Below, piece by piece: positions 1 through 64,000 of a stretch of 64,000 bases of DNA. The position numbers were made by a program, and so were the translations under genes. The first letter of the stretch is position 1. Each line of letters starts with the position of its first letter. The DNA lies in contig NC_015185.1 in the NCBI RefSeq assembly GCF_000191045.1, positions 1,246,501 through 1,310,500 on the forward strand. The letters are read 5' to 3'. The notes under the pieces are model-generated. The model ran no database searches. It was given only the letters and a program-made list of their open reading frames with translations, and was not told the origin of the DNA. This DNA is from Desulfurobacterium thermolithotrophum DSM 11699 (GTDB lineage Bacteria; Aquificota; Aquificia; Desulfurobacteriales; Desulfurobacteriaceae).

Positions 1-1
1 T

Positions 2-1891
2 GTTGAAAAAGCAAAATTTGAGTACTTAAAGGATTTAATAGAAACAGGATGTGAATATTTAGGAATTTCCTCTTATACGAAAGCTTCAAAGTTGTCAAAA
101 AAGGAACTCGACTTTCTTTTCTATGCAGAGAAACAGGAATTAAGAGTCTTTAACACAGTTCCTTATAGCCGTGGAAACTATAAACCTTACTACTTTGAAG
201 GAATAATCAGACACCTTGAAAGACGGTATATGGAATCAGAATCTGATTACGTTAAAGAATTGATAGAGCCATATCTTAGAGAAGTTACATGTGAAAAGTG
301 TAAGGGAAGAAGGTTAAATGAAGAAGCTCTTTCTGTAAAGATTGGTGGGCTTAATATTGCTGAAGTTGAATTTATGAGTGTTAAAGAGTGTTATGAGTTC
401 TTTAAAAGGATGAAGTTTTCAGGTCAAAAAGCAATTGTTGCTGAAAGAGTTTTAAAAGAAGTAAAGAATAGACTTAAGTTCTTACTCGATGTTGGTCTTG
501 ACTATTTAACCCTTGATAGGAGAACTTCTACTCTTTCCGGTGGTGAGTCTCAAAGAATAAGACTTGCAACACAAATAGGTTCACGGCTTACAGGAGTTCT
601 CTATGTTCTTGATGAGCCAAGTATAGGTCTTCACCAAAGAGATAACAGAAGGCTTATTGATACCCTTAAAGGTTTGAGGGATCTTGGTAATACTGTTGTT
701 GTTGTTGAACATGACATTGAAACTATAGAAAGTGCCGACTTTATCGTTGATATGGGGCCAGGTGCTGGAGTCCATGGTGGTGAAGTTGTTGCTGTAGGAA
801 CGCCGGAAGAGATAAAGAGTAGTGAAAGATCTCTGACGGGTAAGTACCTTTCTGGTAAGCTGAAGATTGAAGTTCCCAAAGAGAGGAGAAAACCCGCAGA
901 TAAGTGGTTGCGGATAATTGGCGCAAGGGAACACAACCTTAAAAACATTACTGTTGAGATTCCATTGGGACTTTTTGTCTGTGTTACCGGTGTTTCAGGT
1001 TCGGGAAAATCTACTTTAATAAACGAAATCCTTTATAAAGCATTGGCAAAGGAAATCTATAAAAGTAAGGTAACTCCTGGAAAACATGACAGGATTGAGG
1101 GACTTGAGTTTGTTGATAAAGTTGTGAGAGTTGATCAGTCTCCAATTGGCAGGACTCCAAGATCAAACCCAGCCACTTATGTAGATGTTTTTACACATAT
1201 CAGGGAACTCTTTGCTGCAACTCCAGAAGCAAGGGCAAGAGGTTATAAAAAGGGAAGATTTTCATTTAATGTTCCAGGTGGTAGGTGTGAAGCCTGTAAG
1301 GGTGATGGAGTTGTAAAGATTGAGATGCATTTTTTGCCAGATGTCTATGTAACCTGTGAAACTTGCGGTGGGAAACGCTACAACAGAGAAACTCTTGAGA
1401 TTACTTATAAAGGTAAGAACATTTACGACATTCTTGAAATGACCGTTGAGGAAGCTATAGAGTTCTTCAAAAATCATCCAAAAATCCTAAATAAACTCCA
1501 AACCCTTTATGATGTAGGTTTAGGTTACATAAAACTAGGACAACCTGCAACAACCCTTTCAGGTGGCGAAGCGCAGAGAATAAAACTTGCAAAAGAACTT
1601 TCTAAAAAGGGAACAGGAAAAACCGTTTATATCCTTGATGAACCAACAACGGGACTTCACATACACGATATAAAAAAATTAATAGATGTTCTTCAAAGAC
1701 TTGTAGATAAAGGTAATACAGTAATAGTCATTGAACATAACCTTGACTTTATAAAATGTGCCGACTGGATAATTGATCTTGGCCCTGAAGGGGGAAATAG
1801 GGGTGGAGAAGTCGTTGCTATAGGAAGTCCTGAAGAAGTTGCAAAGACAGATACCTGGACAGGTAAGTTTTTAAGAGAAGTTCTGTCGTAG
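2..1891 (+). CDS. uvrA: Excinuclease ABC subunit A, 3' part (5' end outside window)
   Basis: UvrA is the damage-recognition ATPase of nucleotide excision repair. The frame is open from base 2, so 629 residues are visible out of the roughly 940 usual for the family; the first Walker A lies upstream of the window. Visible in order: the insertion domain with CEKCKGRR (first zinc-site half), first signature LSGGESQR, Walker [14 protein letters not shown], second Walker [10 protein letters not shown], the second zinc module (CEAC and, about 20 residues on, CETC), second signature LSGGEAQR and Walker [15 protein letters not shown] at 92 can serve as a computed start but is internal. The gene is followed by a convergent gene remnant with no clear terminator between them. 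Confidence 0.97.
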
Positions 1892-1944
1892 AAAAAGAAA
1901 AATAAAAGAAATGTTAGCTGTTTGAAGGGGAAATATACAGTTAG

Positions 1945-2202
1945 GTTATATATTTGAGTAAGTTCATCTATTCTTACAAGTTGCTCTAGTTTTTCATTTA
2001 ATTCTTTAAGTTCTTTTGCCATGGAAGCATACTTATAAGCAAGAGGCGGTGCGATAATTAAAGGTAAAATCGTGGAAAGAAAAATTCCAGCTAAAAGTGC
2101 TTTCCCTTTTAAGTTTAAAGCTAAATCAGTTAATATAGTCGTAGGAACAGAAATACAAAGAGCTATTAAAGTAACAATTAAAACTTCCTTTTTTATATTC
2201 AA
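1945..2202 (-). pseudogene. Truncated membrane diguanylate cyclase (GGDEF) remnant
   Basis: Starts at a TTG with a good Shine-Dalgarno site (GGGGGA). It encodes two hydrophobic segments (about residues 6-30 and 35-57), a short charged helix (MAKELKELNEKLEQL) and then RIDELTQIYN, which matches the beginning of GGDEF domains (typically DxLTxLxNR). After residue 86 the similarity stops: the frame continues only as meaningless sequence antisense to the uvrA tail. The GGDEF active site is therefore absent. I read this as the 5' stump of a membrane-anchored diguanylate cyclase whose catalytic part was deleted at the uvrA 3' end. A surviving short membrane protein is possible but less likely. Confidence 0.6.
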
Positions 2203-2242
2203 AAATCCCCCGTGATGAAGTTGGGAAGGAATTATAACACTA

Positions 2243-2776
2243 TTATTTAAATTCGTTATAAAAGAGCTCTGACGTTAATTTATCTATGTTAGTAAAGTGG
2301 ATTTCTCTTATAGTTGTTTCAGGATGACTATCAATATATTTTTGAACTTCGTCAGCTATGACTTTTACTCCTAGTTCTTTTGGATACCCAAATACTCCCG
2401 TACTTACAGCCGGCAAAGCTATAGATTTGAGTTTTAGTCTTTCAGCAACTTCAAGAGCAGATCTTATAGCACTTCTTAGCTTTTCTTCTTCGTTTCCCTC
2501 TCCCCAAATAGGACCTACTGTGTGAATTACGTATTTTGCCTTAAGATTGCCAGCAGAGGTATAAACAGCTTTACCTGTTGGGACGTAGCCAATTCTATTG
2601 CTTTCTTCTTGAATAATTGTTCCTCCTTTTTTCACAATAGCACCTGCTACACCTCCCCCATGCTGCAAGCTACTATTTGCAGCGTTTACTATTGCTTCAG
2701 TACATTCATCTGTAATATCACCGTGAATAACTTTTATCTTTACTCCATTGTAATTTTTTTCAAGAAGAACTTTCAT
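2243..2776 (-). CDS. Macro domain protein (ADP-ribose / O-acetyl-ADP-ribose hydrolase type)
   Basis: A 177-residue single macro domain. IVHGDIT-like strand followed by [20 protein letters not shown] is the ADP-ribose-binding signature, with the asparagine of NAAN and the glycine-rich loop intact; [13 protein letters not shown] is the second phosphate loop. Members of this MacroD-like group remove ADP-ribose or deacetylate O-acetyl-ADP-ribose. I use the ATG at 2776, preceded by AGGAGGG, rather than an in-frame start 24 nt upstream. Its ATG overlaps the rsmE stop by one base (TAATG), so the two are probably translationally coupled. Confidence 0.9.
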
Positions 2777-3501
2777 TAATACCCTCCTAAATCTCCCCAC
2801 AAGAATTGCACCAATGTCATACCCGCTATTGCCGCTGTTTCTGCCCTTAGTATTCTCTTTCCAAGATATATAGGTTTAAATCCTTTTTCCTTTAGAATTT
2901 CTATCTCTTCCTTGTCAAAACCTCCTTCAGGACCAACAATCAAAGAAACAGAAGAAGCTGAAAAAGATTCATAATCCTTTAAGCTCTTTCCTCCCTTTTC
3001 CCAAAGAACAAATAAAAGATCGCTGTTGTTTTCTATTTCTGGAAGTTTTACTGGAGAATGAACAATTGGAAGAATATTTCTTCCACACTGTTTTGCTGCA
3101 TTCACAACAATTTCTTCCCATCTTCTTAATTTATTATCCCAGTTCTTTATATTCTGAGCGTTTGATGAACGTTTACAAACAACAGGAATAATTTCTGTTA
3201 CTCCTAACTCTGTAGCTTTCTGTATTGCTAACTCAAACTTTTGAAGTTTATTTGTTAACCCCATGTAAAGCGTTGTTTTTAAATGACTATCTCTGTTAAT
3301 ATTTATCTCTTCAAGAACCTTTAACCTAACAGAAGTTGGAGAGGCAGCTTCTATCTCTGCTAAATATTCTCTTCCTTCTCCATCAAAAATAATTATTTCG
3401 TCTCCTTTTCTAAGTCTTAAAACTTTTAAAGCATGGCGAGCTTCCTGTCCTCGAAGGTAAGCCACGCCATTACCAACTTTATCTACTTTAAATCGCTGCA
3501 T
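2776..3501 (-). CDS. rsmE: 16S rRNA (uracil1498-N3)-methyltransferase
   Basis: 241 residues, the usual size. N-terminal PUA-like part with [20 protein letters not shown]-terminal SPOUT knot with [12 protein letters not shown] and [12 protein letters not shown], the two hallmark motifs that form the SAM-binding trefoil knot. It methylates U1498 in helix 44 of 16S rRNA in assembled 30S subunits. It begins 3 nt after the clpC stop and is coupled to the macro-domain gene at its other end, so clpC-rsmE-macro forms one minus-strand transcription unit. Confidence 0.95.
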
Positions 3502-3504
3502 TTT

Positions 3505-5967
3505 TTATACTCCCATTGTCTGCTTCTTCTTTCGACTCTTTTTTTCTCTCACTGAAATCTTTCCTTTTGGTGTTATGTCAAAAACAACATTACCACCTTC
3601 AGTAAATCTTCCCATTAGTATTTCATCTGTAAGTCTATCTTCAATAAGAGATTGAAGAGCTCTTCTTATTGTCCTTGCCCCATATTCCTTCTTGAATTCT
3701 CTGTTAACAACGTATTCTATAAATCTGTTTGTAACATGAACCTTTAAGTTTCTTTCCTTCAGCTCTTCGTTCAACCTTTCAACCTGTCTTCTTACAATTT
3801 CTTTTACATCTTCCTTTGTAAGTGGATGGAAAACAATTATTTCGTCTAATCTATTTACAAATTCAGGTTTAAAGTATCGCTTGACCTCGTCAAGAACAAA
3901 TGACTTCATTCTTTCAAAGGAACGCTCTTCTTCTTTTCCATCCGTTACTTCAAATCCCATTCCTTTTTGAGAGGAAATAAGATGCTTTGCTCCAAGGTTT
4001 GAAGTCATAATTAGTATTGCGTTCGTAAATGAAACTGTTCTTCCAAGTCCATCTGTAAGTCTTCCATCTTCCATAATTTGAAGAAGAATATTAAGAACAT
4101 CAGGATGCGCCTTTTCTATCTCATCAAGGAGAATTACTGTATAAGGTTTACGTCTAACAGCTTCTGTTAACTGTCCACCTTCTTCATAACCAATATATCC
4201 TGGAGGTGCACCAATGAGCCTTGATACTGTATGTTTTTCCATGTATTCAGACATATCAATTCTTATCATTGCCTTTTCATCACCAAAAAGAGCTTCAGCA
4301 AGAGCTTTTGCCAGTTCAGTCTTTCCAACTCCTGTTGGTCCAAGGAATAGAAAAGAACCAATAGGTCTTTGAGCACTACTCCTTATTCCAAGTCTTGAAC
4401 GTTTAATAGCCTTTGCAACCGCTTTAACGGCTTCTTCTTGGCCAACAACTCTTTTATGAAGTTCACCTTCAAGCCTAAGTAATTTTTCCGCTTCTTTTTC
4501 CTGAAGCTGTTGAACCGGTATTCCTGTCCATAGTGCAACTATTTCTTCAACTTTAGCTTCGTCTATAACTATTTTTTCCTCCTTTTGTTTTCTCTTTAGT
4601 TTTCTCTTTATCTCTTCAAGTTCAGCAAGAAGAACGAGTTCTTGCTGCTTGTAGTAATGAGCCTTTTCGTATTCAGCCATTGCCAAAGCTTCTTCTTTAA
4701 GTGATTTAACTTTTTCTATTTCTTTCTCAAGTTCTTCTACTTTGCTATCTTTGCGACTTGCTTGAAGTTGCGCTTTAGCACCTGCTTCATCAATTATGTC
4801 AATTGCCTTATCTGGCAATTTTCTGTCATTTATGTACCTTACAGAAAGTTTTACTGCTCTTTCAATAGCTCCATCTGTTATTTCAACGTTATGGAATTCC
4901 TCAAATTTTGGTTTAAGACCTTTAAGTATCTCAATTGCATCTTCAACAGTTGGTTCTTCAACCATTACAGGCTGGAACCTTCTTTCAAGAGCTCCATCTT
5001 TTTCTATGTATTTTCTATACTCATCTATTGTTGTTGCTCCAATTACCTGAATTTCTCCCCTTGATAAAGAAGGTTTCAGTATATTTGAAGCGTCCATTGA
5101 ACCTTCTGCTGCTCCAGCACCAACAAGAGTATGGATTTCATCAATAAAAAGAATCACATTTTTATTGTTCTCCAACTCTTTAACAATCGCTTTTAATCTT
5201 TCCTCAAACTGACCTCTATACTTGGTTCCTGCAATGAGAGAAGCCATATCAAGAGATACTATTCTCTTATTCTTTAGTTTTTCCGGCACATCACCCTTAG
5301 CAATTTTTAGAGCAAGTCCTTCTACAATTGCTGTTTTGCCAACACCAGGTTCACCTATTAAAACAGGATTGTTCTTTCTTCGTCTTGCAAGTATATGAGT
5401 TACCCTTTCAATCTCTTTTTCTCTTCCAATTACGGGATCAAGCTTACCTTCCTCTGCAAGCTTTGTAAGATCTCTTCCAAATTTGTCAAGGTTTGGTGTA
5501 GAAGACCTCTTGGTAGCCTTTTTCTCTCTTGCTATACCTTTGAGAAGATTTGAAACCTCTCTCCTTAATGTATAGTGATCAAGGCCATAACTTCTCAAAA
5601 TTCTTCCAGCAAGACCAAGTCTTTCTTTTGCAAGAGCTATAAACAGGTGTTCTGGTCCTACATAAGCATGACCTAGAATTTTGGATTCTTCTAAAGCATG
5701 CTCAAGAACTCTTCTAGCTTCTGTAGAGAAAGTTATAGTATTTACATCAACTTCATAGCTTACAGGTTGAACTTGAGATATAATAATTTCCTGAATTCTT
5801 GCCTTTGAAATGTTATACTTTGATAGTATTTGGTTTGCAATCTCATCATCCCTTAAAAGAGCTAATAAAATATGCTCTGTACCAAGTTTTTCGCATCTTA
5901 AAGCAACAGCTTGTTCTTTAGACTTAATAATTATCTGTCTTGCTTTAGCCGTAAATCTTTCAAACAT
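3505..5967 (-). CDS. clpC: ClpC-type AAA+ protease ATPase
   Basis: 820 residues. Two Clp-N repeats at the N-terminus (about 1-145), first AAA+ module with Walker [10 protein letters not shown] and Walker B ILFIDEIH, a UVR-like coiled middle region (about 410-460), second AAA+ module with GPTGVGKTE and [11 protein letters not shown], then the Clp D2-small domain. The middle region is short, as in ClpC/ClpA rather than the disaggregase ClpB, and a GMGF sequence in the second module fits the position of the ClpP-docking loop. It would unfold substrates for ClpP, which is not in the window. It lies 20 nt downstream of the lolD-like gene. Confidence 0.93.
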
Positions 5968-5987
5968 ATGTACTCCTTCAATTGGTT

Positions 5988-6662
5988 TTAGTTTAATAAG
6001 ATACCATCCTTTATAAAGTATATGTTATCTGCAAACTTTTCCAGGTCTTTGTTATGAGTAGCTATTAAGAAAGTAGTACCAAACTTTTTGTTTAATTCCC
6101 GCATGAGGGACAAAACTGAAGCAGTAGTTTCGGTATCAAGATTTCCTGTAGGTTCATCTGCCAAAACAATTTCTGGAGAATTTATAAGAGCTCTTGCAAT
6201 CGCAGCTCTTTGTTTCTCACCGCCCGAAATCTCAAACGGTCTGTGAGATAATCTATACCCAAGACCTATAATTTGCAATAGCTCTGTTGCTTTCTTTTTT
6301 GCTTCAGATTTTTTCTCCCCAGCAAGAAGTAGAGGAACCATCACATTTTCAAGAATCGTTAACTCATTTATAAGATAGTGAAACTGGAAAACAAATCCAA
6401 TTTTTTTATTTCTAAAAGTAGCAAGTTTTTTGCTATTTAACAAGGATAAATCTTTTCCCTTATAAAGAACTTTTCCTTCTGTTGGTTTATCAAGAGTTCC
6501 AAGAAGGTGAAGTAAGGTAGATTTTCCAGAACCTGAAGCTCCCATAAGTAAAGAAAATTCCCCTTTTCTTAATTTCAAATTTACTCCTTTTAAAGCTTTT
6601 ACTTTGTCAGTTTCTGTTTCATATACTTTCCAAAGGTTAACTGTCTCAACGATGATTTCCAT
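5988..6662 (-). CDS. lolD: ABC transporter ATPase, LolD family
   Basis: 224 residues, a complete ABC ATPase: Walker A GASGSGKST, Q-loop in FQFHYLINELTILENV, signature SGGEKQRAAIARAL, Walker B VLADEPTGNLD and H-loop ATHN. Family and length match LolD/MacB-type ATPases, which in Gram-negative bacteria power release of lipoproteins from the inner membrane to LolA. The permease (LolC/E) is not adjacent, so the assignment to lipoprotein sorting rests on sequence class only. SD AAAGGAG lies in the 17-bp gap shared with the divergent CCA-adding-type gene. Confidence 0.85.
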   Translation of the reverse strand: MEIIVETVNLWKVYETETDKVKALKGVNLKLRKGEFSLLMGASGSGKSTLLHLLGTLDKPTEGKVLYKGKDLSLLNSKKLATFRNKKIGFVFQFHYLINELTILENVMVPLLLAGEKKSEAKKKATELLQIIGLGYRLSHRPFEISGGEKQRAAIARALINSPEIVLADEPTGNLDTETTASVLSLMRELNKKFGTTFLIATHNKDLEKFADNIYFIKDGILLN

Positions 6663-6666
6663 TCTA

Positions 6667-6672
6667 TATAAT
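6667..6672 (+). promoter_or_regulatory. -10 element placed for a leaderless transcript (CCA-adding-type gene)
   Basis: A perfect TATAAT ends 7 nt before the ATG at 6680, which puts the transcription start at or next to the A of the start codon. There is no Shine-Dalgarno sequence on the plus strand; the CTCCTTT between the two is the SD of lolD read on the other strand. The -35 region (TCTCAA) is poor. The same TATAAT-N7-ATG layout occurs before yihY and murJ. Confidence 0.5.
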
Positions 6673-6679
6673 CTCCTTT

Positions 6680-8128
6680 ATGGAAAAGAGAGTTTGTAAG
6701 TTAAATTTTTATCATCCTGTAATAGAAAAAATAGAAAGTTGTTTTGAAAAAGCATACCTTGTTGGTGGTTTTGTTAGAGATAAACTCTTAGGAATTTCAA
6801 AAGACACAGTCGATATTGATATAGTTACTGTAGATGAGCTCTTAAAAGTTAAAGAGTGTATTTCTAAGGTTTTAAAAGCTTCTTCCTTTACTTTTGAAAA
6901 AGAAAAAACAGTTATTACTTTTTTAAGTGACAAATTTCGCCTTGACATCAGCAATCTGCACGGAAAAACCTTGGAAGAAGACTTACTTAAAAGAGATTTT
7001 ACAATAAACGCAATTGCTGTAGATCTCAAAAAGCTCTTTTCATCATCTAACGACTATATTTTTCTAATTGATCCGTTTGGAGGTTTTGAAGATCTTAAAA
7101 AAAGACTTATAAGACCGATAAATGAAAAATCTTTAAGAGACGATCCAGTAAGAATAATTAGAGGTGTTAGGTTCAAAATACTTCTCCAATTTGACTATCA
7201 CCCCTCATTCTTAAATTATTCAAAAAAAATTTTAGAAAAACTAAAAGAATCTCCTACAGAACGGATAAAAGAAGAATTAATAAAAATTTTAAGGATTGAT
7301 AAAACATCAGAGGCATTAAAAGATTTTAACTACATAGGCATTTTTCCACTAGTTTTTCCTGAACTTGTAAGCTTAGAAAGTGTCTACCCTTCGGGAGTTC
7401 ATGAGTATAATCTAAAAGAGCATACGCTAAAGACAGTCGAGTTCTTTGAGAAGTTTTGCTTAAAAGAAAAGGACAAAATTCTCTTAGAGTTTTCAGAAAA
7501 GGTAGGTCAAAATGAACTTCTTCCTACACTCCTTGATTCTCACTTTTTAAAGCTTGTAGCTCTTTATCACGACGTTGGGAAACCTTCAACTGTAAATAAA
7601 AGAAATGGAAGATTAACATTTTACAATCACGATAAGGTAGGAGCTAAAATAACAAAAGATGCTTTTTTAAGGCTTGGATTTGGAAAAAAAGCTGCCAGTT
7701 TAGGATTTAAGGTTATAAAAAATCATCTAAGACCTTTTTTTCTATATGAACTCTTTAAAAAAGAGAAACTTTCAGATAAAGCTATTTATAACTTCTTTAA
7801 AAATGCAGAACCTTATAGTTTTCATACTCTTTTACACAGCGTAGCAGACTGGATGGCTACTTCCAAAAAAATGGAATGTGAAGTCAGCAATTTTATTAAG
7901 TTCATTCATTTTCTTTTAAGGTTTTACAGAGAAAGGTTAGAAAACCTTAAACCCCTTCTCTCAGGAAAAGAAATTATGGAAATTAAAGGTTTTGACAAGC
8001 CAAATAAGTACGTTGGAAAAATTAAAGAAAAGCTTTTAGAACTTCAAGCTATCGGCAAAGTGAAAACAGTAAAAGATGCCGTTAACTTTGTAAAGGGGTA
8101 TACCTGTGAAAATTCTATTAAAAGCTAA
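6680..8128 (+). CDS. tRNA nucleotidyltransferase (CCA-adding type) with HD domain
   Basis: 482 residues. Class II nucleotidyltransferase head with LVGGFVRDKLLG and the metal carboxylates in DTVDIDIVT, then KRDFTINAIAVDL and DPVRIIRGVRFK, which are the conserved motifs of the CCA/poly(A) polymerase family. A C-terminal HD domain is visible (ALYHDVGKPS and a second histidine in FYNHDKVGA). Some Aquificota split CCA addition between a CC-adding and an A-adding enzyme; the sequence alone does not tell which activity this protein has, so no gene symbol is given. No SD; see the -10 element just upstream. Its 3' end overlaps the next gene by 23 nt. Confidence 0.88.
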   Translation: MEKRVCKLNFYHPVIEKIESCFEKAYLVGGFVRDKLLGISKDTVDIDIVTVDELLKVKECISKVLKASSFTFEKEKTVITFLSDKFRLDISNLHGKTLEEDLLKRDFTINAIAVDLKKLFSSSNDYIFLIDPFGGFEDLKKRLIRPINEKSLRDDPVRIIRGVRFKILLQFDYHPSFLNYSKKILEKLKESPTERIKEELIKILRIDKTSEALKDFNYIGIFPLVFPELVSLESVYPSGVHEYNLKEHTLKTVEFFEKFCLKEKDKILLEFSEKVGQNELLPTLLDSHFLKLVALYHDVGKPSTVNKRNGRLTFYNHDKVGAKITKDAFLRLGFGKKAASLGFKVIKNHLRPFFLYELFKKEKLSDKAIYNFFKNAEPYSFHTLLHSVADWMATSKKMECEVSNFIKFIHFLLRFYRERLENLKPLLSGKEIMEIKGFDKPNKYVGKIKEKLLELQAIGKVKTVKDAVNFVKGYTCENSIKS

Positions 8129-9221
8129 TTGGATAGTAACTCCAGAAACAGAAGCCATAAAAGAAGGTTACGTTGTAGTTAAGAATGGAAAAATTGACGG
8201 TTACTATAAGAAAAAACCGGAAGGAAACTTTCATAAAGTAATAACTTTAAAAGGAATTCTTTATCCTCCTTTTGTTAATGCACACACCCACTTAGAACTT
8301 TCAAACTTAGATTTTAATCCAGATAGATTTCCTTCGTTTTTTGATTGGCTTTTATGGATAATTGGGAAAAGACAGTCATTTTCTGTTAGCGATATAGAAA
8401 AAGCTGTTATTAAAGGACTAAAAGAGTCTGAAAGCTACGGGGTTGGATATGTTGGAGACATTTCCTCTTTTGGAATCTCAAGAAAATTTATAAAGAGAGG
8501 GATAACCTTTTTGGAAATTATAGGAAAAGACACTGATGTCTCCTCTCTTCCTCCACCACTTTCTATTCATGCAGTTTATTCTGTTTCTTTTAAACTTATA
8601 GAAAAGATTGCTCGCGATGCTAAAGAAAGGGGATATAAATTCCAAATTCATCTTGGAGAAACGCAAGAAGAAAGTTTTTTTGTAAGATGCAAAGAAAACA
8701 AGTTTGAAAGCTTAGTTTATCCTTTCTTAGGAAGAAAGAGATATGAGTATATATGTTCAGAAAACTTAGTGAGTTATCTAAAAAGAGCAGGAGCTCTCGG
8801 TGAAAATCTCATTGCTGTTCATTGCACAAATTTATCAAAAAAAGAGCTCGATTCTCTAATGGAAGCAGATTGTGGCATTGTTCTTTGTCCTCGCAGTAAT
8901 ATACACCTCAAAACAGGGTTCCCTGATGTTCAACATCTTTTAGAATACGAAAAAGTTGGTATTGGAACCGATGGTCTTAGCACAAACCTTTCTCTTTCTG
9001 TCATTTCCGAGATAAGAACTATCTATTATAGACTTGAAGGAGCTATTCCGATTAGAAAACTACTTAGAATGGCCACTTACGGCGGAGCTAAAGCTCTTGG
9101 AATAAAGGAGTACTCTCAAAAAGCTTCTTTCACTCTCTGCGAAGTAGAAGAAGAAATTAAAGATCCTTTTACTATACTTCTTAAAGATTCGTTAAGTTTT
9201 AAATTTCTTGACTTTAAATAG
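8106..9221 (+). CDS. Amidohydrolase, aminodeoxyfutalosine deaminase-like
   Basis: 371 residues of the TRZ/ATZ amidohydrolase class. Metal ligands are visible: HTHLE (H60, H62), a histidine in FQIHLGET, one in AVHCTNLS, and the catalytic aspartate in GTDGLSTN. The short length and VNAHTHLELS match the group that includes the aminodeoxyfutalosine deaminase of the futalosine menaquinone pathway in epsilonproteobacteria, a pathway expected in Aquificota. No other menaquinone gene is nearby, so the substrate is inferred from family only. GTG start with AAAGGGG upstream, inside the end of the preceding gene. Confidence 0.75.
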   Translation: MKILLKANWIVTPETEAIKEGYVVVKNGKIDGYYKKKPEGNFHKVITLKGILYPPFVNAHTHLELSNLDFNPDRFPSFFDWLLWIIGKRQSFSVSDIEKAVIKGLKESESYGVGYVGDISSFGISRKFIKRGITFLEIIGKDTDVSSLPPPLSIHAVYSVSFKLIEKIARDAKERGYKFQIHLGETQEESFFVRCKENKFESLVYPFLGRKRYEYICSENLVSYLKRAGALGENLIAVHCTNLSKKELDSLMEADCGIVLCPRSNIHLKTGFPDVQHLLEYEKVGIGTDGLSTNLSLSVISEIRTIYYRLEGAIPIRKLLRMATYGGAKALGIKEYSQKASFTLCEVEEEIKDPFTILLKDSLSFKFLDFK

Positions 9222-9289
9222 TTAATTTGACTAAAATTGATAAAATAATTGAAAGTGAAGTGCGAGAACGCAGACAGAAGGAGAAAAGA

Positions 9290-10621
9290 ATGGTTAGAAA
9301 AATTTACGATTTTCTGAGCTCTGTAAAGCTTGCTATATTCTTTCTTCTGACTCTTGCTGTTACTTCAATAATCGGAACTATCATAGAACAACAGCAAGAC
9401 CCAGATAAGTATCTAAGGGAATATGGAGAAACTACTTATAAAATCTTTAAATTTTTAGGTTTTACCGATGTTTATCACTCTTGGTGGTACATTCTCCTTT
9501 TAATGCTCCTAGCAATTAATCTTATTGTTTGTTCCATTAAAAGACTTCCAAAAATATGGAAAGTTGCAAAAGAACCAAGAAAAACCTTTCCGGAAGGTTA
9601 TGAAAAAACATTAAAAGTTGTCCACAAAATAACTCTTGCTGGAGATATTAAAGAAATAAAGAATTCTGTTATTGACTCCTTAAATAAACTTCGTTATAAA
9701 CCAGAAGTTTCAAAAGAAGATGAAGAAGAAATTCATGTTTTTGCAGACAAAAACGTCTTCGCAAGGTTTGGAGTTTATATTGTTCACTTTGGAGTTTTGT
9801 TAGTCCTTATCGGTGGACTTCTTACTGCTGTCTTTGGCTATAGAGGTTACATGAATCTTGCTGAAGGAACCAGTAGTAACTTAGTTAGTTTTTTCAGTAG
9901 TCCTAAAATTATCGAACTTCCTTTCTCTATAAAATGTAATAAGTTCTTCATAGACTTTTATCCATCAGGTATGCCTAAAGCTTACATATCTGACCTTTCA
10001 GTAATTGAAAATGGAAAAGAAGTCTACAGGAAAAAAATAAGGGTTAACGATCCTCTAAAATACAACGGTGTTTACTTTTATCAGGCAAGTTACGGACAGG
10101 GAGTAGCAACTCTTCAAATAAAAGAAGGAAATAAAACAAAAACTGTTGAAATTGCATTTGGACAACCCATTGAACTATCACAAAACACATTTTTAAGAAT
10201 TGTTAGTATTGATGGAAATACTTTAGCAATGGGAGTAGAGTTTATACAAAACGGAAAAGTAAGAGCTGGAGTAATACAACCATTTAACTTTTTCAAAGTT
10301 CCAGGAACAGATATTGTCTTCTCTGTAGTCGATGTAAAACCTGCTTTTTATACAGGTCTTCAAGTTGCTAAAGATCCCGGAACGTGGGTTGTTTGGGTTG
10401 GAAGTACTATACTTATCCTTGGTTTAATAGTTGCTTTCTTTATTCCTCACAGAAGAGTCTGGACAAGAATAAAGAAAGGAAAAGAAGGAAAAGTAACATT
10501 AGTTATTGGAGGAATGACAAATAAGGGTACTGAAGGCCTTGCAACTGAATTAGAAGAGGTCTTAGGGGTACTAAAGTCTTCATACTGCCCAAATACCCCT
10601 AAGGAGGAAAACGATGGTTAA
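9290..10621 (+). CDS. resB: Cytochrome c biogenesis protein ResB/Ccs1
   Basis: 443 residues. Four membrane segments are visible: two near the N-terminus (about 10-31 and 66-85), one at about 161-185 and one near 375-395, with a large extracytoplasmic domain between the last two, the standard ResB plan. With CcsA it forms the system II heme export and ligation machine for c-type cytochromes. I prefer the ATG at 9290, preceded by AAGGAG, over an in-frame TTG at 9227 that has no SD. The charged C-terminal tail after the last membrane segment is about 45 residues. It overlaps ccsA by 8 nt. Confidence 0.9.
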   Translation: MVRKIYDFLSSVKLAIFFLLTLAVTSIIGTIIEQQQDPDKYLREYGETTYKIFKFLGFTDVYHSWWYILLLMLLAINLIVCSIKRLPKIWKVAKEPRKTFPEGYEKTLKVVHKITLAGDIKEIKNSVIDSLNKLRYKPEVSKEDEEEIHVFADKNVFARFGVYIVHFGVLLVLIGGLLTAVFGYRGYMNLAEGTSSNLVSFFSSPKIIELPFSIKCNKFFIDFYPSGMPKAYISDLSVIENGKEVYRKKIRVNDPLKYNGVYFYQASYGQGVATLQIKEGNKTKTVEIAFGQPIELSQNTFLRIVSIDGNTLAMGVEFIQNGKVRAGVIQPFNFFKVPGTDIVFSVVDVKPAFYTGLQVAKDPGTWVVWVGSTILILGLIVAFFIPHRRVWTRIKKGKEGKVTLVIGGMTNKGTEGLATELEEVLGVLKSSYCPNTPKEENDG

Positions 10622-11621
10622 TTCCGTAACTCTTTTTAACACAGGGATGGTGGCTTTTTCTCTTGCATTCCTTTTCTACACCATTCATACTTTTTCAAAG
10701 AGCTCCTGGTCTGGAAAACTTGGAACCTATCTTGCTTGGCTTGGAGTTCTTGTTCAGGGAGCAGCGTTTATTGTAAGAGGAATAGAAAAAGCTAAAGTTA
10801 ATATGGTTTCAGATTGGACAGCCTTTTATAAGTATGCTCCCTTTACAAATATGTACGAATCTCTTATGCTCTTTGGTTGGATGGCAGTTCTTTTGTATTT
10901 GCTTTTTGAATGGAAGTATAAGAACAAGGCATTTGGAATGTTCATCATTCCACTAGCATTAATGGGAGAACTTTCAACTCAAATACTAGGATTTGATGAA
11001 GAAGCTCAACCTCTTGTTCCAGCACTTCAAAGTAACTGGCTTCTCTTTCACGTTGTTACAACATTTGTAGGATATGCGGCAGCCGCTGTTAGTGCTGGAA
11101 TTGCTTATGCATACTTTGCAAGAAGAAACGATACAACAGGAAAGGATTGGACAGTAATCTTTGTTACAACATGGTTTATTTTCTTCTTTGTTATATACTC
11201 TGCTTTTAGAGAAAATGTTTTCTTCTTCTTATTTGTTTCCGCTGCCGTAGCAGCTGCTTTCTGTGCTTTTCTTTACCTTCTTAATAGATACGGAATTTCA
11301 AAAATCTTTCCTTCTCCTGAAACAATGGAACAAATAATGTACCAATCTGTAGCAGTTGGATTTGTCTTTTTAACAATTGGTATTATCCTTGGAGCTGTCT
11401 GGGCTAAGTACGCATGGGGCGGATACTGGTCATGGGATCCAAAAGAAACTTGGTCGTTAATCACTTGGCTTGTTTATGCGGCATATCTCCATGCAAGATA
11501 CATTAAAGGACTTTCTGGTAAACCTTTAGCCTACTTCACAATAATTGGTTTCTTAAGTGTCATCTTCACTTACTATGGTGTTAACCTTATTATCCCGGGT
11601 CTTCACAGCTATGCACAATAG
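10614..11621 (+). CDS. ccsA: Cytochrome c biogenesis protein CcsA (ResC)
   Basis: 335 residues with about eight hydrophobic segments and the tryptophan-rich heme-binding WWD motif (WGGYWSWDPKETW) in an external loop near the C-terminus. Conserved histidines appear before the motif (FHVVTTFVGY) and after it (LHARY, GLHSYA). CcsA presents heme to apocytochrome c together with ResB, encoded just upstream with an 8-nt overlap; SD AAGGAGG lies in the resB tail. A strong terminator follows. Confidence 0.93.
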   Translation: MVNSVTLFNTGMVAFSLAFLFYTIHTFSKSSWSGKLGTYLAWLGVLVQGAAFIVRGIEKAKVNMVSDWTAFYKYAPFTNMYESLMLFGWMAVLLYLLFEWKYKNKAFGMFIIPLALMGELSTQILGFDEEAQPLVPALQSNWLLFHVVTTFVGYAAAAVSAGIAYAYFARRNDTTGKDWTVIFVTTWFIFFFVIYSAFRENVFFFLFVSAAVAAAFCAFLYLLNRYGISKIFPSPETMEQIMYQSVAVGFVFLTIGIILGAVWAKYAWGGYWSWDPKETWSLITWLVYAAYLHARYIKGLSGKPLAYFTIIGFLSVIFTYYGVNLIIPGLHSYAQ

Positions 11622-11630
11622 AAAAACTTA

Positions 11631-11656
11631 AGGTTACCCTTTGGGTAACCTTTTTT
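11631..11656 (+). terminator. Rho-independent terminator after resB-ccsA
   Basis: A 9-bp perfect stem AGGTTACCC / GGGTAACCT with a TTT loop, followed immediately by six T residues. It closes the cytochrome c biogenesis unit and separates it from yihY, whose promoter starts a few bases later. Confidence 0.92.
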
Positions 11657-11665
11657 ATATTGAGA

Positions 11666-11671
11666 TATAAT
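11666..11671 (+). promoter_or_regulatory. -10 element placed for a leaderless transcript (yihY)
   Basis: TATAAT, then seven T residues, then the ATG at 11679. No Shine-Dalgarno sequence can be found before this ATG. The spacing places the transcription start at the start codon. The -35 is unclear because the terminator of ccsA occupies that region. Confidence 0.5.
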
Positions 11672-11678
11672 TTTTTTT

Positions 11679-12488
11679 ATGATTTGTAAAAAACTTTTAA
11701 CAAATAGATCTTTTCTTAGGTATATCCTTTATTCTCTATGTGATGCTGTAGAAAGAGACTACCCTTTTTATGCAGCATCTATTGCTTATTACACATTAGT
11801 TTCAATCATTCCTCTTTTCATATTTCTTTTCTTTCTTGGTATGACAGTTTTTCAAATAGACTTTGAAAGTCTAATTCCAAAAGAATTTTTTAATTCACCT
11901 CTAAAGCCAATTTTTCTTCAAATTGAGCAAGTTATGAATAAATCCGGATTAATAAGTGGAACTGCAGCTATCGTAATGTTATGGTTTTCTAGAGGTATTT
12001 TTCTTTCTTTGGAAAAATCTTTTTGTGAAATTCTCGAAGTTGAAAATTTAGCAGGTTTTTTTTATAGAAATCTTGCTGTCATTCTTGCAATTTTCCTCTT
12101 ATGGATTTTCATGTTTGTTTTTTATCTTGCTAAATATCTGATTGCTGCACTGCTACCACAAATTCCTATCCTTTCTATCCTATCTTCTCTTTTGGTTCCA
12201 ATTCTACTATTTGCTATCTTAATTAGCATGTATTACTTCCTTCTACCTATAAAGATACGATTTAACTTTATTTTTAAAATTTCAACTTTTGTTTTCCTTT
12301 TATTGACAGTTTTCGAAAAAATATTTATTTGGTTTATTTTTAATGTCTCTAAAGTCAGTATTCTTTATAGTTCCTTTGCAGCTATTATCATTTTTCTTTT
12401 ATGGATTTATTATTCTGCAATAGTAATATTAATTGGCGTCGGTATAGTAAGAGCTAAACTAATTATGGAAGAGGAGTTGAAGAGATGA
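11679..12488 (+). CDS. YihY/BrkB-family inner membrane protein
   Basis: 269 residues with about six hydrophobic segments. The N-terminal [20 protein letters not shown] and the C-terminal [16 protein letters not shown] are typical of the YihY/virulence factor BrkB family, long misnamed ribonuclease BN. Function in the family is not established; transport has been proposed. The stop overlaps the panC ATG (ATGA). Confidence 0.85.
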
Positions 12489-13339
12489 AAATTGTTAAAA
12501 AAGTTAAGGAAATGAGGGCTATTTCTTCAGCTTTAAGAAGAATTGGAAAAAGGATAGGGTTTGTTCCCACCATGGGATATCTGCATGAAGGACACCTTAG
12601 TCTTGTAAAATGCGCAAAAAAGGAAAATGACATTGTAGTTATGAGTATTTTTGTCAACCCAACTCAATTTGGTCCAAATGAAGACTTTGAAAGATACCCC
12701 CGAGACTTAGAGAGAGATTCAAAAATAGCTAAGGCTGAAGGAGTTGATTATCTTTTTATTCCTGAAGTTTCCGAAATGTATCCAGAAGGATATTCTACTT
12801 ATGTAGAAGTTGAAGGTTTAACTGAAGTCCTATGCGGTGCTAAAAGACCAGGACATTTCAAAGGAGTTGCAACAGTTGTTACAAAGCTCTTTAACATTGT
12901 TCGTCCTCATAAAGCTTACTTTGGAAAAAAGGATTTTCAACAGTTAAAAGTTATAGAACGCCTTGTAAAAGATCTTAATTTCGATATAGAAATTGTAGGT
13001 TGTCCTATAGTAAGAGAAGAAGACGGACTTGCAAAGAGCTCTAGAAACGTCTATCTCTCACCTGAAGAAAGAAAGTCAGCACTTTCTCTTTACAGATCTT
13101 TAAAGATTGCAAAAGAGCTCTTTGAAAAAGGAATAAAAGATGCGAAAATAGTAAAAAAAGAAATGGAAAAGTTCATAATGTCACATCCTCATGTTAAAAA
13201 AATTGACTACATCGAAATTGTTGACTCAAACTCTCTTAAATCTGTAAAATCAGTAAAAAGAGGTAACTTAATAGCTCTTGCTGTTTTTGTAGGTAACACA
13301 AGGCTTATTGATAACTGGGTAGTGGGAGAGGAGCTATAA
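12485..13339 (+). CDS. panC: Pantothenate synthetase
   Basis: 284 residues, normal length. ATP-binding motif [14 protein letters not shown], pantoate-binding [33 protein letters not shown] and the KSSRNVYLS loop are all present. It joins pantoate and beta-alanine using ATP to form pantothenate for coenzyme A. SD GAAGAGG is in the preceding reading frame, and a 4-nt ATGA overlap couples it to yihY. Confidence 0.97.
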
Positions 13340-13350
13340 AGGAGGTTTGA

Positions 13351-13752
13351 ATGGTCTATGAAATTTCTTTAAAAACAACGGGAAGAACTCAACTTGTAGA
13401 CATAACCCGTCAGGTTGAATCAATTGTTTTACAATCGGGAATTACAAAGGGAATTTGCATAGTTTACGTTCCTCATACGACTGCTGGGGTTACAATAAAT
13501 GAAAATGCAGATCCTTCCGTAAAGAAAGATATAAAGTCAATGCTTGATAAATTAATTCCATGGAGAGAATCTTTTTACGAACATGCCGAAGGTAACTCTG
13601 CTGCTCATATAAAATCTTCGCTTTTGGGTTGCAGTCAAACTGTCATAATTAATGACGGAAAACTTTTACTTGGAACATGGCAAGGTATTTACTTTTGTGA
13701 ATTTGATGGTCCAAGAACAAGAAAAGTTTATGTAAAAGTTATTGAAGGTTAG
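13351..13752 (+). CDS. YjbQ family protein (UPF0047)
   Basis: 133 residues, the full length of this small trimeric family. Conserved HTTAGVTINENADPSV, HAEGNSAAHIKSSLLG and LLLGTWQGIYFCEFDGPR are intact, including the three histidines that bind metal in solved structures. Some members have thiamine phosphate synthase side activity; the physiological role is unsettled. Strong SD AAAGGAGG 5 nt before ATG, 11 nt after panC. Confidence 0.9.
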   Translation: MVYEISLKTTGRTQLVDITRQVESIVLQSGITKGICIVYVPHTTAGVTINENADPSVKKDIKSMLDKLIPWRESFYEHAEGNSAAHIKSSLLGCSQTVIINDGKLLLGTWQGIYFCEFDGPRTRKVYVKVIEG

Positions 13753-13778
13753 TCAAATATTAGTTAGAAATTAGTTAT

Positions 13779-14104
13779 GGAGCAGGCGTGTAAGCCGGGT
13801 TCTGTTTAAAGGGGTCATTTATCTTATGCGGCTTACCCGCTGGCTTCGGACGGGCAACCCTCAAACGCCAGCCTATTTAGCCTTGCTCCGGGAGGGGGTT
13901 ACCGTGCCTCTTTCCCTCACGGGAAAGAGCGGTGGTCTCTTACACCACCTTTTCACCCTTACCACCTTATAGGTGGCGGTATGTTTTCTGTGGCCCTATC
14001 CGTGAGGTTACCCTCACCTGGCTTAACGCCAGCTCCCTGCCCTGTGGAGCCCGGACTTTCCTCTCGGAGGACTAAACCCTCCGAGCGACCCCGCAGCCTG
14101 CTCC
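13779..14104 (-). ncRNA. rnpB: RNase P RNA, bacterial type A-like
   Basis: About 326 nt. Reading the minus strand, the RNA starts GGAGCAGGC and ends GCCTGCTCC, a perfect 9-bp P1 helix. Near the 5' end is the universal GAGGAAAGTCCGGGCTCC and near the 3' end ACAGAACCCGGCTTA, which together form the P4 helix and catalytic core. Internal GC-rich hairpins (for example around 13913-13930 and 13965-13980) are as expected. It processes the 5' ends of pre-tRNAs. Known Aquifex lacks this RNA, so its presence places the organism outside that lineage. It follows the thiamine-binding-type gene by 24 nt and converges with yjbQ; no clear terminator is visible. Confidence 0.95.
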
Positions 14105-14128
14105 ACTATAAATTTAATCTGTTATCTG

Positions 14129-14443
14129 TTATTTGCTAACCTCTTTTTTCAGTTTACTCTCAACCGATTTTATCTTTTGAACCATTCTGTCACTTTTACC
14201 TTTTCTAATGTCAAACTTCACAACAGAATAAACTCTATTACAGTCTGCTTCTAGCTGCTGATATGCCCTTTTTATCAGCTCAAGCGCTTCCTCCATAGTC
14301 TCAGTTTCAAAAACTGTTCCCATAGGGGTAAGCTTATACGGAATACCGCTTTCATCTATCATTTTTATAATTCTTGTAACATACGGACTTACACTTTCTC
14401 CCTTATCTGTTGGAAACATGGCAAACTCTACAAGCACAGACAT
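14129..14443 (-). CDS. MTH1187/YkoF-type thiamine-binding protein
   Basis: 104 residues. The start MSVLVEFAMFPTDKG and the core YKLTPMGTVFETETMEEAL match the MTH1187 family (UPF0045), small ferredoxin-fold proteins that bind thiamine or related ligands. No other thiamine gene is adjacent apart from the YjbQ family gene across rnpB, which is a loose link at best. SD AAGGAGG before ATG. Confidence 0.82.
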   Translation of the reverse strand: MSVLVEFAMFPTDKGESVSPYVTRIIKMIDESGIPYKLTPMGTVFETETMEEALELIKRAYQQLEADCNRVYSVVKFDIRKGKSDRMVQKIKSVESKLKKEVSK

Positions 14444-14467
14444 TTCTTCCTCCTTGCGATTAAGTTC

Positions 14468-16927
14468 TTAACCTACTTCTACAAAATCAAACTTTTCTCC
14501 AAATCTAAATCTCATTAATTCTTTAAGGTCGTTTAACCCTTCAAGCTCTGGATTTCTTTCTACAAGTTTTTGGGCTTCTTCTCTTGCTATTTTCAGAATC
14601 TCAAAATCCCTCCTTAAATCAGCAATCTTAAAGTCTCCAAGCCCTGACTGTCTCGTTCCAAAAATTTCTCCAGGCCCTCTAAACTGAAGATCAGCTTCTG
14701 CAATCTTGAAACCATCATTTGTTGACTCAAGAACCCTTAACCTTTTTATTGAATCTTCACTTATGCTTCTTTTTGTAATAAGAAAGCAATAAGATTGCCT
14801 ATTTCCTCTTCCAACTCTACCTCTAAGCTGGTGAAGCTGTGCAAGCCCAAAGCGTTCAGCATGTTCTATAACCATGACCGTTGCCTCTGGAACGTCAACA
14901 CCAACTTCAATAACAGTAGTTGAAACAAGAACTTGATACTCTCCTCTTTTGAATTTTTCCATAATCTCGTCTTTTTCTTCTTGTTTCATCTTACCATGGA
15001 GAAGTCCAACTGAATAGGGTTTAAGCTTTTTTTCCCAGTAATGATGCATTTCAGTGGCTGCTTTGAGTTCTAACTTTTCAGACTCTTCTATAAGCGGATA
15101 TACTATATAAACTCTATTTTTCATCTTTAATTCTTTTAGAAGAAATCTTACTAGAGTATCTCTTTCATCTTCAAATAAAATCTTTGTCTTAATAGGTTTT
15201 CTTCCTGCTGGAAGTTCATCTATAACCGAAATATCAAGATCTCCGTAAGCTGTCATTGCAAGGGTTCTTGGAATTGGAGTTGCGGTCATTACCAAAACAT
15301 CTGGCAATTTTCCTTTTTTCTTAAGTTCTACTCTTTGCTTTACTCCAAATCTATGCTGTTCATCTATTATTGCTAATCCAAGATTTTTAAATTCAACAGT
15401 TTCCTGAATTAGAGCATGAGTTCCAACTACCACTTGAATAAACCCTTCTTTTATTGCTCTATACATCGTTTCTTTTTCTTTTTTTGTCATACTACCAGTA
15501 AGAAGTCCAACTTTTATGCTAAAAGGTTTCAAAAATTCTCTAAACTTTTTAAAGTGCTGGTTTGCTAGAATTTCTGTTGGAGCCATAACTGCTGTCTGAT
15601 AACCACTTTTTGCAGCAAAAAAGGCTGCTGCTGCTGCAACAACCGTTTTACCACTTCCAACATCTCCCTGTACAAGTCTGTTCATCGGTTCATCTTTTTT
15701 CATATCTTCCATTATTTCTCTTAAGACTTTTTCTTGAGCATTAGTTAAACTGAATGGGAGAGCTTTTTTAAACTCATCCACCAATTCTTTCTTAACTGGA
15801 AAAGCTATCCCTTTTTCTCCTTTTATCTTCTGTTTGTGGAGAGCTAGAGCAAGCTGAAAGAGAAAAAGCTCATCAAAAATTACCCTCTTTTGAGATGGAG
15901 TTTTGAAATTTAAGAGGTCCTGTGCATCTTCATCAAATGGAAAGTGTACCCTCCAAAAAGCTGTAGCAATATCAGGAAAAGAGTATCTTTTAAGCAATTC
16001 TTGGGGTAAATATTCAGGCAAAAAGGGAATTACTCTCTTAACAATATTTCCAATATCCTTTCTTATAGTCGATTGTTTTATACCCTCAGATGAATGATAA
16101 ACAGGTAGAATCACTCCAAGTTTTTCAAGTTTTCCCCTATTTTTATCAAAAATTTCAACTTCAGGATGAACCATTGAGTAACTGCCCATTTCTCTTTTTA
16201 CAATTCCATATGCAAGGACTTCTTTTTCAAGCTCCTTTGCCTTTGAAAAGAGCATTTTATAGTAGTTAAGGACTCTTTCTTGAAGAAATATTAAAGTAAC
16301 TGTTCCGGTCTTGTCGTATAAGATAACTTTTAAGATTTTCTTTTTTTTCTTTGAAGTTTCAATAACTAATACATTTACTACTTTCCCCTTAACCAAAAAA
16401 ACTTGACCGGGTTTTAAAAAACTCATAGGAGTAATAGTTGTTCTATCTTCATATCTAAAAGGAAGATAGTAGATAGCATCTAGGATTGTTTCTATGCTTA
16501 GCTTTTTAAGTCTTTCAACAGTTTTCTTTTTAATACCCTTGATAGTCGAAATTGGCTGAAAAAAGGCCTTTATAGGATATGTCTTCTTTCTTTCAAATTT
16601 TTCCTGACTAGAAAATATTCTCTCTCTAGGAATTTCTTCTTTTCTGGCTTTTTCTATTTCTTCTTCAGAGAATTTAAGGAGTATGACAGAGTGAAGCTCT
16701 TTAAAAAACCTTTTTTTCTGCTCTTTTGTAAAAGAATCGTAATTTTCAAAAAGTTTTAAGACCTTTGAAACCCATAACTTTCTTTTCCTATCAAGATGAG
16801 GATAGAGCTCTTTTAAAAGATTAGAAACAGTTTTATCCGGATTTTTGATTCTCTCAAAGTATTTAAAATCATCTTGAACAATAAGATTTAATAAATCCTT
16901 CAATCTCCTTAGTAGTTTTCTCATCAA
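14468..16927 (-). CDS. recG: ATP-dependent DNA helicase RecG
   Basis: 819 residues, longer than the roughly 690 of Escherichia coli; the extra is an N-terminal region of about 110 charged residues, as in RecG of Aquifex and Thermotoga. Then the wedge (OB) domain, helicase motif I GDVGSGKT, motif II DEQHRFG, motif III TATPIPRT, motif VI QLRGRVGRG and the C-terminal TRG region. RecG remodels stalled forks and Holliday-type junctions. It diverges from the TPR lipoprotein gene across a 105-bp AT-rich gap. Confidence 0.96.
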   Translation of the reverse strand: MMRKLLRRLKDLLNLIVQDDFKYFERIKNPDKTVSNLLKELYPHLDRKRKLWVSKVLKLFENYDSFTKEQKKRFFKELHSVILLKFSEEEIEKARKEEIPRERIFSSQEKFERKKTYPIKAFFQPISTIKGIKKKTVERLKKLSIETILDAIYYLPFRYEDRTTITPMSFLKPGQVFLVKGKVVNVLVIETSKKKKKILKVILYDKTGTVTLIFLQERVLNYYKMLFSKAKELEKEVLAYGIVKREMGSYSMVHPEVEIFDKNRGKLEKLGVILPVYHSSEGIKQSTIRKDIGNIVKRVIPFLPEYLPQELLKRYSFPDIATAFWRVHFPFDEDAQDLLNFKTPSQKRVIFDELFLFQLALALHKQKIKGEKGIAFPVKKELVDEFKKALPFSLTNAQEKVLREIMEDMKKDEPMNRLVQGDVGSGKTVVAAAAAFFAAKSGYQTAVMAPTEILANQHFKKFREFLKPFSIKVGLLTGSMTKKEKETMYRAIKEGFIQVVVGTHALIQETVEFKNLGLAIIDEQHRFGVKQRVELKKKGKLPDVLVMTATPIPRTLAMTAYGDLDISVIDELPAGRKPIKTKILFEDERDTLVRFLLKELKMKNRVYIVYPLIEESEKLELKAATEMHHYWEKKLKPYSVGLLHGKMKQEEKDEIMEKFKRGEYQVLVSTTVIEVGVDVPEATVMVIEHAERFGLAQLHQLRGRVGRGNRQSYCFLITKRSISEDSIKRLRVLESTNDGFKIAEADLQFRGPGEIFGTRQSGLGDFKIADLRRDFEILKIAREEAQKLVERNPELEGLNDLKELMRFRFGEKFDFVEVG

Positions 16928-17032
16928 AATCCCTTAATCAAGTTTTTAGACCTATATTTTAAGCTATGTATGTTGTTATTTTATTTGCTATTATTTTTTT
17001 AAAATTTAATCTCGAACCTTAAGGGAAGGAAT

Positions 17033-18826
17033 ATGAAAAGAGCTCTTTATCTATCAACTGCTTTATTGGTTTTTTCTTCATGTGCCACTCTTACGAAAAA
17101 AGAAAGCACGACCACTGAAAAAATAAAACCTGAAAAAGAAAGAGTAAAAAAAGAGACTGCAGTATCACCGCTGATTAATCAGAACGTAAAAAAGGAAAGT
17201 TATAAAGCTGAACCTGGAGCTGTTTACTACTACATGCTGTTTCTCAACGAGAAAGAAAAGGGTAATTTTGAAAAAGCTTACAGAGCAATCAGAGAAGCCG
17301 TTAAAAAAGACCCTAAAAATATCAACTATCTCTTAGAGGCAGCAAGGTTTACAGCTAACCTAAAAAAACTTGAAGATGCTGAAGAATTTGCCAAGAAAGC
17401 CCTATCTATAGATCCTAAAAATCCTAAAGCTCTAAAGCTTTTAGCTGGAATTTCCATTATAAAAGGGAATAAGAAAGAAGCAGAAAGATACTATAAAAGA
17501 ATTCTATCTACTGCTCCTGATAAAAGCACTTACATAATGCTGGCAAACCTATACATTAATGAGAAGAAATACTTGGAAGCTCAAAAACTTCTTACTGAAG
17601 CCTTAAAAAAATATCCTTCAGATTTTCTAATCAATTATTTTCTTGGAGAAGTTTCCTTTCTTAAAGGAAAAATAAATACTGCAAGAAATTACATAGAAAA
17701 AGCTATTAAATTAAATCCTAACTTTGAAAGCGCTTATGTTCTACTAGGGAAAATTTACCTTAAAGAAAAAGACTATAAGAAAGCAGAAAAGTTCTTAGAA
17801 AAAGTCTTAGATAAAAATCCAGATAACATCTATGCATTGAAAGAGATTTTTATTATCTACTTAAAGCAGAATAAGACTAATGAAGCACTCAACGTAATAA
17901 ACAGATTAGTAAAGTTAGACCCTTATAATTTAAGGCTTCTTTCTTGGGTTGCTGCAAGCCTTTTTGAAATGAAAGAGTATAAAAAAGTTATACCTCTTAT
18001 AGAACGTATCACAAAACTTAATCCTGATAATCCAAATGTGTACTTTATGCTTGGACTTGCCTATGAAATGTCTGGAAATTACGAAAAAGCATTGGAAGCT
18101 TACGAAAAATCTCTTGATCTTTATCCTGAAAATCCAACCGTTTTAGAAAAAACAGCCTTTCTTCTTTATAAAATGAATAGATTAAGCGATGCAAAAGCAT
18201 ATTTTGAAAGACTTTGGCAACTTACAAACAAGCCTGGATATCTTATCCAAGTTGCAGTAATTGACGATAAAGAAGGAAACACTGAAGAAGCGTATAATCT
18301 TCTGAAAACTTGGGAAAAAGACTTGAAAAACTTTGGAGATCTCTATTTTCATCTTGCCTATTTTGCCGAAAAACTTGGAAAAGATAAGGAAACAGAAGGC
18401 TACCTTAAAAAGCTACTTCAGATAGAACCATCTCCCGATGTTTATAACTACCTTGCTTACTTTTATGCTAACAGAGGCATTAATTTAGATGAAGCAGAAA
18501 AGCTTGCTGAAAAAGCTCTTAAAGCAGAACCGGAAAATCCTGCCTTCCTTGATACCTTAGGATGGGTTCTATACAAAAAAGGTGATTATAAAAACGCATG
18601 TAAATACTTAGAAAAAGCATTGAAATTAAAACAAGATGATCCTGTAATAAGCGAACACTATGGTGAATGCCTTTATAAGACAGGAAGGCTTAAAGAAGCT
18701 AAAGAATATCTTCTTAAAGCCTCTTCAAAAATAGAAAAAGACCCTTCTATTCAAAAGGAAGAAAAAGGCATTCTTCAAAGAATAAGAAAAATTTTAAGAG
18801 AAATAAAAATAAAGGAGATGATATAA
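17033..18826 (+). CDS. TPR-repeat lipoprotein
   Basis: 597 residues. The N-terminus MKRALYLSTALLVFSSC is a lipoprotein signal peptide with the lipid-modified cysteine at residue 17. After a charged linker come about twelve tetratricopeptide repeats (for example NPKALKLLAGISIIKGN and NPNVYFMLGLAYEMSGN) to the C-terminus. Such proteins act as periplasmic scaffolds; the partner is not evident. SD GGGAAGG before ATG. The stop is immediately followed by the left end of an IS110-family element, so the gene was spared by the insertion. Confidence 0.85.
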   Translation: MKRALYLSTALLVFSSCATLTKKESTTTEKIKPEKERVKKETAVSPLINQNVKKESYKAEPGAVYYYMLFLNEKEKGNFEKAYRAIREAVKKDPKNINYLLEAARFTANLKKLEDAEEFAKKALSIDPKNPKALKLLAGISIIKGNKKEAERYYKRILSTAPDKSTYIMLANLYINEKKYLEAQKLLTEALKKYPSDFLINYFLGEVSFLKGKINTARNYIEKAIKLNPNFESAYVLLGKIYLKEKDYKKAEKFLEKVLDKNPDNIYALKEIFIIYLKQNKTNEALNVINRLVKLDPYNLRLLSWVAASLFEMKEYKKVIPLIERITKLNPDNPNVYFMLGLAYEMSGNYEKALEAYEKSLDLYPENPTVLEKTAFLLYKMNRLSDAKAYFERLWQLTNKPGYLIQVAVIDDKEGNTEEAYNLLKTWEKDLKNFGDLYFHLAYFAEKLGKDKETEGYLKKLLQIEPSPDVYNYLAYFYANRGINLDEAEKLAEKALKAEPENPAFLDTLGWVLYKKGDYKNACKYLEKALKLKQDDPVISEHYGECLYKTGRLKEAKEYLLKASSKIEKDPSIQKEEKGILQRIRKILREIKIKEMI

Positions 18827-18840
18827 AAGATGTCACCCCC

Positions 18841-19036
18841 TGAAATTCGGGACTATAGTAAAGAGGCAACCTTTAAAGGCAGGAGGCTGGATTTTTCCCT
18901 GGGGAATAAGCCCCGTGCGTGGAGATTAGCCGATGCCTCCTGCCGGCTAATTATAGTGGCGGGAAGCGCCGTATTGGAGTATGGGAATAGTTCCGAAGCA
19001 GAGGTTGCAAAACACAAAACATATCAGGGGGTAGAG
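18841..19036 (+). ncRNA. Candidate IS110 bridge RNA region
   Basis: The non-coding left end upstream of the transposase. Helices visible: GCAACCT (18866-18872) with AGGTTGC (19002-19008), closing about 140 nt; GGCAGGAGGC (18878-18887) with GCCTCCTGCC (18935-18944), 10 bp; GGGG/CCCC around 18901-18914; ATTAGCC (18925-18931) with GGCTAAT (18945-18951), which crosses the 10-bp helix and would form a pseudoknot or an alternative fold; GGCG/CGCC at 18958-18970. In characterised IS110 members this region encodes the RNA with target- and donor-binding loops. The guide loops were not assigned here. The transposase frame stays open through the region by chance. Confidence 0.6.
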
Positions 19037-20137
19037 ATGAAGGAGAAGGTAGAGAAAACACTGTATGTCGGAGTGGACTACCACAAAAACAGCTTTACAG
19101 CAGCTTATTTAGATTGTCTGACAGGGATACTTAATACCAAGAAGTACGAAGCAGAAGAGTTAGAGAAATTTAAAAATCACCTAACAACTTTTAGGAAAAA
19201 AGGATATTCAGTAAAAGTTGCGGTAGAAACCTTAACAGGAGTAACATTTTTTACGGAGGAGATAAGGAACTGCGTTGATGAAATAACTTACGTTAACACT
19301 AACAAATTTAAGAACATTCTAAAAGGTGTTAACAGTGCTAAAAACGACAGGATAGATGCAGAAACGATAGCCATTTACTATGAAATGGGCTTACTTCCGA
19401 CAGTTTACGTCCCGACGAGAAAAGAAAAAGAGCTAAGGATAAAGATGAAAGAGAGAGATAGCTTTGTAGATATGAGAAAAGGGGTAATTAACAGACTTCA
19501 TAGCCTATTGCTTGAATATGGGATAAAGACAAACAAGAGAGAACTCACCACGAAGAAAGGGATGGAAAGGATAAAGGAAGAAACGAAGAAGAAAGTGCCT
19601 CCGTCATTACGAGAAACGATATGGAGGCAAATAGAAACAATAGAATACTTAACAGATAAGATAAGAGAGACAGAAGAAGATATCAAGAGTTTTATAGGAG
19701 AAGATGAGGAGCTTAAGGGAAAAGTAGAACTTCTAAAAAGCATACCTGGAGTAGGAGATATAGTAGCTATAGCCTTTATATCTGCCGTATGTAACGAAGA
19801 GAGGTTTGAAAACGGAGACAAGGTAGCGGCTTATTTTGGACTTGTTCCTCGTGTTAATAGCAGTGGAGACGAAGTTAGAAATGGAAGGATAACAAAGAAA
19901 GGGGACAGCAGAACGAGGAACAAGATTATCCAGGCTACGAGAGCGTTATTGAACAGCAAGTTAGACAATTCAGTTAAAAGATTTTACGAAGGGTTAGTTA
20001 AGAAAGGTTTAGAGAAGAAGAAAGCGCTGATAGCTGCGGCGAGGAAATTGGTTAAAGTAATGTTCGCAGTTTTGAGAGAGAGAAGGCAATTTATGGATTT
20101 TGTTGAAAATAAATGCAACCTCTGTGTTGGGGGTTGA
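19037..20137 (+). CDS. IS110-family transposase (DEDD recombinase)
   Basis: 366 residues. N-terminal RuvC-like DEDD domain: D14 in YVGVDYHK, E64 in VAVETLTG, D104 and D107 in KNDRIDAE. C-terminal Transposase_20 domain with IPGVGD and GLVPRVNSSGDE, which holds the catalytic serine region (S275/S276). I start at the ATG at 19037, preceded by GGGGG and directly before the conserved fold; the frame extends upstream to 18830 but that stretch is the structured RNA region. All catalytic residues are intact, so the element may be active. Confidence 0.92.
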   Translation: MKEKVEKTLYVGVDYHKNSFTAAYLDCLTGILNTKKYEAEELEKFKNHLTTFRKKGYSVKVAVETLTGVTFFTEEIRNCVDEITYVNTNKFKNILKGVNSAKNDRIDAETIAIYYEMGLLPTVYVPTRKEKELRIKMKERDSFVDMRKGVINRLHSLLLEYGIKTNKRELTTKKGMERIKEETKKKVPPSLRETIWRQIETIEYLTDKIRETEEDIKSFIGEDEELKGKVELLKSIPGVGDIVAIAFISAVCNEERFENGDKVAAYFGLVPRVNSSGDEVRNGRITKKGDSRTRNKIIQATRALLNSKLDNSVKRFYEGLVKKGLEKKKALIAAARKLVKVMFAVLRERRQFMDFVENKCNLCVGG

Positions 20138-20157
20138 CATCTTTCATAGGAGGAGAA

Positions 20158-20649
20158 ATGAACTTCACAATGATTCTTTGGGGATTAATAGCTTTTCTTA
20201 TTATAAGTCTTCCAACAATCACAGGACTTATGAGAGTAAACGCTGCTCTTAAGTTTCTACTAAAAAATAAGGAAAAAGATTTCTCTCCTTTAAATGCTAT
20301 CAAACCTGGAGGTTTTGCCTATGCTCTTACTTTCAGCTTTAAGATAACTTTCCTAACGGCAATCATACTTGACTATGCTGAGTATGTAAAACAAACCTAC
20401 TTTATAGTTTCCCTCTACATATTCTTTATAATGCTGGACTTTATAGTTCAAAACTCTGGACAAGAATATATGTTACTAGCAAACAACATAAAAAGTGCTT
20501 TTATAGGAGCAACTTTAGTTGCTCTAATAATATTTGTTGAGAATTTTCTTATAATGAGAAAGCTTAAGAAGATAATTCCAGCAGAAATTGAAAATATTAA
20601 AAAGAATAAAGTTTCTCCTGCTTTGAAAACTTTTGACCATAGGGGATAA
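20158..20649 (+). CDS. Small integral membrane protein, unknown
   Basis: 163 residues with four hydrophobic segments (about 4-24, 48-69, 76-93, 107-127) and a short basic C-terminal tail. I do not recognise the family. Start ATG at 20158 with SD AGGAGGAG; an in-frame ATG at 20113 lies inside the IS element and is rejected. Before the IS110 insertion it would have followed the TPR lipoprotein gene by about 30 nt, so the two were probably one operon. Confidence 0.75.
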   Translation: MNFTMILWGLIAFLIISLPTITGLMRVNAALKFLLKNKEKDFSPLNAIKPGGFAYALTFSFKITFLTAIILDYAEYVKQTYFIVSLYIFFIMLDFIVQNSGQEYMLLANNIKSAFIGATLVALIIFVENFLIMRKLKKIIPAEIENIKKNKVSPALKTFDHRG

Positions 20650-20651
20650 AT

Positions 20652-20681
20652 AAAAAGCCCCCATTTCCTTGGGGGCTTTTT
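20652..20681. terminator. Bidirectional rho-independent terminator
   Basis: AAAAAGCCCCC (20652-20662) pairs with GGGGGCTTTTT (20671-20681) around an 8-nt loop. The T tract on each strand makes it work both ways: it ends the plus-strand membrane protein gene and the minus-strand rplT. Confidence 0.93.
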
Positions 20682-20689
20682 ATAGACTA

Positions 20690-21037
20690 TTAAAGAGCTG
20701 CTTTTGCTTTTTCTACAATTACCTTGAAAGCTTCAGGATCTCTAACGGCAATGTCAGCAAGAACTTTTCTATCAAGCTCAATCCCTGCTTTTTTAAGACC
20801 GTTTATGAACTTGCTGTAATTAAGACCAAGAGGTCTTACAGCAGCATTAATCCTCGCAATCCAAAGTCTTCTGAAATCCCTCTTTCTTTCTCTTCTATGC
20901 TTGTAAGCATAAAAGAGGGATTTCATCACAGCAATTTTCATTGTTCTAAAGAGTCTAGACCTACCACCAAAGTAACCTTTGGTAAGTTTCTTAAGCTTTT
21001 TCCTCTTATACCTTCTTGGACTTGTCTTTACTCTCAT
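20690..21037 (-). CDS. rplT: 50S ribosomal protein L20
   Basis: 115 residues, very basic. [18 protein letters not shown] and [41 protein letters not shown] are the L20 core (read as separate motifs along the chain). It binds 23S rRNA early in assembly and, in other bacteria, represses its own operon by binding a leader in the mRNA. It follows rpmI by 63 nt with its own SD (GGAGG), in the conserved infC-rpmI-rplT order. Confidence 0.96.
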
Positions 21038-21100
21038 GTCTCCTCCTTAAAATAGTGAGCTGCAGGCGCCCTATAAGGCTTTACTGCCTGCTTGCATCAC

Positions 21101-21298
21101 TTACTTGTAAAGTACTAACTGTTTGTAGTTTGCTGCCTGAGCTCCCTCAAGATAAGCAGCTTTTCTTAGCTTTCTTTTCCTCTTTCTACTCTTCTTTGTG
21201 AGAATATGGCTCTTGTTAGGATGCCAGTGCTTAATCTTTCCTTTTGCTGTTACTTTAACCCTTTTTGCTGCAGATCTTCTTGTCTTGATTTTTGGCAT
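21101..21298 (-). CDS. rpmI: 50S ribosomal protein L35
   Basis: 65 residues, basic: [20 protein letters not shown] and [16 protein letters not shown] are the L35 signature. SD AAGGAGG before ATG. Upstream, instead of the usual short gap to infC, lies a long GC-rich folding insert that would be the 5' leader of rpmI-rplT. Confidence 0.95.
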
Positions 21299-21324
21299 TG
21301 CAGAGCCTCCTTACTATTTTAAAA

Positions 21325-21560
21325 ACGAGCGTGAACTATTCCTCATTGAAATGAGGAGCTTCCCGCTTCAACGAGTGCGCTCGCACTCTCTGCGGGCGTA
21401 AGTTCGGGTCGTTCCAACCCTACCGCTCGTAAGGTGAGCGACCCCGCTACCAGTCCCCTCCCCGCATCCACCGTTCATTAGGTAGGTGGATGGGCCGTCT
21501 ACTAGTAGCACACCCGACCTATTCACTTGTTCAAAGACCAGTAGGCTTGGTTATCGCCTT
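21325..21560 (-). ncRNA. IS200/IS605 right-end / omega-RNA-like structured RNA without tnpB
   Basis: Read on the minus strand, the 3' part is GAAGCGGGAAGCTCC, a hairpin CCTCATT/AATGAGG (21341-21356), then GAATAGTTCAC, which is how TnpB-associated omega RNAs and IS605 right ends commonly finish. Before it: GAGTGCG/CGCACTC (21373-21388) enclosed by CCCGC/GCGGG (21362-21366 with 21392-21396), CGCTC/GAGCG near 21424-21440, GGGTCG/CGACCC (21406-21411 with 21439-21444) and CATCCACC/GGTGGATG (21465-21472 with 21485-21492). The region is far richer in GC than the flanks. No tnpB or tnpA frame is present. An L20-type autoregulatory leader is the main alternative. Confidence 0.55.
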
Positions 21561-21566
21561 GCGTAA

Positions 21567-21575
21567 ATTATATCA
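21567..21575 (-). promoter_or_regulatory. Extended -10 promoter before the structured leader
   Basis: TGATATAAT on the minus strand is a perfect TATAAT with an extended -10 TG. Start would fall near 21560, exactly where the folded region begins. No good -35 is seen, as is normal for extended -10 promoters. It could drive the structured RNA and rpmI-rplT. Confidence 0.45.
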
Positions 21576-21579
21576 AACA

Positions 21580-21631
21580 ACGGCTTACGCCGTGCGCTGT
21601 ATCTCCCCTTTGAAAAGGAGAGGATTAGCGC
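21580..21631 (-). repeat. Nested hairpins at the infC-proximal side of the insert
   Basis: ACGGC/GCCGT (21580-21593) and a larger structure GCGCT/AGCGC (21594-21598 with 21627-21631) that encloses CTCCCCTTT/AAAGGAGAG (21603-21611 with 21614-21622, one mismatch). The position fits the left-end hairpin of an IS200/IS605 element from which the coding part has been deleted; it could also act as an attenuator after infC. Confidence 0.4.
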
Positions 21632-21653
21632 AAAATTCTTCCTAAATTATAGG

Positions 21654-22175
21654 CTATTTTTTCTTAGGTGCAAGTATCATAATCATATCTCTACCTTCTT
21701 TCTTAGGCTTCTTCTCTATTTCCGCTATATCCTGGACAGCTTCATATATCTTCATAAGTTGAGCTTCTCCTAACTCAATATGAGCCTGTTCTCTTCCTCT
21801 AAACATAACTACTGCCTTTACTTTATTTCCTTTCTCAAGGAATTTTCTAGTCTGTTTTATTCTTACTTGTAGGTCATGTTCATCTGTTCTTGGACGTACC
21901 TTTACAGTCTTAACCTCAATTGTTTTTTGCTTCTTTTTCGCTTCATGCATCTTTTTCTGCTGCTGATACTTGTACTTTCCATAATCCATAATACGGCAAA
22001 CGGGAGGATTAGCATTTGGGGAAACTTCAACAAGGTCAAGACCTTGCTCCTTTGCTAGTTGCAATGCCTTTAGCGTAGGCATTACTCCTAACTTGGTTCC
22101 GTCACTGTCAATAACTAGAACTTCCCTTGCTCTAATTTTCTCGTTTACCCTTGTTTGATCAAGCTTCTTACTAAT
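21654..22175 (-). CDS. infC: Translation initiation factor IF-3 (AUU start)
   Basis: 173 residues from an ATT codon at 22175-22173. Upstream of the first internal ATG (22082) the frame encodes RVNEKIRAREVLVIDSDGTK, the conserved IF-3 N-terminus, so the true start must be earlier, and no ATG, GTG or TTG exists there. The ATT follows AAGGAGGG at proper spacing and gives a normal-length IF-3. An AUU start on infC is known from Escherichia coli and lets IF-3, which rejects non-canonical codons, limit its own synthesis. The SD overlaps the end of thrS, 17 nt downstream of it in the operon. Confidence 0.93.
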   Translation of the reverse strand: MSKKLDQTRVNEKIRAREVLVIDSDGTKLGVMPTLKALQLAKEQGLDLVEVSPNANPPVCRIMDYGKYKYQQQKKMHEAKKKQKTIEVKTVKVRPRTDEHDLQVRIKQTRKFLEKGNKVKAVVMFRGREQAHIELGEAQLMKIYEAVQDIAEIEKKPKKEGRDMIMILAPKKK

Positions 22176-22191
22176 GATACCCTCCTTTAAA

Positions 22192-24168
22192 TTAGAGTTT
22201 TTCTTTAATCTCTGTAAGAATTTTATCTAAAAAGTTAGATATTTCCATACTGCCAAGATCTCCTTCCTTTTTAGATCTAACAGAAACCGTATTGCTTTCC
22301 TGCTCCTTTTCTCCAACTATTACCATGTATGGAATTTTTAAAAGTTCTGCTTTTCTTATCTTATAACCTACTTTTCCGCTTTCATCGTCAAGTTTAGCTC
22401 TTATGCCAACTTCTTTTAGCTTTCTAAAAACATTTTCTGCATAATTTATGTACTTATCACTAACAGGTATTACTACAACTTGAGTAGGAGCAAGCCATAA
22501 AGGAAAGAGCCCTGCATAGTGTTCTATGAGAAGACCTATAAATCTTTCAATACTTCCCATTATTGCTCTATGAACCATAACAGGTCTTTTCTTTTCTCCA
22601 TCACGGTCAACATAAGTTAGGTCAAACCTTTCTGGAAGATTGAAATCAACTTGAATAGTTGGTCCATCCCACTTTCTTCCAATAGCGTCAAGTACAGCTA
22701 TGTCAATTTTTGGACCGTAAAAAGCACCGTCTCCTTCCACTATGTTGTATTCTAAACCTCTTTCTTTCAAAGCATCTATAAGAGCTTGTGTTGCATGCTC
22801 CCAAGCTTCGTCACTACCAATGTACTTTTCAGGTTTTGTTCCAATGTTTATAACATAGTCAAGCTTAAAGACTGAAAGGAGCTCCATAACATAGTCAAGT
22901 ACACCAAGGATTTCATCTTTGAGCTGATCAGGACGGCAGAAAATATGTCCATCATCTTGAGTGAAACCTCTAACTCTTAAAAGACCATGTAAAGAACCGC
23001 TCTTTTCGTATCTATGAACGGTACCAAATTCAAAAAATCTCAAAGGTAAGTCTTTATAACTTCTTGGTTGAGATTTATAAATAAGAATATGACCTGGACA
23101 GTTCATAGGTTTAACGGCATACCAGTTAGCTCTTTCAACCTCTTCACAGGTAAGAGGCACTTTTTCATTTCCCAGTTTTTCTTCTTCATCATGCTCAACT
23201 ACAGGAACAAAAAACATGTTCTCTTTGTAAAAGTCGTAATGTCCAGAAATTTTCCAGAGATCTGCTTTCATTATGTGAGGTGTGTAGATTCGCTGGTATC
23301 CTCTCTTTTCATGCTCTTTTTCGACCCATTCTTCAATCTCTCTTCTAATGATGGCTCCGTTTGGATGCCAGAATACTAGTCCAGAACCTGCTTCTTCGTA
23401 AATAGAAAAGAGGTCAAGTTGCTTTCCTAAAACTCTATGATCTCTCTTTTTAGCTTCTTCAAGTCTATGAAGGTATTCTTCAAGTTCTTTTTTCTTCCAA
23501 AAAGCTGTTCCATAAATTCTTTGAAGCATTTTATTCTTTGAGTCTCCACGCCAGTAAGCACCTGCTACAGAGAGAAGTTTAAAAGCCTTAACCATTCCAG
23601 CATGTTCAATATGTGGTCCTTTACAAAGGTCAAAGAAATCTTCTCCAAGCCAATAAATGGTTATTTTTTCATTTTCAGAAATAGAATCTAAAAGTTCTGT
23701 TTTATAAGGATCATCTTTAAAAAGTTCAAGAGCTTGTTCTCTTGTTATTTCTTCTCTTCTAAAAGTTTCTTTTGCTTTTATAATCTTTTCCATTTCAGCT
23801 TCTAATTTTGATAGGTCTTCTTCTGATATCGAAGTAGGTAAATCAAAGTCATAATAAAATCCTTCATTTGTAGCAGGTCCTATCCCAAGCTTTACTTTAT
23901 CTTTTCCGTAAACCCTTTTAACTGCCTTTGCAAGTATGTGAGCTACACTATGTCTTAAAACTTCAAGAGATTCTGGATCTTTTTGTGTAATTATCTTAAT
24001 TTTTCCACTTCGTTCTATAGGAGTGTGAATGTCTATGAGCTCTCCATTAAAGAAAGCTCCAACAGCATTTTTTTCAAGACTTTTAGCTATTTTACCTGCT
24101 ATTTCCTTTACGCTTGTTTTTCCTTCAAATGTTAGTTTGCTACCATCAGGAAGTTCTATCTCAATCAT
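22192..24168 (-). CDS. thrS: Threonyl-tRNA synthetase
   Basis: 658 residues. N-terminal TGS domain (about 1-60), editing domain with HSVAHILAKAV, class II catalytic core with MNCPGHILIY (zinc cysteine), GFTQDDGHIF and HRAIMGSIERFIGL, and a C-terminal anticodon-binding domain. The thrS-infC-rpmI-rplT order is classical. SD AGAGAGG before ATG. Only 22 nt separate it from ftsI, leaving no room for a T-box leader. Confidence 0.97.
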   Translation of the reverse strand: MIEIELPDGSKLTFEGKTSVKEIAGKIAKSLEKNAVGAFFNGELIDIHTPIERSGKIKIITQKDPESLEVLRHSVAHILAKAVKRVYGKDKVKLGIGPATNEGFYYDFDLPTSISEEDLSKLEAEMEKIIKAKETFRREEITREQALELFKDDPYKTELLDSISENEKITIYWLGEDFFDLCKGPHIEHAGMVKAFKLLSVAGAYWRGDSKNKMLQRIYGTAFWKKKELEEYLHRLEEAKKRDHRVLGKQLDLFSIYEEAGSGLVFWHPNGAIIRREIEEWVEKEHEKRGYQRIYTPHIMKADLWKISGHYDFYKENMFFVPVVEHDEEEKLGNEKVPLTCEEVERANWYAVKPMNCPGHILIYKSQPRSYKDLPLRFFEFGTVHRYEKSGSLHGLLRVRGFTQDDGHIFCRPDQLKDEILGVLDYVMELLSVFKLDYVINIGTKPEKYIGSDEAWEHATQALIDALKERGLEYNIVEGDGAFYGPKIDIAVLDAIGRKWDGPTIQVDFNLPERFDLTYVDRDGEKKRPVMVHRAIMGSIERFIGLLIEHYAGLFPLWLAPTQVVVIPVSDKYINYAENVFRKLKEVGIRAKLDDESGKVGYKIRKAELLKIPYMVIVGEKEQESNTVSVRSKKEGDLGSMEISNFLDKILTEIKEKL

Positions 24169-24190
24169 CTCTTACCTCTCTAAGCAAATT

Positions 24191-26239
24191 TTAATGAGCA
24201 ATTTTACTATTATGCAAAGCGTTTTTAAGAATGAAGTCGCTATTTATCTCTTTTGAAACTATGGTACCATTTTCCTCTAAAATGTATTCTTTTTTATCTG
24301 GAGCAACTCTCTCATACAGTAAAATTCTCTCGGCAAGTTCTCTAAATATTGGAACTGCAATTTTGCTTGCCCAGAGCATATTTTGGGGCACTTTGGGTTC
24401 GTCAACAGTTACAACTAAAACATATCGGGGATTTGTCATAGGAAAAGCACCAGCAAAAGTTGCTGTAATTTTAGATTTACTGTACATATGAATTTTAGGA
24501 TCATATTTTAAGGCTGTTCCTGTTTTTCCACCTACAAAATAGTTTTCAAATCTTGTACCGACTCCTGTTCCTCCTTCAACAACCATTGTAAGAATTCTTC
24601 TCATTATTTTAGATGTATTCTCGGAAATAACTTTTCTTACTTTAATAGAAGGAAATCGCTTAATTATATTTCCTTTTTCATCTACAATAGAGGAAATAAT
24701 CTTAGGTTTTACGTAATAGCCTCCATTAACAAGGACTGAATAAGCTGCAGCAAGTTGTAAAGTTGTAACTAAGATGTTGTGTCCAAAGGAAAGAGTTGCA
24801 AACTCTACATCTTTCCACTTTCTCCAGTTTCTAAGCTTTCCAGGATTTTCTCCTGGGAGCTCTATACCTGTCTTTTCACCAAATCCAAAAGCCTTTAGGT
24901 ATTTGTAATACTTTTCTTTACCTAACTTTTGAGCTACTTGAATAATTCCTACATTATCTGAGTACTGTATTATTTCCCAGGCTCTTAGTTTTACATCTTT
25001 TCCATGAAATTCGTTCTTAAAAACTTTATTTCCTACTTTAAAAGTAGCCGGACATTCAAAAACGGAATCTTTCGTAATGAGACCTTCATTAATAGCAGCC
25101 GCCATTACAACTGGTTTCATAACAGACCCTGGCTCGTAAGGAGCTGTTATAAATCGAGGATTGAGTTTTGAAATAAAATCTTTAGTTTTCTTTTCACTAT
25201 ACTTATAAAAAGGATAACTGGCAGCAGCAACTATTTCACCTGTATAAGGATTCATAAGAACTGCGTTTATAAAGTTTGGATTCCATTCTTTTCCATACTT
25301 TTCCAAAGTTTTTTCAAAAATATACTGAAGATTAGCATCTATTGTTGTTACCACATTGTTTCCTTTTTTCTTTGTCAAGAAGATAGAGGCTTCTTTTCCA
25401 AGATACACTTTCCCTCTTGCGTCTCTTTGACCTGAAAGGAAAATGACATCTCCCGTTATTATTTTCTTCTTCTCAAGAAGATACTCAAGACCTGAAAGTC
25501 CTTCTCCCACTTTATTTGTAATACCAACTACCACAGAACCAACACCGTAAGGATATACTCTTTGATACTCAGAAACAAAACCAACAAGGTCAGGATATTT
25601 TTTCCTAAACCTGTTTTCACCTGAAAGAGCATAGTAAACCCTAAGTAACGTACTTACGGCTTGGTATGCCTTATTTTTTGAAACGGAAACTTCTTTTTTT
25701 AGCCAAACAAAAGGTACTTTTATTTCTTTATATTTTCCATCTTCTCCCTTGATCTTTGCTACGATAAAGTTCTTCTTGTAAGCTTTTGAAATATCATCGG
25801 CAGTTATAAAAGAAAAGGGTTTAAGCTTTTCTTCTATGCTTTTTAAATTTTCTACTGAAAAAGAATTCTTTTTCTCAAGATAAAGTTTTATCGTTTTAGG
25901 ATCTCTAAGAAGAATTTTTTTAAAGAGCTCTCTATCCTTAATTTCTGTCGGTCTTATGTAAAAAGAAACAACTTTTTCACTAACTGCAAGCGGAATACCG
26001 TTTCTATCAAAAATTTTTCCTCTTTCAGAAGATACCTTTATAGCTCCTTCAAACTGCTTTTTTACTAAGCCTATCCAATAATTTTTTTCAAAATAGGAAA
26101 GAGAAAGAAGTTTAAATGAATATATCAGAAATAAAAAGATTGAAACAAATAAAAACAGATTTAATCTATCATCTTTAAAGGGTCTAACAAAGTTATAAAG
26201 CTTTAAAAAGAAACGTCTTAAGACATAAAACAACTTCAT
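24191..26239 (-). CDS. ftsI: Peptidoglycan transpeptidase FtsI (class B PBP)
   Basis: 682 residues. One membrane anchor near residues 27-48, the class B dimerisation domain starting at SSERGKIFDRNG, then the transpeptidase domain: catalytic SxxK in EPGSVMKP, SxN in YSDNVG, and GGKTGTA. No PASTA repeats. It cross-links septal peptidoglycan. It overlaps the small FtsL-like gene upstream by 4 nt. These division genes are set beside thrS, away from a full dcw cluster. Confidence 0.93.
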   Translation of the reverse strand: MKLFYVLRRFFLKLYNFVRPFKDDRLNLFLFVSIFLFLIYSFKLLSLSYFEKNYWIGLVKKQFEGAIKVSSERGKIFDRNGIPLAVSEKVVSFYIRPTEIKDRELFKKILLRDPKTIKLYLEKKNSFSVENLKSIEEKLKPFSFITADDISKAYKKNFIVAKIKGEDGKYKEIKVPFVWLKKEVSVSKNKAYQAVSTLLRVYYALSGENRFRKKYPDLVGFVSEYQRVYPYGVGSVVVGITNKVGEGLSGLEYLLEKKKIITGDVIFLSGQRDARGKVYLGKEASIFLTKKKGNNVVTTIDANLQYIFEKTLEKYGKEWNPNFINAVLMNPYTGEIVAAASYPFYKYSEKKTKDFISKLNPRFITAPYEPGSVMKPVVMAAAINEGLITKDSVFECPATFKVGNKVFKNEFHGKDVKLRAWEIIQYSDNVGIIQVAQKLGKEKYYKYLKAFGFGEKTGIELPGENPGKLRNWRKWKDVEFATLSFGHNILVTTLQLAAAYSVLVNGGYYVKPKIISSIVDEKGNIIKRFPSIKVRKVISENTSKIMRRILTMVVEGGTGVGTRFENYFVGGKTGTALKYDPKIHMYSKSKITATFAGAFPMTNPRYVLVVTVDEPKVPQNMLWASKIAVPIFRELAERILLYERVAPDKKEYILEENGTIVSKEINSDFILKNALHNSKIAH

Positions 26240-26508
26240 TTTAGGTATTTTACCTCGTTCTCATGTAGTAACTTCATATCCTTTGATTTTGAATCTATTA
26301 TTTCAGGTCTTAGTTTTCTGTAAAATTCGATAGTCATTCTGTTATTTTCTTCCTTTAGCTGTTCTATTCTATTGATTAATCTTGATATTTTTGAACGCTC
26401 ATAAGTACATTTAGATCTTATGTTAATTATTTTTACACTAACAAACAGAACGATAATCAAACTAATAAGATAGCTAAGAAAACAGAAGTACTTTTTCAGA
26501 TTCTTCAC
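26236..26508 (-). CDS. ftsL: FtsL-like small membrane protein
   Basis: 90 residues: basic N-terminus, one hydrophobic segment (about 10-28) and a coiled-coil-like region with NRIEQLKEENNRM. Sequence of FtsL is poorly conserved, but size, topology and a 4-nt overlap with ftsI fit the divisome protein that works with FtsB/FtsI. GTG start with GGAAG upstream. No homology beyond architecture can be claimed. Confidence 0.65.
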   Translation of the reverse strand: MKNLKKYFCFLSYLISLIIVLFVSVKIINIRSKCTYERSKISRLINRIEQLKEENNRMTIEFYRKLRPEIIDSKSKDMKLLHENEVKYLK

Positions 26509-26553
26509 AGCCGCTTCCAGAAGATTATATTATTCCTACTGCAAATAAATTAT

Positions 26554-26630
26554 GCGCCTGTAGCTCAGCTGGATAGAGCCTCGGACTCCGGATCCGAGCG
26601 TCGCGGGTTCAAGTCCCGCCAGGCGCACCA
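26554..26630 (+). tRNA. tRNA-Arg (anticodon CCG)
   Basis: 77 nt including encoded CCA. Acceptor GCGCCTG/CAGGCGC, D arm GCTC/GAGC, anticodon arm TCGGA/TCCGA with loop CTCCGGA (anticodon CCG, reads CGG), T arm GCGGG/CCCGC with TTCAAGT. CGG is a rare codon in this AT-rich genome. The CCA ends at 26630; the purF stop codon on the other strand begins at 26631. Confidence 0.97.
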
Positions 26631-28019
26631 CTATTTCTTTTCAGCTTGTCTTGTAATGGTTTCTGGAACGCTTAATGGATAGTTTCCATCAAAGCATGCT
26701 GTACAAAAACTATCTTTGTTACCTCCAGCAGCTCTTATCATTCCTTCAAGTGAAAGATATCCAAGAGAGTCAGCTTCTATATATTTACATATTTCCTCTA
26801 TAGAGTGAGAAGAAGCTATTAGTTGATCTCGTGTCGGAGTATCAATACCAAAGTAACACGGCCATTTAGTAGGTGGAGAACTTATTCTCATGTGAACTTC
26901 TTTTGCTCCTGCTTCTCTTAACATCCTTATTATCTTTCTACTGGTTGTTCCTCTTACGATAGAGTCATCTATTACAACTATTCTCTTATTCTTTAAAAGC
27001 TCAGGAATTGGATTAAGTTTCACCCTTACTCCAATATCTCTCATCTTTTGATCTGGTTTGATAAACGTTCTACCAACATAGTGATTCCTTATTAATCCCA
27101 TTTCAAAAGGTATTCTGCTTTCTTGGGAATATCCAAGAGCAGGAACTACGCCAGAATCGGGAACAGGAATGACAAGGTCTGCTTTTACAGGATACTCTCT
27201 TGCTAAGATTTTTCCAAACTCTTTCCTTACTTCATAAACGCTTTTTCCAAATATTTTACTATCTGGTCTTGCAAAGTAAACAAACTCAAAAACACACTGA
27301 GATTTTTTGCAGTTTTCACAACCAGGAATTTGATAAGAACTTATTTCTCCATTTTCAATGACAACTACTTCTCCAGGTTCAACATCTCTTATGTACTTTG
27401 CCCCTATAAGGTCAAAAGCACATGTTTCAGATGCAAATACTATACTGCCGTCAAGCTCTCCCATGCATAAAGGTCTAAAACCCCAAGGATCTCTTGCAGC
27501 AATAAGCTTTTTGTTTGTCATAACAAGAAGAGAATAAGCACCTTTAAGTTTTGAAAGAGCATCCATAAGTTTTTCTAAAAACTTTCTTTTCTTAGACTTT
27601 ACTATCAAATGAACTATCACTTCAGAATCTGTAGTCCCTCTAAAAATGGAACCTTCTTCTTCAAGTTTTTCCCGGAGCTCTAAAGCATTAACGATATTTC
27701 CATTATGAGCAATTGCCATTTGACCGTATTTGTATGAAACAACTATAGGTTGAATGTTATCAGGAGAATCTGAAGCTCCAGAAGTTGAATATCTATTATG
27801 TCCAACTGCAACAAAACCTGTTAAATGTTTTAAACTTTCATTTTTAAAGACAGATGAAACAAGGCCAAAATCTCTATAGTAGGTTATTCTTTCTCCGTTA
27901 GTTACCGCAATTCCAGCACTTTCCTGTCCTCTATGCTGTAAGGCATAAAGACCAAGGTAAGTGTAATATGCAGCATTAGGATTGTTGTAAATTCCAAAAA
28001 CTCCACAGTACTCTTTCAT
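26631..28019 (-). CDS. purF: Amidophosphoribosyltransferase
   Basis: 462 residues. N-terminal Ntn glutaminase with the nucleophile cysteine after a very short propeptide ([10 protein letters not shown]), [11 protein letters not shown] and the PRPP-binding motif [13 protein letters not shown]. Cysteines in [23 protein letters not shown] and SFCTACFDG match the iron-sulfur cluster ligands of the Bacillus-type enzyme, so an oxygen-sensitive [4Fe-4S] form is likely. It catalyses the first committed step of purine synthesis. SD GAGGAG. Divergent from purC. Confidence 0.96.
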
Positions 28020-28046
28020 CTCTCCTCTCTATGAGAGTATAAAATT

Positions 28047-28075
28047 TTGAAGTAAAGATTATAGCACTGTATAAT
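28047..28075 (+). promoter_or_regulatory. Sigma-70-type promoter of purC
   Basis: TTGAAG (28047-28052), 17-bp spacer, TATAAT (28070-28075). It lies in the 98-bp divergent purF/purC gap and points toward purC, with SD AGGAGG about 25 nt further on. Confidence 0.7.
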
Positions 28076-28117
28076 TTTCCTAGTACAAAAATATAGGAGA
28101 ATATAGGAGGAAATAAC

Positions 28118-28843
28118 ATGGAAAAGAAAGAAAAGCTTTACGAAGGAAAAGCAAAAGTTTTGTATAAAACAGACAACAAAGATCTATTAGTTCAATACTT
28201 TAAAGATGATACAACAGCATTTGATGGTGCAAAAAAAGAGGTTCTTGAGGACAAAGGAGTTATAAATTGTTCAATATCTACAGCTATTTTTGAGTACTTA
28301 GAAAAAAACGGCATAAAAACTCACTTTGTTGAAAGACTTTCCTCAAGAGAAATGCTTGTTAAAGGATGTGAGATTATTCCTGTGGAAGTAGTTGTTAGAA
28401 ACATTGCTGCTGGTAGTTTTTCAAGAAGATATGGAGTAAAAGAAGGAACTCCTCTGAAAAAACCTCTTGTTGAATACTTCTACAAATCAGACGAACTTCA
28501 CGACCCAATGGTTTGTCCAAATCACGTTTATCTTTTTGAGTGGGCTACAAAAGAGGAACTTGAAGAGATGACAAACACGGCTCTTAAAGTTAATGAACTT
28601 TTAAAGAAGTTCTTTGACGAGATAGGCATAATCTTAGTTGATTTTAAACTTGAGTTTGGAAGACACAACGGAGAAGTAATCCTTGCAGATGAAATTACTC
28701 CAGATTCTTGTAGACTATGGGATAAATCTTCAATGGAAGTTCTTGATAAAGATAGATTTAGAAAAGATATGGGTAAAGTGGTAGAAAGCTATAAGGAAAT
28801 CTATAAAAGAATAATGGAAAGATATGAAGGAATGAAGGAGTAA
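28118..28843 (+). CDS. purC: Phosphoribosylaminoimidazole-succinocarboxamide synthase
   Basis: 241 residues, usual short form. YEGKAKVLYKTD, VRNIAAGSFSRRYGV and LVDFKLEFGR with ILADEITPDSCRLWD are the SAICAR synthetase motifs. It condenses CAIR with aspartate using ATP. SD AGGAGG before ATG; 2 nt before trpS. Confidence 0.97.
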   Translation: MEKKEKLYEGKAKVLYKTDNKDLLVQYFKDDTTAFDGAKKEVLEDKGVINCSISTAIFEYLEKNGIKTHFVERLSSREMLVKGCEIIPVEVVVRNIAAGSFSRRYGVKEGTPLKKPLVEYFYKSDELHDPMVCPNHVYLFEWATKEELEEMTNTALKVNELLKKFFDEIGIILVDFKLEFGRHNGEVILADEITPDSCRLWDKSSMEVLDKDRFRKDMGKVVESYKEIYKRIMERYEGMKE

Positions 28844-28845
28844 GC

Positions 28846-29910
28846 ATGGAGAAGGAAATTCTCGTTAGCAACGTTGATAAAGAAATGAAAATTGCACTTG
28901 AAAAGTATGAAGAACCTAAAGATATAAAAAGAGTTCTTTCAGGAATGCGTCCAACCGGAAAAATTCACCTTGGAAATTACCTTGGAGCTCTAAAAACTTG
29001 GTTGGAACTTCAGGATAAAGCTGAGTGCTTCTTCTTCATTGCCGATTGGCATGCAATAACCACTTCTTATCACGACACTAAAGATTTGGCCGATAATACC
29101 CTTGAAATGATGGCAGATTGGGTGGCTGCCGGCTTGGATCCTGAAAAATCTGTTTTGTTTGTTCAGTCATCTGTAAAAGAGCATGCCGAGCTTCATCTTC
29201 TTTTAAGTATGATTACTCCTGTTAGATGGCTTGAGAGGAATCCAACTTACAAAGAAATGATGGAAAACCTAAAGGATAGAGAACTTGCAACTTACGGATT
29301 CCTTGGATATCCAGTTCTTCAAACCGCAGACATAGTTCTTTATAAAGCAGATACAGTCCCTGTTGGAATAGACCAAATTCCTCACTTAGAACTTTCTCGC
29401 GAAATTGCTCGTAGATTTAACAGATTTTTTGGAAAACTTTTCCCTGAACCTCGTCCCTACCTTTCCGAAGCACCAAAGCTTCCAGGACTTGACGGTAGAA
29501 AAATGAGCAAATCCTACGGAAACTGCATATACTTGGCAGATACCGAAGAAGAGGTAAACAAAAAGGTAATGTCAATGGTTACTGACCCTTCAAGGGTCAG
29601 GAAAACCGATCCTGGACATCCCGAAATTTGTTCTGTTTTTGCTTATCACAAAATATTCACTCCACTAGATAAGACTAAAGAGCTTGAAGAAGCTTGCAAG
29701 AAAGGAGAAATTGGCTGTGTTCAATGTAAAAAAGAACTTGCCAAAAATTTAAACAACTTTTTAGTGCCAATAAGGGAGAAAAGACAGTCTCTACTTTCTA
29801 ATCCTTCTAAACTCATTGAGGTTTTTTCTGAAGGTTCAAAGAAGGCAAGAGAAGTTGCTAAAAAAACAATGGAAGAAGTTAGAAATGCTATAAACTTCTT
29901 AAAGGTTTGA
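28846..29910 (+). CDS. trpS: Tryptophanyl-tRNA synthetase
   Basis: 354 residues. Class I signatures PTGKIHLGNYLGA (HIGH-like) and GRKMSKSYGN (KMSKS). An N-terminal extension of about 30 residues precedes the core VLSGMRPTG. Cysteines near 290-300 (CKKGEIGCVQCKKEL) resemble the CxxC-type metal or Fe-S region found in some thermophile enzymes; this part is inference. Two nt after purC, SD in the purC tail (GAAGGAG). Confidence 0.95.
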   Translation: MEKEILVSNVDKEMKIALEKYEEPKDIKRVLSGMRPTGKIHLGNYLGALKTWLELQDKAECFFFIADWHAITTSYHDTKDLADNTLEMMADWVAAGLDPEKSVLFVQSSVKEHAELHLLLSMITPVRWLERNPTYKEMMENLKDRELATYGFLGYPVLQTADIVLYKADTVPVGIDQIPHLELSREIARRFNRFFGKLFPEPRPYLSEAPKLPGLDGRKMSKSYGNCIYLADTEEEVNKKVMSMVTDPSRVRKTDPGHPEICSVFAYHKIFTPLDKTKELEEACKKGEIGCVQCKKELAKNLNNFLVPIREKRQSLLSNPSKLIEVFSEGSKKAREVAKKTMEEVRNAINFLKV

Positions 29911-29962
29911 TTCTCTTCCTTTTCTTTCCTTCTTTTCTAACTCTATTTAAGGTTGGATACGG

Positions 29963-31051
29963 ATGACCCAAGATGAAAAGTTTATGAAACTTGCTATTAG
30001 CGAAGCTTATAAAGCTAAAGGGAGAACCCTTCCTAATCCTGCAGTTGGGGCTGTTATAGTTAAAGATGGCAAAGTAATAGCAACAGGTTATCATGAAAGA
30101 GCTGGACTTCCCCATGCAGAAAGCGTAGCAATAAGTAAAGCGGGGGAGAAAGCAAAAGGAGCAACCCTTTATGTAACTCTCGAACCCTGCAACCACTATG
30201 GGAAGACTCCCCCCTGTTCAGAAAAAATAATAAAAGCAGGAATAAAAAGAGTTGTGGTTGGAATTAGAGATCCAAATCCTGTTGCTAGAGGGGGAGTTGA
30301 AAAATTAAAAAATGCAGGAATAGAAGTAAAGGTTGGAGTTCTTGAAAAAGAGTGTTTTGAACTTATAGATGATTTTATCGTTAATTTAAAGGAAAAACGC
30401 CCTTTTGTTTCCTTAAAACTTGCAGCAACACTTGATGGAAAAATTGCAGATTATAAGGGAAATTCCAAGTGGATAACTTCCGAAGAATCGCGAAAACTTG
30501 TCCATATTCTAAGAAGCTATCACAACGCTGTAATGGTTGGAATTGGAACAGTTCTAAAAGATGACCCTTTGCTTAACGTTAGAAAAGTTCCGGCGGATGT
30601 TCAACCAAAAGCAATAGTTGTTGATCCCCACTTAAAAATTCCTCTAAGTTGCCGATTAATAAAAAGTAGAAGTGAAGACTTGATAATTATCACTACAAGG
30701 GAAAGTATGCTTTCTGATAAAGCTTTAATTTTAAAAGGAAAAGGGGTTAAACTACTAGAAGCAGGTGAAAATTCTATTGAACTTAAGATTGCTTTGGAGA
30801 AGTTGAAAGGAGAGTTCGGTATTTACTCAGTTATGTGTGAAGGTGGTTCAAAGTTAGCGTGGAGTTTGTTAGAAGGGAATTTAATTGACAAATTCTATTT
30901 ATTTTACGCTCCTAAAATTTTGGGTGGAAAGGGAATGTCAATGTTTGATGGTAGCTTTTCGATAGAGGATGCTCATCAAATCAGGCTCTTCTCGATCAAT
31001 AGTGTGAGTAATGATTTACTAATTAAAGCTTACAGGGTAGAGGCAATATAA
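29963..31051 (+). CDS. ribD: Bifunctional riboflavin biosynthesis protein RibD
   Basis: 362 residues. Deaminase half with HAESVA and PCNHYGKTPPC (zinc ligands), reductase half with SLKLAATLDGKIAD, GIGTVLKDDPLLNVR and CEGGSKLAWSLL. It converts the GTP-derived pyrimidine to the ribitylamino intermediate. No FMN riboswitch is seen in the 52-nt gap upstream. The stop overlaps the ATG of the next gene (TAATG), tying it to the start of the flagellin modification island. Confidence 0.95.
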   Translation: MTQDEKFMKLAISEAYKAKGRTLPNPAVGAVIVKDGKVIATGYHERAGLPHAESVAISKAGEKAKGATLYVTLEPCNHYGKTPPCSEKIIKAGIKRVVVGIRDPNPVARGGVEKLKNAGIEVKVGVLEKECFELIDDFIVNLKEKRPFVSLKLAATLDGKIADYKGNSKWITSEESRKLVHILRSYHNAVMVGIGTVLKDDPLLNVRKVPADVQPKAIVVDPHLKIPLSCRLIKSRSEDLIIITTRESMLSDKALILKGKGVKLLEAGENSIELKIALEKLKGEFGIYSVMCEGGSKLAWSLLEGNLIDKFYLFYAPKILGGKGMSMFDGSFSIEDAHQIRLFSINSVSNDLLIKAYRVEAI

Positions 31052-31863
31052 TGAAACTGAGTACTACAGGAAATGCTGAAAGAAATCTGCTTTACATTCC
31101 TAAGAATATAAAAAAACTAGAAGAAAAAAAGTACAGTTTAGGAAGGGAACTTTTGAAGGACGGTATTCCTAGAGGAACTACCTACTTTATTGCTGCGGAA
31201 AGAATAAAAAATGAAAGCAAAGTTTTAGAAGTAGGCTGTTCTTATGGTTATTTTGGTAAGCAACTAAAGAATTTAAAACAGGTAAATATAGTTGGAATAG
31301 ATATTGATAGAAAAGCTTTAGCTGAAGCTAAAAAAACAGGTGCTTATGATACATTGTTAGAGATGAATTTAGAATCTTTCCAATCTCTTTATGAGTTAAA
31401 AAATAGATACTATGAAAGCTTCGATACTATTTTGTGTTTAGATGTTTTAGAACATATAAGAAATATAAATGAACTTTTTTTGACTTTAATTTCTTTGCTG
31501 AAACCCAAAGGGGAACTAATAGTAAGTATTCCTAACATAGGACATTTAGACATTATTTACAATCTATTAATTGGAAGATTTAATTATTCTCTTCTAGGAA
31601 TACTTGATAACACTCATCTAAGGTTCTTTACTGAAGATTCTTTTAGGGACTGGATTCAGATTATATCTGAAGATAACGAGTTGAACTTACAAGTAGAGTT
31701 GATTGGACAAACATTCTCAGATCGGATAGAACTATCTGGAGAGTTGGATGATAATCTACAAGAGTATGTAATAAAGAAGCTGATTTCAATGAGTAAAAAA
31801 GTGAACAATAAAAATTTATTTGTCGTTCAAAATTTGTTCTCAGTTAGGAGATATAATGGGTAA
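31051..31863 (+). CDS. SAM-dependent methyltransferase (class I)
   Basis: 270 residues. SAM-binding motif I VLEVGCSYGYFGKQL (about 54-68), acidic strand VGIDIDRKAL and post-motif DTILCLDVLEHI. Such enzymes in glycosylation islands methylate sugars. It starts one base inside the ribD stop and its 3' end overlaps the next glycosyltransferase by 8 nt, so it belongs to the same translated unit. Confidence 0.82.
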   Translation: MKLSTTGNAERNLLYIPKNIKKLEEKKYSLGRELLKDGIPRGTTYFIAAERIKNESKVLEVGCSYGYFGKQLKNLKQVNIVGIDIDRKALAEAKKTGAYDTLLEMNLESFQSLYELKNRYYESFDTILCLDVLEHIRNINELFLTLISLLKPKGELIVSIPNIGHLDIIYNLLIGRFNYSLLGILDNTHLRFFTEDSFRDWIQIISEDNELNLQVELIGQTFSDRIELSGELDDNLQEYVIKKLISMSKKVNNKNLFVVQNLFSVRRYNG

Positions 31864-32632
31864 CAAAAAGGGAATAAGTTTGTTAATTCCTACTTATAAC
31901 CGACCTCATTTCCTCCGTAGAGCTCTCATTTCTGTCTTGAATCAGACTAGACTTCCCGATGAAATAATAATTTCCGATGATAACCCTCATTCCACTGAAA
32001 ACTTCGAGGCAATTAAAGACTTGGTAGAACAATACAAAGGACTGATAAAATATTGGAAAAATAATGAAAGGTTAGGTGTAGAAAAGAATTATTCCAAGTT
32101 ATTAGAAGAAGCAAATTATGAGTATATAAAGTTTCTTGCAGATGATGATCTGTTGCATCCAGAAGCCTTAGAACTAATGGAAAAAGTCCTAAACAAGTAT
32201 GAAGATGTTGTTCTTGTTTCCTCTCACAGAATTCCTGTCAACGAAGAAGAAGAGTTTATTCATGGCATAGAAGCTACTAAACCTTTATGTAAGAAAGATC
32301 AAATCCTAAATGGAAAAGAAGTAATAAGAAAATCTCTAACTGATTTAAAAAACTACGTAGGAGAGTTTTCAACCTATATGTTTAGAAAATCTCTTCTTGA
32401 TATAAATCCTTTTTACTTTTGCAACTTACATTTTAGAGCAAACGCGGACTGGGTTTTATGGATGTATTTATTGTCAAAAGGTAATTTTTTTTACTACTCT
32501 CGTCCTTTATCTTTCTTTACTATTCATTCTCAACAAGATCAAGCTAATTTAAAAGTTCAAACTCTAGGATTTAAAGAACGTATTAAACTTATTCTTAATG
32601 AAGAACTTCACAAAACACTTAAATTTTTTTAA
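31856..32632 (+). CDS. Family 2 glycosyltransferase (N-terminal part of a split gene?)
   Basis: 258 residues in GT-A fold: SLLIPTYNRPHFLRRAL, nucleotide-binding PDEIIISDDN and metal motif FLADDDLLHPEAL. Start at ATG 31856 with SD TTAGGAG; an in-frame start at 31820 is rejected because it lacks an SD. The stop comes directly after a run of seven T. In the -1 frame from that run the sequence continues without a stop as LTPKEKAKAIENL into the next glycosyltransferase, so this may be the first domain of a larger protein. Confidence 0.85.
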   Translation: MGNKKGISLLIPTYNRPHFLRRALISVLNQTRLPDEIIISDDNPHSTENFEAIKDLVEQYKGLIKYWKNNERLGVEKNYSKLLEEANYEYIKFLADDDLLHPEALELMEKVLNKYEDVVLVSSHRIPVNEEEEFIHGIEATKPLCKKDQILNGKEVIRKSLTDLKNYVGEFSTYMFRKSLLDINPFYFCNLHFRANADWVLWMYLLSKGNFFYYSRPLSFFTIHSQQDQANLKVQTLGFKERIKLILNEELHKTLKFF

Positions 32633-32667
32633 CTCCAAAGGAGAAAGCAAAAGCTATTGAAAATTTA
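32621..32667 (+). other. T7 tract with probable frameshift joining two glycosyltransferase frames
   Basis: AAATTTTTTTAA at 32621-32632 ends the upstream frame. The downstream frame is closed by TAA at 32620-32622 and open from 32623, so a switch is possible only inside the T run. The stretch between the run and the ATG at 32668 reads as sensible protein, and that ATG has no usable SD (AAGGAG lies 24 nt away). One more T would fuse both genes. Confidence 0.6.
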
Positions 32668-34752
32668 ATGACAGATTTTAAATATCTTAAACTTAAATTT
32701 TCTGAAAAAGAAAGAATTGAAATAATAAAGAACCTACTGGAAATTTATAAAAAGAGATTATCTAAATCAACCTCAAATGAAAAGTACATACGACCTCCTT
32801 TTTCTGTTATAGTCGTTACTCATAATTCTTTCTCGACTATAGAACCTTTATTTGCGTCTCTCAAAGCTTCTATAACTGATAGAGACGAAATAATAATTGT
32901 TGATAATGCCTCAAAAGATGAAACTCTTTCTTTAGTTGAAAAATTTACAGAAGAAAACAATATTAAGAATATAAAAATTTTAAGCCTTAAAGAAAACATA
33001 GGCTATGCAGCAGCGATAAATAAGGGAGTAAAGATATCTAAACATAACTATCTTGCTTTTGTTAATCCCGATACTGTCCTTCCAAACAATTGGATTACTA
33101 TTGTTTACGAACATCTCAAAGAAAAACAGGTTGGAGCAGTAGGTGCAATTTCAAATTATGTTATTGATTTTCAAAATATACTAAGATTTTCCAACCTTGC
33201 TAAAATTCTTAAAGATGAAGACTTCTGCAGATATGTAAACTTGATTAACGAACACTTAAGAAATCTATACAAAGGGCAATTTGAGGAGAAAAATTTTCTT
33301 GTTGGTTTCTTCTTAGCAACTAAGAAAGAAGTTTTTAAGGAAGTTGGTAAGTTTGATAAAGAACTCTTTTTGGGAATGGATGATCTAGACTACTCTTTAA
33401 AATTAAGAGAACACGGATATAAACTTATTCTCCCTAAAGATCTTTTTATTTATCATCAAGGACATGTATCTTTTAAAAAGAATAAAGAAGCCGAGAAACT
33501 CAAAGAATTAACAGAAAATACATTTGCAGAAAAACTAGTTAAAAAATATGGATTTGGAAAAGTTCCTCTTCCTGAGAAACTTTGGGCTGATAAAGATGCA
33601 ATTTATTTTGCAGCTTTTGTACCAACAAACCCTAAATATAGGTTTATGTTCAAGTTTTTAGATAAGGATATAGATTTCCGTCATGTAGCTCAAGAAATTT
33701 TAAGAAAACCAAAAATTGGAATTGTCACTGTTACTTACTTTTCTTCTAACGATATATATATTATGGCAAAAAGTTTATTCAATTCGACTTATCAAAATTT
33801 TCATTGGTACATTATAGATCATTCCGAAGACAAAGAAGAATTTGAACGTTTAAAGAAATCAGTTTCAATTTTGTCTAAAGAGAAAATAACAGTAATAAAT
33901 AGAAAAAATTCTGGTTACGCAGCAGGTATAAATTTTGGTACTAACTTAGCTCTCAAAGATAGCTGCGAATATATTTGGATTTTAAATCCAGATGTAGAAG
34001 TAGAATCAAACACACTTTTAGAACTTTTAAAAACCTCTTTATTTACTGGAGTTCCTGTTGTAACCTGTAAAATGAAAGATTCTTTGGAAAGAGATAAACT
34101 TCAATACGATGGATTTAAAGCTAATTATAGACCTTTTTCAGATTATCCTCAAAGAATACGTAAGGTTTTCTTCCTATCCGGAGCTAATATATTTTTAAAA
34201 TCAGATGTAGTTAAAAAGATAAAATTTAATGAAAATTATTTTCTCTATTTTGAGGACAACGATTTTCATGAAAAATTACAGAAGATAGGTATTGAACCCA
34301 TTTATACTCCGTATGCTACTATTTATCACAAAAATAAAAACGAGACCTTTCCGAATTCTCCTATAGAAGTTTACTATTTTTACAGAAATCTAATTTATTT
34401 CTTTAAAAGAAAAGCAGATTATCCCTTTATAATTAAAAATCTAAAATTTGCCTATGAGCACTTCTTTTCTAAAAAGAAAAATTTAAGAGCTCTAATTTCT
34501 GCAATTTACGATGGTACATTTAACATTTTAGGAAAAAAAGACCTTTCCTCTAAATTTCGTGCCTTAAAAGACGATAATAAAATTTTAAAGGAATATTTAC
34601 AACTTAGAAGGATAAGTAAGGTGCTTGCTCTTGAAAAAGGAAGAAATTATCTACTCCTAAAACCAAGACATTCCGAAATATTTTTTAAATATTTAAAAGA
34701 CGCTGTTTCTATCATGTTTTATTCGGAGGAAAGAAATGGAAGAAAAAGTTAG
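32668..34752 (+). CDS. Tandem family 2 glycosyltransferase (two GT-A domains)
   Basis: 694 residues from the ATG; open upstream to 32623. Domain 1 (about 45-290): VIVVTHNSFSTIEPL, FVNPDTVLPNNW, GMDDLDYSLKLREHGY. Domain 2 (about 345-620): IGIVTVTYFSSNDIY, IWILNPDVEVESN, YFEDNDFHEKLQKIG. Both keep the DxD-like and ED motifs of rhamnosyltransferase-like GT2 enzymes. If joined to the preceding frame it would be a 950-residue protein with three GT2 domains. Its 3' end overlaps the next gene by 17 nt. Confidence 0.85.
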   Translation: MTDFKYLKLKFSEKERIEIIKNLLEIYKKRLSKSTSNEKYIRPPFSVIVVTHNSFSTIEPLFASLKASITDRDEIIIVDNASKDETLSLVEKFTEENNIKNIKILSLKENIGYAAAINKGVKISKHNYLAFVNPDTVLPNNWITIVYEHLKEKQVGAVGAISNYVIDFQNILRFSNLAKILKDEDFCRYVNLINEHLRNLYKGQFEEKNFLVGFFLATKKEVFKEVGKFDKELFLGMDDLDYSLKLREHGYKLILPKDLFIYHQGHVSFKKNKEAEKLKELTENTFAEKLVKKYGFGKVPLPEKLWADKDAIYFAAFVPTNPKYRFMFKFLDKDIDFRHVAQEILRKPKIGIVTVTYFSSNDIYIMAKSLFNSTYQNFHWYIIDHSEDKEEFERLKKSVSILSKEKITVINRKNSGYAAGINFGTNLALKDSCEYIWILNPDVEVESNTLLELLKTSLFTGVPVVTCKMKDSLERDKLQYDGFKANYRPFSDYPQRIRKVFFLSGANIFLKSDVVKKIKFNENYFLYFEDNDFHEKLQKIGIEPIYTPYATIYHKNKNETFPNSPIEVYYFYRNLIYFFKRKADYPFIIKNLKFAYEHFFSKKKNLRALISAIYDGTFNILGKKDLSSKFRALKDDNKILKEYLQLRRISKVLALEKGRNYLLLKPRHSEIFFKYLKDAVSIMFYSEERNGRKS

Positions 34753-35986
34753 CGTTCTGGTAGTTACGAACAAAGAATTTAATGGCGATTTACTAGATTC
34801 CTTAGAAGAAAATAAAGAATACATAAAGGAAATAATCTTTTCTGGAAAAGAAACAGAAATTCCTCACGAATTCAAAGAACTTTCTGTTCCAGTAAAATTT
34901 CTTAACATTGAAAGTAATAATAAAGCCATACTAAGGAACAAACTTGCTGAAACTGCATCTTCCGAGTTCTTACTTTTCTTAAATTCAGGCTGCTCATTAG
35001 AAGATTCCACTATTGAAGAACTTTTAGAAGAAATGGAAGAAACTAATGCAGATATAGTCTATCCCAATCTCATAATCCAATTTTCTGGTGAAGAAAGCAT
35101 AAAAAATTATCATGATTTATATGGAAAGGAAGTAGATCTTGTAAAAAGTCTATCAGCTGAAGAATTCCTTCCAGAATGGGGAATTTTAGTAAAGAAGTCT
35201 TCTCTCATTTTTTTAAATTATTTTAATGAGAATTTTGCAGATTATGAGTTTTATGAGTTCATATACAGGAACTTACGAAAACTAAAATTAAGACTTTCTG
35301 AATTTAGTTATGTCAACCAAACTATTTATGATTCATTTATAGACACTTCCTATAGAAGTTATGTTGTTAGAGAATTAATCTTAAAAAATTTTGATTGGAA
35401 AACGGAAATTTTTCCATTCCTTTCTTGGGATGAAAAACCGGAAATAGCTGAAGCTACAGCTCTTACAATAGTGGGAGAGCGTCTTGTACATTATTATGAT
35501 TATTTTAATGCTACCGATTACTATAGAAGAGCTTTATTAACTTTTCATAACCAAGAAACTTTACGACAGTTAGTAAAAACATATATAGATATGGGACTAT
35601 TCGATGAAGCTAGAAAACTAATTACAGATTTGCAAGGTGTTTCTAAAAAAGATCAAGAGGAAATGACATTTTACATAGACAAAATTTCTTCATTAATAGA
35701 GGAACTAGAAAAAGCTGTTGAAGAAGGAAAGCTCGTAGAGGTCATAACTGCTATACAGGAAGTTACAAACTTTTATAGCGGAGCTCCTATTTATAATATA
35801 CTTGGTGTTATTAAATGGATACAAAAGGAATTTGACGAAGCTTACAAGTTTTTCTATAAAGCTGTTACAATGAATCCTTTAAGCAAAGACTATCTTTACA
35901 ACCTTATAGGCATGGCAAAAGAAACTGGAAGAGAAAAAGAAGTAAAAGGACTTATTGAAAGATTAGTAAATAGTCTAAATAATTAA
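34736..35986 (+). CDS. Degenerate GT2-like plus TPR protein
   Basis: 416 residues. The N-terminal 200 residues have the pattern of a GT-A fold (SVLVVTNKEFNGDLLDSL, FLLFLNSGCSLEDS) but lack a DxD metal motif, so catalysis is doubtful. The C-terminal part carries TPR-like helices (ATDYYRRALLTFHNQETL, IYNILGVIKWIQKEFDEAY). It may be an adaptor for the neighbouring glycosyltransferases. SD GGAGGAA before ATG inside the preceding gene. Confidence 0.6.
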   Translation: MEEKVSVLVVTNKEFNGDLLDSLEENKEYIKEIIFSGKETEIPHEFKELSVPVKFLNIESNNKAILRNKLAETASSEFLLFLNSGCSLEDSTIEELLEEMEETNADIVYPNLIIQFSGEESIKNYHDLYGKEVDLVKSLSAEEFLPEWGILVKKSSLIFLNYFNENFADYEFYEFIYRNLRKLKLRLSEFSYVNQTIYDSFIDTSYRSYVVRELILKNFDWKTEIFPFLSWDEKPEIAEATALTIVGERLVHYYDYFNATDYYRRALLTFHNQETLRQLVKTYIDMGLFDEARKLITDLQGVSKKDQEEMTFYIDKISSLIEELEKAVEEGKLVEVITAIQEVTNFYSGAPIYNILGVIKWIQKEFDEAYKFFYKAVTMNPLSKDYLYNLIGMAKETGREKEVKGLIERLVNSLNN

Positions 35987-35999
35987 AAAACTTGTAGTC

Positions 36000-36869
36000 A
36001 TGTGGATTGATGACATGGAAGTAACAATATATTCAAAATCAATAACTTCTTTTAAAAGAAAGAAATTTTTTAAAAGACTAAAAGAACAACTTAGCACTAA
36101 AAGATTAATTTTTACTGTAACAACAGGACGAAGTGGTACTGCCTATCTTTCTAAAATTTTTTCTCTTGTTCCTAATATTTCTGCATTTCATGAACCCGAA
36201 CCAAACTTTGTAGATGTAATGCGATTAGCTCTTGAAAAACCAGAATTGGCAGTAAAGTTTTGGGTACTTGAAAAACTTCCTTTTATTGCTAAAACTCCTC
36301 ACAATGTTTATTGCGAAACAAGTCACCTTTTTTGTAAAGGCTTCTTTTATCCTCTGATTGATTTAGGTTTTCTTCCTGAGTTAATTATCCTGAGAAGAGA
36401 AAAAAGAAAAGTAGCAAAAAGTTTGTTTGAACTCAATACAATTCCCGGCAAAACTTCCCTTGCTCTCTTGTACTATCTTAAACCAGATGATAAAGGAGTT
36501 TTCCTCCCTATCAAGGATTGGCAAAAACTTCACGACTATCAACTTTGCTATTGGTATTGTCTTGAAATAGAAAAAAGAATGGAAGTTTTCAAGAAAGAAG
36601 TTTTAAAAAGACATGGAAAAGTATACGATATAGAATTTTCACAGATATTGTGTTTTAATGGAGTTATGTCCTTAATTAAAAGTATGAATCTTCTTCCTTA
36701 CTCTAATTTTGAAGGCTTTGTAGAAATTTTAAATCAAGAAATAGGTAAAAAGGTAAACGAAAAAAAGGAAGAAAAAGTAAGAAAACTTGAAAAAGAACTC
36801 TCTACTTCTCAGATAGAAGAACTTGAAAAGGAAGTAGAAAACTTAGTAAATTATTCGGGGTACAAATGA
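36000..36869 (+). CDS. Sulfotransferase-like P-loop protein
   Basis: 289 residues. TVTTGRSGTAYLSKIF (about 39-54) matches the 5'-phosphosulfate-binding loop of PAPS-dependent sulfotransferases, and LIILRREKRKVAKSLFEL (about 129-146) the 3'-phosphate-binding arginine/serine motif. Family and location suggest sulfation of a flagellin glycan, but no PAPS synthesis gene is in the window. The start is uncertain: ATG 36000 and ATG 36015 both lack a clear SD. It overlaps the next gene by 4 nt (ATGA). Confidence 0.65.
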   Translation: MWIDDMEVTIYSKSITSFKRKKFFKRLKEQLSTKRLIFTVTTGRSGTAYLSKIFSLVPNISAFHEPEPNFVDVMRLALEKPELAVKFWVLEKLPFIAKTPHNVYCETSHLFCKGFFYPLIDLGFLPELIILRREKRKVAKSLFELNTIPGKTSLALLYYLKPDDKGVFLPIKDWQKLHDYQLCYWYCLEIEKRMEVFKKEVLKRHGKVYDIEFSQILCFNGVMSLIKSMNLLPYSNFEGFVEILNQEIGKKVNEKKEEKVRKLEKELSTSQIEELEKEVENLVNYSGYK

Positions 36870-38299
36870 AAATTTCCGCGTGTATAATTGCAAAAAATGA
36901 AGAAAAAAATCTTCCTCGACTATTAAAAAGTCTCAAAGGTAAATTTGATGAAATAATTCTTGTTGATACCGGTTCCACCGACAAAACAAAGGAAATTGCT
37001 AAAGAGTATGGTTGCAAGGTTGTAGAACATGAATGGAAAGGCTTTGCTGATGCCAGGAATAGAGCTGTGGAAGAAGCAGCTGGAGATTGGATATGGCATT
37101 TTGATGCTGATTTTGAACTTGAAGAAGATGAATATAAAAAAGCTCTTCTTTTTCTAAGAAAGCTACCAATAGAAATTAAAGCTGTAATGATCGGCATTAA
37201 AAATCTTGATAATTCCGGCCATATCAAAGGAATTTCGTCTCACATATTCATTCACCGAAATGAAAATGGAATTAGATGGGTTGGAAAAGTTCATGAAACT
37301 CCTAATGTTGAGGAAGCAATAGGAATCCCTGTTTTTGTAAAGCACTATGGATATGCAGATCCAAAAGTTCAATTAGAAAAAGCAGAAAGGAATTTAAAAC
37401 TCCTCTTACAGGAAATTTCTACCCTAGAAAAAGGTAGTCATGAATACATCCTAAAGCTTTTTTATCTTGTCCAAACATATACAATACTATCTTATAGAAA
37501 TAAAGAATACTTACAAAAAGCAAAAGAAGCTGCTGAAGAGTTCCTATACTTAACAAAAGAAAAAGAGGAAAAATTCGGTTTCTTTTTTATATACGTGTAC
37601 AACTATTTACTTAATATCTTAAAAATGATGAAAGATAAAAAAACATTTGAAAAATATCTTTTCGAAGTTTTAGAAAAAGATTTTCAAGTTCCTGACTTTT
37701 ATATATTAGCTTATCACTTTTATAAAGAACAAAATAAATTAAAAAAAGCTTTAAAAAATCTTAGAAAAGCTGCTGAGCTTTTTGATAAATCGCAGAAAAA
37801 TCCTTTTTTTATAAAAATGTCATTCGCTTCTGATAAGCTAAAGGAATTTGAAAAAATAATACTATCAGAAGACTTAATCAGTGAAGATTACGAATCTGAA
37901 TTAAAAAAAGAATGGAAAAAAAAGAAGGGAAGAAATTTAGGTCTTCTTTTTTACGCAGTTTCTAATAAAGATAGATTGAAAACTATAAAAAAATTAGTAA
38001 TGAGATATCCCGACGAATTAACGGTATTTCTTCTTTTTAAAGAATTAGAAAACAAAAAACTTTGGAAAGAAATAGAAAAGTATGTAAAAACATTCTCCGA
38101 CTTTTCAATATCTTACCTATATAAAGGAAAATTATTTGAAAACAAAGGGATGATAGAAGAAGCACTTTCTTACTACTTAAAATATCTTGAGCTCAATAAA
38201 GACTTTAATGTAGCCTTACATGTTAATTCTTTACTTCGTGAGTCAGGAATTATAGAGATTAACTCTAAAATAAATAGATTAACCTCCGATAATAAATAA
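36866..38299 (+). CDS. Family 2 glycosyltransferase with TPR-like C-terminus
   Basis: 477 residues. N-terminal GT2 domain: ISACIIAKNEEKNLPRLL, IILVDTGSTDKTKEIA, WIWHFDADFELEEDE (DxD), about 1-230, of the WaaE/KdtX-like class. The rest is helical with TPR-like spacing. Glycosyltransferases of this design often add the first sugar to proteins. The last 34 nt contain the sigma-28 promoter of flagellin. Confidence 0.8.
   Translation: MKISACIIAKNEEKNLPRLLKSLKGKFDEIILVDTGSTDKTKEIAKEYGCKVVEHEWKGFADARNRAVEEAAGDWIWHFDADFELEEDEYKKALLFLRKLPIEIKAVMIGIKNLDNSGHIKGISSHIFIHRNENGIRWVGKVHETPNVEEAIGIPVFVKHYGYADPKVQLEKAERNLKLLLQEISTLEKGSHEYILKLFYLVQTYTILSYRNKEYLQKAKEAAEEFLYLTKEKEEKFGFFFIYVYNYLLNILKMMKDKKTFEKYLFEVLEKDFQVPDFYILAYHFYKEQNKLKKALKNLRKAAELFDKSQKNPFFIKMSFASDKLKEFEKIILSEDLISEDYESELKKEWKKKKGRNLGLLFYAVSNKDRLKTIKKLVMRYPDELTVFLLFKELENKKLWKEIEKYVKTFSDFSISYLYKGKLFENKGMIEEALSYYLKYLELNKDFNVALHVNSLLRESGIIEINSKINRLTSDNK
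38266..38292 (+). promoter_or_regulatory. Sigma-28 (FliA) promoter of flagellin
   Basis: TAAA (38266-38269), 15-nt spacer, TCCGATAA (38285-38292). This matches the FliA consensus TAAA-N15-GCCGATAA at 11 of 12 positions. It lies 36 nt before the flagellin ATG and within the end of the upstream glycosyltransferase gene. Confidence 0.82.
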
Positions 38300-38327
38300 T
38301 AGAAACAAATTAAAGAGGAGGTAAGTT

Positions 38328-39188
38328 ATGGCTCTAAGAATTAACTACAACTACCAGTCAGATTTTACACATTTTAACTTGCTTCAAACAGAAGCAAACA
38401 TGAATAAGTCTCTTGAAAGACTTGCTACAGGTTATAGAATTAATAGAGCAGCCGACGATGCTGCTGGTCTTTATATCGCAGACCAACTTAAAACGTATGC
38501 AGTATCTCTTGAACAAGCAACAAGAAATGCTCATGATGGTATTTCAATAGCTCAAATTGCTCAATCTGCTCTTACTAATGTATATAACATTCTCAATGAT
38601 ATTAAAGCAAAAGCAATTGAAGCTGCTAACGATTCACAAGATAGTGCAACAAGGCAAATTATTCAGCAAGACATTAACAAACTCGTAGACGTTATCGGAA
38701 AAATATTTACAGACACAGAATTTAACGGTATAAACGTTTTTAGCTCAGGAACTGCCGTGACATTTACTATACATTATGGTGGTAGATCCGGTCAGGAACT
38801 TTTAATGCAAGGTGCAACAGCATCAGCTGCAGCTGCCGCTGACACAAGTGCTCCATCAACAATTACTTTAGGAAACACTGGATATACTTTAGATGTTACA
38901 AGCCAAACAAAAGCTGAAGCTACTATTAGTACTGTTGATGCTCTTATTAAAGAAGTAGATAAACTTAATGCAAAATATGGTTCTTACCAAATTGAACTAG
39001 AAAAACTCATTACAAATAATGAAAGCCAAAGAATTAACTCTCAAGAAGCAGAATCAAGAATTAGAAACGTTGACTTTGCTAAAGAAATGTCTGAATTTAC
39101 AAGAAATCAAATTCTCATGCAGTCTGGTACAGCTATGCTTGCTCAGGCTAACCAGCTTCCACAACTTGTTCTTCAGCTTCTTAGATAG
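38328..39188 (+). CDS. fliC: Flagellin
   Basis: 286 residues. D0/D1 N-terminus with NMNKSLERLATGYRINRAAD and GLYIADQLKTYAVSLEQA, short variable centre (about 140-200, rich in Ser, Thr and Ala), and the conserved C-terminus with SRIRNVDFAKEMSEFTRNQI and ending LPQLVLQLLR. The small centre lacks D2/D3 domains. Ser/Thr residues there are likely sites for the sugars made by the upstream genes. Strong SD AGAGGAGG. Followed by a hairpin. Confidence 0.95.
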   Translation: MALRINYNYQSDFTHFNLLQTEANMNKSLERLATGYRINRAADDAAGLYIADQLKTYAVSLEQATRNAHDGISIAQIAQSALTNVYNILNDIKAKAIEAANDSQDSATRQIIQQDINKLVDVIGKIFTDTEFNGINVFSSGTAVTFTIHYGGRSGQELLMQGATASAAAAADTSAPSTITLGNTGYTLDVTSQTKAEATISTVDALIKEVDKLNAKYGSYQIELEKLITNNESQRINSQEAESRIRNVDFAKEMSEFTRNQILMQSGTAMLAQANQLPQLVLQLLR

Positions 39189-39196
39189 TAAAATTC

Positions 39197-39225
39197 AAGG
39201 AAGGGAGCTAGCTCCCTTCCTTTAA
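39197..39225 (+). terminator. Hairpin after flagellin gene
   Basis: A perfect 12-bp stem AAGGAAGGGAGC/GCTCCCTTCCTT around TA, followed by only three T. It may terminate most transcription or stabilise the flagellin mRNA 3' end while allowing some read-through to flaG-fliD-fliS, for which no separate promoter was found. Confidence 0.75.
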
Positions 39226-39245
39226 CAGTACTTTAGAGGTTGGAA

Positions 39246-39614
39246 ATGGATGTTAAGCCTATAGCGGATGTGCAATCATCTATTCAAATGAATTCTCAAA
39301 ATTTGGAAGTTCAAAATCAAAAGTTAGTGGATAAACATGGAAATATAGACACAGTTAACATTCAAAAAGAAAAGGAAAAAGATAAATTATCTCCTGAACT
39401 CATAGAAAAAGTGATAGAAGATCTAAAGAAAAAATTATCAATGCTTAATACCCAGCTTCAAATAAAAATAGACAAAGATACAGATATAGTTGTTGTAAAA
39501 GTAATAGATAAAGAAACAAATAAAATTATAAGACAAATTCCTCCTGAGTATGTATTAAAAATAGCTAAATACCTAGATGAAATAGCAGGATTACTTTACA
39601 ATGAAAAAGCTTAA
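39246..39614 (+). CDS. flaG: FlaG family flagellar protein
   Basis: 122 residues. Disordered N-terminus, then the FlaG domain with LQIKIDKDTDIVVVKVID and IIRQIPPEYVLKIAKYL. FlaG influences filament length and sits between flagellin and fliD in many bacteria, as here. Start at ATG 39246 with SD GAGG six nt before it; an in-frame TTG two codons upstream is part of the spacer. Confidence 0.92.
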   Translation: MDVKPIADVQSSIQMNSQNLEVQNQKLVDKHGNIDTVNIQKEKEKDKLSPELIEKVIEDLKKKLSMLNTQLQIKIDKDTDIVVVKVIDKETNKIIRQIPPEYVLKIAKYLDEIAGLLYNEKA

Positions 39615-39626
39615 AAGGAATAGATT

Positions 39627-40970
39627 ATGGCTGGGGAAATCTATATTAGTAATTTAGCTGGAACGTTTGATTATCAGCAAATACTGGATGCTTATTATCA
39701 AGCTCAGATGCAACCGATTTTACTACTTCAAAGCCAAGAAAGTACTTTAGATAAAAAGATCTCAGCTCTTCAAAGTTTTGCTAGTAAAATAGATGACATA
39801 TATAATGCCTTTAATACTTTAACTTCTTCTACTCTTTTAGATGAAAAGCAGGTGGTAGTATCTAACGAAAACGTACTTACAGCAACTATAACTGATTCGG
39901 CAGCAGCAATTGAAGGAAATGTAACGGTTGATGTAAAACAACTAGCCAAGAATGATGTTTGGCTTTCTCAGGCTGGAGTTGCAGACCTATCCTCTGCTGT
40001 TGCTACTGCCGACGGTACTATTCAAATCTCGTATGCAGGAAGTGTTGTCGCTACTATAGATTATGATACTAATACTTCCGATTCTACAAAACCTTCGACT
40101 TTACAGGAAATCGCAACTGCAATAAATAATGCCCAAAGTGTAGTTAAAGCATCTGTTATCTTTGACGGTTCCAGTTACAGACTTCTTTTAAGCGGTGCTG
40201 ATACAGGAAGCAGTAATGTAATTTCTATAGATGAAACAGGAACGGGTGATTTATTAGATCAACTTCAGCTGGGAACTAACTATACAACAAGTCATGTTCA
40301 AACAGCTCAAGACGCAGTAGTATCAATTTACGGTTCAGATATTAGTAGTTCTACAAATACTTTTAGTAATGCCATTCCTGGCGTTCAATTTACCGTAAAA
40401 CAGGAAAATACTTCTGCAACTATTTCCGTTGAGAAAAATTATCAACCTTTTAAAGATGCTTTAGATCAATTCATTTCATCTTACAACGCACTTGTAGATT
40501 TTGTTCAAACAGAAGGCGGTAAAGATGGAAGTTTATCTGGAGAAACAACCTTACAGTTTATAAGATCTGGAATTCTTTCAAGAATGCAACCACTTTTAAA
40601 CTTGGGAATTTTTTCCGTTGATAAAGACACAGGACACATCTCAGTAGACACTACTAAACTCGACGAGATGCTAAACAATTCTCCTACTACTGTATCTCAG
40701 GTCATTAGCGATCTTAAAACATCATTATATGATTACCTACTTTATCTCAAAGATCCTAGAGGTCCTGTTGAAAGCAAAGAAACCAGTTTAAATAATCAGA
40801 AAACGCTTTTGGAAGATCAAATAGGAAACATGCAAAAACTTATTAATTCTCAAATAGAACTATTTAAGCAGCAGTTAATTCAAGTTCAACTTCTTCAAGA
40901 AGAAATGAATCAGATAAAGGCAAAACTTACATCAACATTTGGAACTACTTCTATTTTACCATCAAACTAG
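39627..40970 (+). CDS. fliD: Flagellar hook-associated protein 2 (filament cap)
   Basis: 447 residues. N-terminal coiled region with ILLLQSQESTLDKKISALQ, central domains, and C-terminal coiled coil with SLNNQKTLLEDQIGNMQK, as in FliD. It forms the cap that guides flagellin assembly. SD AAAAGGAA. Order flagellin-flaG-fliD-fliS is standard. Confidence 0.94.
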   Translation: MAGEIYISNLAGTFDYQQILDAYYQAQMQPILLLQSQESTLDKKISALQSFASKIDDIYNAFNTLTSSTLLDEKQVVVSNENVLTATITDSAAAIEGNVTVDVKQLAKNDVWLSQAGVADLSSAVATADGTIQISYAGSVVATIDYDTNTSDSTKPSTLQEIATAINNAQSVVKASVIFDGSSYRLLLSGADTGSSNVISIDETGTGDLLDQLQLGTNYTTSHVQTAQDAVVSIYGSDISSSTNTFSNAIPGVQFTVKQENTSATISVEKNYQPFKDALDQFISSYNALVDFVQTEGGKDGSLSGETTLQFIRSGILSRMQPLLNLGIFSVDKDTGHISVDTTKLDEMLNNSPTTVSQVISDLKTSLYDYLLYLKDPRGPVESKETSLNNQKTLLEDQIGNMQKLINSQIELFKQQLIQVQLLQEEMNQIKAKLTSTFGTTSILPSN

Positions 40971-40990
40971 ATAAGGAAAGGAGCGGATAA

Positions 40991-41353
40991 ATGTCTTTTA
41001 ATCCCTATTTAAAAATGCAGGTTGAAACAGCCTCGCCTGTTGAACATGTCATTCTTCTTTACGAAAAAGTAATAGTACTTCTTAAAGAAGTTGACGATTG
41101 TATAAGTAAGAGTGATGTTCAGGGAAAGATTAATGCAATTGTTAAAGCAGAAAGAATTATTAGAGTTTTGAATGATTCATTGGATATGGAAAATGGAGGA
41201 GATATAGCAAAAAATCTTAGAGATTTATATGAATTTATTCTTCATTCTTTAGTTATTATAAATGCTAAAAATGATCAAAAGCTTCTAAGTGACGTTATCT
41301 ACATTTTAGAAACCTTGAAGGAAGGATGGGAAGGAATAAAAAACAAAGTTTAA
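40991..41353 (+). CDS. fliS: Flagellin export chaperone FliS
   Basis: 120 residues, four-helix protein: NPYLKMQVETASPVEHVILL, LLYEKVIVLLKEVD-like helix, and KAERIIRVLNDSLDMENGGD. It binds the flagellin C-terminus before export. SD AAAGGAG before ATG. Its end overlaps the next small gene by 28 nt. Confidence 0.93.
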   Translation: MSFNPYLKMQVETASPVEHVILLYEKVIVLLKEVDDCISKSDVQGKINAIVKAERIIRVLNDSLDMENGGDIAKNLRDLYEFILHSLVIINAKNDQKLLSDVIYILETLKEGWEGIKNKV

Positions 41354-41577
41354 TAGATAAATTAAGAATCTTGATAGAAAATGATGATTTCGAAAAAGCT
41401 CTTTTTGAACTTAAAAGGTTAAATAATGAAGAGTTTTTGAAGAGCTTAAGTCCTGAGGATGCCAAAGCTCTTATGTCTTATTTTGAAGATTTATCAAGAA
41501 TTTTAAGTAAAAAGGAACTAGAACTTAAAAAGATAATTCAAAATACCAAAAATATTAAAAGTGCATACCTGCGATGA
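41326..41577 (+). CDS. Small flagellar-operon protein, FliT-like by position
   Basis: 83 residues, all helical and charged (KLRILIENDDFEKALFELKR, then a long helix). It occupies the place where fliT follows fliS in other bacteria, and size is close, but no sequence signature can be claimed. The chosen ATG at 41326 follows GGAAGG directly; the start is uncertain. The stop overlaps bioD (ATGA). Confidence 0.6.
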   Translation: MGRNKKQSLIDKLRILIENDDFEKALFELKRLNNEEFLKSLSPEDAKALMSYFEDLSRILSKKELELKKIIQNTKNIKSAYLR

Positions 41578-42197
41578 TTTTAGTAACAGGAACTGATACA
41601 GGAGTAGGGAAAACTTTTGTTACGGTTTCAATTCTTAGGTACATGAAAAACATTGGTAGAAATATTTGTGCACTAAAGATAGTTGAAACAGGCTGCAGAC
41701 CTATATGTGAAGATGCAAGGAAAATTTCTGCAGTTTGCAAAGAAAGTATAGATCCAATTTACAGCTTTAAAACTCCTGTTGCTCCATCTGTTGCTGCTGA
41801 AATTGAAAATAAAGAAATTTCTATAGAAAAAATAAAAGAAAGAATCCTTTCTTTTTCTAAAAACTATGAAGAAACTTTATTTGAAGGAGCAGGAGGTCTT
41901 TTAGTTCCAATAAGAGAAAAATATACTTTCCTTGACCTTGCAAAAGAATTAAATATGGAAGTTTTAGTCGTTGCACTAAATAAGTTGGGAGTTATCAACC
42001 ATACACTTTTAACTGTAAGAATATGTCAATTAGAAGGAGTTAATGTAAAAGGAGTAATTCTCAATCACAGGGGAGATGTTGACGAAAGTTCAAGAACAAA
42101 CTATAAAACTTTAAAAGAACTCCTTAATGTTCCTATTTACTTATTTTCAAAACCTGAGGATGTTGAAGCTTTTGTCCACTTAATCTTTCCAGAATGA
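41574..42197 (+). CDS. bioD: Dethiobiotin synthetase
   Basis: 207 residues. P-loop GTDTGVGKT at the N-terminus, KIVETGC (substrate lysine), and EGAGGLLVPI. It closes the ureido ring of dethiobiotin using CO2 and ATP. It is translationally coupled to the end of the flagellar unit, an unexpected neighbour for a biotin gene. Its 3' end overlaps the convergent trkH by 18 nt. Confidence 0.93.
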   Translation: MILVTGTDTGVGKTFVTVSILRYMKNIGRNICALKIVETGCRPICEDARKISAVCKESIDPIYSFKTPVAPSVAAEIENKEISIEKIKERILSFSKNYEETLFEGAGGLLVPIREKYTFLDLAKELNMEVLVVALNKLGVINHTLLTVRICQLEGVNVKGVILNHRGDVDESSRTNYKTLKELLNVPIYLFSKPEDVEAFVHLIFPE

Positions 42198-43622
42198 GGG
42201 AAGTAAAAGAGTAAGTATAGAGAATATCTCCAGTCTTCCCAAGATCATCTCTAACGATAGGAGAAACTTATCAAAATCTGAAAAGAAAGAAAAATTCCCT
42301 GCAGGTCCTACTTTTCCTAGACCTGGACCAAGACTTGTTATACATGCTATTGAAGCAGAAAAAGAAGTTATTAGGTCGTAACCAGAAAGAGAGATAATGA
42401 AACCAAAAATTATTGTAGTTATAAAGTATAAAGATATAAAGGCCCAAATGGTATTAAGAACAGACACATCAAGAAGCCTATTACCAAGAGCAACGCGATA
42501 AACAAGCGTAGGATGTGCAGTTTTATAGAGCTCCCTATACATCGTCTTTATCATAACTATGAATCGGAACTGCTTTAAGCCTCCTGCTGTTGAACCTGCT
42601 GTTGCTCCAATGAGTGCCAAAATCATCAAAAGAGCAAGAACTGAAGAAGGCCACGTAGAGTAATCAGTAGAAGCAAAACCTGTAGTTGAAGCTGCAGTTA
42701 CTACCTGAAAGAATCCATACCTAAAGGCAGTAACTACATCTGAATAAACTCCATCTTCAAAAAGCATAAAAGTTACAAAAAGAGTGGATAAGAAAATAAT
42801 TATTAGATATGTTTTTACTTCATAGTACGAAAAAAACGATTTTAAGCTTTTCCTCTTAAAAGCCCTATAATAGAGAGAAAGATTAATTGAACCTAAAATC
42901 ATGAAGATAGTTATTACCATTTCTACAGAAAAAGAGTTAAATTCTCCAACACTTCCATTTTTTGTAGAAAAACCTCCTGTAGCAACTGTTGCAAAGGTAT
43001 GATTTACTGCTTCATAAAAGCTTAAGCCACAAAGTTTAAGAAGAACTATTTCCAAAATAGTCAAGGATAAATAGACAATTAAAATAGCTCTTGCAACTTT
43101 TTTAACTTTTGGAAGGACTTTCTCTTCTACTGCCTTTGAAGCTTCAAATCGCATAAGTTGAGCCCCACCTGTTCCAAAGGCAGGTAAAATAGAGAGAGAA
43201 AAGACAACAAAACCTATACCACCTATCCAGTGTGTTAAAGAACGCCATAGCAGAACGCTTTTAGGTAGAGACTCTATATCTGTTAAAATAGAAGCTCCTG
43301 TCGTGGTAAAACCAGAAACTGATTCAAAGTAAGCATCAAAAAAATTAGGAATGGCTCCCGTTTCCATGTAAAGAAGAGCTGAAAGAGCTGGAAACAAAAA
43401 CCATATAAGAACAACAGATAAAATAGACTCCTTTATGTTTAATTCTTCCTTTTTAAATTGAATTCCTACAAGGAAAACAGAAAGACATAGTAAAATTGGA
43501 TAGAGATAATCAAAAAACAAACCATCTCCAGTAAAAAGAGAATAAAAAGCTGGAATGAGAAAAAATAAAGAAAGTTTAAAAAGTAAAGAAGTTACATATC
43601 TAAAAACGACTGTTATTCTCAT
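42180..43622 (-). CDS. trkH: Trk/Ktr potassium uptake channel subunit TrkH
   Basis: 480 residues, about ten hydrophobic segments forming the four pore repeats. Selectivity loops are visible: SGFTTTGAS, VATGGFST, ASTTGFAS and ITSLGPGLG. It forms the K+ channel gated by TrkA, encoded directly upstream with a 4-nt overlap. Confidence 0.93.
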   Translation of the reverse strand: MRITVVFRYVTSLLFKLSLFFLIPAFYSLFTGDGLFFDYLYPILLCLSVFLVGIQFKKEELNIKESILSVVLIWFLFPALSALLYMETGAIPNFFDAYFESVSGFTTTGASILTDIESLPKSVLLWRSLTHWIGGIGFVVFSLSILPAFGTGGAQLMRFEASKAVEEKVLPKVKKVARAILIVYLSLTILEIVLLKLCGLSFYEAVNHTFATVATGGFSTKNGSVGEFNSFSVEMVITIFMILGSINLSLYYRAFKRKSLKSFFSYYEVKTYLIIIFLSTLFVTFMLFEDGVYSDVVTAFRYGFFQVVTAASTTGFASTDYSTWPSSVLALLMILALIGATAGSTAGGLKQFRFIVMIKTMYRELYKTAHPTLVYRVALGNRLLDVSVLNTIWAFISLYFITTIIFGFIISLSGYDLITSFSASIACITSLGPGLGKVGPAGNFSFFSDFDKFLLSLEMILGRLEIFSILTLLLPSFWKD

Positions 43623-44911
43623 CCTTTTTTTCCTATGCAGATAAGTTTATCTCCATTTTCTAAAACCGTATCTCCTTTTGCAATAAAAAGTTTTTCTCCC
43701 TTTTTGACAGCTATTATAAGTCTACAACTTTTAAGCTTTGCTTCAGATATCTTTCTTCCAGAAAGTGAAGAGTCAACTTCTACTTCGACAATATCTATAT
43801 CTTCTGAAATTTCTGCAATATCAAGCACTCCTTTTTTACTTAATTTTTTATAAACTTTTGACGCCAAAAGTTTTCTTGGAACAATAGGTGCATCTATACC
43901 TATAGATTCAACAAGGACTTCATACTCTGGATGAAAAACTAAAGCACATGCCTTTTTTGCCCCTAAATTTTTAGCCAAAATACACGACAAAATGTTTGCT
44001 TCTTCATCATCTGTAAGCGAAATAACTAAATCGCTATTTTGAATATTTTCAGACTTTAAAAGTTCAACATCTGTAAGTTCACCATGAAAAACAGTAATAC
44101 TTGGGAATAAGCCAGAAACAAGGTCGCAAATTTCTTTTTGAGGAGATACAAATTTGAGATTCACCTCTTTAAATTGAGACAACTTACTTAGAAGTTCCTC
44201 TGTGAGCTTTGAATATCCCAAAACAAAAACAGACTTTATCGGAGAGTAGTTTATTCCAAGTTCTTCAACAAGACTTTTAATTTTTCCTTCATTAACAGCA
44301 ACATAAATCTTATCATCAGGATATATAAAACTCTCTCCCCGCGGAATGATTATCTTTCCTTCTCTTTCTATAGCTACAATTGTAAACTCAACCTTGTTTC
44401 TTGTTTCTCCTAACTCCTGTATCTGCTTACCAGCAAGAGAATCTTCTACTTTAACTAAGTATTTAAATATGATGAGCTCTTCATTTTCCAGTTTAACAGT
44501 TGAAAGGGCAAAAGGATATTTAACAATAGATAAGACAGTTTGTGTTATTTCAGAAAACACGTTTACTGTATCTACTTTAAGAAAGTCCCTTACAGGAGGA
44601 GAAGAAAACGCTTTATTGCTAACCCTAAGGATTACATTCTCTTTATTGAAAACTGCCTTTAGGAGAACAGCTATTGCTACGTTTTTTTCTTCATTTTCAG
44701 TAACAACTATAAAAAGATCAAAATCTTCCACTCTCTTTAAACAGTTTACGTCAAGAGCATTACACGGAAGACCAAGAATGTCATAACTATATGAAAGTTG
44801 TTCTACCTTCGCAGAATCAACATCTATAACAGCTATTTCGTGGTTCTCTCTTGAGAGCTTCTTAGCAAGATAACTACCAACAACACCTGCACCTATAATA
44901 CATACTTTCAT
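43619..44911 (-). CDS. trkA: Trk system regulatory subunit TrkA
   Basis: 430 residues with two RCK modules: nucleotide-binding IIGAGVVGSYLAKKL at the start and FVLGYSKLTEELLSKL at about 225, each followed by a TrkA-C domain. The second glycine motif is degenerate (GYSKLTEE), so only the first site may bind NAD(H) well. Divergent from murJ across 17 nt. Confidence 0.93.
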   Translation of the reverse strand: MKVCIIGAGVVGSYLAKKLSRENHEIAVIDVDSAKVEQLSYSYDILGLPCNALDVNCLKRVEDFDLFIVVTENEEKNVAIAVLLKAVFNKENVILRVSNKAFSSPPVRDFLKVDTVNVFSEITQTVLSIVKYPFALSTVKLENEELIIFKYLVKVEDSLAGKQIQELGETRNKVEFTIVAIEREGKIIIPRGESFIYPDDKIYVAVNEGKIKSLVEELGINYSPIKSVFVLGYSKLTEELLSKLSQFKEVNLKFVSPQKEICDLVSGLFPSITVFHGELTDVELLKSENIQNSDLVISLTDDEEANILSCILAKNLGAKKACALVFHPEYEVLVESIGIDAPIVPRKLLASKVYKKLSKKGVLDIAEISEDIDIVEVEVDSSLSGRKISEAKLKSCRLIIAVKKGEKLFIAKGDTVLENGDKLICIGKKG

Positions 44912-44915
44912 TTTT

Positions 44916-44921
44916 TATAAT
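44916..44921 (+). promoter_or_regulatory. -10 element placed for a leaderless transcript (murJ)
   Basis: TATAAT, seven nt (TCCTTTT), then the murJ ATG at 44929. No SD on this strand; the same bases read on the other strand as AAAAGGA, the SD of trkA. Same architecture as before the CCA-adding-type gene. Confidence 0.5.
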
Positions 44922-44928
44922 TCCTTTT

Positions 44929-46428
44929 ATGAAATCTATATTCAAATCAACATTAATTGTATCACTCTCTATTTTTACTAGCAGAGTCCTTGGACTTATA
45001 AGGGACATTGTAATAGCAACTTTATTTGGAGCAAGCGGTTTAACAGATGCTTTCTTCGTGGCTTTTAGAATTCCGAATCTTTTAAGAAGAATATTTGCTG
45101 AAGGTGCTTTTAGTTCTGCTTTTACTCCTGCCTTTGCTAAAAAGCTTAAAAGATCTACCTATGAAGCCAAGCTTTTTGCAGAAAGCTTTTTTGCAGTTCT
45201 ACTTGTTTCCTTACTTTTGACCCTTTTCTTAGGTGAACTAATAGCTCCTTTCATTGTAAAAGTAGTCGCTCCAGGACTTCCAGAAATTTATCTTGACATC
45301 ACAATAAAGTTATTAAGAGAAATGTTTCCCTACATTTTCTTTGTTAGCCTTGTAGCTTTTTATGGAGGTATTCTAAACGGTTTTGAACACTTTTTTGCTC
45401 CAGCAATCTCAACAGCTCTTTTTAATTTAGCAATAATACTTTCTGCACTTTTGCTTTCTGAAAAGCTTTCAGTTGGAGCTCTTGCAGTTGGAGTTTTAGC
45501 TGGAGGAATACTTCAAGTTCTTCTTCAACTTATCTTCTTGAAAAGATTTAACTTTTTAATCAAACCTAGATTTAAGATAACTAAAGACGTAAAAAGAACT
45601 CTTAAAAACATAATTCCTGGAATATTTGGATTTGCCGTAAGGCAATTTTCCATGCTCATAGATACTGTTCTTGCCTCTTTTTTAAAGGCTGGAGCAATTT
45701 CCTACCTTTATTACGCCAATAGATTCGTTCAGCTTCCTCTTGGAATGTTTGCAGTTGGACTTTCTCAAGTTTTACTTCCTCGTCTTGCCAAAAAATCTAA
45801 TGAAAAAAAGAATCATTATAAAGAGTTAATAACAGGTCTTCTTCTTTGTTCAGCAATAATTATTCCTGCTTCTGTTGGTCTTATTTTTTTTGGAAAACCC
45901 ATAGTTGACCTTGTATTTAACCACGGAAAGTTTACAGAAGAAGCTCTAAACGAAACTTATTTAGTTCTTATAGGTTATTCGTTTGGTCTTTTTTTCTTTT
46001 CTATAGAAAAGATTGTTACCAATGCCTACTACTCTTTGGACGAGTACAAATTTCCTGTAAAAGTTTCAGCTTATACTCTAATTTTTAATCTTTTTATAAA
46101 TGTTATTTTCTGTTTTCTTTTAGGTTTTGGAGTTGTAGGTTTAGCACTTGGAACAAGTCTTACTTCTTTTTTAAACGTTCTGATTCTATGTTATAACTTG
46201 GAAAAGAAAGGAGATCTCGTTAAAAGAGTTTTTTTAATGTTTTTTAATTACTTCGTTCTTTCAATTCCTGTTGCTTTTATTTCTTTTATCGGTACAAAGC
46301 TCTACTTTTTATCTTCTTCCTTCTCATCAAAACTAATTGTTGTTTTAGCTACTCTTCTTATTGCTGTAATTTCTTATTTTATAGTTTTAATTTTAAAGAG
46401 GGATAAATTTATTCTAATTCTAAAATAA
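44929..46428 (+). CDS. murJ: Lipid II flippase MurJ
   Basis: 499 residues, about 14 hydrophobic segments of the MOP superfamily. Start SIFTSRVLGLIRDIVIATLF and the motif RRIFAEGAFSSAFTPAF are diagnostic for MurJ/MviN, with the essential arginines present. It flips lipid II across the inner membrane. No SD before ATG. Followed 15 nt later by lgt. Confidence 0.95.
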   Translation: MKSIFKSTLIVSLSIFTSRVLGLIRDIVIATLFGASGLTDAFFVAFRIPNLLRRIFAEGAFSSAFTPAFAKKLKRSTYEAKLFAESFFAVLLVSLLLTLFLGELIAPFIVKVVAPGLPEIYLDITIKLLREMFPYIFFVSLVAFYGGILNGFEHFFAPAISTALFNLAIILSALLLSEKLSVGALAVGVLAGGILQVLLQLIFLKRFNFLIKPRFKITKDVKRTLKNIIPGIFGFAVRQFSMLIDTVLASFLKAGAISYLYYANRFVQLPLGMFAVGLSQVLLPRLAKKSNEKKNHYKELITGLLLCSAIIIPASVGLIFFGKPIVDLVFNHGKFTEEALNETYLVLIGYSFGLFFFSIEKIVTNAYYSLDEYKFPVKVSAYTLIFNLFINVIFCFLLGFGVVGLALGTSLTSFLNVLILCYNLEKKGDLVKRVFLMFFNYFVLSIPVAFISFIGTKLYFLSSSFSSKLIVVLATLLIAVISYFIVLILKRDKFILILK

Positions 46429-46443
46429 GCTTTGGAGGTTAAA

Positions 46444-47205
46444 GTGTATCCCATTCTTTTTAAGATCGGTCCAATAACTATATATACCTACGGCGTTATG
46501 GTTGCTCTTGGAATTTTCTTTGGTTCCCTTATACTGATGAAACTTGCAGAAAAAGAAGGAATTCCATCTAAAGACATTGCAGACACTGCATTCTGGACAG
46601 TTATTGCAGGAATAATAGGAGCAAGAGTTTTCTTCTTCCTTTACAATCCTCAATATTTAGACCCTTGGTATAGACTCTTTTTCTTCTGGGAAGGAGGTCT
46701 TGTTTGGTATGGTGGAGTTATCTTTGGAGCTCTAACGGCAGTTTACTTTATAAAGAAAAGAAAAATTCCTTTTTGGAAATTTGCAGATATAGTCGCAATC
46801 CCTTTATCTGTTGGTCTTGGATTTGGAAGGATTGGTTGCACTATGGCAGGGTGTTGCTACGGTAAAGAGTGTGATGCTCCTTTTGCAATTATCTTTCATG
46901 ACCCTCACTCTGCTGCACCATTAGGAATACCTTTATACCCAACACAACCTATTTCTTCAGCTGCTAATTTCTTAATAGCTGGAATTCTTTATCTTCTCTA
47001 CCGCAGAAAAAAAGCGACAGGCGAAATTTTTGGTTTCTATCTAATTTTTTATGGAATCTTTCGATTTCTAATAGAGTTTTGGAGAGCAACTCCAAAAGAA
47101 ATACTCGGAATGATGAGTAACAATCAAGTAATAAGTATTATAATGGTGGCTACAGGTTTAGTAATTGTTTACTATAGAAGAAAAGTTGCAGGAGGAGTTA
47201 AATGA
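46444..47205 (+). CDS. lgt: Prolipoprotein diacylglyceryl transferase
   Basis: 253 residues, seven hydrophobic segments. Signature region GFGRIGCTMAGCCYGKECD with the essential arginine, plus YPTQPISSAANF and the C-terminal FYGIFRFLIEFWR. It transfers diacylglycerol to lipobox cysteines, for example that of the TPR lipoprotein. Start chosen at GTG 46444, five nt after GGAGG; an in-frame TTG at 46432 would overlap that SD. Confidence 0.92.
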   Translation: MYPILFKIGPITIYTYGVMVALGIFFGSLILMKLAEKEGIPSKDIADTAFWTVIAGIIGARVFFFLYNPQYLDPWYRLFFFWEGGLVWYGGVIFGALTAVYFIKKRKIPFWKFADIVAIPLSVGLGFGRIGCTMAGCCYGKECDAPFAIIFHDPHSAAPLGIPLYPTQPISSAANFLIAGILYLLYRRKKATGEIFGFYLIFYGIFRFLIEFWRATPKEILGMMSNNQVISIIMVATGLVIVYYRRKVAGGVK

Positions 47206-48116
47206 AAAGATATGCTTACTTTGAAGGAAAATTTGTTCCTATCGAGGAAGCTAATATAAATATTCAGACAAATTCCTTTCACTATGGAACAGCTATTTTT
47301 GAGGGAATTAGAGCTTACTGGAATGAAGAAAAACAGCAACTTTTTGGACTTTTCTTTAAAGAACATTACGAAAGAATGTTAAGAAACTGCAAAATCCTAA
47401 ACCTTCAAGTTGAAAAAAGTGCCGATGAACTTGTGGATATTACTGTAGAGCTCCTAAGAAAATGCCAACACAGAGAAGATACTTACATTAGACCTATAGC
47501 TTACTTTTCTGACCTTAAGATTTCTCCAAAACTTATTGGCTACAAAACAGAAGTCGCTATCTACACCCTTCCTCTTGGAGATTATTTAGACCTTTCAAAA
47601 GGATTAAAGGCTAAAACTTCTTCTTTCCACAGAATAAACGACACAATGATTCCGGCAAGATGCAAAGTTGCAGGTGCCTATGTAAATAGTGCATTTGCAA
47701 AGACAGAAGCACTTCTTAACGGCTATGATGAAGCAATTATGCTTAATCCTGACGGAACAGTTGCAGAAGGAAGTGGTGAAAACCTTTTCATTGTTAGAAA
47801 CGGTAAGCTTATAACACCACCTTCTCACAGCAACATTCTTGAAGGTATTACAAGAAATGCAGTAATCGAACTTGCAAAAAACGAACTTGGAATTGAAGTT
47901 GAAGAAAGACCTATTTTAAGAAGCGAAATTTATGTTGCAGATGAAGTCTTCTTTACAGGAACTGCAGCTCAAGTTGCTCCAGTTGTTCAGGTTGATCACG
48001 TAACCATAGGAAATGGTGAAATAGGTGCTATTACCAAAAAGCTTCAAGAAGTTTACTTTTCAATAGTTAAGGGAGAAAACAAAAAGTACTCTCACTGGTT
48101 AATTCCAATTTACTGA
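47202..48116 (+). CDS. ilvE: Branched-chain amino acid aminotransferase
   Basis: 304 residues, fold type IV PLP enzyme. SFHYGTAIFEGIRAYW, the PLP lysine in NSAFAKTEALLNGYDEA, GSGENLFIVRNGK and FFTGTAAQVAPV are all present. It makes valine, leucine and isoleucine from their keto acids. ATGA overlap with lgt; SD AGGAGG. Confidence 0.95.
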   Translation: MKRYAYFEGKFVPIEEANINIQTNSFHYGTAIFEGIRAYWNEEKQQLFGLFFKEHYERMLRNCKILNLQVEKSADELVDITVELLRKCQHREDTYIRPIAYFSDLKISPKLIGYKTEVAIYTLPLGDYLDLSKGLKAKTSSFHRINDTMIPARCKVAGAYVNSAFAKTEALLNGYDEAIMLNPDGTVAEGSGENLFIVRNGKLITPPSHSNILEGITRNAVIELAKNELGIEVEERPILRSEIYVADEVFFTGTAAQVAPVVQVDHVTIGNGEIGAITKKLQEVYFSIVKGENKKYSHWLIPIY

Positions 48117-48119
48117 TTT

Positions 48120-48180
48120 CCTCCCCTCTACCGCTGTGAGGGGTTTCCCGCTTCACAGGGTGCGACAGCACTCTAAAAGA
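48120..48180 (-). repeat. IS200/IS605 right-end remnant
   Basis: On the minus strand: a hairpin in GAGTGCTGTCGCACCC, then GTGAAGCGGGAAACCCCTC, hairpin CCCCTC/GAGGGG (48123-48128 with 48138-48143), then GAGGAAATCA. It resembles the end of the infC-rpmI insert (both contain GAAGCGGGAA followed by a terminal hairpin). No tnpA/tnpB is adjacent. It also lies directly after ilvE, where the hairpin could act as a terminator. Confidence 0.5.
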
Positions 48181-48273
48181 TGTAATAGGAAAATTGATGT
48201 TGTTGTGAAACCTATTCATCCAAAAAAGCTTATTTTTAGTGGAAGCATAACTCTTGCCAAAGCAATGATTTAG
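48181..48273 (+). other. Intergenic stretch with a short open fragment
   Basis: Between the IS605-type remnant and the toxin-antitoxin pair there is a short open stretch ending at TAG 48271-48273 that reads RKIDVVVKPIHPKKLIFSGS and on to the stop. It has no SD and no recognised family; it could be the tail of a lost gene. Nothing else is seen here. Confidence 0.3.
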
Positions 48274-48278
48274 GAATA

Positions 48279-48292
48279 ATGTATAGATACAT
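48279..48292. promoter_or_regulatory. Candidate operator of the vapBC-like pair
   Basis: ATGTAT-AG-ATACAT, a perfect 6-2-6 inverted repeat 21 nt before the antitoxin ATG. Ribbon-helix-helix antitoxins usually bind such palindromes over their own promoter. Confidence 0.45.
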
Positions 48293-48313
48293 CAACTATT
48301 AGTGAGGAATAGG

Positions 48314-48571
48314 ATGAAGAGAACCCAAATATACCTAGATGAAAAGCTTCATTATCTTCTCAAAGAAGAAAGTAGAAAAAGTGGTAAAACTATTTCCGAA
48401 ATAATCAGGAATAGATTATGGAATTCTTTTAAAGAAAACAGCAATAGAAAAGAAGCTCTCCTCAAAGCACTGGATAAGGCTTTTGGAGCATGGGAAGAAA
48501 GAGATATGGATCCAGAATCTTTTGTAAGAGAACTACGAAAGGGGAATAGAATTGATAGTTTTGGATACTGA
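48314..48571 (+). CDS. Ribbon-helix-helix antitoxin (VapB-like)
   Basis: 85 residues. MKRTQIYLDEKLHYLL then KSGKTISEIIRNRL is a typical RHH DNA-binding fold; the C-terminal half (KAFGAWEERDMDPESFVREL) would wrap the toxin. ATG 48314 chosen over a GTG at 48302 because the RHH strand begins there and AGG motifs precede it. Its 3' end overlaps the toxin by 20 nt. Confidence 0.85.
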   Translation: MKRTQIYLDEKLHYLLKEESRKSGKTISEIIRNRLWNSFKENSNRKEALLKALDKAFGAWEERDMDPESFVRELRKGNRIDSFGY

Positions 48572-48956
48572 CGTTCTAATCTGGATATTAAGGAAAAATA
48601 GAGAAGTTAAAGAGCAGTTTGAAAAGGCAGTAGAAGATACTGCAGGACAACTTTACATAACCACTATTCAGATCACAGAAATTTTTGCTGGTATGCGTGA
48701 AAAAGAAGAGCAGAGGACAAGAGAGTTACTTGAAGCTCTTTCTCTTATCACAATAGACAGGGAAATTGCTGAACTTGCTGGGGACTTTATAAGAAAATAC
48801 AGGAAATCTCACTCTGTAGAACTTGCTGACGCAACGATTGCAGCTGCTACAAGAAAGACTGGAATGAAGTTATGGACATACAATAGAAAGCATTACCCAA
48901 TGTTAAATGAAGATGAGTTTTATCCTAAATTTGTGAAAGATTTAAAAATCATTTGA
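48552..48956 (+). CDS. PIN-domain toxin (VapC-like ribonuclease)
   Basis: 134 residues. PIN carboxylates are present: D5/D7 in VLDTDVLIW, E43 in ITEIFAG, D93 in ELADATIAA. Such toxins cut tRNA or rRNA under stress. TTG start with AAAGGGG about seven nt upstream. The pair lies beside a transposon remnant, in keeping with mobility. Confidence 0.88.
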   Translation: MIVLDTDVLIWILRKNREVKEQFEKAVEDTAGQLYITTIQITEIFAGMREKEEQRTRELLEALSLITIDREIAELAGDFIRKYRKSHSVELADATIAAATRKTGMKLWTYNRKHYPMLNEDEFYPKFVKDLKII

Positions 48957-48983
48957 AAGCTTACGGTTTGGAATGAATTAAAA

Positions 48984-50420
48984 ATGAAGCTATTTGTTGA
49001 GGTTCCAGAAGGAAAAAGTCTTTATCAGATCCTTAGAGAAAAAGGTTTTATGAAGTCAGCTTACTGCGGTGGGAGGGGGACGTGTAGAAAGTGTACCGTT
49101 AAAATTAACGGAGAAGAAAAGCTTGCTTGTCTTACATTTGGTCCTTACAAAGGTGAAGTTGAAGTTTTTGAAGAAAGACTTGTCTTGCAGGGAGAAGTTT
49201 TACCTTCAATTCAAGTAGACTGTCCACAAACTGGTTTTGGAGTTGCTCTTGATCTTGGAACAACAGGAGTAGAGGGAGCTCTCTTTGACCTTTTTACAGG
49301 AAAATTCCTTAAAAGTTATAAAACACTAAACTTCCAGTCTTCTTTTGGAGCCGATGTAGTAACAAGAGTTGAACTTGCAAGGAAGAACTACAAAAAACAA
49401 AGGGAGCTCCTTCTTGAAACGATTTCTTTTCTCCTTAAGCAATTTGGTAAAAGTATCCTAGAAGTCGTTGTTGTCTCTAATCCTGTAATGCACCACTTTT
49501 TATTAGGACTTCCTGTAAGCGGTTTTGAAAAATATCCCTTTAAATTAGAGGTAGAAGAAGAAGTCTACATAAGCGGAAAGGAACTTGATATTTCTGACTT
49601 TCCAAATACTTTCTTTTATTTTCCACCTCCCTTTAAAAACTTTATAGGTTCAGATTTTCTTTCAAATCTTCTTTATTTTGAAAGTCAAGGATTTGAAAAC
49701 TTTGGGATAGCAGACCTTGGAACAAATGCAGAGTTAGGAATCTACAAGAAAAACCTAAAAGTAGCTGCTTCTGTTCCGGCTGGACCAGCCTTTGAAGGAG
49801 TAGGACTTTTTAGCGGAATGAGAGCTACTAAAGGAGCTATATATAAAGTTTTCTTTGATGGTAGAACTTTTAAATATTTTGTTATCGGAAATGAAAAACC
49901 ACAAGGCATTTGCGCAAGCGGTTACTTTGACATCATCTATCTACTTAAAAGTTTTAGGATTGTAAATAAAGAGGGAACTTTTGAGAAAAACCTAAATCCA
50001 TTGATTGCCAATTATGTAAGAGAAGTTAAAGGTCAAAAAGCTTTTGTTCTTTACGAAGATAAAGAAAGCTTAATTGCTATTACTCAAGAAGATATAAGAA
50101 AATTTCTCCTTGCAAAAGCTAGTGTTTATGGAGGACTTTCTGCTCTTATTGAAAAAGCAAATATTCCAGACAAATTTTTCTTTAGTGGAGCTTTTGGAAG
50201 TCACATAGATAAAAGGAGCATAAAAGGAGTAAAGCTAATTCCTGAAAACTTACCGGAAGTAAAGGCTTTTGGAAATGCTGCACTTAAGGGCGCAGCTCTT
50301 CTTCTTGGAAGCAGAAAGAAACGAGAAAGGATAAAAGAGCTAAAAAGAGAAGTAGAATTTTTAGAACTTGCGACAAACAAAACTTTTGAGACAAAATACA
50401 TTGAGGGGATGGAGCTTTGA
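48984..50420 (+). CDS. RACo-like [2Fe-2S]/ASKHA protein (DUF4445)
   Basis: 478 residues. N-terminal ferredoxin-like part with C28, C34, C37 and C49 in the plant-type [2Fe-2S] spacing (Cx5Cx2Cx11C). The rest is an actin-like ATPase: GVALDLGTTGVEGALFDL, GIADLGTNAELG, GPAFEG and FFSGAFGSH. Family members (RACo, RamA-like) reductively activate corrinoid proteins using ATP. No corrinoid protein or methyltransferase partner is nearby, so the target is unknown. SD is weak. Overlaps the DUF4911 gene by 4 nt. Confidence 0.82.
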   Translation: MKLFVEVPEGKSLYQILREKGFMKSAYCGGRGTCRKCTVKINGEEKLACLTFGPYKGEVEVFEERLVLQGEVLPSIQVDCPQTGFGVALDLGTTGVEGALFDLFTGKFLKSYKTLNFQSSFGADVVTRVELARKNYKKQRELLLETISFLLKQFGKSILEVVVVSNPVMHHFLLGLPVSGFEKYPFKLEVEEEVYISGKELDISDFPNTFFYFPPPFKNFIGSDFLSNLLYFESQGFENFGIADLGTNAELGIYKKNLKVAASVPAGPAFEGVGLFSGMRATKGAIYKVFFDGRTFKYFVIGNEKPQGICASGYFDIIYLLKSFRIVNKEGTFEKNLNPLIANYVREVKGQKAFVLYEDKESLIAITQEDIRKFLLAKASVYGGLSALIEKANIPDKFFFSGAFGSHIDKRSIKGVKLIPENLPEVKAFGNAALKGAALLLGSRKKRERIKELKREVEFLELATNKTFETKYIEGMEL

Positions 50421-50680
50421 AGAAAGCTATAATGAAAGGAAGAAATCTTTTGTGTAAGGTTGACGTTAAGGACATAGCATTTTTAAATGCTATTTTCGAA
50501 TGGTACCACGAAGTTGCAACAGTAAGAACAAAAGATAGAAAAGAAGGATTAATAGAGCTCTGGATAGCTCCTACTTTTTATGAAGATGCCTTAAAAGCTA
50601 TAGATTACCTTAAAAGTGGTGGTTTTGTAAAAAAATTTGAAATAGTAAAAGAAGTAGGAGACGACTGGCATAAAGAATAG
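50417..50680 (+). CDS. DUF4911 protein
   Basis: 87 residues: LCKVDVKDIAFLNAIFEWYH and VATVRTKDRKEGLIELWIAP fit the small DUF4911 family, function unknown. Start at TTG 50417 (GGAG three nt before) couples it to the RACo-like gene by a 4-nt overlap; an ATG at 50432 is the alternative. The pairing may mean the two act together. Confidence 0.72.
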   Translation: MKKAIMKGRNLLCKVDVKDIAFLNAIFEWYHEVATVRTKDRKEGLIELWIAPTFYEDALKAIDYLKSGGFVKKFEIVKEVGDDWHKE

Positions 50681-50735
50681 TTTTTCGCGAAATTTTCGTA
50701 AAATACCATCCACAATAAAACTTTAGGAGCTAACA

Positions 50736-51902
50736 ATGTTAAGATTTTTTACAGCAGGAGAAAGTCACGGAAAGGGAATTTTTGCGTATCTTGAAGGAAT
50801 TCCAGCAAACTTTGAGATAGATTTTGATTTTGTTAATAGAGAGCTCTCAAGAAGACAGAAAGGTTACGGTCGTGGTGGCCGAATGAAAATAGAAAAGGAT
50901 AGAGTTGAGTTTTTATCCGGTGTTAGACTCGGTAAAACTCTTGGTTCTCCAATTTTAATGGCTATCTGGAATAAAGATTATAAAAACTGGGAAGAAATAA
51001 TGAAACCTGACCCAGGTGATTTACCTGAAGATAAAAAAGTTACAAGACCAAGACCTGGACATGCTGACCTTTCTGGAGTTTTAAAGTATGGTTTTGACGA
51101 CGTTAGAAATGTATTAGAAAGATCGAGCGCAAGAGAAACGGCAGGAAGAGTTGCAGCTGGAGCTCTTTGTAAAGATATATTGAGAAGACTCGGGATAACA
51201 ATTGGAAGTTACGTAATTTCCATAGGTAGCGTGGAAGTTCCTAAAAAAGTCTTGGAAAGTCTTTCATACCTTGAAAGATTTGAAAATGCAGAAAATTCAG
51301 AAGTTAGAATTCCGATAGATGACTTAAATCTTGAAAAAAGATTTAAAGAAGAAATTGATAAGGCAAAAGAAAACGGAGAAAGTCTTGGTGGAGTGTTTGA
51401 AGTTTTTGCTATAGGAGTTCCAGTAGGACTTGGTAGTCACACTCAGTGGGATAAAAGGCTTGATGGAAAAATAGCTCAGTCAATCATGTCTATTCAAGCT
51501 ATAAAAGGTGTTGAAGTTGGAATTGGATTTGAAAGTGCAAAAACTATAGGTTCAAAAGTTCACGACGAGATTTTCTACTCTGAAGAAAAAGGTTTTTATA
51601 GAAAAACAAATAGAGCTGGTGGTATTGAAGGAGGAATGACCAACGGAGAACCTATAGTTATAAGAGCTGCCATGAAGCCTATTCCTACTCTTTACAATCC
51701 TTTAAAAAGCGTAGACATAAAAACTAAAGAACCTTTTGAAGCATCAATTGAAAGATCTGATGTTTGTGCTGTTCCAGCAGCAGCAGTCGTTGGAGAATCA
51801 ATGCTTGCAATAACTTTACTTTCAGCACTCTTAGAAACTTTTCCTGCAGATAACTTTGAAAAATTAAAAAAATGGTTTGAGTTTTACTTGAATGATGAAT
51901 AG
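50736..51902 (+). CDS. aroC: Chorismate synthase
   Basis: 388 residues. RPGHADLSGVLKYG, RSSARETAGRVAAGAL and RAGGIEGGMTNGEPI are the FMN-binding signatures. It makes chorismate from EPSP with reduced FMN. SD TTAGGAG before ATG. Its 3' end overlaps the convergent GT4 gene by 19 nt. The 55-nt upstream gap holds a palindrome TTTCGCGAAA of unknown meaning. Confidence 0.97.
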   Translation: MLRFFTAGESHGKGIFAYLEGIPANFEIDFDFVNRELSRRQKGYGRGGRMKIEKDRVEFLSGVRLGKTLGSPILMAIWNKDYKNWEEIMKPDPGDLPEDKKVTRPRPGHADLSGVLKYGFDDVRNVLERSSARETAGRVAAGALCKDILRRLGITIGSYVISIGSVEVPKKVLESLSYLERFENAENSEVRIPIDDLNLEKRFKEEIDKAKENGESLGGVFEVFAIGVPVGLGSHTQWDKRLDGKIAQSIMSIQAIKGVEVGIGFESAKTIGSKVHDEIFYSEEKGFYRKTNRAGGIEGGMTNGEPIVIRAAMKPIPTLYNPLKSVDIKTKEPFEASIERSDVCAVPAAAVVGESMLAITLLSALLETFPADNFEKLKKWFEFYLNDE

Positions 51903-52993
51903 TTTATGAAAATCTTTGCAAGTTTTTTTGCTTCTTCTTTCCAAAAGAATAAGTTTTCCCTAAGTTTTTCTTTATTGCAGTCTATATTTTTGTTAATGAA
52001 AGAAAATAACGTATCCTTTAAAATGTTTTTTTGTGGATTTATGTATATAGAACCTTTGCCTCCTGCTTCTTTTAACTCAGGGATATTTGATGTTATAACG
52101 CAACAACCACAGGCACGTGCTTCAAGAACAGGAATTCCAAATCCTTCGTACATTGAGGGTAAAACAAAAACAGTTGCTCCACTATATAAAAGAGGAAGTT
52201 CTTCATCTGGTATATATCCCAAATATATTATCTCTTCTTTAAACCTCTTTATCTTTTGGTAAAGTTTATTTATTTTCCAACCTTTATTTCCTACAAGAAC
52301 AAGCTTAAAATCTTGCAAATACCCTTCTTCTTTTAACTCTAAAAAAGATTCTACTAATAACTCAAGGTTCTTTCTTGGTTCAAGAGTTGAAACAGAAAGG
52401 ATATATTTACTATTAATTCCTTTACTTTTTAAAAAAGATTCTACCTCTTCTCTTTTCCGGGGATAAAATAGAGTATCATCAACTCCCGGATAGACTACAA
52501 CGTCGGTTTCTACTCCCAAAAATTTCTTCAATCTTTGAGCTGTTCCTTTCGAAATTGTCACAACAACATCTGATTCCAATATACTTTTCTTAAAAAAAAG
52601 CTTGTGGTTAATTTTTGTTAACGTCTTCATTGTTTCTGGAACAAGATATAAATTCAAATCGTAAACAGTTATTATCTTTTTTATGCTTTGATCTAAATAA
52701 AGAGGCATTATTGGCATTCCAGACCAGAAAAAATCCAGATTATATTGGTTTATCAAGCGAAAAGAAAACAACCTCAGCCATAAAGAAAAAGGGAGTTTTC
52801 TTAAAAAAGGGTTTTCTTCAACTATTACAGAAAAATTCTTTCCAAAAGGAATTTCATCTGGTTTTCTTTGAGAGAAAATGAAAAATTCTGCCTCAGGTAA
52901 AAAACTTTCAAGATGTTTGCAAAGATTATATATATAGTTACCTATCCCTGTTCTTTTACCCAAAAAAAGATTTCCATAAATACCTATTTTCAT
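51884..52993 (-). CDS. Family 4 glycosyltransferase
   Basis: 369 residues, GT-B fold. N-terminal GKRTGIGNYIYNL, then VSTLEPRKNLELLVESF and the C-terminal nucleotide-sugar motif PSMYEGFGIPVLEARACG (E-x7-E). Related to mannosyltransferases of polysaccharide synthesis, matching the nearby gmd. SD GGAGAAAG before ATG. Confidence 0.88.
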   Translation of the reverse strand: MKIGIYGNLFLGKRTGIGNYIYNLCKHLESFLPEAEFFIFSQRKPDEIPFGKNFSVIVEENPFLRKLPFSLWLRLFSFRLINQYNLDFFWSGMPIMPLYLDQSIKKIITVYDLNLYLVPETMKTLTKINHKLFFKKSILESDVVVTISKGTAQRLKKFLGVETDVVVYPGVDDTLFYPRKREEVESFLKSKGINSKYILSVSTLEPRKNLELLVESFLELKEEGYLQDFKLVLVGNKGWKINKLYQKIKRFKEEIIYLGYIPDEELPLLYSGATVFVLPSMYEGFGIPVLEARACGCCVITSNIPELKEAGGKGSIYINPQKNILKDTLFSFINKNIDCNKEKLRENLFFWKEEAKKLAKIFINYSSFK

Positions 52994-53026
52994 CTTTCTC
53001 CACTGTGTTTGATTTTTATTTTTTTA

Positions 53027-53054
53027 AGTATACCTAGAAAAACTTTTTTTTCAA
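53027..53054 (-). promoter_or_regulatory. Promoter of the GT4 gene
   Basis: On the minus strand TTGAAA (53054-53049), 16-bp spacer, TATACT (53032-53027), ending about 33 nt before the GT4 ATG. It lies just outside the IS target duplication and is not damaged by it. Confidence 0.55.
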
Positions 53055-53062
53055 AAAGCATA

Positions 53063-53072
53063 GTACAGTGAT
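53063..53072 (+). repeat. Target-site duplication, left copy
   Basis: GTACAGTGAT, identical to 54053-54062 on the other side of the IS element. Confidence 0.85.
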
Positions 53073-54052
53073 GAGGGTGTTTGAAAATTGCCAAAATTAA
53101 GAAAAAAGCCTATCCTCTCCGGTATGAAAGCGAAAAGACTAAATTTCCACAAAGTACTCAACCTATCAAAAACATACATGAACCGGAGAGGACAGGCTGT
53201 ACTGGTATATTTATATCCTTTTAAAACCAAAAGAGGAAGACCCAAGAAATACCCTGACGAGATAATTCTTACCCTTCTTTTCCTCCAAGTAGCCTGGAAC
53301 CTATCATTCAGAGACCTTGAATATTTGGCAGTTCAGATATTTGGAAGAGAGAATATTCCTGATTTTTCAACCTATTATTACCGACTCAAGCAACTACCTT
53401 CCATTCTCCTTGTAGATTTTCTGAACTTTGTCTCTCGAAGACTCTTAGGGAAGTATCATAAAGAACTAAGATTTCTGATAATAGATGGAACTGGCTTCAA
53501 ATACAATGAGATTTATCCATTGAAAATTCTAAGAGGCAAAGAGATAAAGGAGGTAAAAAGCCACGTTAAAGTTGTTGTATTAAGCGTTCATCTAAAAGAT
53601 GGAAAAAGGTTCATTCTTACTGCATTACCTGGAGAGAGTTACGCTTCGGAAGTGAAACTTGGAGAGAAAATAGTTAGGTGGTTAAACGAAAGGGGATTTA
53701 TATGGAGAGCTTTGAAAGGAAAGCCATTTTTAGGAGACAAAGCTTATGACAGCATTAAGTTTATTGAGCTTGTTCTGTTAGTAGGCTTAAAGCCTTACAT
53801 AAAGGTGAGAGAAACATTAAGGAAGGGAATTAAATCTGAGATTAGGCTTAAATGCAAAGAGCTTTTAGAATCTGATGAAATTTACAGGTTTAGAGGACTG
53901 ATAGAGAGTATTTTTGGAGAAGTTAAGCAGGATGTTGGAAGTTACGAGAAAACAAAGAGCTTTCATATAGCTCAACTGTTTGTTTTAGCTAAGTTTATCC
54001 TCTTTAACATGGGAGTTTTGTTCTTTGTCTGGATGATTTTTCAAACACTCTC
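53073..54052 (+). mobile_element. IS element, IS4/IS5-like, 980 bp
   Basis: Bounded by terminal inverted repeats GAGGGTGTTTGAAAA (53073-53087) and TTTTCAAACACTCTC (54038-54052), one mismatch in 15, and flanked by the 10-bp direct repeat GTACAGTGAT. A duplication of this length fits IS4-type elements better than most IS5 groups. It inserted in the divergent gap between the GT4 gene and gmd without breaking either promoter. Confidence 0.88.
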
Positions 54053-54089
54053 GTACAGTGATTGGAAAAGCTACAAAATTTTTCTATAA
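53088..54089 (+). CDS. DDE transposase, IS4/IS5-like, reading out of its element
   Basis: 333 residues. DDE residues: LIIDGTGFKYNE (D), FLGDKAYDS (D), LIESIFGEVKQ (E, followed by the basic K). The N-terminal part carries RGRPKKYPDEIILTLLFLQ. TTG start at 53088; an ATG at 53124 is possible. The frame has no stop inside the element: it crosses the right inverted repeat and target duplication, so the last 12 residues (SYSDWKSYKIFL) come from host DNA. A host-supplied stop suggests either a normal feature of this IS or a lost terminal codon. Confidence 0.85.
   Translation: MPKLRKKPILSGMKAKRLNFHKVLNLSKTYMNRRGQAVLVYLYPFKTKRGRPKKYPDEIILTLLFLQVAWNLSFRDLEYLAVQIFGRENIPDFSTYYYRLKQLPSILLVDFLNFVSRRLLGKYHKELRFLIIDGTGFKYNEIYPLKILRGKEIKEVKSHVKVVVLSVHLKDGKRFILTALPGESYASEVKLGEKIVRWLNERGFIWRALKGKPFLGDKAYDSIKFIELVLLVGLKPYIKVRETLRKGIKSEIRLKCKELLESDEIYRFRGLIESIFGEVKQDVGSYEKTKSFHIAQLFVLAKFILFNMGVLFFVWMIFQTLSYSDWKSYKIFL
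54053..54062 (+). repeat. Target-site duplication, right copy
   Basis: GTACAGTGAT, second copy of the 10-bp duplication. Its last T is the first base of the gmd -35 element. Confidence 0.85.
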
Positions 54090-54090
54090 T
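54062..54090 (+). promoter_or_regulatory. Promoter of the gmd operon
   Basis: TTGGAA (54062-54067), 17-bp spacer, TATAAT (54085-54090), 45 nt before the gmd ATG. The IS inserted at the upstream edge of the -35 and left it intact. The transposase tail is translated across it. Confidence 0.7.
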
Positions 54091-54101
54091 CCAGTTAGTA
54101 A

Positions 54102-55160
<1,059 letters not shown>

Positions 55161-55184
55161 TATTTAATCTCGATGGGTTAGTTA

Positions 55185-56612
55185 ATGATTAAAATAAAGT
55201 CTCTTAAAGTTTCTTCAAAAGTTCTCCTCAGTAAGGTAGAAGAGGAAGTATCAAAGATATATGAGATAGAAAGCAAAAGGGAAGTACCTTTAGAAGATAG
55301 CAGTAAGAAGACCGATGAATATGTCTACACAATTGAAGATTTTGTTAAGTACCACGATGTAGAGTTTGTAAGATTTGCCTATAGAACTATACTTGGTAGA
55401 GAACCTGATAAGGATGGACTAAATCATTATTTAAGAAAGCTAAGAAACGGAGAATATACGAAAACCGATATCATTGTAAGACTTAGATATTCTAAAGAAG
55501 GAAGGAAAAGAAATGTAAAGATATTGGGACTAAAGAAGAGGGCTTTATATGCATTTTTATCAGGCATACCAGTAGTAGGTTACTTGCTCAAGATATTAAA
55601 GTTTTTCATTACTGTACCGAGGTTCATGAGACATATAAACGCATTGGAATCGTACATTCACTATCATATGAATCATGCAAACCAAAGGTTTGAAAGTTTG
55701 CAAAATCACATAAACCAAAGTATTATCAACCTTGAACAGAAAGTTGGACAAAGATTTGCAGAAGTAAACAGTAGATTGGCTGAGATAGACAAAATAAATA
55801 ACAGATTATCTGAGTTAGATATTGAAATATCAAATTTACATCGTAGCTTAATAGAAACAAAAAATGTATTACAAAACAGCTTATCTATTCAGGACGTAAG
55901 GATAAGTAATCTTGAAAATAGATTCTTCCAAATAGATTTACCGAAAGAGTTAGAGATAAACGTAGAATTAAATATTGATAAAGATAAGAATTATTACTCT
56001 GCGTTTGAAAATGTGTTTAGAGGTGAAAGGAAAGAGATAAAGAAGCGGCAAGAAAAGTATTTAAAATATGTTCCTGAGGAGTGTCTAAAAAATTATCCAG
56101 TTCTTGATGCAGGTTGTGGTAGAGGTGAGTTTTTGGAATTATTGAAAGAAAAGGGTATAGAAGCTATAGGAGTAGACATAAATGAGGAAGAAGTGCAGAT
56201 TTTAAAAGAAAAAGGATTTAAAGTGGTAAATACAGACATCAATAGTTTTCTTAAGGAAACAGAACAAGAGTTTTCTGCTATAGTCTCTTTTCAAGTTATA
56301 GAACACTTGCAGAGAGATTATCTAAAAGAGTTTTTACAGCTTTCGCACAAAAAATTAGTAAATGGTGGAGCGATAATATTAGAGACTGTTAACCCTTGGA
56401 ACTATGAAGCTTTTGCCAGGTTTTACATTGACGAAACACATGTCAGACCTATTCCTCCGGATACACTTTCTTTTATGTTACGTTGGATAGGATTTAAAGA
56501 TATAAAAATTGTATTTTCTGCTCCTCTTAAAGAAAAAAGGTATAAGGATGAGGATCCTAAAAAATTATACTTTGACTACGCAATAATAGGATATAAGAGA
56601 GATGAAAGTTAA
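55185..56612 (+). CDS. DUF4214 - coiled coil - methyltransferase
   Basis: 475 residues. Residues about 50-110 form a DUF4214 module (AYRTILGREPDKDGLNHYL). A hydrophobic region near 125-150, then a coiled coil (about 160-255), then a SAM methyltransferase domain: PVLDAGCGRGEFLELL, IGVDINEEEV and SFQVIEHL. Methyltransferases of this plan cap or modify surface glycans. DUF4214 also begins the large surface protein at 61209. SD is weak. Overlaps the next gene by 11 nt. Confidence 0.82.
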   Translation: MIKIKSLKVSSKVLLSKVEEEVSKIYEIESKREVPLEDSSKKTDEYVYTIEDFVKYHDVEFVRFAYRTILGREPDKDGLNHYLRKLRNGEYTKTDIIVRLRYSKEGRKRNVKILGLKKRALYAFLSGIPVVGYLLKILKFFITVPRFMRHINALESYIHYHMNHANQRFESLQNHINQSIINLEQKVGQRFAEVNSRLAEIDKINNRLSELDIEISNLHRSLIETKNVLQNSLSIQDVRISNLENRFFQIDLPKELEINVELNIDKDKNYYSAFENVFRGERKEIKKRQEKYLKYVPEECLKNYPVLDAGCGRGEFLELLKEKGIEAIGVDINEEEVQILKEKGFKVVNTDINSFLKETEQEFSAIVSFQVIEHLQRDYLKEFLQLSHKKLVNGGAIILETVNPWNYEAFARFYIDETHVRPIPPDTLSFMLRWIGFKDIKIVFSAPLKEKRYKDEDPKKLYFDYAIIGYKRDES

Positions 56613-59600
56613 AGCAATTCATCAATTTCATTCAGGTAGTGCTTATGGTGATGCTATAACGAATGGAATGTTCTTTATTCAAAGGATCTTAAGGGATCTG
56701 GGATTTGAATCAAATATATACGTTGAGCATATAGATAGAAAACTTAAGGGTAAACTGTTCCACTTTTCTAAGTATAAAACGGACGAAAATAATATCCTGC
56801 TGGTTCACCACTCACTTGGGCATGATTTAGATGAATGGCTTTTATCATTAAAAGACAAGATTGTGCTTGTTTACCATAACATAACGCCGGCAAGATTTTT
56901 CCCAAAAGACTCTGCACTTTACAGATATTCAATAAAAGGTAGAAAACAGCTAAAACTATTAAGGGACATATCGGTAGGAGCTATTGCAGATTCTGAGCTA
57001 AACAAAAAAGAGCTGGTAAAAGTAGGTTTTGATGAAAAATCGGTATTTGTTATTCCTCTTTTGTTTGACATAAACAAAATAAGGGAGCACTCTTTCAATA
57101 AAAAAATAGTAGATGAGTTCTCTAAATTTTTTAACATACTGTTTGTAGGTAGGATAGTAGAGAACAAGAAACAGGATGAACTTGTAGAAGTATACAGGTT
57201 ATATAGACAAATAGCAGATAAACCTTCAAGGTTGATTCTTGTAGGGGGAACGACCAGTCCGGAGTATGAGAAGAAAATAAGACGAAAAATATCGGAGTAT
57301 AACCTGCAGGATGAAGTAATTTTGGCAGGGAAAGTTCCATACGAAGATCTCTACGCTTACTATAGAGTAGCTGATGTATTCCTATGTTTAAGTGAACATG
57401 AGGGCTTTGGAGTTCCACTGGTAGAGTCGTTTGTGTTTGATGTGCCGGTTGTGGCCTATGATGCACCCGACAGCAATGTTAAATATACGCTAAACGGTGG
57501 GGGAGTTCTATTTGAGGAAAAGAGCTTTAAACACATAGCAGGACTTTTATCTTTAATTTCTAAGAATAGAGCTTTACGGAGAGAAATAATAAAGACTCAG
57601 AGGGAGGCTTTAAAGGTATATGAAAACTTTAACGTTATTCAGAAATTCATAAACTTCTTGGAGTGGTTGAGGGTTGAAGTAGACGAAGGGAGAAAGGAGC
57701 AGGTTTTAAGTAGTCAAAAGAGGAGTAAAGATATAAAAATTCAAATTGAAGGTCCTTTTGACAGTTCATACAGTCTTGCTATTGTAAACAGAGAGATGGC
57801 AAGGGCTTTGGATAAACTTTTTTCAAACAAAGTTTCTTTGTACTCTACAGAAGGGTATGGAGATTTTCCTCCAAACAAAGAGTTTCTTGAAAAAAATCCA
57901 GACGTAAAAAGAATGTGGCAGCTTGGGGAAAAGGGATACCGTGCAGATATAGTAACGAGAAACCTGTATCCTCCCCGTGTATACGATATGAAAGGATTAA
58001 TAAATCTTATGAACTCTTATGGTTGGGAGGAATCAGAGTTTCCAAAAGATTATCTGGAAAACTTTAACAGATACTTAGATGCTCTTCCTGTTATGTCTCC
58101 CTATGTAAAGAAAGTTATGATAGATAACGGTATATCAATACCTGTTTTTGAAGTTGGTATTGGTGTAGATCACGTGCTTAAAATTAAACCTAAGGAATTT
58201 CCGTTAAGAACAAAGAAGCGGTTTAAGTTTCTGCATATATCTTCATGTTTTCCAAGAAAGGGAGTAGATGTACTCCTTGATGCTTTTACTTCAGCCTTTA
58301 CAAAGGACGACGATGTAGCCTTGATAATTAAAACGTTTCCTAATCCCCATAATAATGTTGAGGAGCTTATAGATTACTATCAGAAGAAGAACAAAAACTG
58401 TCCGGAGATAGAGCTTATAAACGAGGACATACCGGATGAATACATAGTAAGTTTATACAAACAGTGTGATTGTTTAGTTCAACCAACGAGGGGAGAAGGT
58501 TTCGGTCTTCCGATGGCAGAAGCTATGCTATTTGATATGCCCGTTATCACAACCGCCTATGGTGGGCAAAGATTTTTCTGTAATGAAAAAAACTGCTGGC
58601 TTATAGATTATAAGTTTAATAGAGCAAAAACCCACATGAAACAGTTTAACTCCTACTGGGTAGAGCCTTCAAAAGAGGATCTCGTAAGACTAATGAGATA
58701 TATATACTCTGCACCTAAGGAAGAGATAGAGAAGAAAACTAAAAAAGCTAAAGAAACAATTTTGTCCAGCTTCAGGTGGGAAGACTGTGCAAAAAGACTT
58801 ATAAAAGTGGCTGAGAAGGTAGAACAACTACCTGTATTTCCGGAAAAGAAAGTAAAGCTTGGATGGATTAGCACTTGGAATATAAGATGTGGAATAGCGG
58901 CTTACTCAAAGTTTCTTATAGACAACTTTTCCGAAGATATTGATGTTCACATTATTGCAAACGTGGTAAGTAGCAAGGATATCCTTGATGAAAGCTTAGA
59001 AAGAAATGTAAGCAGGATATGGAGATACGGAGCGAAGAAGGAAGTAGAATCCATTATAAAAGAAGTGGAGGATAAAGAGCTGGACTCTGTTTTTATTCAG
59101 TACAACTTCGGTTTTATAGAAGTTTATTCACTTGGCAGGTTGGTAAAAGAACTTAAAGACAAAGGTAAAAGTGTCTTCATCACGTTCCATTCTGTTAAAG
59201 ATGTAAATAAACCTGACTTTAAGGCATCTTTAAGGTGGATAAAGGAGGAACTATCTCTGGCAGATAGGATTTTTGTCCATAGTATCGCAGATATGAATAT
59301 CCTAAAGGATTTTGGTTTGGTTGAGAATGTTGCTCTGTTTCCGCATGGGGTTGATATCAAGCAGGCTGATAAAGAAAGGGTAGAGCAGCTGAGAAAGGAA
59401 CTGAATTTAAAGAACAGTAAAGTAATAGCTGCTTTTGGGTTTTTGCTGCCTCATAAAGGTATTTTAGAGCTTATAGAGGTTTTTGCAATCTTAAGGGAAA
59501 AGTTTAAAAACATTCATCTTCTTCTTTTAAATTCTCTTTATCCAATTCCAGACTCTAAAAGCTATATGAAAGAGTGTAAGAAGAAGATAAAAGAGCTGCA

Positions 59601-59994
59601 GATAGAAAAAAATGTAACGTTCATTACCGATTTCTTACCGGAAGAGGAAGTTGCTAATTACCTTGAGTTGGCAGATGTTGTTGTGTATCCCTACCAGTAT
59701 ACACAGGAATCGTCAAGCGCTGCTGTAAGGTATGCACTTTCTTTAAAGAAACCTGTCCTATGTACGCCCCTTGAAATCTTTAGCGATGTTTCGGATGTAG
59801 CTTTCTTTACAGAAAATACATCTGTCCGGAGCATTACTAAGGAGTTAGAGCTTTTATTGAAAAATCCTAAGAGTTTAAAGGAAAAACAAAAGGTAATAGA
59901 AAGCTGGTTAAAGTCGGTAGACTGGAAAGTGTTAGCAAAGAGGTTAGAGAACATTGTGAAGTATCATAAGTTGTACCGAAATCTTACAACTTAA
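56602..59994 (+). CDS. Triple GT-B glycosyltransferase, 1130 residues
   Basis: Three GT4-like domains in one chain. Domain 1 (about 1-370): FVGRIVENKKQDELVEVY and SEHEGFGVPLVESF. Domain 2 (about 375-745): ISSCFPRKGVDVLLDAF and TRGEGFGLPMAEAM. Domain 3 (about 750-1130): starts WISTWNIRCGIAAYSKFL, has FGFLLPHKGILELIEVF but the catalytic region is changed to YTQESSSAAVRYAL. Domains 1 and 2 look active; domain 3 is of the related type seen at the end of such fusions. It could build several linkages of one repeat. Confidence 0.88.
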   Translation: MKVKAIHQFHSGSAYGDAITNGMFFIQRILRDLGFESNIYVEHIDRKLKGKLFHFSKYKTDENNILLVHHSLGHDLDEWLLSLKDKIVLVYHNITPARFFPKDSALYRYSIKGRKQLKLLRDISVGAIADSELNKKELVKVGFDEKSVFVIPLLFDINKIREHSFNKKIVDEFSKFFNILFVGRIVENKKQDELVEVYRLYRQIADKPSRLILVGGTTSPEYEKKIRRKISEYNLQDEVILAGKVPYEDLYAYYRVADVFLCLSEHEGFGVPLVESFVFDVPVVAYDAPDSNVKYTLNGGGVLFEEKSFKHIAGLLSLISKNRALRREIIKTQREALKVYENFNVIQKFINFLEWLRVEVDEGRKEQVLSSQKRSKDIKIQIEGPFDSSYSLAIVNREMARALDKLFSNKVSLYSTEGYGDFPPNKEFLEKNPDVKRMWQLGEKGYRADIVTRNLYPPRVYDMKGLINLMNSYGWEESEFPKDYLENFNRYLDALPVMSPYVKKVMIDNGISIPVFEVGIGVDHVLKIKPKEFPLRTKKRFKFLHISSCFPRKGVDVLLDAFTSAFTKDDDVALIIKTFPNPHNNVEELIDYYQKKNKNCPEIELINEDIPDEYIVSLYKQCDCLVQPTRGEGFGLPMAEAMLFDMPVITTAYGGQRFFCNEKNCWLIDYKFNRAKTHMKQFNSYWVEPSKEDLVRLMRYIYSAPKEEIEKKTKKAKETILSSFRWEDCAKRLIKVAEKVEQLPVFPEKKVKLGWISTWNIRCGIAAYSKFLIDNFSEDIDVHIIANVVSSKDILDESLERNVSRIWRYGAKKEVESIIKEVEDKELDSVFIQYNFGFIEVYSLGRLVKELKDKGKSVFITFHSVKDVNKPDFKASLRWIKEELSLADRIFVHSIADMNILKDFGLVENVALFPHGVDIKQADKERVEQLRKELNLKNSKVIAAFGFLLPHKGILELIEVFAILREKFKNIHLLLLNSLYPIPDSKSYMKECKKKIKELQIEKNVTFITDFLPEEEVANYLELADVVVYPYQYTQESSSAAVRYALSLKKPVLCTPLEIFSDVSDVAFFTENTSVRSITKELELLLKNPKSLKEKQKVIESWLKSVDWKVLAKRLENIVKYHKLYRNLTT

Positions 59995-60973
59995 ACCTTA
60001 TCTTCTCTATCCTCTTATCAACCAGCACTACACCTATCCAGGCTATTATGACTGACAACACGGAAACTTCAATTACAAAAAGAAGTCCACCTTTAGGAAG
60101 TCCCAAGTACTCTAAAATCCATATGGCCAAAAAGTGGGATAGAAATACACCGTAGGATAGATTCCCTAAGGTTCTGTTGAAGGGTAACCTTACTTTTGAT
60201 TTCACAGCTACGTATACGATGGGCAGTCCTACGATTATTCCAAGTAATGTTTCACGGGTGTATGCTCCGTAGAGATGCTTTATAAGTACAAAGTATGAAA
60301 ACCAGATAACGCAAAAAAGATATGTAGCTATTACCGCAGCTATTTCATACTTTCTTGCTCTGTTAGTTGCTATCTTTTGGATCAGACTGCCAAGCATAAA
60401 GATAAAAAGAACACCAACTATAAGTCTATAAGCAAAATAATCAGAATGAATTATATTAAGATTCGCAATTGAATATATACATAAAGAGAAAAAGAAAAAG
60501 AAAGTACCTATTTTAGGAAATCTAAGCAAAAAGGGAAGAAGCATATAGACTTGAAGTTCTGTTCCTAACGACCATGCAGGGGGTATAAGCCACCATGGTG
60601 GATGTGTAGAAGTAAGGATTATCAAGTCTTTCTCTATATACATATAGTAGTTTAGGGGGACAATAAGAAGATTGTTTATCAGATTTAAAGCTTTAAACTC
60701 AGGATTACCGAAAGAGGTTAAAAGTAAAAATAGAATTGTTAATGATGAGACAAAAAGGTATAGAGGAAATATTCTTAAGACCCTGTCTATGTAAAAGGTT
60801 AAGACTGTCTTTCCTTTATTCCAGAATATATCGTACAGGAGATGAGTGACAACGTGTCCTGCCAGTATGTAGAATATTACAACGGCAAATACTCCCGGAT
60901 TGAGACCGCCTATTCTGAAGCCTATATGGGATAGTAATACCAGGTAAGCTAATAAAAATCGTAAATAACCCAT
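59984..60973 (-). CDS. Acyltransferase 3 family membrane protein
   Basis: 329 residues with about ten hydrophobic segments. MGYLRFLLAYLVLLSHIGFR holds the family histidine, followed by FYILAGHVVTHLLY and DRVLRIFPLYLFV. Such proteins acylate surface sugars. ATG 60973, preceded by AAGAGG, is preferred over an in-frame start at 61027. It converges on the triple glycosyltransferase with an 11-nt overlap. Confidence 0.87.
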   Translation of the reverse strand: MGYLRFLLAYLVLLSHIGFRIGGLNPGVFAVVIFYILAGHVVTHLLYDIFWNKGKTVLTFYIDRVLRIFPLYLFVSSLTILFLLLTSFGNPEFKALNLINNLLIVPLNYYMYIEKDLIILTSTHPPWWLIPPAWSLGTELQVYMLLPFLLRFPKIGTFFFFFSLCIYSIANLNIIHSDYFAYRLIVGVLFIFMLGSLIQKIATNRARKYEIAAVIATYLFCVIWFSYFVLIKHLYGAYTRETLLGIIVGLPIVYVAVKSKVRLPFNRTLGNLSYGVFLSHFLAIWILEYLGLPKGGLLFVIEVSVLSVIIAWIGVVLVDKRIEKIRFKL

Positions 60974-61135
60974 CAAACCTCTTGACTCCTTTGAAATTAA
61001 GTCTAAAATTATTATGTGATTAAACAAAGATAAATAATAAATGCTGTGAGGTATGATAACACAGTGTATAGAGTTACTTTTTCCAGAGAAGGGGGCATTT
61101 ATAGTACAATTAAAGATAAAGAAGCAAAATTTTTA

Positions 61136-61165
61136 TTGACTTTTGGAAGAAAAGGGATTTATAAT
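61136..61165 (+). promoter_or_regulatory. Strong promoter of the large surface protein gene
   Basis: TTGACT (61136-61141), 18-bp spacer, TATAAT (61160-61165). Eleven of twelve consensus bases match. It lies 43 nt before the ATG at 61209 and is the best -35/-10 pair found in the window, as expected for an abundant surface protein. Confidence 0.78.
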
Positions 61166-61208
61166 TTTTAAGTAAAATGAAAAAACTTTTCAAGGAAGGA
61201 GGCATGTG

Positions 61209-64000
61209 ATGGCAATGACCACAACTCAAGTATCCCAGCTTTATGTAACGCTTTTAGGAAGAGCATCTGAGGGGGAAGGAAACCAGTACTGGGCAACAAA
61301 CTACGATGACCAGTTTGAAGCAGCCAAGGTAATGCTCACACTTGACGTAGTCAAGGAGTACTTTGGAGACGCTTGGAACGACAACAAAGCATTCATTGAA
61401 GCTATCTACCAGAACACTCTCGGAAAAGACCCAGCTCAAGACCAAGATGGTGTTAACTACTGGCTCAATGAGCTAAACACATATCTTGAGCAGGGAATGT
61501 CCCTTGAAGAAGCAAGAGCTAAGGTAGTAGTAAACCTCATCAACGCAATTTCTCAGTACGAAAACAGCGACGACCCTGTTGCTAAAGCTGCTGCACTCCA
61601 GTTTAAGAACAAAGTAGCAGTATCAGACTACGTAGCAGAGAAGGTAACAGGAGTAACATCTGATGAAGTACTTGCTAACATCCAGTATTTCAAGGATGTA
61701 ATTGCGAACGTAACAGACGATCCAACAACAGTAGAAGCAGCTAAACAAAAAGTAGATACAGACCTTGCAGTTAAGAATGTATCCCTTACAATGGGAGCTG
61801 ATGATGTAAAAGGAAGCGTATTTAGCGACACATTCAAGGCAGACCTTTTAACTATTAACGACGGAGACAAGATAGTAGATCCAAGCACAACAGACAGCGA
61901 TACATTAAGCGCAACAATAAATGCGAACGTTACAAACAACGTAACAATAACAAACGTTGAGAACATAGTAGTTACATCTTATGGTAACAACTCTATAGAT
62001 ATGGAAAACATCACAGGAGTTAAGTCCTTTGTATCTAAGGATTCAACAGGAACAATTACCCTTAACAACATAGCATCTGCAGATATGGCTATAGGATTTG
62101 AAGGAGAATCAGTAAACAATATTGATGCAAACTACAAAGCTGGAGCTTTAAGCGATACAAATGACACATTAACAGTTAACCTTAACTCTGCAAAGGATGT
62201 AAACCTCACAGTAGATGCAGGTTTTGAAGCTGCGAAGATAAACGCTACAGGAACAGGCAACACTCTATCTGTATTCACAGTTCCTGGAATAGCGTCTTTA
62301 GAAATAGCAGGAGATGGAGACATAACCGTAGCTGACAATCAACTTGATGGAATTAAGACAATTTCTATAAGCAACACAGCAGGTGTAGAGCTTGGAGCAA
62401 TTAGTGGAGTAGAAACAATCTCCATAGACAGCCCAGCATCTGTAAAACTTGGAGCGATTACAGGAATAAAGACACTAACAGCTACATCCAATACAGGTGG
62501 AGTAGTAGCAAAAACACTTGACAGTGCAGGTTATGCATCAGATGTAATAACAGGAAATAGCGCGGGAACAACCATTTTACTTGGAAGCGGTAATGACAAC
62601 CTTCAGTTTGTAGATGGAGCAAATGCAGGAGAGTCCAACATTATCAAGCTTGGAGCTGGAGACGATAAGTTAGTTGTAACAACAAATAACGGTTACACTT
62701 ATGTATTTGGAGAAGATGGTAACGACGATGTAGTTATTAATGCCATTGACACAAATGACTTAGTAGACCTTGGAGCCGGTACTGATACTTTAACACTTGA
62801 CAATACAAATGCTTCAACAGCAGTATTAAGAGGAGTAGAGAACTTAGTGATTAAGGCACGAGACAATGGTCAGGCTGTAACTATTAACGCAGCTGATTCT
62901 GCTTTAAATGTAACTGCTATTGCTGAGGCAGATGGTGCAGATGTAGATGTTGAGAACCTCACAGCAGGCTCAACAGTAACAGTTAATGCAGCTGAAGGTA
63001 CAACAAATAGTGTAGATGCTTTAAAAGTCACATACAAAGACGTAGAAGACAGCACTACAATCAAAGTGAATACTGCTGTAACAGCTACAGCAAACACAAG
63101 TGATATGACAATAGAAAATGTGAAAAACCTTACTCTTGAATTCGCTAAGGCTGTTGACTTGAAGACTTTGGGTGCTGATTTAGTTCTAAATGACAAGGTT
63201 GAAAGCCTGACAATTAAGGCTTCTGACGATGTTAAGTTCAATGCGATTACAGATAAAGGAACAGCAGGGTTAAAGACAATCACAGTGACAGGAAGCAAAG
63301 TCGTTGATCTTGGAGATATTACAAATGAAGATGTACTTACATCTCTTTCTGCGACAGCGACAGATGCTTTAACTGTGGGAGATATTAAGACAGCGGATAA
63401 ATTGACAAGCCTTAGCTTAACAGGTAAATCCGTTACACTTGGAGAGGTAGGTAATAACAATTTAGGAACTAATGATGGATCTATCTCAAATGGAGCGGAT
63501 AACCTTGAAAAGGTAGTAATTACTGCGAATGATGGAGATGTGACTCTTAAGCCGAATGCGGATAATGATGCGGCAATAGCAGTGGATAAAGGTGGTACTA
63601 TTGAAATAAAGGCTGATGCCGGTAGCATCCTTGTGAACGATACTAATGAAGAAAATGGAGCAGTTCTTTTAAGTGCTGGAGATACAGACGGAATTACTGT
63701 TAAACTCTCTGCTAAGAATTACATAGGTGCCGACAGTGATAGCGGTCCTGCAACTTTAGGATCTATAACTGTTGAGAACACAGCGGGAGACATTACAGCT
63801 GAAATTTCAGGAAGTGCGGAAGCAAAAGTTAACTTTGCAGCAGGTGATTTAGCAGATGCCACTGTAAAAGGGGTGGTAAACCTAACAGCAACAAATACTG
63901 GAGGACTTACTTCAACAATTACTCTTGACGCAGCTACAGACGATGGTTCAACATCTACGATTAGCCTTGGTAATGCAGACAGTGGAAAGGTAAATGATGT
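61209..64000 (+). CDS. Giant DUF4214 / RTX-like surface (S-layer candidate) protein, 5' part
   Basis: 930 codons visible, no stop before the window end. The N-terminus (MAMTTTQVSQLYVTLLGRAS) has no signal peptide and carries DUF4214 repeats (IYQNTLGKDPAQDQDGVNYW). Then long stretches of beta-type Thr/Asn/Asp/Val-rich repeats, with RTX-like calcium loops at about 459-530 (GSGNDNLQF, GAGDDKLVV, GEDGNDDVV, GAGTDTLTL). This resembles S-layer proteins such as Caulobacter RsaA, exported by type I secretion through a C-terminal signal that would lie outside the window. SD AAGGAGG. It lies beside glycan genes. Confidence 0.75.
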   Translation, partial: MAMTTTQVSQLYVTLLGRASEGEGNQYWATNYDDQFEAAKVMLTLDVVKEYFGDAWNDNKAFIEAIYQNTLGKDPAQDQDGVNYWLNELNTYLEQGMSLEEARAKVVVNLINAISQYENSDDPVAKAAALQFKNKVAVSDYVAEKVTGVTSDEVLANIQYFKDVIANVTDDPTTVEAAKQKVDTDLAVKNVSLTMGADDVKGSVFSDTFKADLLTINDGDKIVDPSTTDSDTLSATINANVTNNVTITNVENIVVTSYGNNSIDMENITGVKSFVSKDSTGTITLNNIASADMAIGFEGESVNNIDANYKAGALSDTNDTLTVNLNSAKDVNLTVDAGFEAAKINATGTGNTLSVFTVPGIASLEIAGDGDITVADNQLDGIKTISISNTAGVELGAISGVETISIDSPASVKLGAITGIKTLTATSNTGGVVAKTLDSAGYASDVITGNSAGTTILLGSGNDNLQFVDGANAGESNIIKLGAGDDKLVVTTNNGYTYVFGEDGNDDVVINAIDTNDLVDLGAGTDTLTLDNTNASTAVLRGVENLVIKARDNGQAVTINAADSALNVTAIAEADGADVDVENLTAGSTVTVNAAEGTTNSVDALKVTYKDVEDSTTIKVNTAVTATANTSDMTIENVKNLTLEFAKAVDLKTLGADLVLNDKVESLTIKASDDVKFNAITDKGTAGLKTITVTGSKVVDLGDITNEDVLTSLSATATDALTVGDIKTADKLTSLSLTGKSVTLGEVGNNNLGTNDGSISNGADNLEKVVITANDGDVTLKPNADNDAAIAVDKGGTIEIKADAGSILVNDTNEENGAVLLSAGDTDGITVKLSAKNYIGADSDSGPATLGSITVENTAGDITAEISGSAEAKVNFAAGDLADATVKGVVNLTATNTGGLTSTITLDAATDDGSTSTISLGNADSGKVND

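Follow-up and report, generated by a model that had tools for sequence, protein, structure and literature searches.

Gene-less derivatives of IS605 elements are usually taken as passive debris. The guide RNAs of TnpB nucleases have a known role in cutting the empty site, and IscB systems possess stand-alone, trans-acting omega-RNA loci, i.e. guide RNA loci devoid of a nuclease gene. In IS200/IS605 elements such as ISDra2, as well as in IS607 elements, the scaffold of the TnpB omega-RNA (reRNA) occupies the element's 3′ terminus, and the guide is taken from the flank (PMC10097598, PMC11061315); the scaffold of the IS607 TnpB guide RNAs is known as RAGATH-18 (PMC11061315). Gene-less PATEs (palindrome-associated transposable elements) of the IS200/IS605 superfamily, such as that of Halanaerobium hydrogeniformans, combine an IS605 left-end hairpin with a tnpB tail and the full right end in ~270–310 bp (PMC7290912). 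IStrons, in turn, join a structured RNA module, a group I intron, to IS605-type parts and transposon ends (PMC4227781).

The window analysed here (the whole 64,000-nt stretch of the Desulfurobacterium thermolithotrophum DSM 11699 genome, G000 in the following) contains a 311-bp element that shares features with each of these systems. It resembles the Halanaerobium PATE in its gene-less state and its ends, but has its own –10 box and a 94-nt pseudoknot (the core), is present in several copies, and has this core in common with other element families. Its scaffold lies at the element 3′ end and its putative guide in the flank, as in known TnpB reRNAs; unlike these, it does not adjoin tnpB and bears an extra 5′ module that is absent from the tnpB-bearing elements tested. 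From the IscB loci it differs in its TnpB scaffold, in the mobile ends still bounding it, and in the extra pseudoknot; from IStrons in that no group I intron was found and that its RNA module is much smaller. Judged by its sequence, the element is probably a non-autonomous, guide-only member of the IS200/IS605 superfamily, in which transposon ends enclose a promoter-like box, a 5′ hairpin, the core, and an omega-RNA scaffold.

On the minus strand, the gene order is thrS, infC, rpmI (L35), and rplT (L20), and the element lies in the interval between the end of infC (21654) and the start of rpmI (21298). The apparent start of infC is an ATT codon (window 22173–22175, minus strand) following GGAGGGTATC; ATT is a rare start that is used by E. 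coli infC, too. In the direction of transcription, the features of the locus are as follows.

21646–21673, minus strand: native rpmI promoter (–35 TTGCAC, 21668–21673; –10 TATAAT, 21646–21651).
21642–21646, minus strand: target and predicted TnpB TAM, TTTAG, kept 5′ of the left end.
21331–21641, minus strand: whole family A element, non-autonomous, IS200/IS605-type, 311 bp.
21573–21641, minus strand: left end, with an imperfect hairpin (21594–21631) and a second, short terminator-like hairpin (21580–21593).
21567–21575, minus strand: extended –10 box TGATATAAT, with a predicted RNA start near 21560.
21543–21559, minus strand: predicted RNA 5′ hairpin, AGGC-GATAACCAA-GCCT.
21446–21539, minus strand: core, a conserved pseudoknot module of ~94 nt (GGTCTTTGAACAA...GGGGACTGGTAGC) between promoter and omega-RNA.
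21331–21445, minus strand: TnpB omega-RNA scaffold, which is the right end, 115 nt.
21340–21358, minus strand: right-end hairpin CTCCTCA-TTTC-AATGAGGA, followed by the terminal TAGTTCAC (21331–21338).
21311–21330, minus strand: putative guide GCTCGTTTTTAAAATAGTAA in the host flank, i.e. the native rpmI leader up to the ribosome-binding site.
21101–21298, minus strand: rpmI (L35), the gene 3′ of the element, followed by rplT (L20; 20690–21037).

Folding of the element yielded –127 kcal/mol, as compared to a mean of –101 kcal/mol for shuffled sequences (z = –5.06; 0 of 100 dinucleotide shuffles were as good). An initial annotation of this DNA had reported a GC-rich, heavily folded minus-strand insert in the infC–rpmI gap, terminating in GAAGCGGGAA-hairpin-TAGTTCAC, and both the insert and this terminus, with 21331 as the last base, were recovered. 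The same annotation let the element begin at an extended –10 sequence; while TGATATAAT is indeed found at 21575–21567, it is preceded by a left end of ~70 nt. Two features had gone unmentioned, namely the repeat nature of the element and the 94-nt pseudoknot module inside it.

A search of the own genome revealed further full copies, 99% identical, at 1351445–1351760 (plus strand) and 79341–79656 (plus strand), and a partial copy at 560080, amounting to three full copies and one partial. Two additional loci in G000 (644075–645830 and 770222–771980) share only the element's two ends, located ~1.7 kb apart, and at both of them tnpA (Y1, 151 aa) and tnpB (393 aa) lie in between. At 770222–771980 tnpA is broken; at 644075–645830 it is intact, and both proteins of this partner are complete (TnpA: PF01797, 139.5 bits; TnpB: PF01385, PF07282, PF12323). 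The left end is 97% identical to that of the intact tnpA–tnpB element over 74 nt (query 5–78, TTTAG included), and the right end (query 206–320, 115 nt) shows 94% identity to the 3′ terminus of the same intact element. Since its ends match those flanking a resident tnpA and tnpB, the element derives from a resident IS200/IS605 element by loss of the genes, as had been proposed; the search for a tnpB with a matching right end elsewhere in the genome, named as a check by the initial annotation, was thus positive. Membership in IS200/IS605 is further indicated by subterminal hairpins at both ends (LE, RE) that match the intact element. No ORF for a Y1 TnpA is contained in the element and the single intact PF01797 gene of G000 lies outside it, so it can only be a non-autonomous derivative; being gene-less, multicopy, and bounded by resident IS ends, it has the hallmarks of a PATE or MITE. 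As for the insertion sites of the other full copies, that at 79341 (L024) breaks deoA (thymidine phosphorylase) and that at 1351445 (L023) interrupts the start of a nucleotidyltransferase-like ORF. More generally, G000 contains 21 matches to the TnpB TNB domain (PF07282) vs. one intact Y1 TnpA (645281–645646), and many TnpB-only elements must therefore depend on few transposases.

The element borders were drawn from the TTTAG common to the copies, the deoA frame, and the empty sites of relatives. All family A left ends inspected are preceded by TTTAG (CTTAG in one case). Joining TTTAG to the right flank of the deoA copy restores the reading frame (...YEETLALTKSML...); as this frame would also be kept with 2 or 8 nt retained, 5-nt retention was chosen because TTTAG is common to the copies and not by the deoA frame alone. 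Insertion thus occurred 3′ of a short target and without target duplication, as is the case for IS200/IS605 elements.

rpmI could be located in 19 of the 22 genomes of the family (present genome counted), and the insert was absent from all 18 others with rpmI. The upstream gene is separated from rpmI by 41–44 bp in most relatives and by 65 bp in one (G003); in three relatives the automatic stop-codon pattern was unmatched, the 150 bp upstream of rpmI still being without the insert. The TATAAT upstream of rpmI is kept in relatives (TTGACA-17-TATAAT in G003), and the element is inserted at TTTAG directly after this native –10 box and before the native transcript start. Consequently, transcription from the native promoter now enters the element, and the rpmI–rplT mRNA would carry the element RNA as its 5′ leader. 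This position, together with the promoter-like box and a predicted guide ending exactly at GGAGG, could be taken to mean that an omega-RNA-like element was retained as the leader, as had been proposed, because it regulates rpmI–rplT (L20/L35 supply), e.g. through L20 binding or a TnpB cut upstream of the ribosome-binding site. However, an empty site in 18/18 relatives and 99% identity among the copies mark the insertion as recent, and not as a conserved or L20-type leader, and near-identical copies reside at unrelated sites, within unrelated genes. An L20 leader would have no space in a native gap of mostly 41–44 bp, and none was matched in Rfam at the gathering threshold or at E values up to 10; other Rfam families likewise gave no hit to the element at gathering. 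Only the native promoter and the ribosome-binding site are conserved at the infC–rpmI locus, and as the element is absent from this gap elsewhere, there is no sign of selection on the rpmI copy. The two findings that the initial annotation had named as speaking against its reading, an L20 leader match and a structure shared by the infC–rpmI gaps of relatives, were thus both looked for, and neither was seen. The element is mobile DNA and not an old regulatory leader; there is no support for a role in rpmI regulation, and we consider retention as a leader very improbable.

The 115 nt of the right end also terminate tnpB elements in several genomes. Over 13 sequences, the five helices of this region covary: 12 pairs are changed on both sides, a number reached by 0 of 500 shuffles (5.7 on shuffling), and slid versions all scored far lower than the proposed helices. 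A structured RNA overlapping both the tnpB 3′ end and the IS right end is what defines a TnpB omega-RNA (reRNA), and the match to the tnpB element and the covariation together support the earlier view that an IS605-type right end overlaps such an RNA here. In the rpmI copy, a single G-to-A change leaves the right-end hairpin with a mismatched outermost pair. With RAGATH-18 (RF03064) the scaffold shares a CCCG...GTTGAAGCGGG stem, but its score (30.0 bits, E = 0.001, 21360–21396) lies under the gathering cut-off of 44.9; the scores of relatives are similar. The position of the putative guide follows from the layout of TnpB omega-RNAs (PMC11061315, PMC10097598). Elsewhere in the window, at 48102–48175 (minus strand), a decayed right-end/omega-RNA remnant (GAGTGCTGTCGCACCCTGTGAAGCGGGAAACCCCTCAC...GAGGGGAGGAAATCA) adjoins an ilvE-like gene at its 3′ end.

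Every family for which sequence 5′ of the core is present has a –10 box in this region (TGnTAnAAT; in two, TATAAT), at a distance from the core of about 21–28 nt in A-type and C-type and ~110 nt in B-type elements. A generic sigma-70 scan missed the internal promoter, and a good –35 is absent; the TGATATAAT box nevertheless supports the proposal that the element RNA has a promoter of its own.

Downstream of this box lies the core, for which an alignment of ten sequences shows 35 invariant columns. The alignment folds into two nested helices and a crossing one (GGCCG with CGGCC, AACC with GGTT in L096). Together, the three helices comprise 11 pairs with two-sided changes; shuffles give 6.5, and 1 of 500 reached this count. 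The covariation score is 0.43, compared to 0.25 after shuffling, where 0 of 500 were as high. Slid versions collapse, a control that favours the structure by construction because the structure was proposed from the same sequences. A covariance model (R1) retrieved 15 core copies from 6 of the 136 genomes of the phylum, all within one family (Desulfurobacteriaceae) and three genera. The core was seen only in non-coding elements and not in the tnpB-bearing elements tested (negative controls including L021, L022, L124, L160, and L161), nor, by pattern search, in viral contigs; it has no Rfam counterpart. As to its origin, a CRISPR repeat or rRNA was considered and rejected, own-genome DNA searches having yielded nothing but copies of the element and short matches due to chance. 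An HDV-like ribozyme, which the crossed helices and hairpin recall, was discarded for want of a P3 and a catalytic-C motif in our own comparison.

At 94 nt, the core is short for a group I intron. One could envisage an IStron-like chimera in which the core would be part of a ribozyme, splicing or cleaving itself so as to hide insertions or release the 5′ end of the omega-RNA. A conserved and compact pseudoknot immediately preceding the omega-RNA would fit, as would the two copies within coding sequences and the precedent of IStrons, where a group I intron is joined to parts of IS605 elements (PMC4227781). Yet neither a group I intron (Intron_gpI) nor a ribozyme was matched at E values up to 10, or up to 5 for family B, beyond partial hits at chance level, and we give this scenario hardly any credence.

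The same core precedes omega-RNAs belonging to three lineages of TnpB, A, B, and C, that share 31% identity or less. Family B elements (~410 bp, core-bearing) have three copies in G000, and their ends match those of a tnpB-only element (419 aa TnpB, 656446–657954); their right end resembles sot0042, a sense overlapping transcript RNA family, at 5.7e-5, albeit under the Rfam gathering score. In type C (G001, contig 108), the core leads into an omega-RNA-like tail that belongs to a third TnpB (477 aa). In a genome from another family of the class (G056), several ~230-bp elements (L152, L153, L154) consist of LE, the same GATAACCAA hairpin as in the element here, and omega-RNA, with the core absent. 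These core-less elements suggest that gene-less omega-RNA elements are more widespread and that the core is an addition.

Alternatively, only the DNA ends of a plain PATE or MITE might matter to TnpA, the middle and the right-end RNA being passive baggage. TnpA is expected to need nothing but the end hairpins, and the Halanaerobium PATE likewise kept a tnpB tail and the whole right end (PMC7290912). Against this stand the covariation of the omega-RNA and core helices, the restriction of the core to non-coding elements, the –10 box 5′ of the core in every family, and the pairing of one core with three different omega-RNAs, which leave passive baggage a rather unlikely explanation. The occurrence of the same 5′ module before three divergent omega-RNAs instead suggests selection for guide production in trans. 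On sequence grounds, the element RNA is probably supplied to TnpB in trans, and a guide for a TnpB encoded elsewhere, as originally suggested, is plausible. Most likely, the core itself works on the guide RNA's 5′ side and independently of TnpB; processing, stability, or transcription through the fold are our guesses at its role. More tentatively, and with more doubt than confidence, the ~94-nt core may be a portable RNA domain, not described before, which gene-less IS elements join 5′ of the guide RNAs of unrelated TnpBs, giving rise to guide-RNA genes that act in trans as parasites of nucleases; it might then be a processing, stabilising, or nuclease-hijacking module, possibly a ribozyme.

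In the guide-only reading, the Y1 TnpA of the intact element would move the gene-less one in trans. The element promoter would drive an RNA of ~250 nt whose last 20 nt are copied from the host flank; transcription of rpmI–rplT could also start there. Loaded with this RNA, the resident TnpB would cut the empty site, TTTAG followed by the guide sequence (TTTAG-GCTCGTTTTTAAAATAG), upon departure of the element or its encounter with an unoccupied allele, and repair would then restore the element. Such cutting of the empty site would favour element retention; the occupied rpmI site would be no target because TTTAG is not adjacent to the guide sequence. Because the ribosome-binding site begins exactly where the predicted guide stops, TnpB could, in processing the RNA 3′ end, cut the mRNA immediately 5′ of GGAGG; such a cut could be a side effect, and there is no evidence of regulation. 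The gene-less elements described here thus look like guide-RNA genes, with promoter box, structured 5′ module, omega-RNA, and guide. If so, the use of relatives' TnpB by MITEs for their own retention and spread would become directly testable in one cultured thermophile.

Some minor observations concern the surroundings of the copies. A family B copy (L029, 2499–2939, minus strand) lies just 5′ of the apparent cutA 5′ region, near TauE and rpsB. Common ancestry of the copies near rpsB in G000 (L029) and G001 (L121) is not claimed, as gene order is similar but flanks differ. The window also encodes an IS110-family transposase (18830–20137, plus strand; 435 aa, PF01548/PF02371), of which near-identical copies are present in L029, beside the family B element, and, truncated, in L022.

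Follow-up and report, generated by a model that had tools for sequence, protein, structure and literature searches.

A three-domain glycosyltransferase gene near the flagellin gene of Desulfurobacterium thermolithotrophum, probably interrupted by the loss of one base in an A/T stretch

Do two adjacent glycosyltransferase (GT2) reading frames that meet at a run of seven T's (T7) encode two proteins or one, and, if one, what has parted them? The question arises for a locus of strain BSA-T (DSM 11699), lying within a 64,000-nucleotide stretch of the genome that we analyzed as a whole (the window). The initial annotation had proposed that one extra T, or -1 slippage in transcription or translation, would give a single protein of some 950 residues with three GT2 domains, and that phase variation might be involved. 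Comparison with relatives strongly supports a single gene, in this phylum of about 970 codons and with three GT2 domains (tri-GT2), and the pair of ORFs should be regarded as a single, disrupted gene for three domains. Overall, the case is one of an ordinary disrupted gene, or of a reference error, in an otherwise conserved enzyme of a flagellar locus.

The layout at the break is as the initial annotation had described it. The upstream GT2 frame ends straight after T7 (32624-32630, with AAA at 32621-32623 directly 5' of it), reading ...CAC AAA ACA CTT AAA TTT TTT TAA. The -1 frame is closed just 5' of the run by a TAA at 32620-32622. From 32623 on it is open and, passing through IFLTPKEKAKAIENL and M (32668), stays free of stops until 34752. 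It thus leads into the next GT2 ORF, whose ATG has no Shine-Dalgarno (SD) sequence at normal spacing, AAGGAG at 32638-32643 being 24 nt off. An SD is present at the ATGs of 31856 (AGGAG) and 34736 (GGAGG), and an SD-like motif precedes the first start of 217 of 353 sampled long ORFs. Pfam identified one GT2 domain in the upstream frame and two GT2 stretches in the downstream frame, with matches of both parts to PF00535 (E = 1.7e-23 and 1.6e-38, respectively). The first GT domain covers aa 8-176 of 258 and the next starts about 60 codons past the break; since the break sits in the linker that follows this domain, it leaves every domain whole on one piece or the other, and with these intact the two pieces might partly still function.

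Table 1. Features of the locus discussed in the text (positions are those of the window).
Feature	Position	Strand	Basis
Disrupted gene, first part: frame of 258 aa with one GT2 domain, stop TAA 32630-32632	31856..32632	+	ORF, Pfam, alignment
In-frame T8 of this gene, exceeding the run at the break in length	32485..32492	+	Run count
AAATTTTTTT, site of the one-base loss in comparison with relatives	32621..32630	+	Homology passes from frame 0 to the -1 frame here, ungapped
-1 frame, 15 codons upstream of the first ATG: IFLTPKEKAKAIENL	32623..32667	+	Aligns with IQLTSEEKAQAVENL of G002
Disrupted gene, second part: ORF of 694 aa with two GT2 stretches	32668..34752	+	ORF, Pfam, alignment
Flagellin, FlaG-like gene, FliD and FliS-like gene, downstream of the glycosyltransferase genes	38328..41353	+	Profile matches, order conserved in relatives
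Single-frame three-GT2 orthologues: G002, G006, G009, G013, G008 and eight more distant phylum genomes			

Frame layout alone proves little, because overlapping adjacent frames are common in this genome. We surveyed 464 kb, consisting of the window and 20 further stretches (L050-L069) and representing 30% of the genome, for adjacent same-strand pairs of overlapping frames with open stretches of at least 80 codons and a coding score above 15. This resulted in 192 pairs, 14 of them with a run of at least 6 in the overlap. The downstream start lay at least 12 nt past the stop in 21 of the 192 pairs, of which two hold an A/T run of at least 7 in the overlap, the window's break and a pair at L050 8628 that consists of two complete, unrelated genes. 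Among the 13 further run-bearing pairs, Pfam assigned different families to the halves in nine and no family to one or both sides in four, and in none did it place both halves in the same family. Of the remaining 178 pairs, whose overlaps contain no run of at least 6, two were also checked with Pfam, giving no families for L067 15905 and two different families for L057 14169. The window's break was the sole case of its kind seen in the survey. It coincides with an A/T run of at least 7, and by our arithmetic the 69 such runs of the window make up about 0.8% of its length. It is the homology to single-frame relatives that establishes a single gene.

An initial search of 41 near genomes, 25 of which gave some match, found five family members with one open frame of 967-978 aa. 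A profile built from the alignment of these five was run on 136 genomes of the phylum, with one genome per species and a match threshold of 1e-20. Matches were found in 35 genomes, 13 of which have the gene as one uninterrupted frame of 963-988 aa that spans the break. Among the others, the apparent split in G115 is a run of N, and the frame of G127 reaches the end of the fetched locus, which we took to be a contig end. The gene has decayed in G104, only its C-terminal part is present in G027 and a remnant is found in G005; the remaining matches were taken to be shorter paralogues. None of the 136 genomes contained an orthologue split at the window's break point. Two separate genes with a conserved start in relatives would have spoken against the proposed single protein; the opposite was found, and a join of the frames into one three-domain protein of about 950 residues agrees well with the single frame of the 13 relatives.

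The alignment places the break precisely. Of its 1071 columns, the first frame, covering the first third of the single-frame relatives, ends at column 285 and the second begins at column 284; with a -1 step, HKTL-KFF-LTPKEKAKAIENL matches HKTFGIQLTSEEKAQAVENL of G002 without a gap. The 15 codons ahead of the ATG at 32668 are thus homologous coding sequence rather than a spacer, and the ATG itself is not conserved, G002 having GCG and G006 ATA at the same position. The 13 relatives share 102 invariant columns, and the window agrees with them at 101: all 35 before the break and 66 of the 67 after it. In addition to domain order, it shares with G002 the gene order purC, trpS, ribD, methyltransferase, tri-GT2 and GT2-TPR, the first three being what we take these neighbors to be. 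The orthologues differ from the window in being uninterrupted and in having no run of at least 6 at the junction codons, where the window has a break and T7. Identity to G002 falls along 31051-34752 and on, from 94% in the methyltransferase through 82% in the first GT2 domain (and over the 258-aa frame) and 65% in the second and third (and over the 694-aa ORF) to 64% in the GT2-TPR gene.

The profile matched 34 solved structures at E of 1e-5 or better, which are other glycosyltransferases aligned over one or two domains. Of two scans of genome contigs, the first gave no match and the second only remote GT2 relatives. In a Thermodesulfobacteriota MAG (L085, 1133-5176), an open frame of 1347 codons matches residues 24-554 of the profile's first sequence, and multi-GT2 fusions of such type therefore occur outside the phylum. 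Among the papers listed by searches of an open-access library on flagellin glycosylation, on the genus or phylum and on tandem GT2 enzymes, we recognized none as describing this gene.

In comparison with the relatives, one base is missing from AAATTTTTTT. The ungapped join inside this stretch upholds the proposed one-base step in the tract but not that it is specifically a T, since the AAA and the T run could both have lost it; a column that reads I/V/Y/I/V across the five family relatives would agree marginally better with an A having been lost. The single likeliest account, with a probability of about 0.5, is a genuine and recent deletion in the sequenced strain, in which replication slippage, the simplest event for such a loss, would have removed a base from the A/T stretch. 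The first domain would then be translated up to TAA 32632, and the second and third domains would be made only via weak re-initiation at ATG 32668 or rare slippage; flagellin modification may suffer in strain BSA-T. That the break is nonprogrammed, real mutation and assembly error taken together, we consider highly probable.

We saw no other damage in the 950 codons. Relative-rate comparison with G002 gave 82:54 for the second part with G006 as the outgroup (p 0.02), which was not confirmed with G009 (42:39) or G013 (43:56), and 12:13 for the first part, while control genes gave 19:9, 3:6, 8:20 and 38:40. As the controls ran in both directions and the outgroups disagree, we do not claim a decay of the second part or relaxed selection. 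With the invariant columns kept and the rates lacking a consistent acceleration, the break is recent, harmless or absent from the chromosome.

The last of these options, that the chromosome is uninterrupted and the 454-led consensus dropped a base from the A/T stretch, which Illumina polishing did not correct, is the most serious alternative, though we hold it only tentatively. For this genome, here one contig of 1,541,968 bp, the genome report describes 282x Illumina and 40x 454 coverage with Illumina polishing, a stated error rate below 1 in 100,000 and 34 annotated pseudogenes (PMC3368423); given these figures, an error would be unsurprising, and so would a true pseudogene. The use of 454 data, a break exactly at a homopolymer stretch and the perfect preservation of the rest of the gene suit an error, and by our own arithmetic the published bound leaves room for up to about 15 of them. 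The authors of GeneTack expected BLASTp-validated singletons to be mostly sequencing errors (PMC3711429). We nevertheless lean slightly toward a real mutation over an uncorrected error in the 454/Illumina assembly: the reported Illumina coverage is deep and was used for polishing, longer runs (T8 and A8) were called in frame elsewhere, including the T8 of the same gene, no further break at a run of at least 6 was seen in the 464 kb, and the gene has naturally decayed or been lost in G104 and G005. The absence of other damage and of a consistent rate change would also be explained by an error. For a second strain, HR11, with an ANI of 95.9% to BSA-T, a genome sequenced independently with Illumina and Nanopore (CP176813) is reported, along with proteomics data deposited in PRIDE (PMC12724263, PMC7098903).

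A real break could also be leaky. RNA polymerase would insert an extra U at T7, and a few full three-domain transcripts would suffice; we regard this as unlikely. The proposal draws on work in Escherichia coli, where productive slippage is reported to need at least seven T's, a T7 upstream of a premature TAA showed 0.75% insertions and T7 and T8 reporters gave 5% and 10% of the control (PMC6260861). The mboIIM2 deletion mutant of that study shares with our locus the one-base deletion and the T7 just before a premature TAA; it is an engineered test gene in which slippage was measured, whereas the gene of the window is known here from its sequence. By analogy with the E. coli values, a trace of full-length enzyme might be made here. 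Slightly more doubtful is the fuller version, in which T7 would restore the frame in about 1 of 100 transcripts, giving mostly single-domain enzyme with a little of the three-domain form and so heterogeneous flagellin glycans, and the break would be tolerated for that reason.

The run content of the coding sequence bears on such a rescue in both directions. Compared with 20 shuffles of synonymous codons in the 464-kb sample, long runs were depleted (A9+ 0 observed and 54 expected, T9+ 1 and 20, T8 11 and 38, A8 43 and 79), the depletion was mild for T7 (57 and 91), and A7 showed none (236 and 242). This depletion argues that A/T runs of at least 8 are selected against and that T7 is near the limit of tolerance; slippage-prone runs seem to be under negative selection in the coding sequence of this thermophile, and slippage would thus have costs in the organism. 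In many genomes, however, selection is reported to start at a run length of nine (PMC1088944). Rescue also sits poorly with the lack of conservation of the site in relatives and with the lack of significant RNA structure in three stretches after the tract (z -1.06, -0.75 and -1.34 against shuffles). Were it true, a thermophile would offer a natural example of leaky slippage rescue at only seven T's; a full-length protein found despite the break would demonstrate that a short T run can restore the frame in such an organism, and annotated pseudogenes would need to be reexamined.

Phase variation, the initial suggestion, would have the length of the T run change reversibly and switch between the three-domain protein and two pieces. 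The surface-modification context suits it, and in Campylobacter jejuni genes for flagellin glycans are reported to vary in this manner (PMC3068675). The window shares with phase-variable genes such as Cj1295 a flagellar modification locus and a homopolymer-dependent frame, but the tracts there consist of 8-10 G/C and vary within and between strains, whereas the T7 here is unconserved and comes from one assembly. As a special switch, it is too short and too common. The window contains 24 T7, 36 A7, 6 T8 and 3 A8, and the 464-kb sample contains 169 T7, 183 A7, 28 T8 and 43 A8; the gene itself has the longer T8 at 32485. The hypermutable repeat expected to be conserved at a switch is found at the junction codons of none of the 13 intact relatives. 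Seven of these have an in-frame run of some kind within 60 nt of the junction, as expected for AT-rich genes. Judged by its sequence, the tract does not look like a kept switch, and we consider phase variation very improbable.

More improbable still is a fixed gene fission, with two genuine genes and the second translated by coupling or by re-initiation at ATG 32668. The break does fall between domains, the stop and the ATG are 35 nt apart and both parts are conserved. Two independent genes rank low, however, with homologous coding sequence directly ahead of an unconserved ATG that has no SD, and with no relative split at this point. Programmed -1 ribosomal frameshifting, the translational slippage of the initial annotation, was rejected, as the site has no X_XXY_YYZ heptamer (AAA TTT TTT TAA has an A before TTT TTT), no SD-like stimulator just 5' of the run and no RNA structure after it, and a conserved two-frame arrangement was seen in none of the 136 phylum genomes.

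Flagellin is encoded 3.6 kb downstream of the tri-GT2 gene, whose neighbors within the flagellin locus include GT2 and GT2-TPR genes. The best matches were 5.6e-55 for flagellin and 3.4e-36 for FliD, both below the curated cut-offs; the neighboring FlaG and FliS labels are our presumption. When stretches of 20 kb were read from 12 intact relatives (all but G101), five of them had a flagellin homologue there (G006, G013, G008, G128 and G100), and the contig of G002 ends before the place of flagellin. Since the gene lies beside the flagellin operon here and in several relatives, we assign it a putative role in flagellin glycosylation, which this context makes the most likely one.

Two relatives show the locus in other states. 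In G104 (L083, around 8480-15190), flagellin homology extends over three frames and that of FliD over two, the tri-GT2 gene is broken and FlaG has no match; the locus for flagellin glycosylation and the filament appears to have decayed as a whole, a joint loss that by its context speaks for the same putative role. In G005 (L084, around 10987-11931), a remnant of the last GT2 domain, spread over two frames, sits between replacement genes and next to a flagellin operon that is intact, and is a case of natural turnover of the enzyme in the family. In the window itself, neither Pfam nor NCBIfam gave a match for a further conserved gene of the locus at 36000-36869; on visual inspection, the start of this gene resembles a sulfotransferase P-loop.
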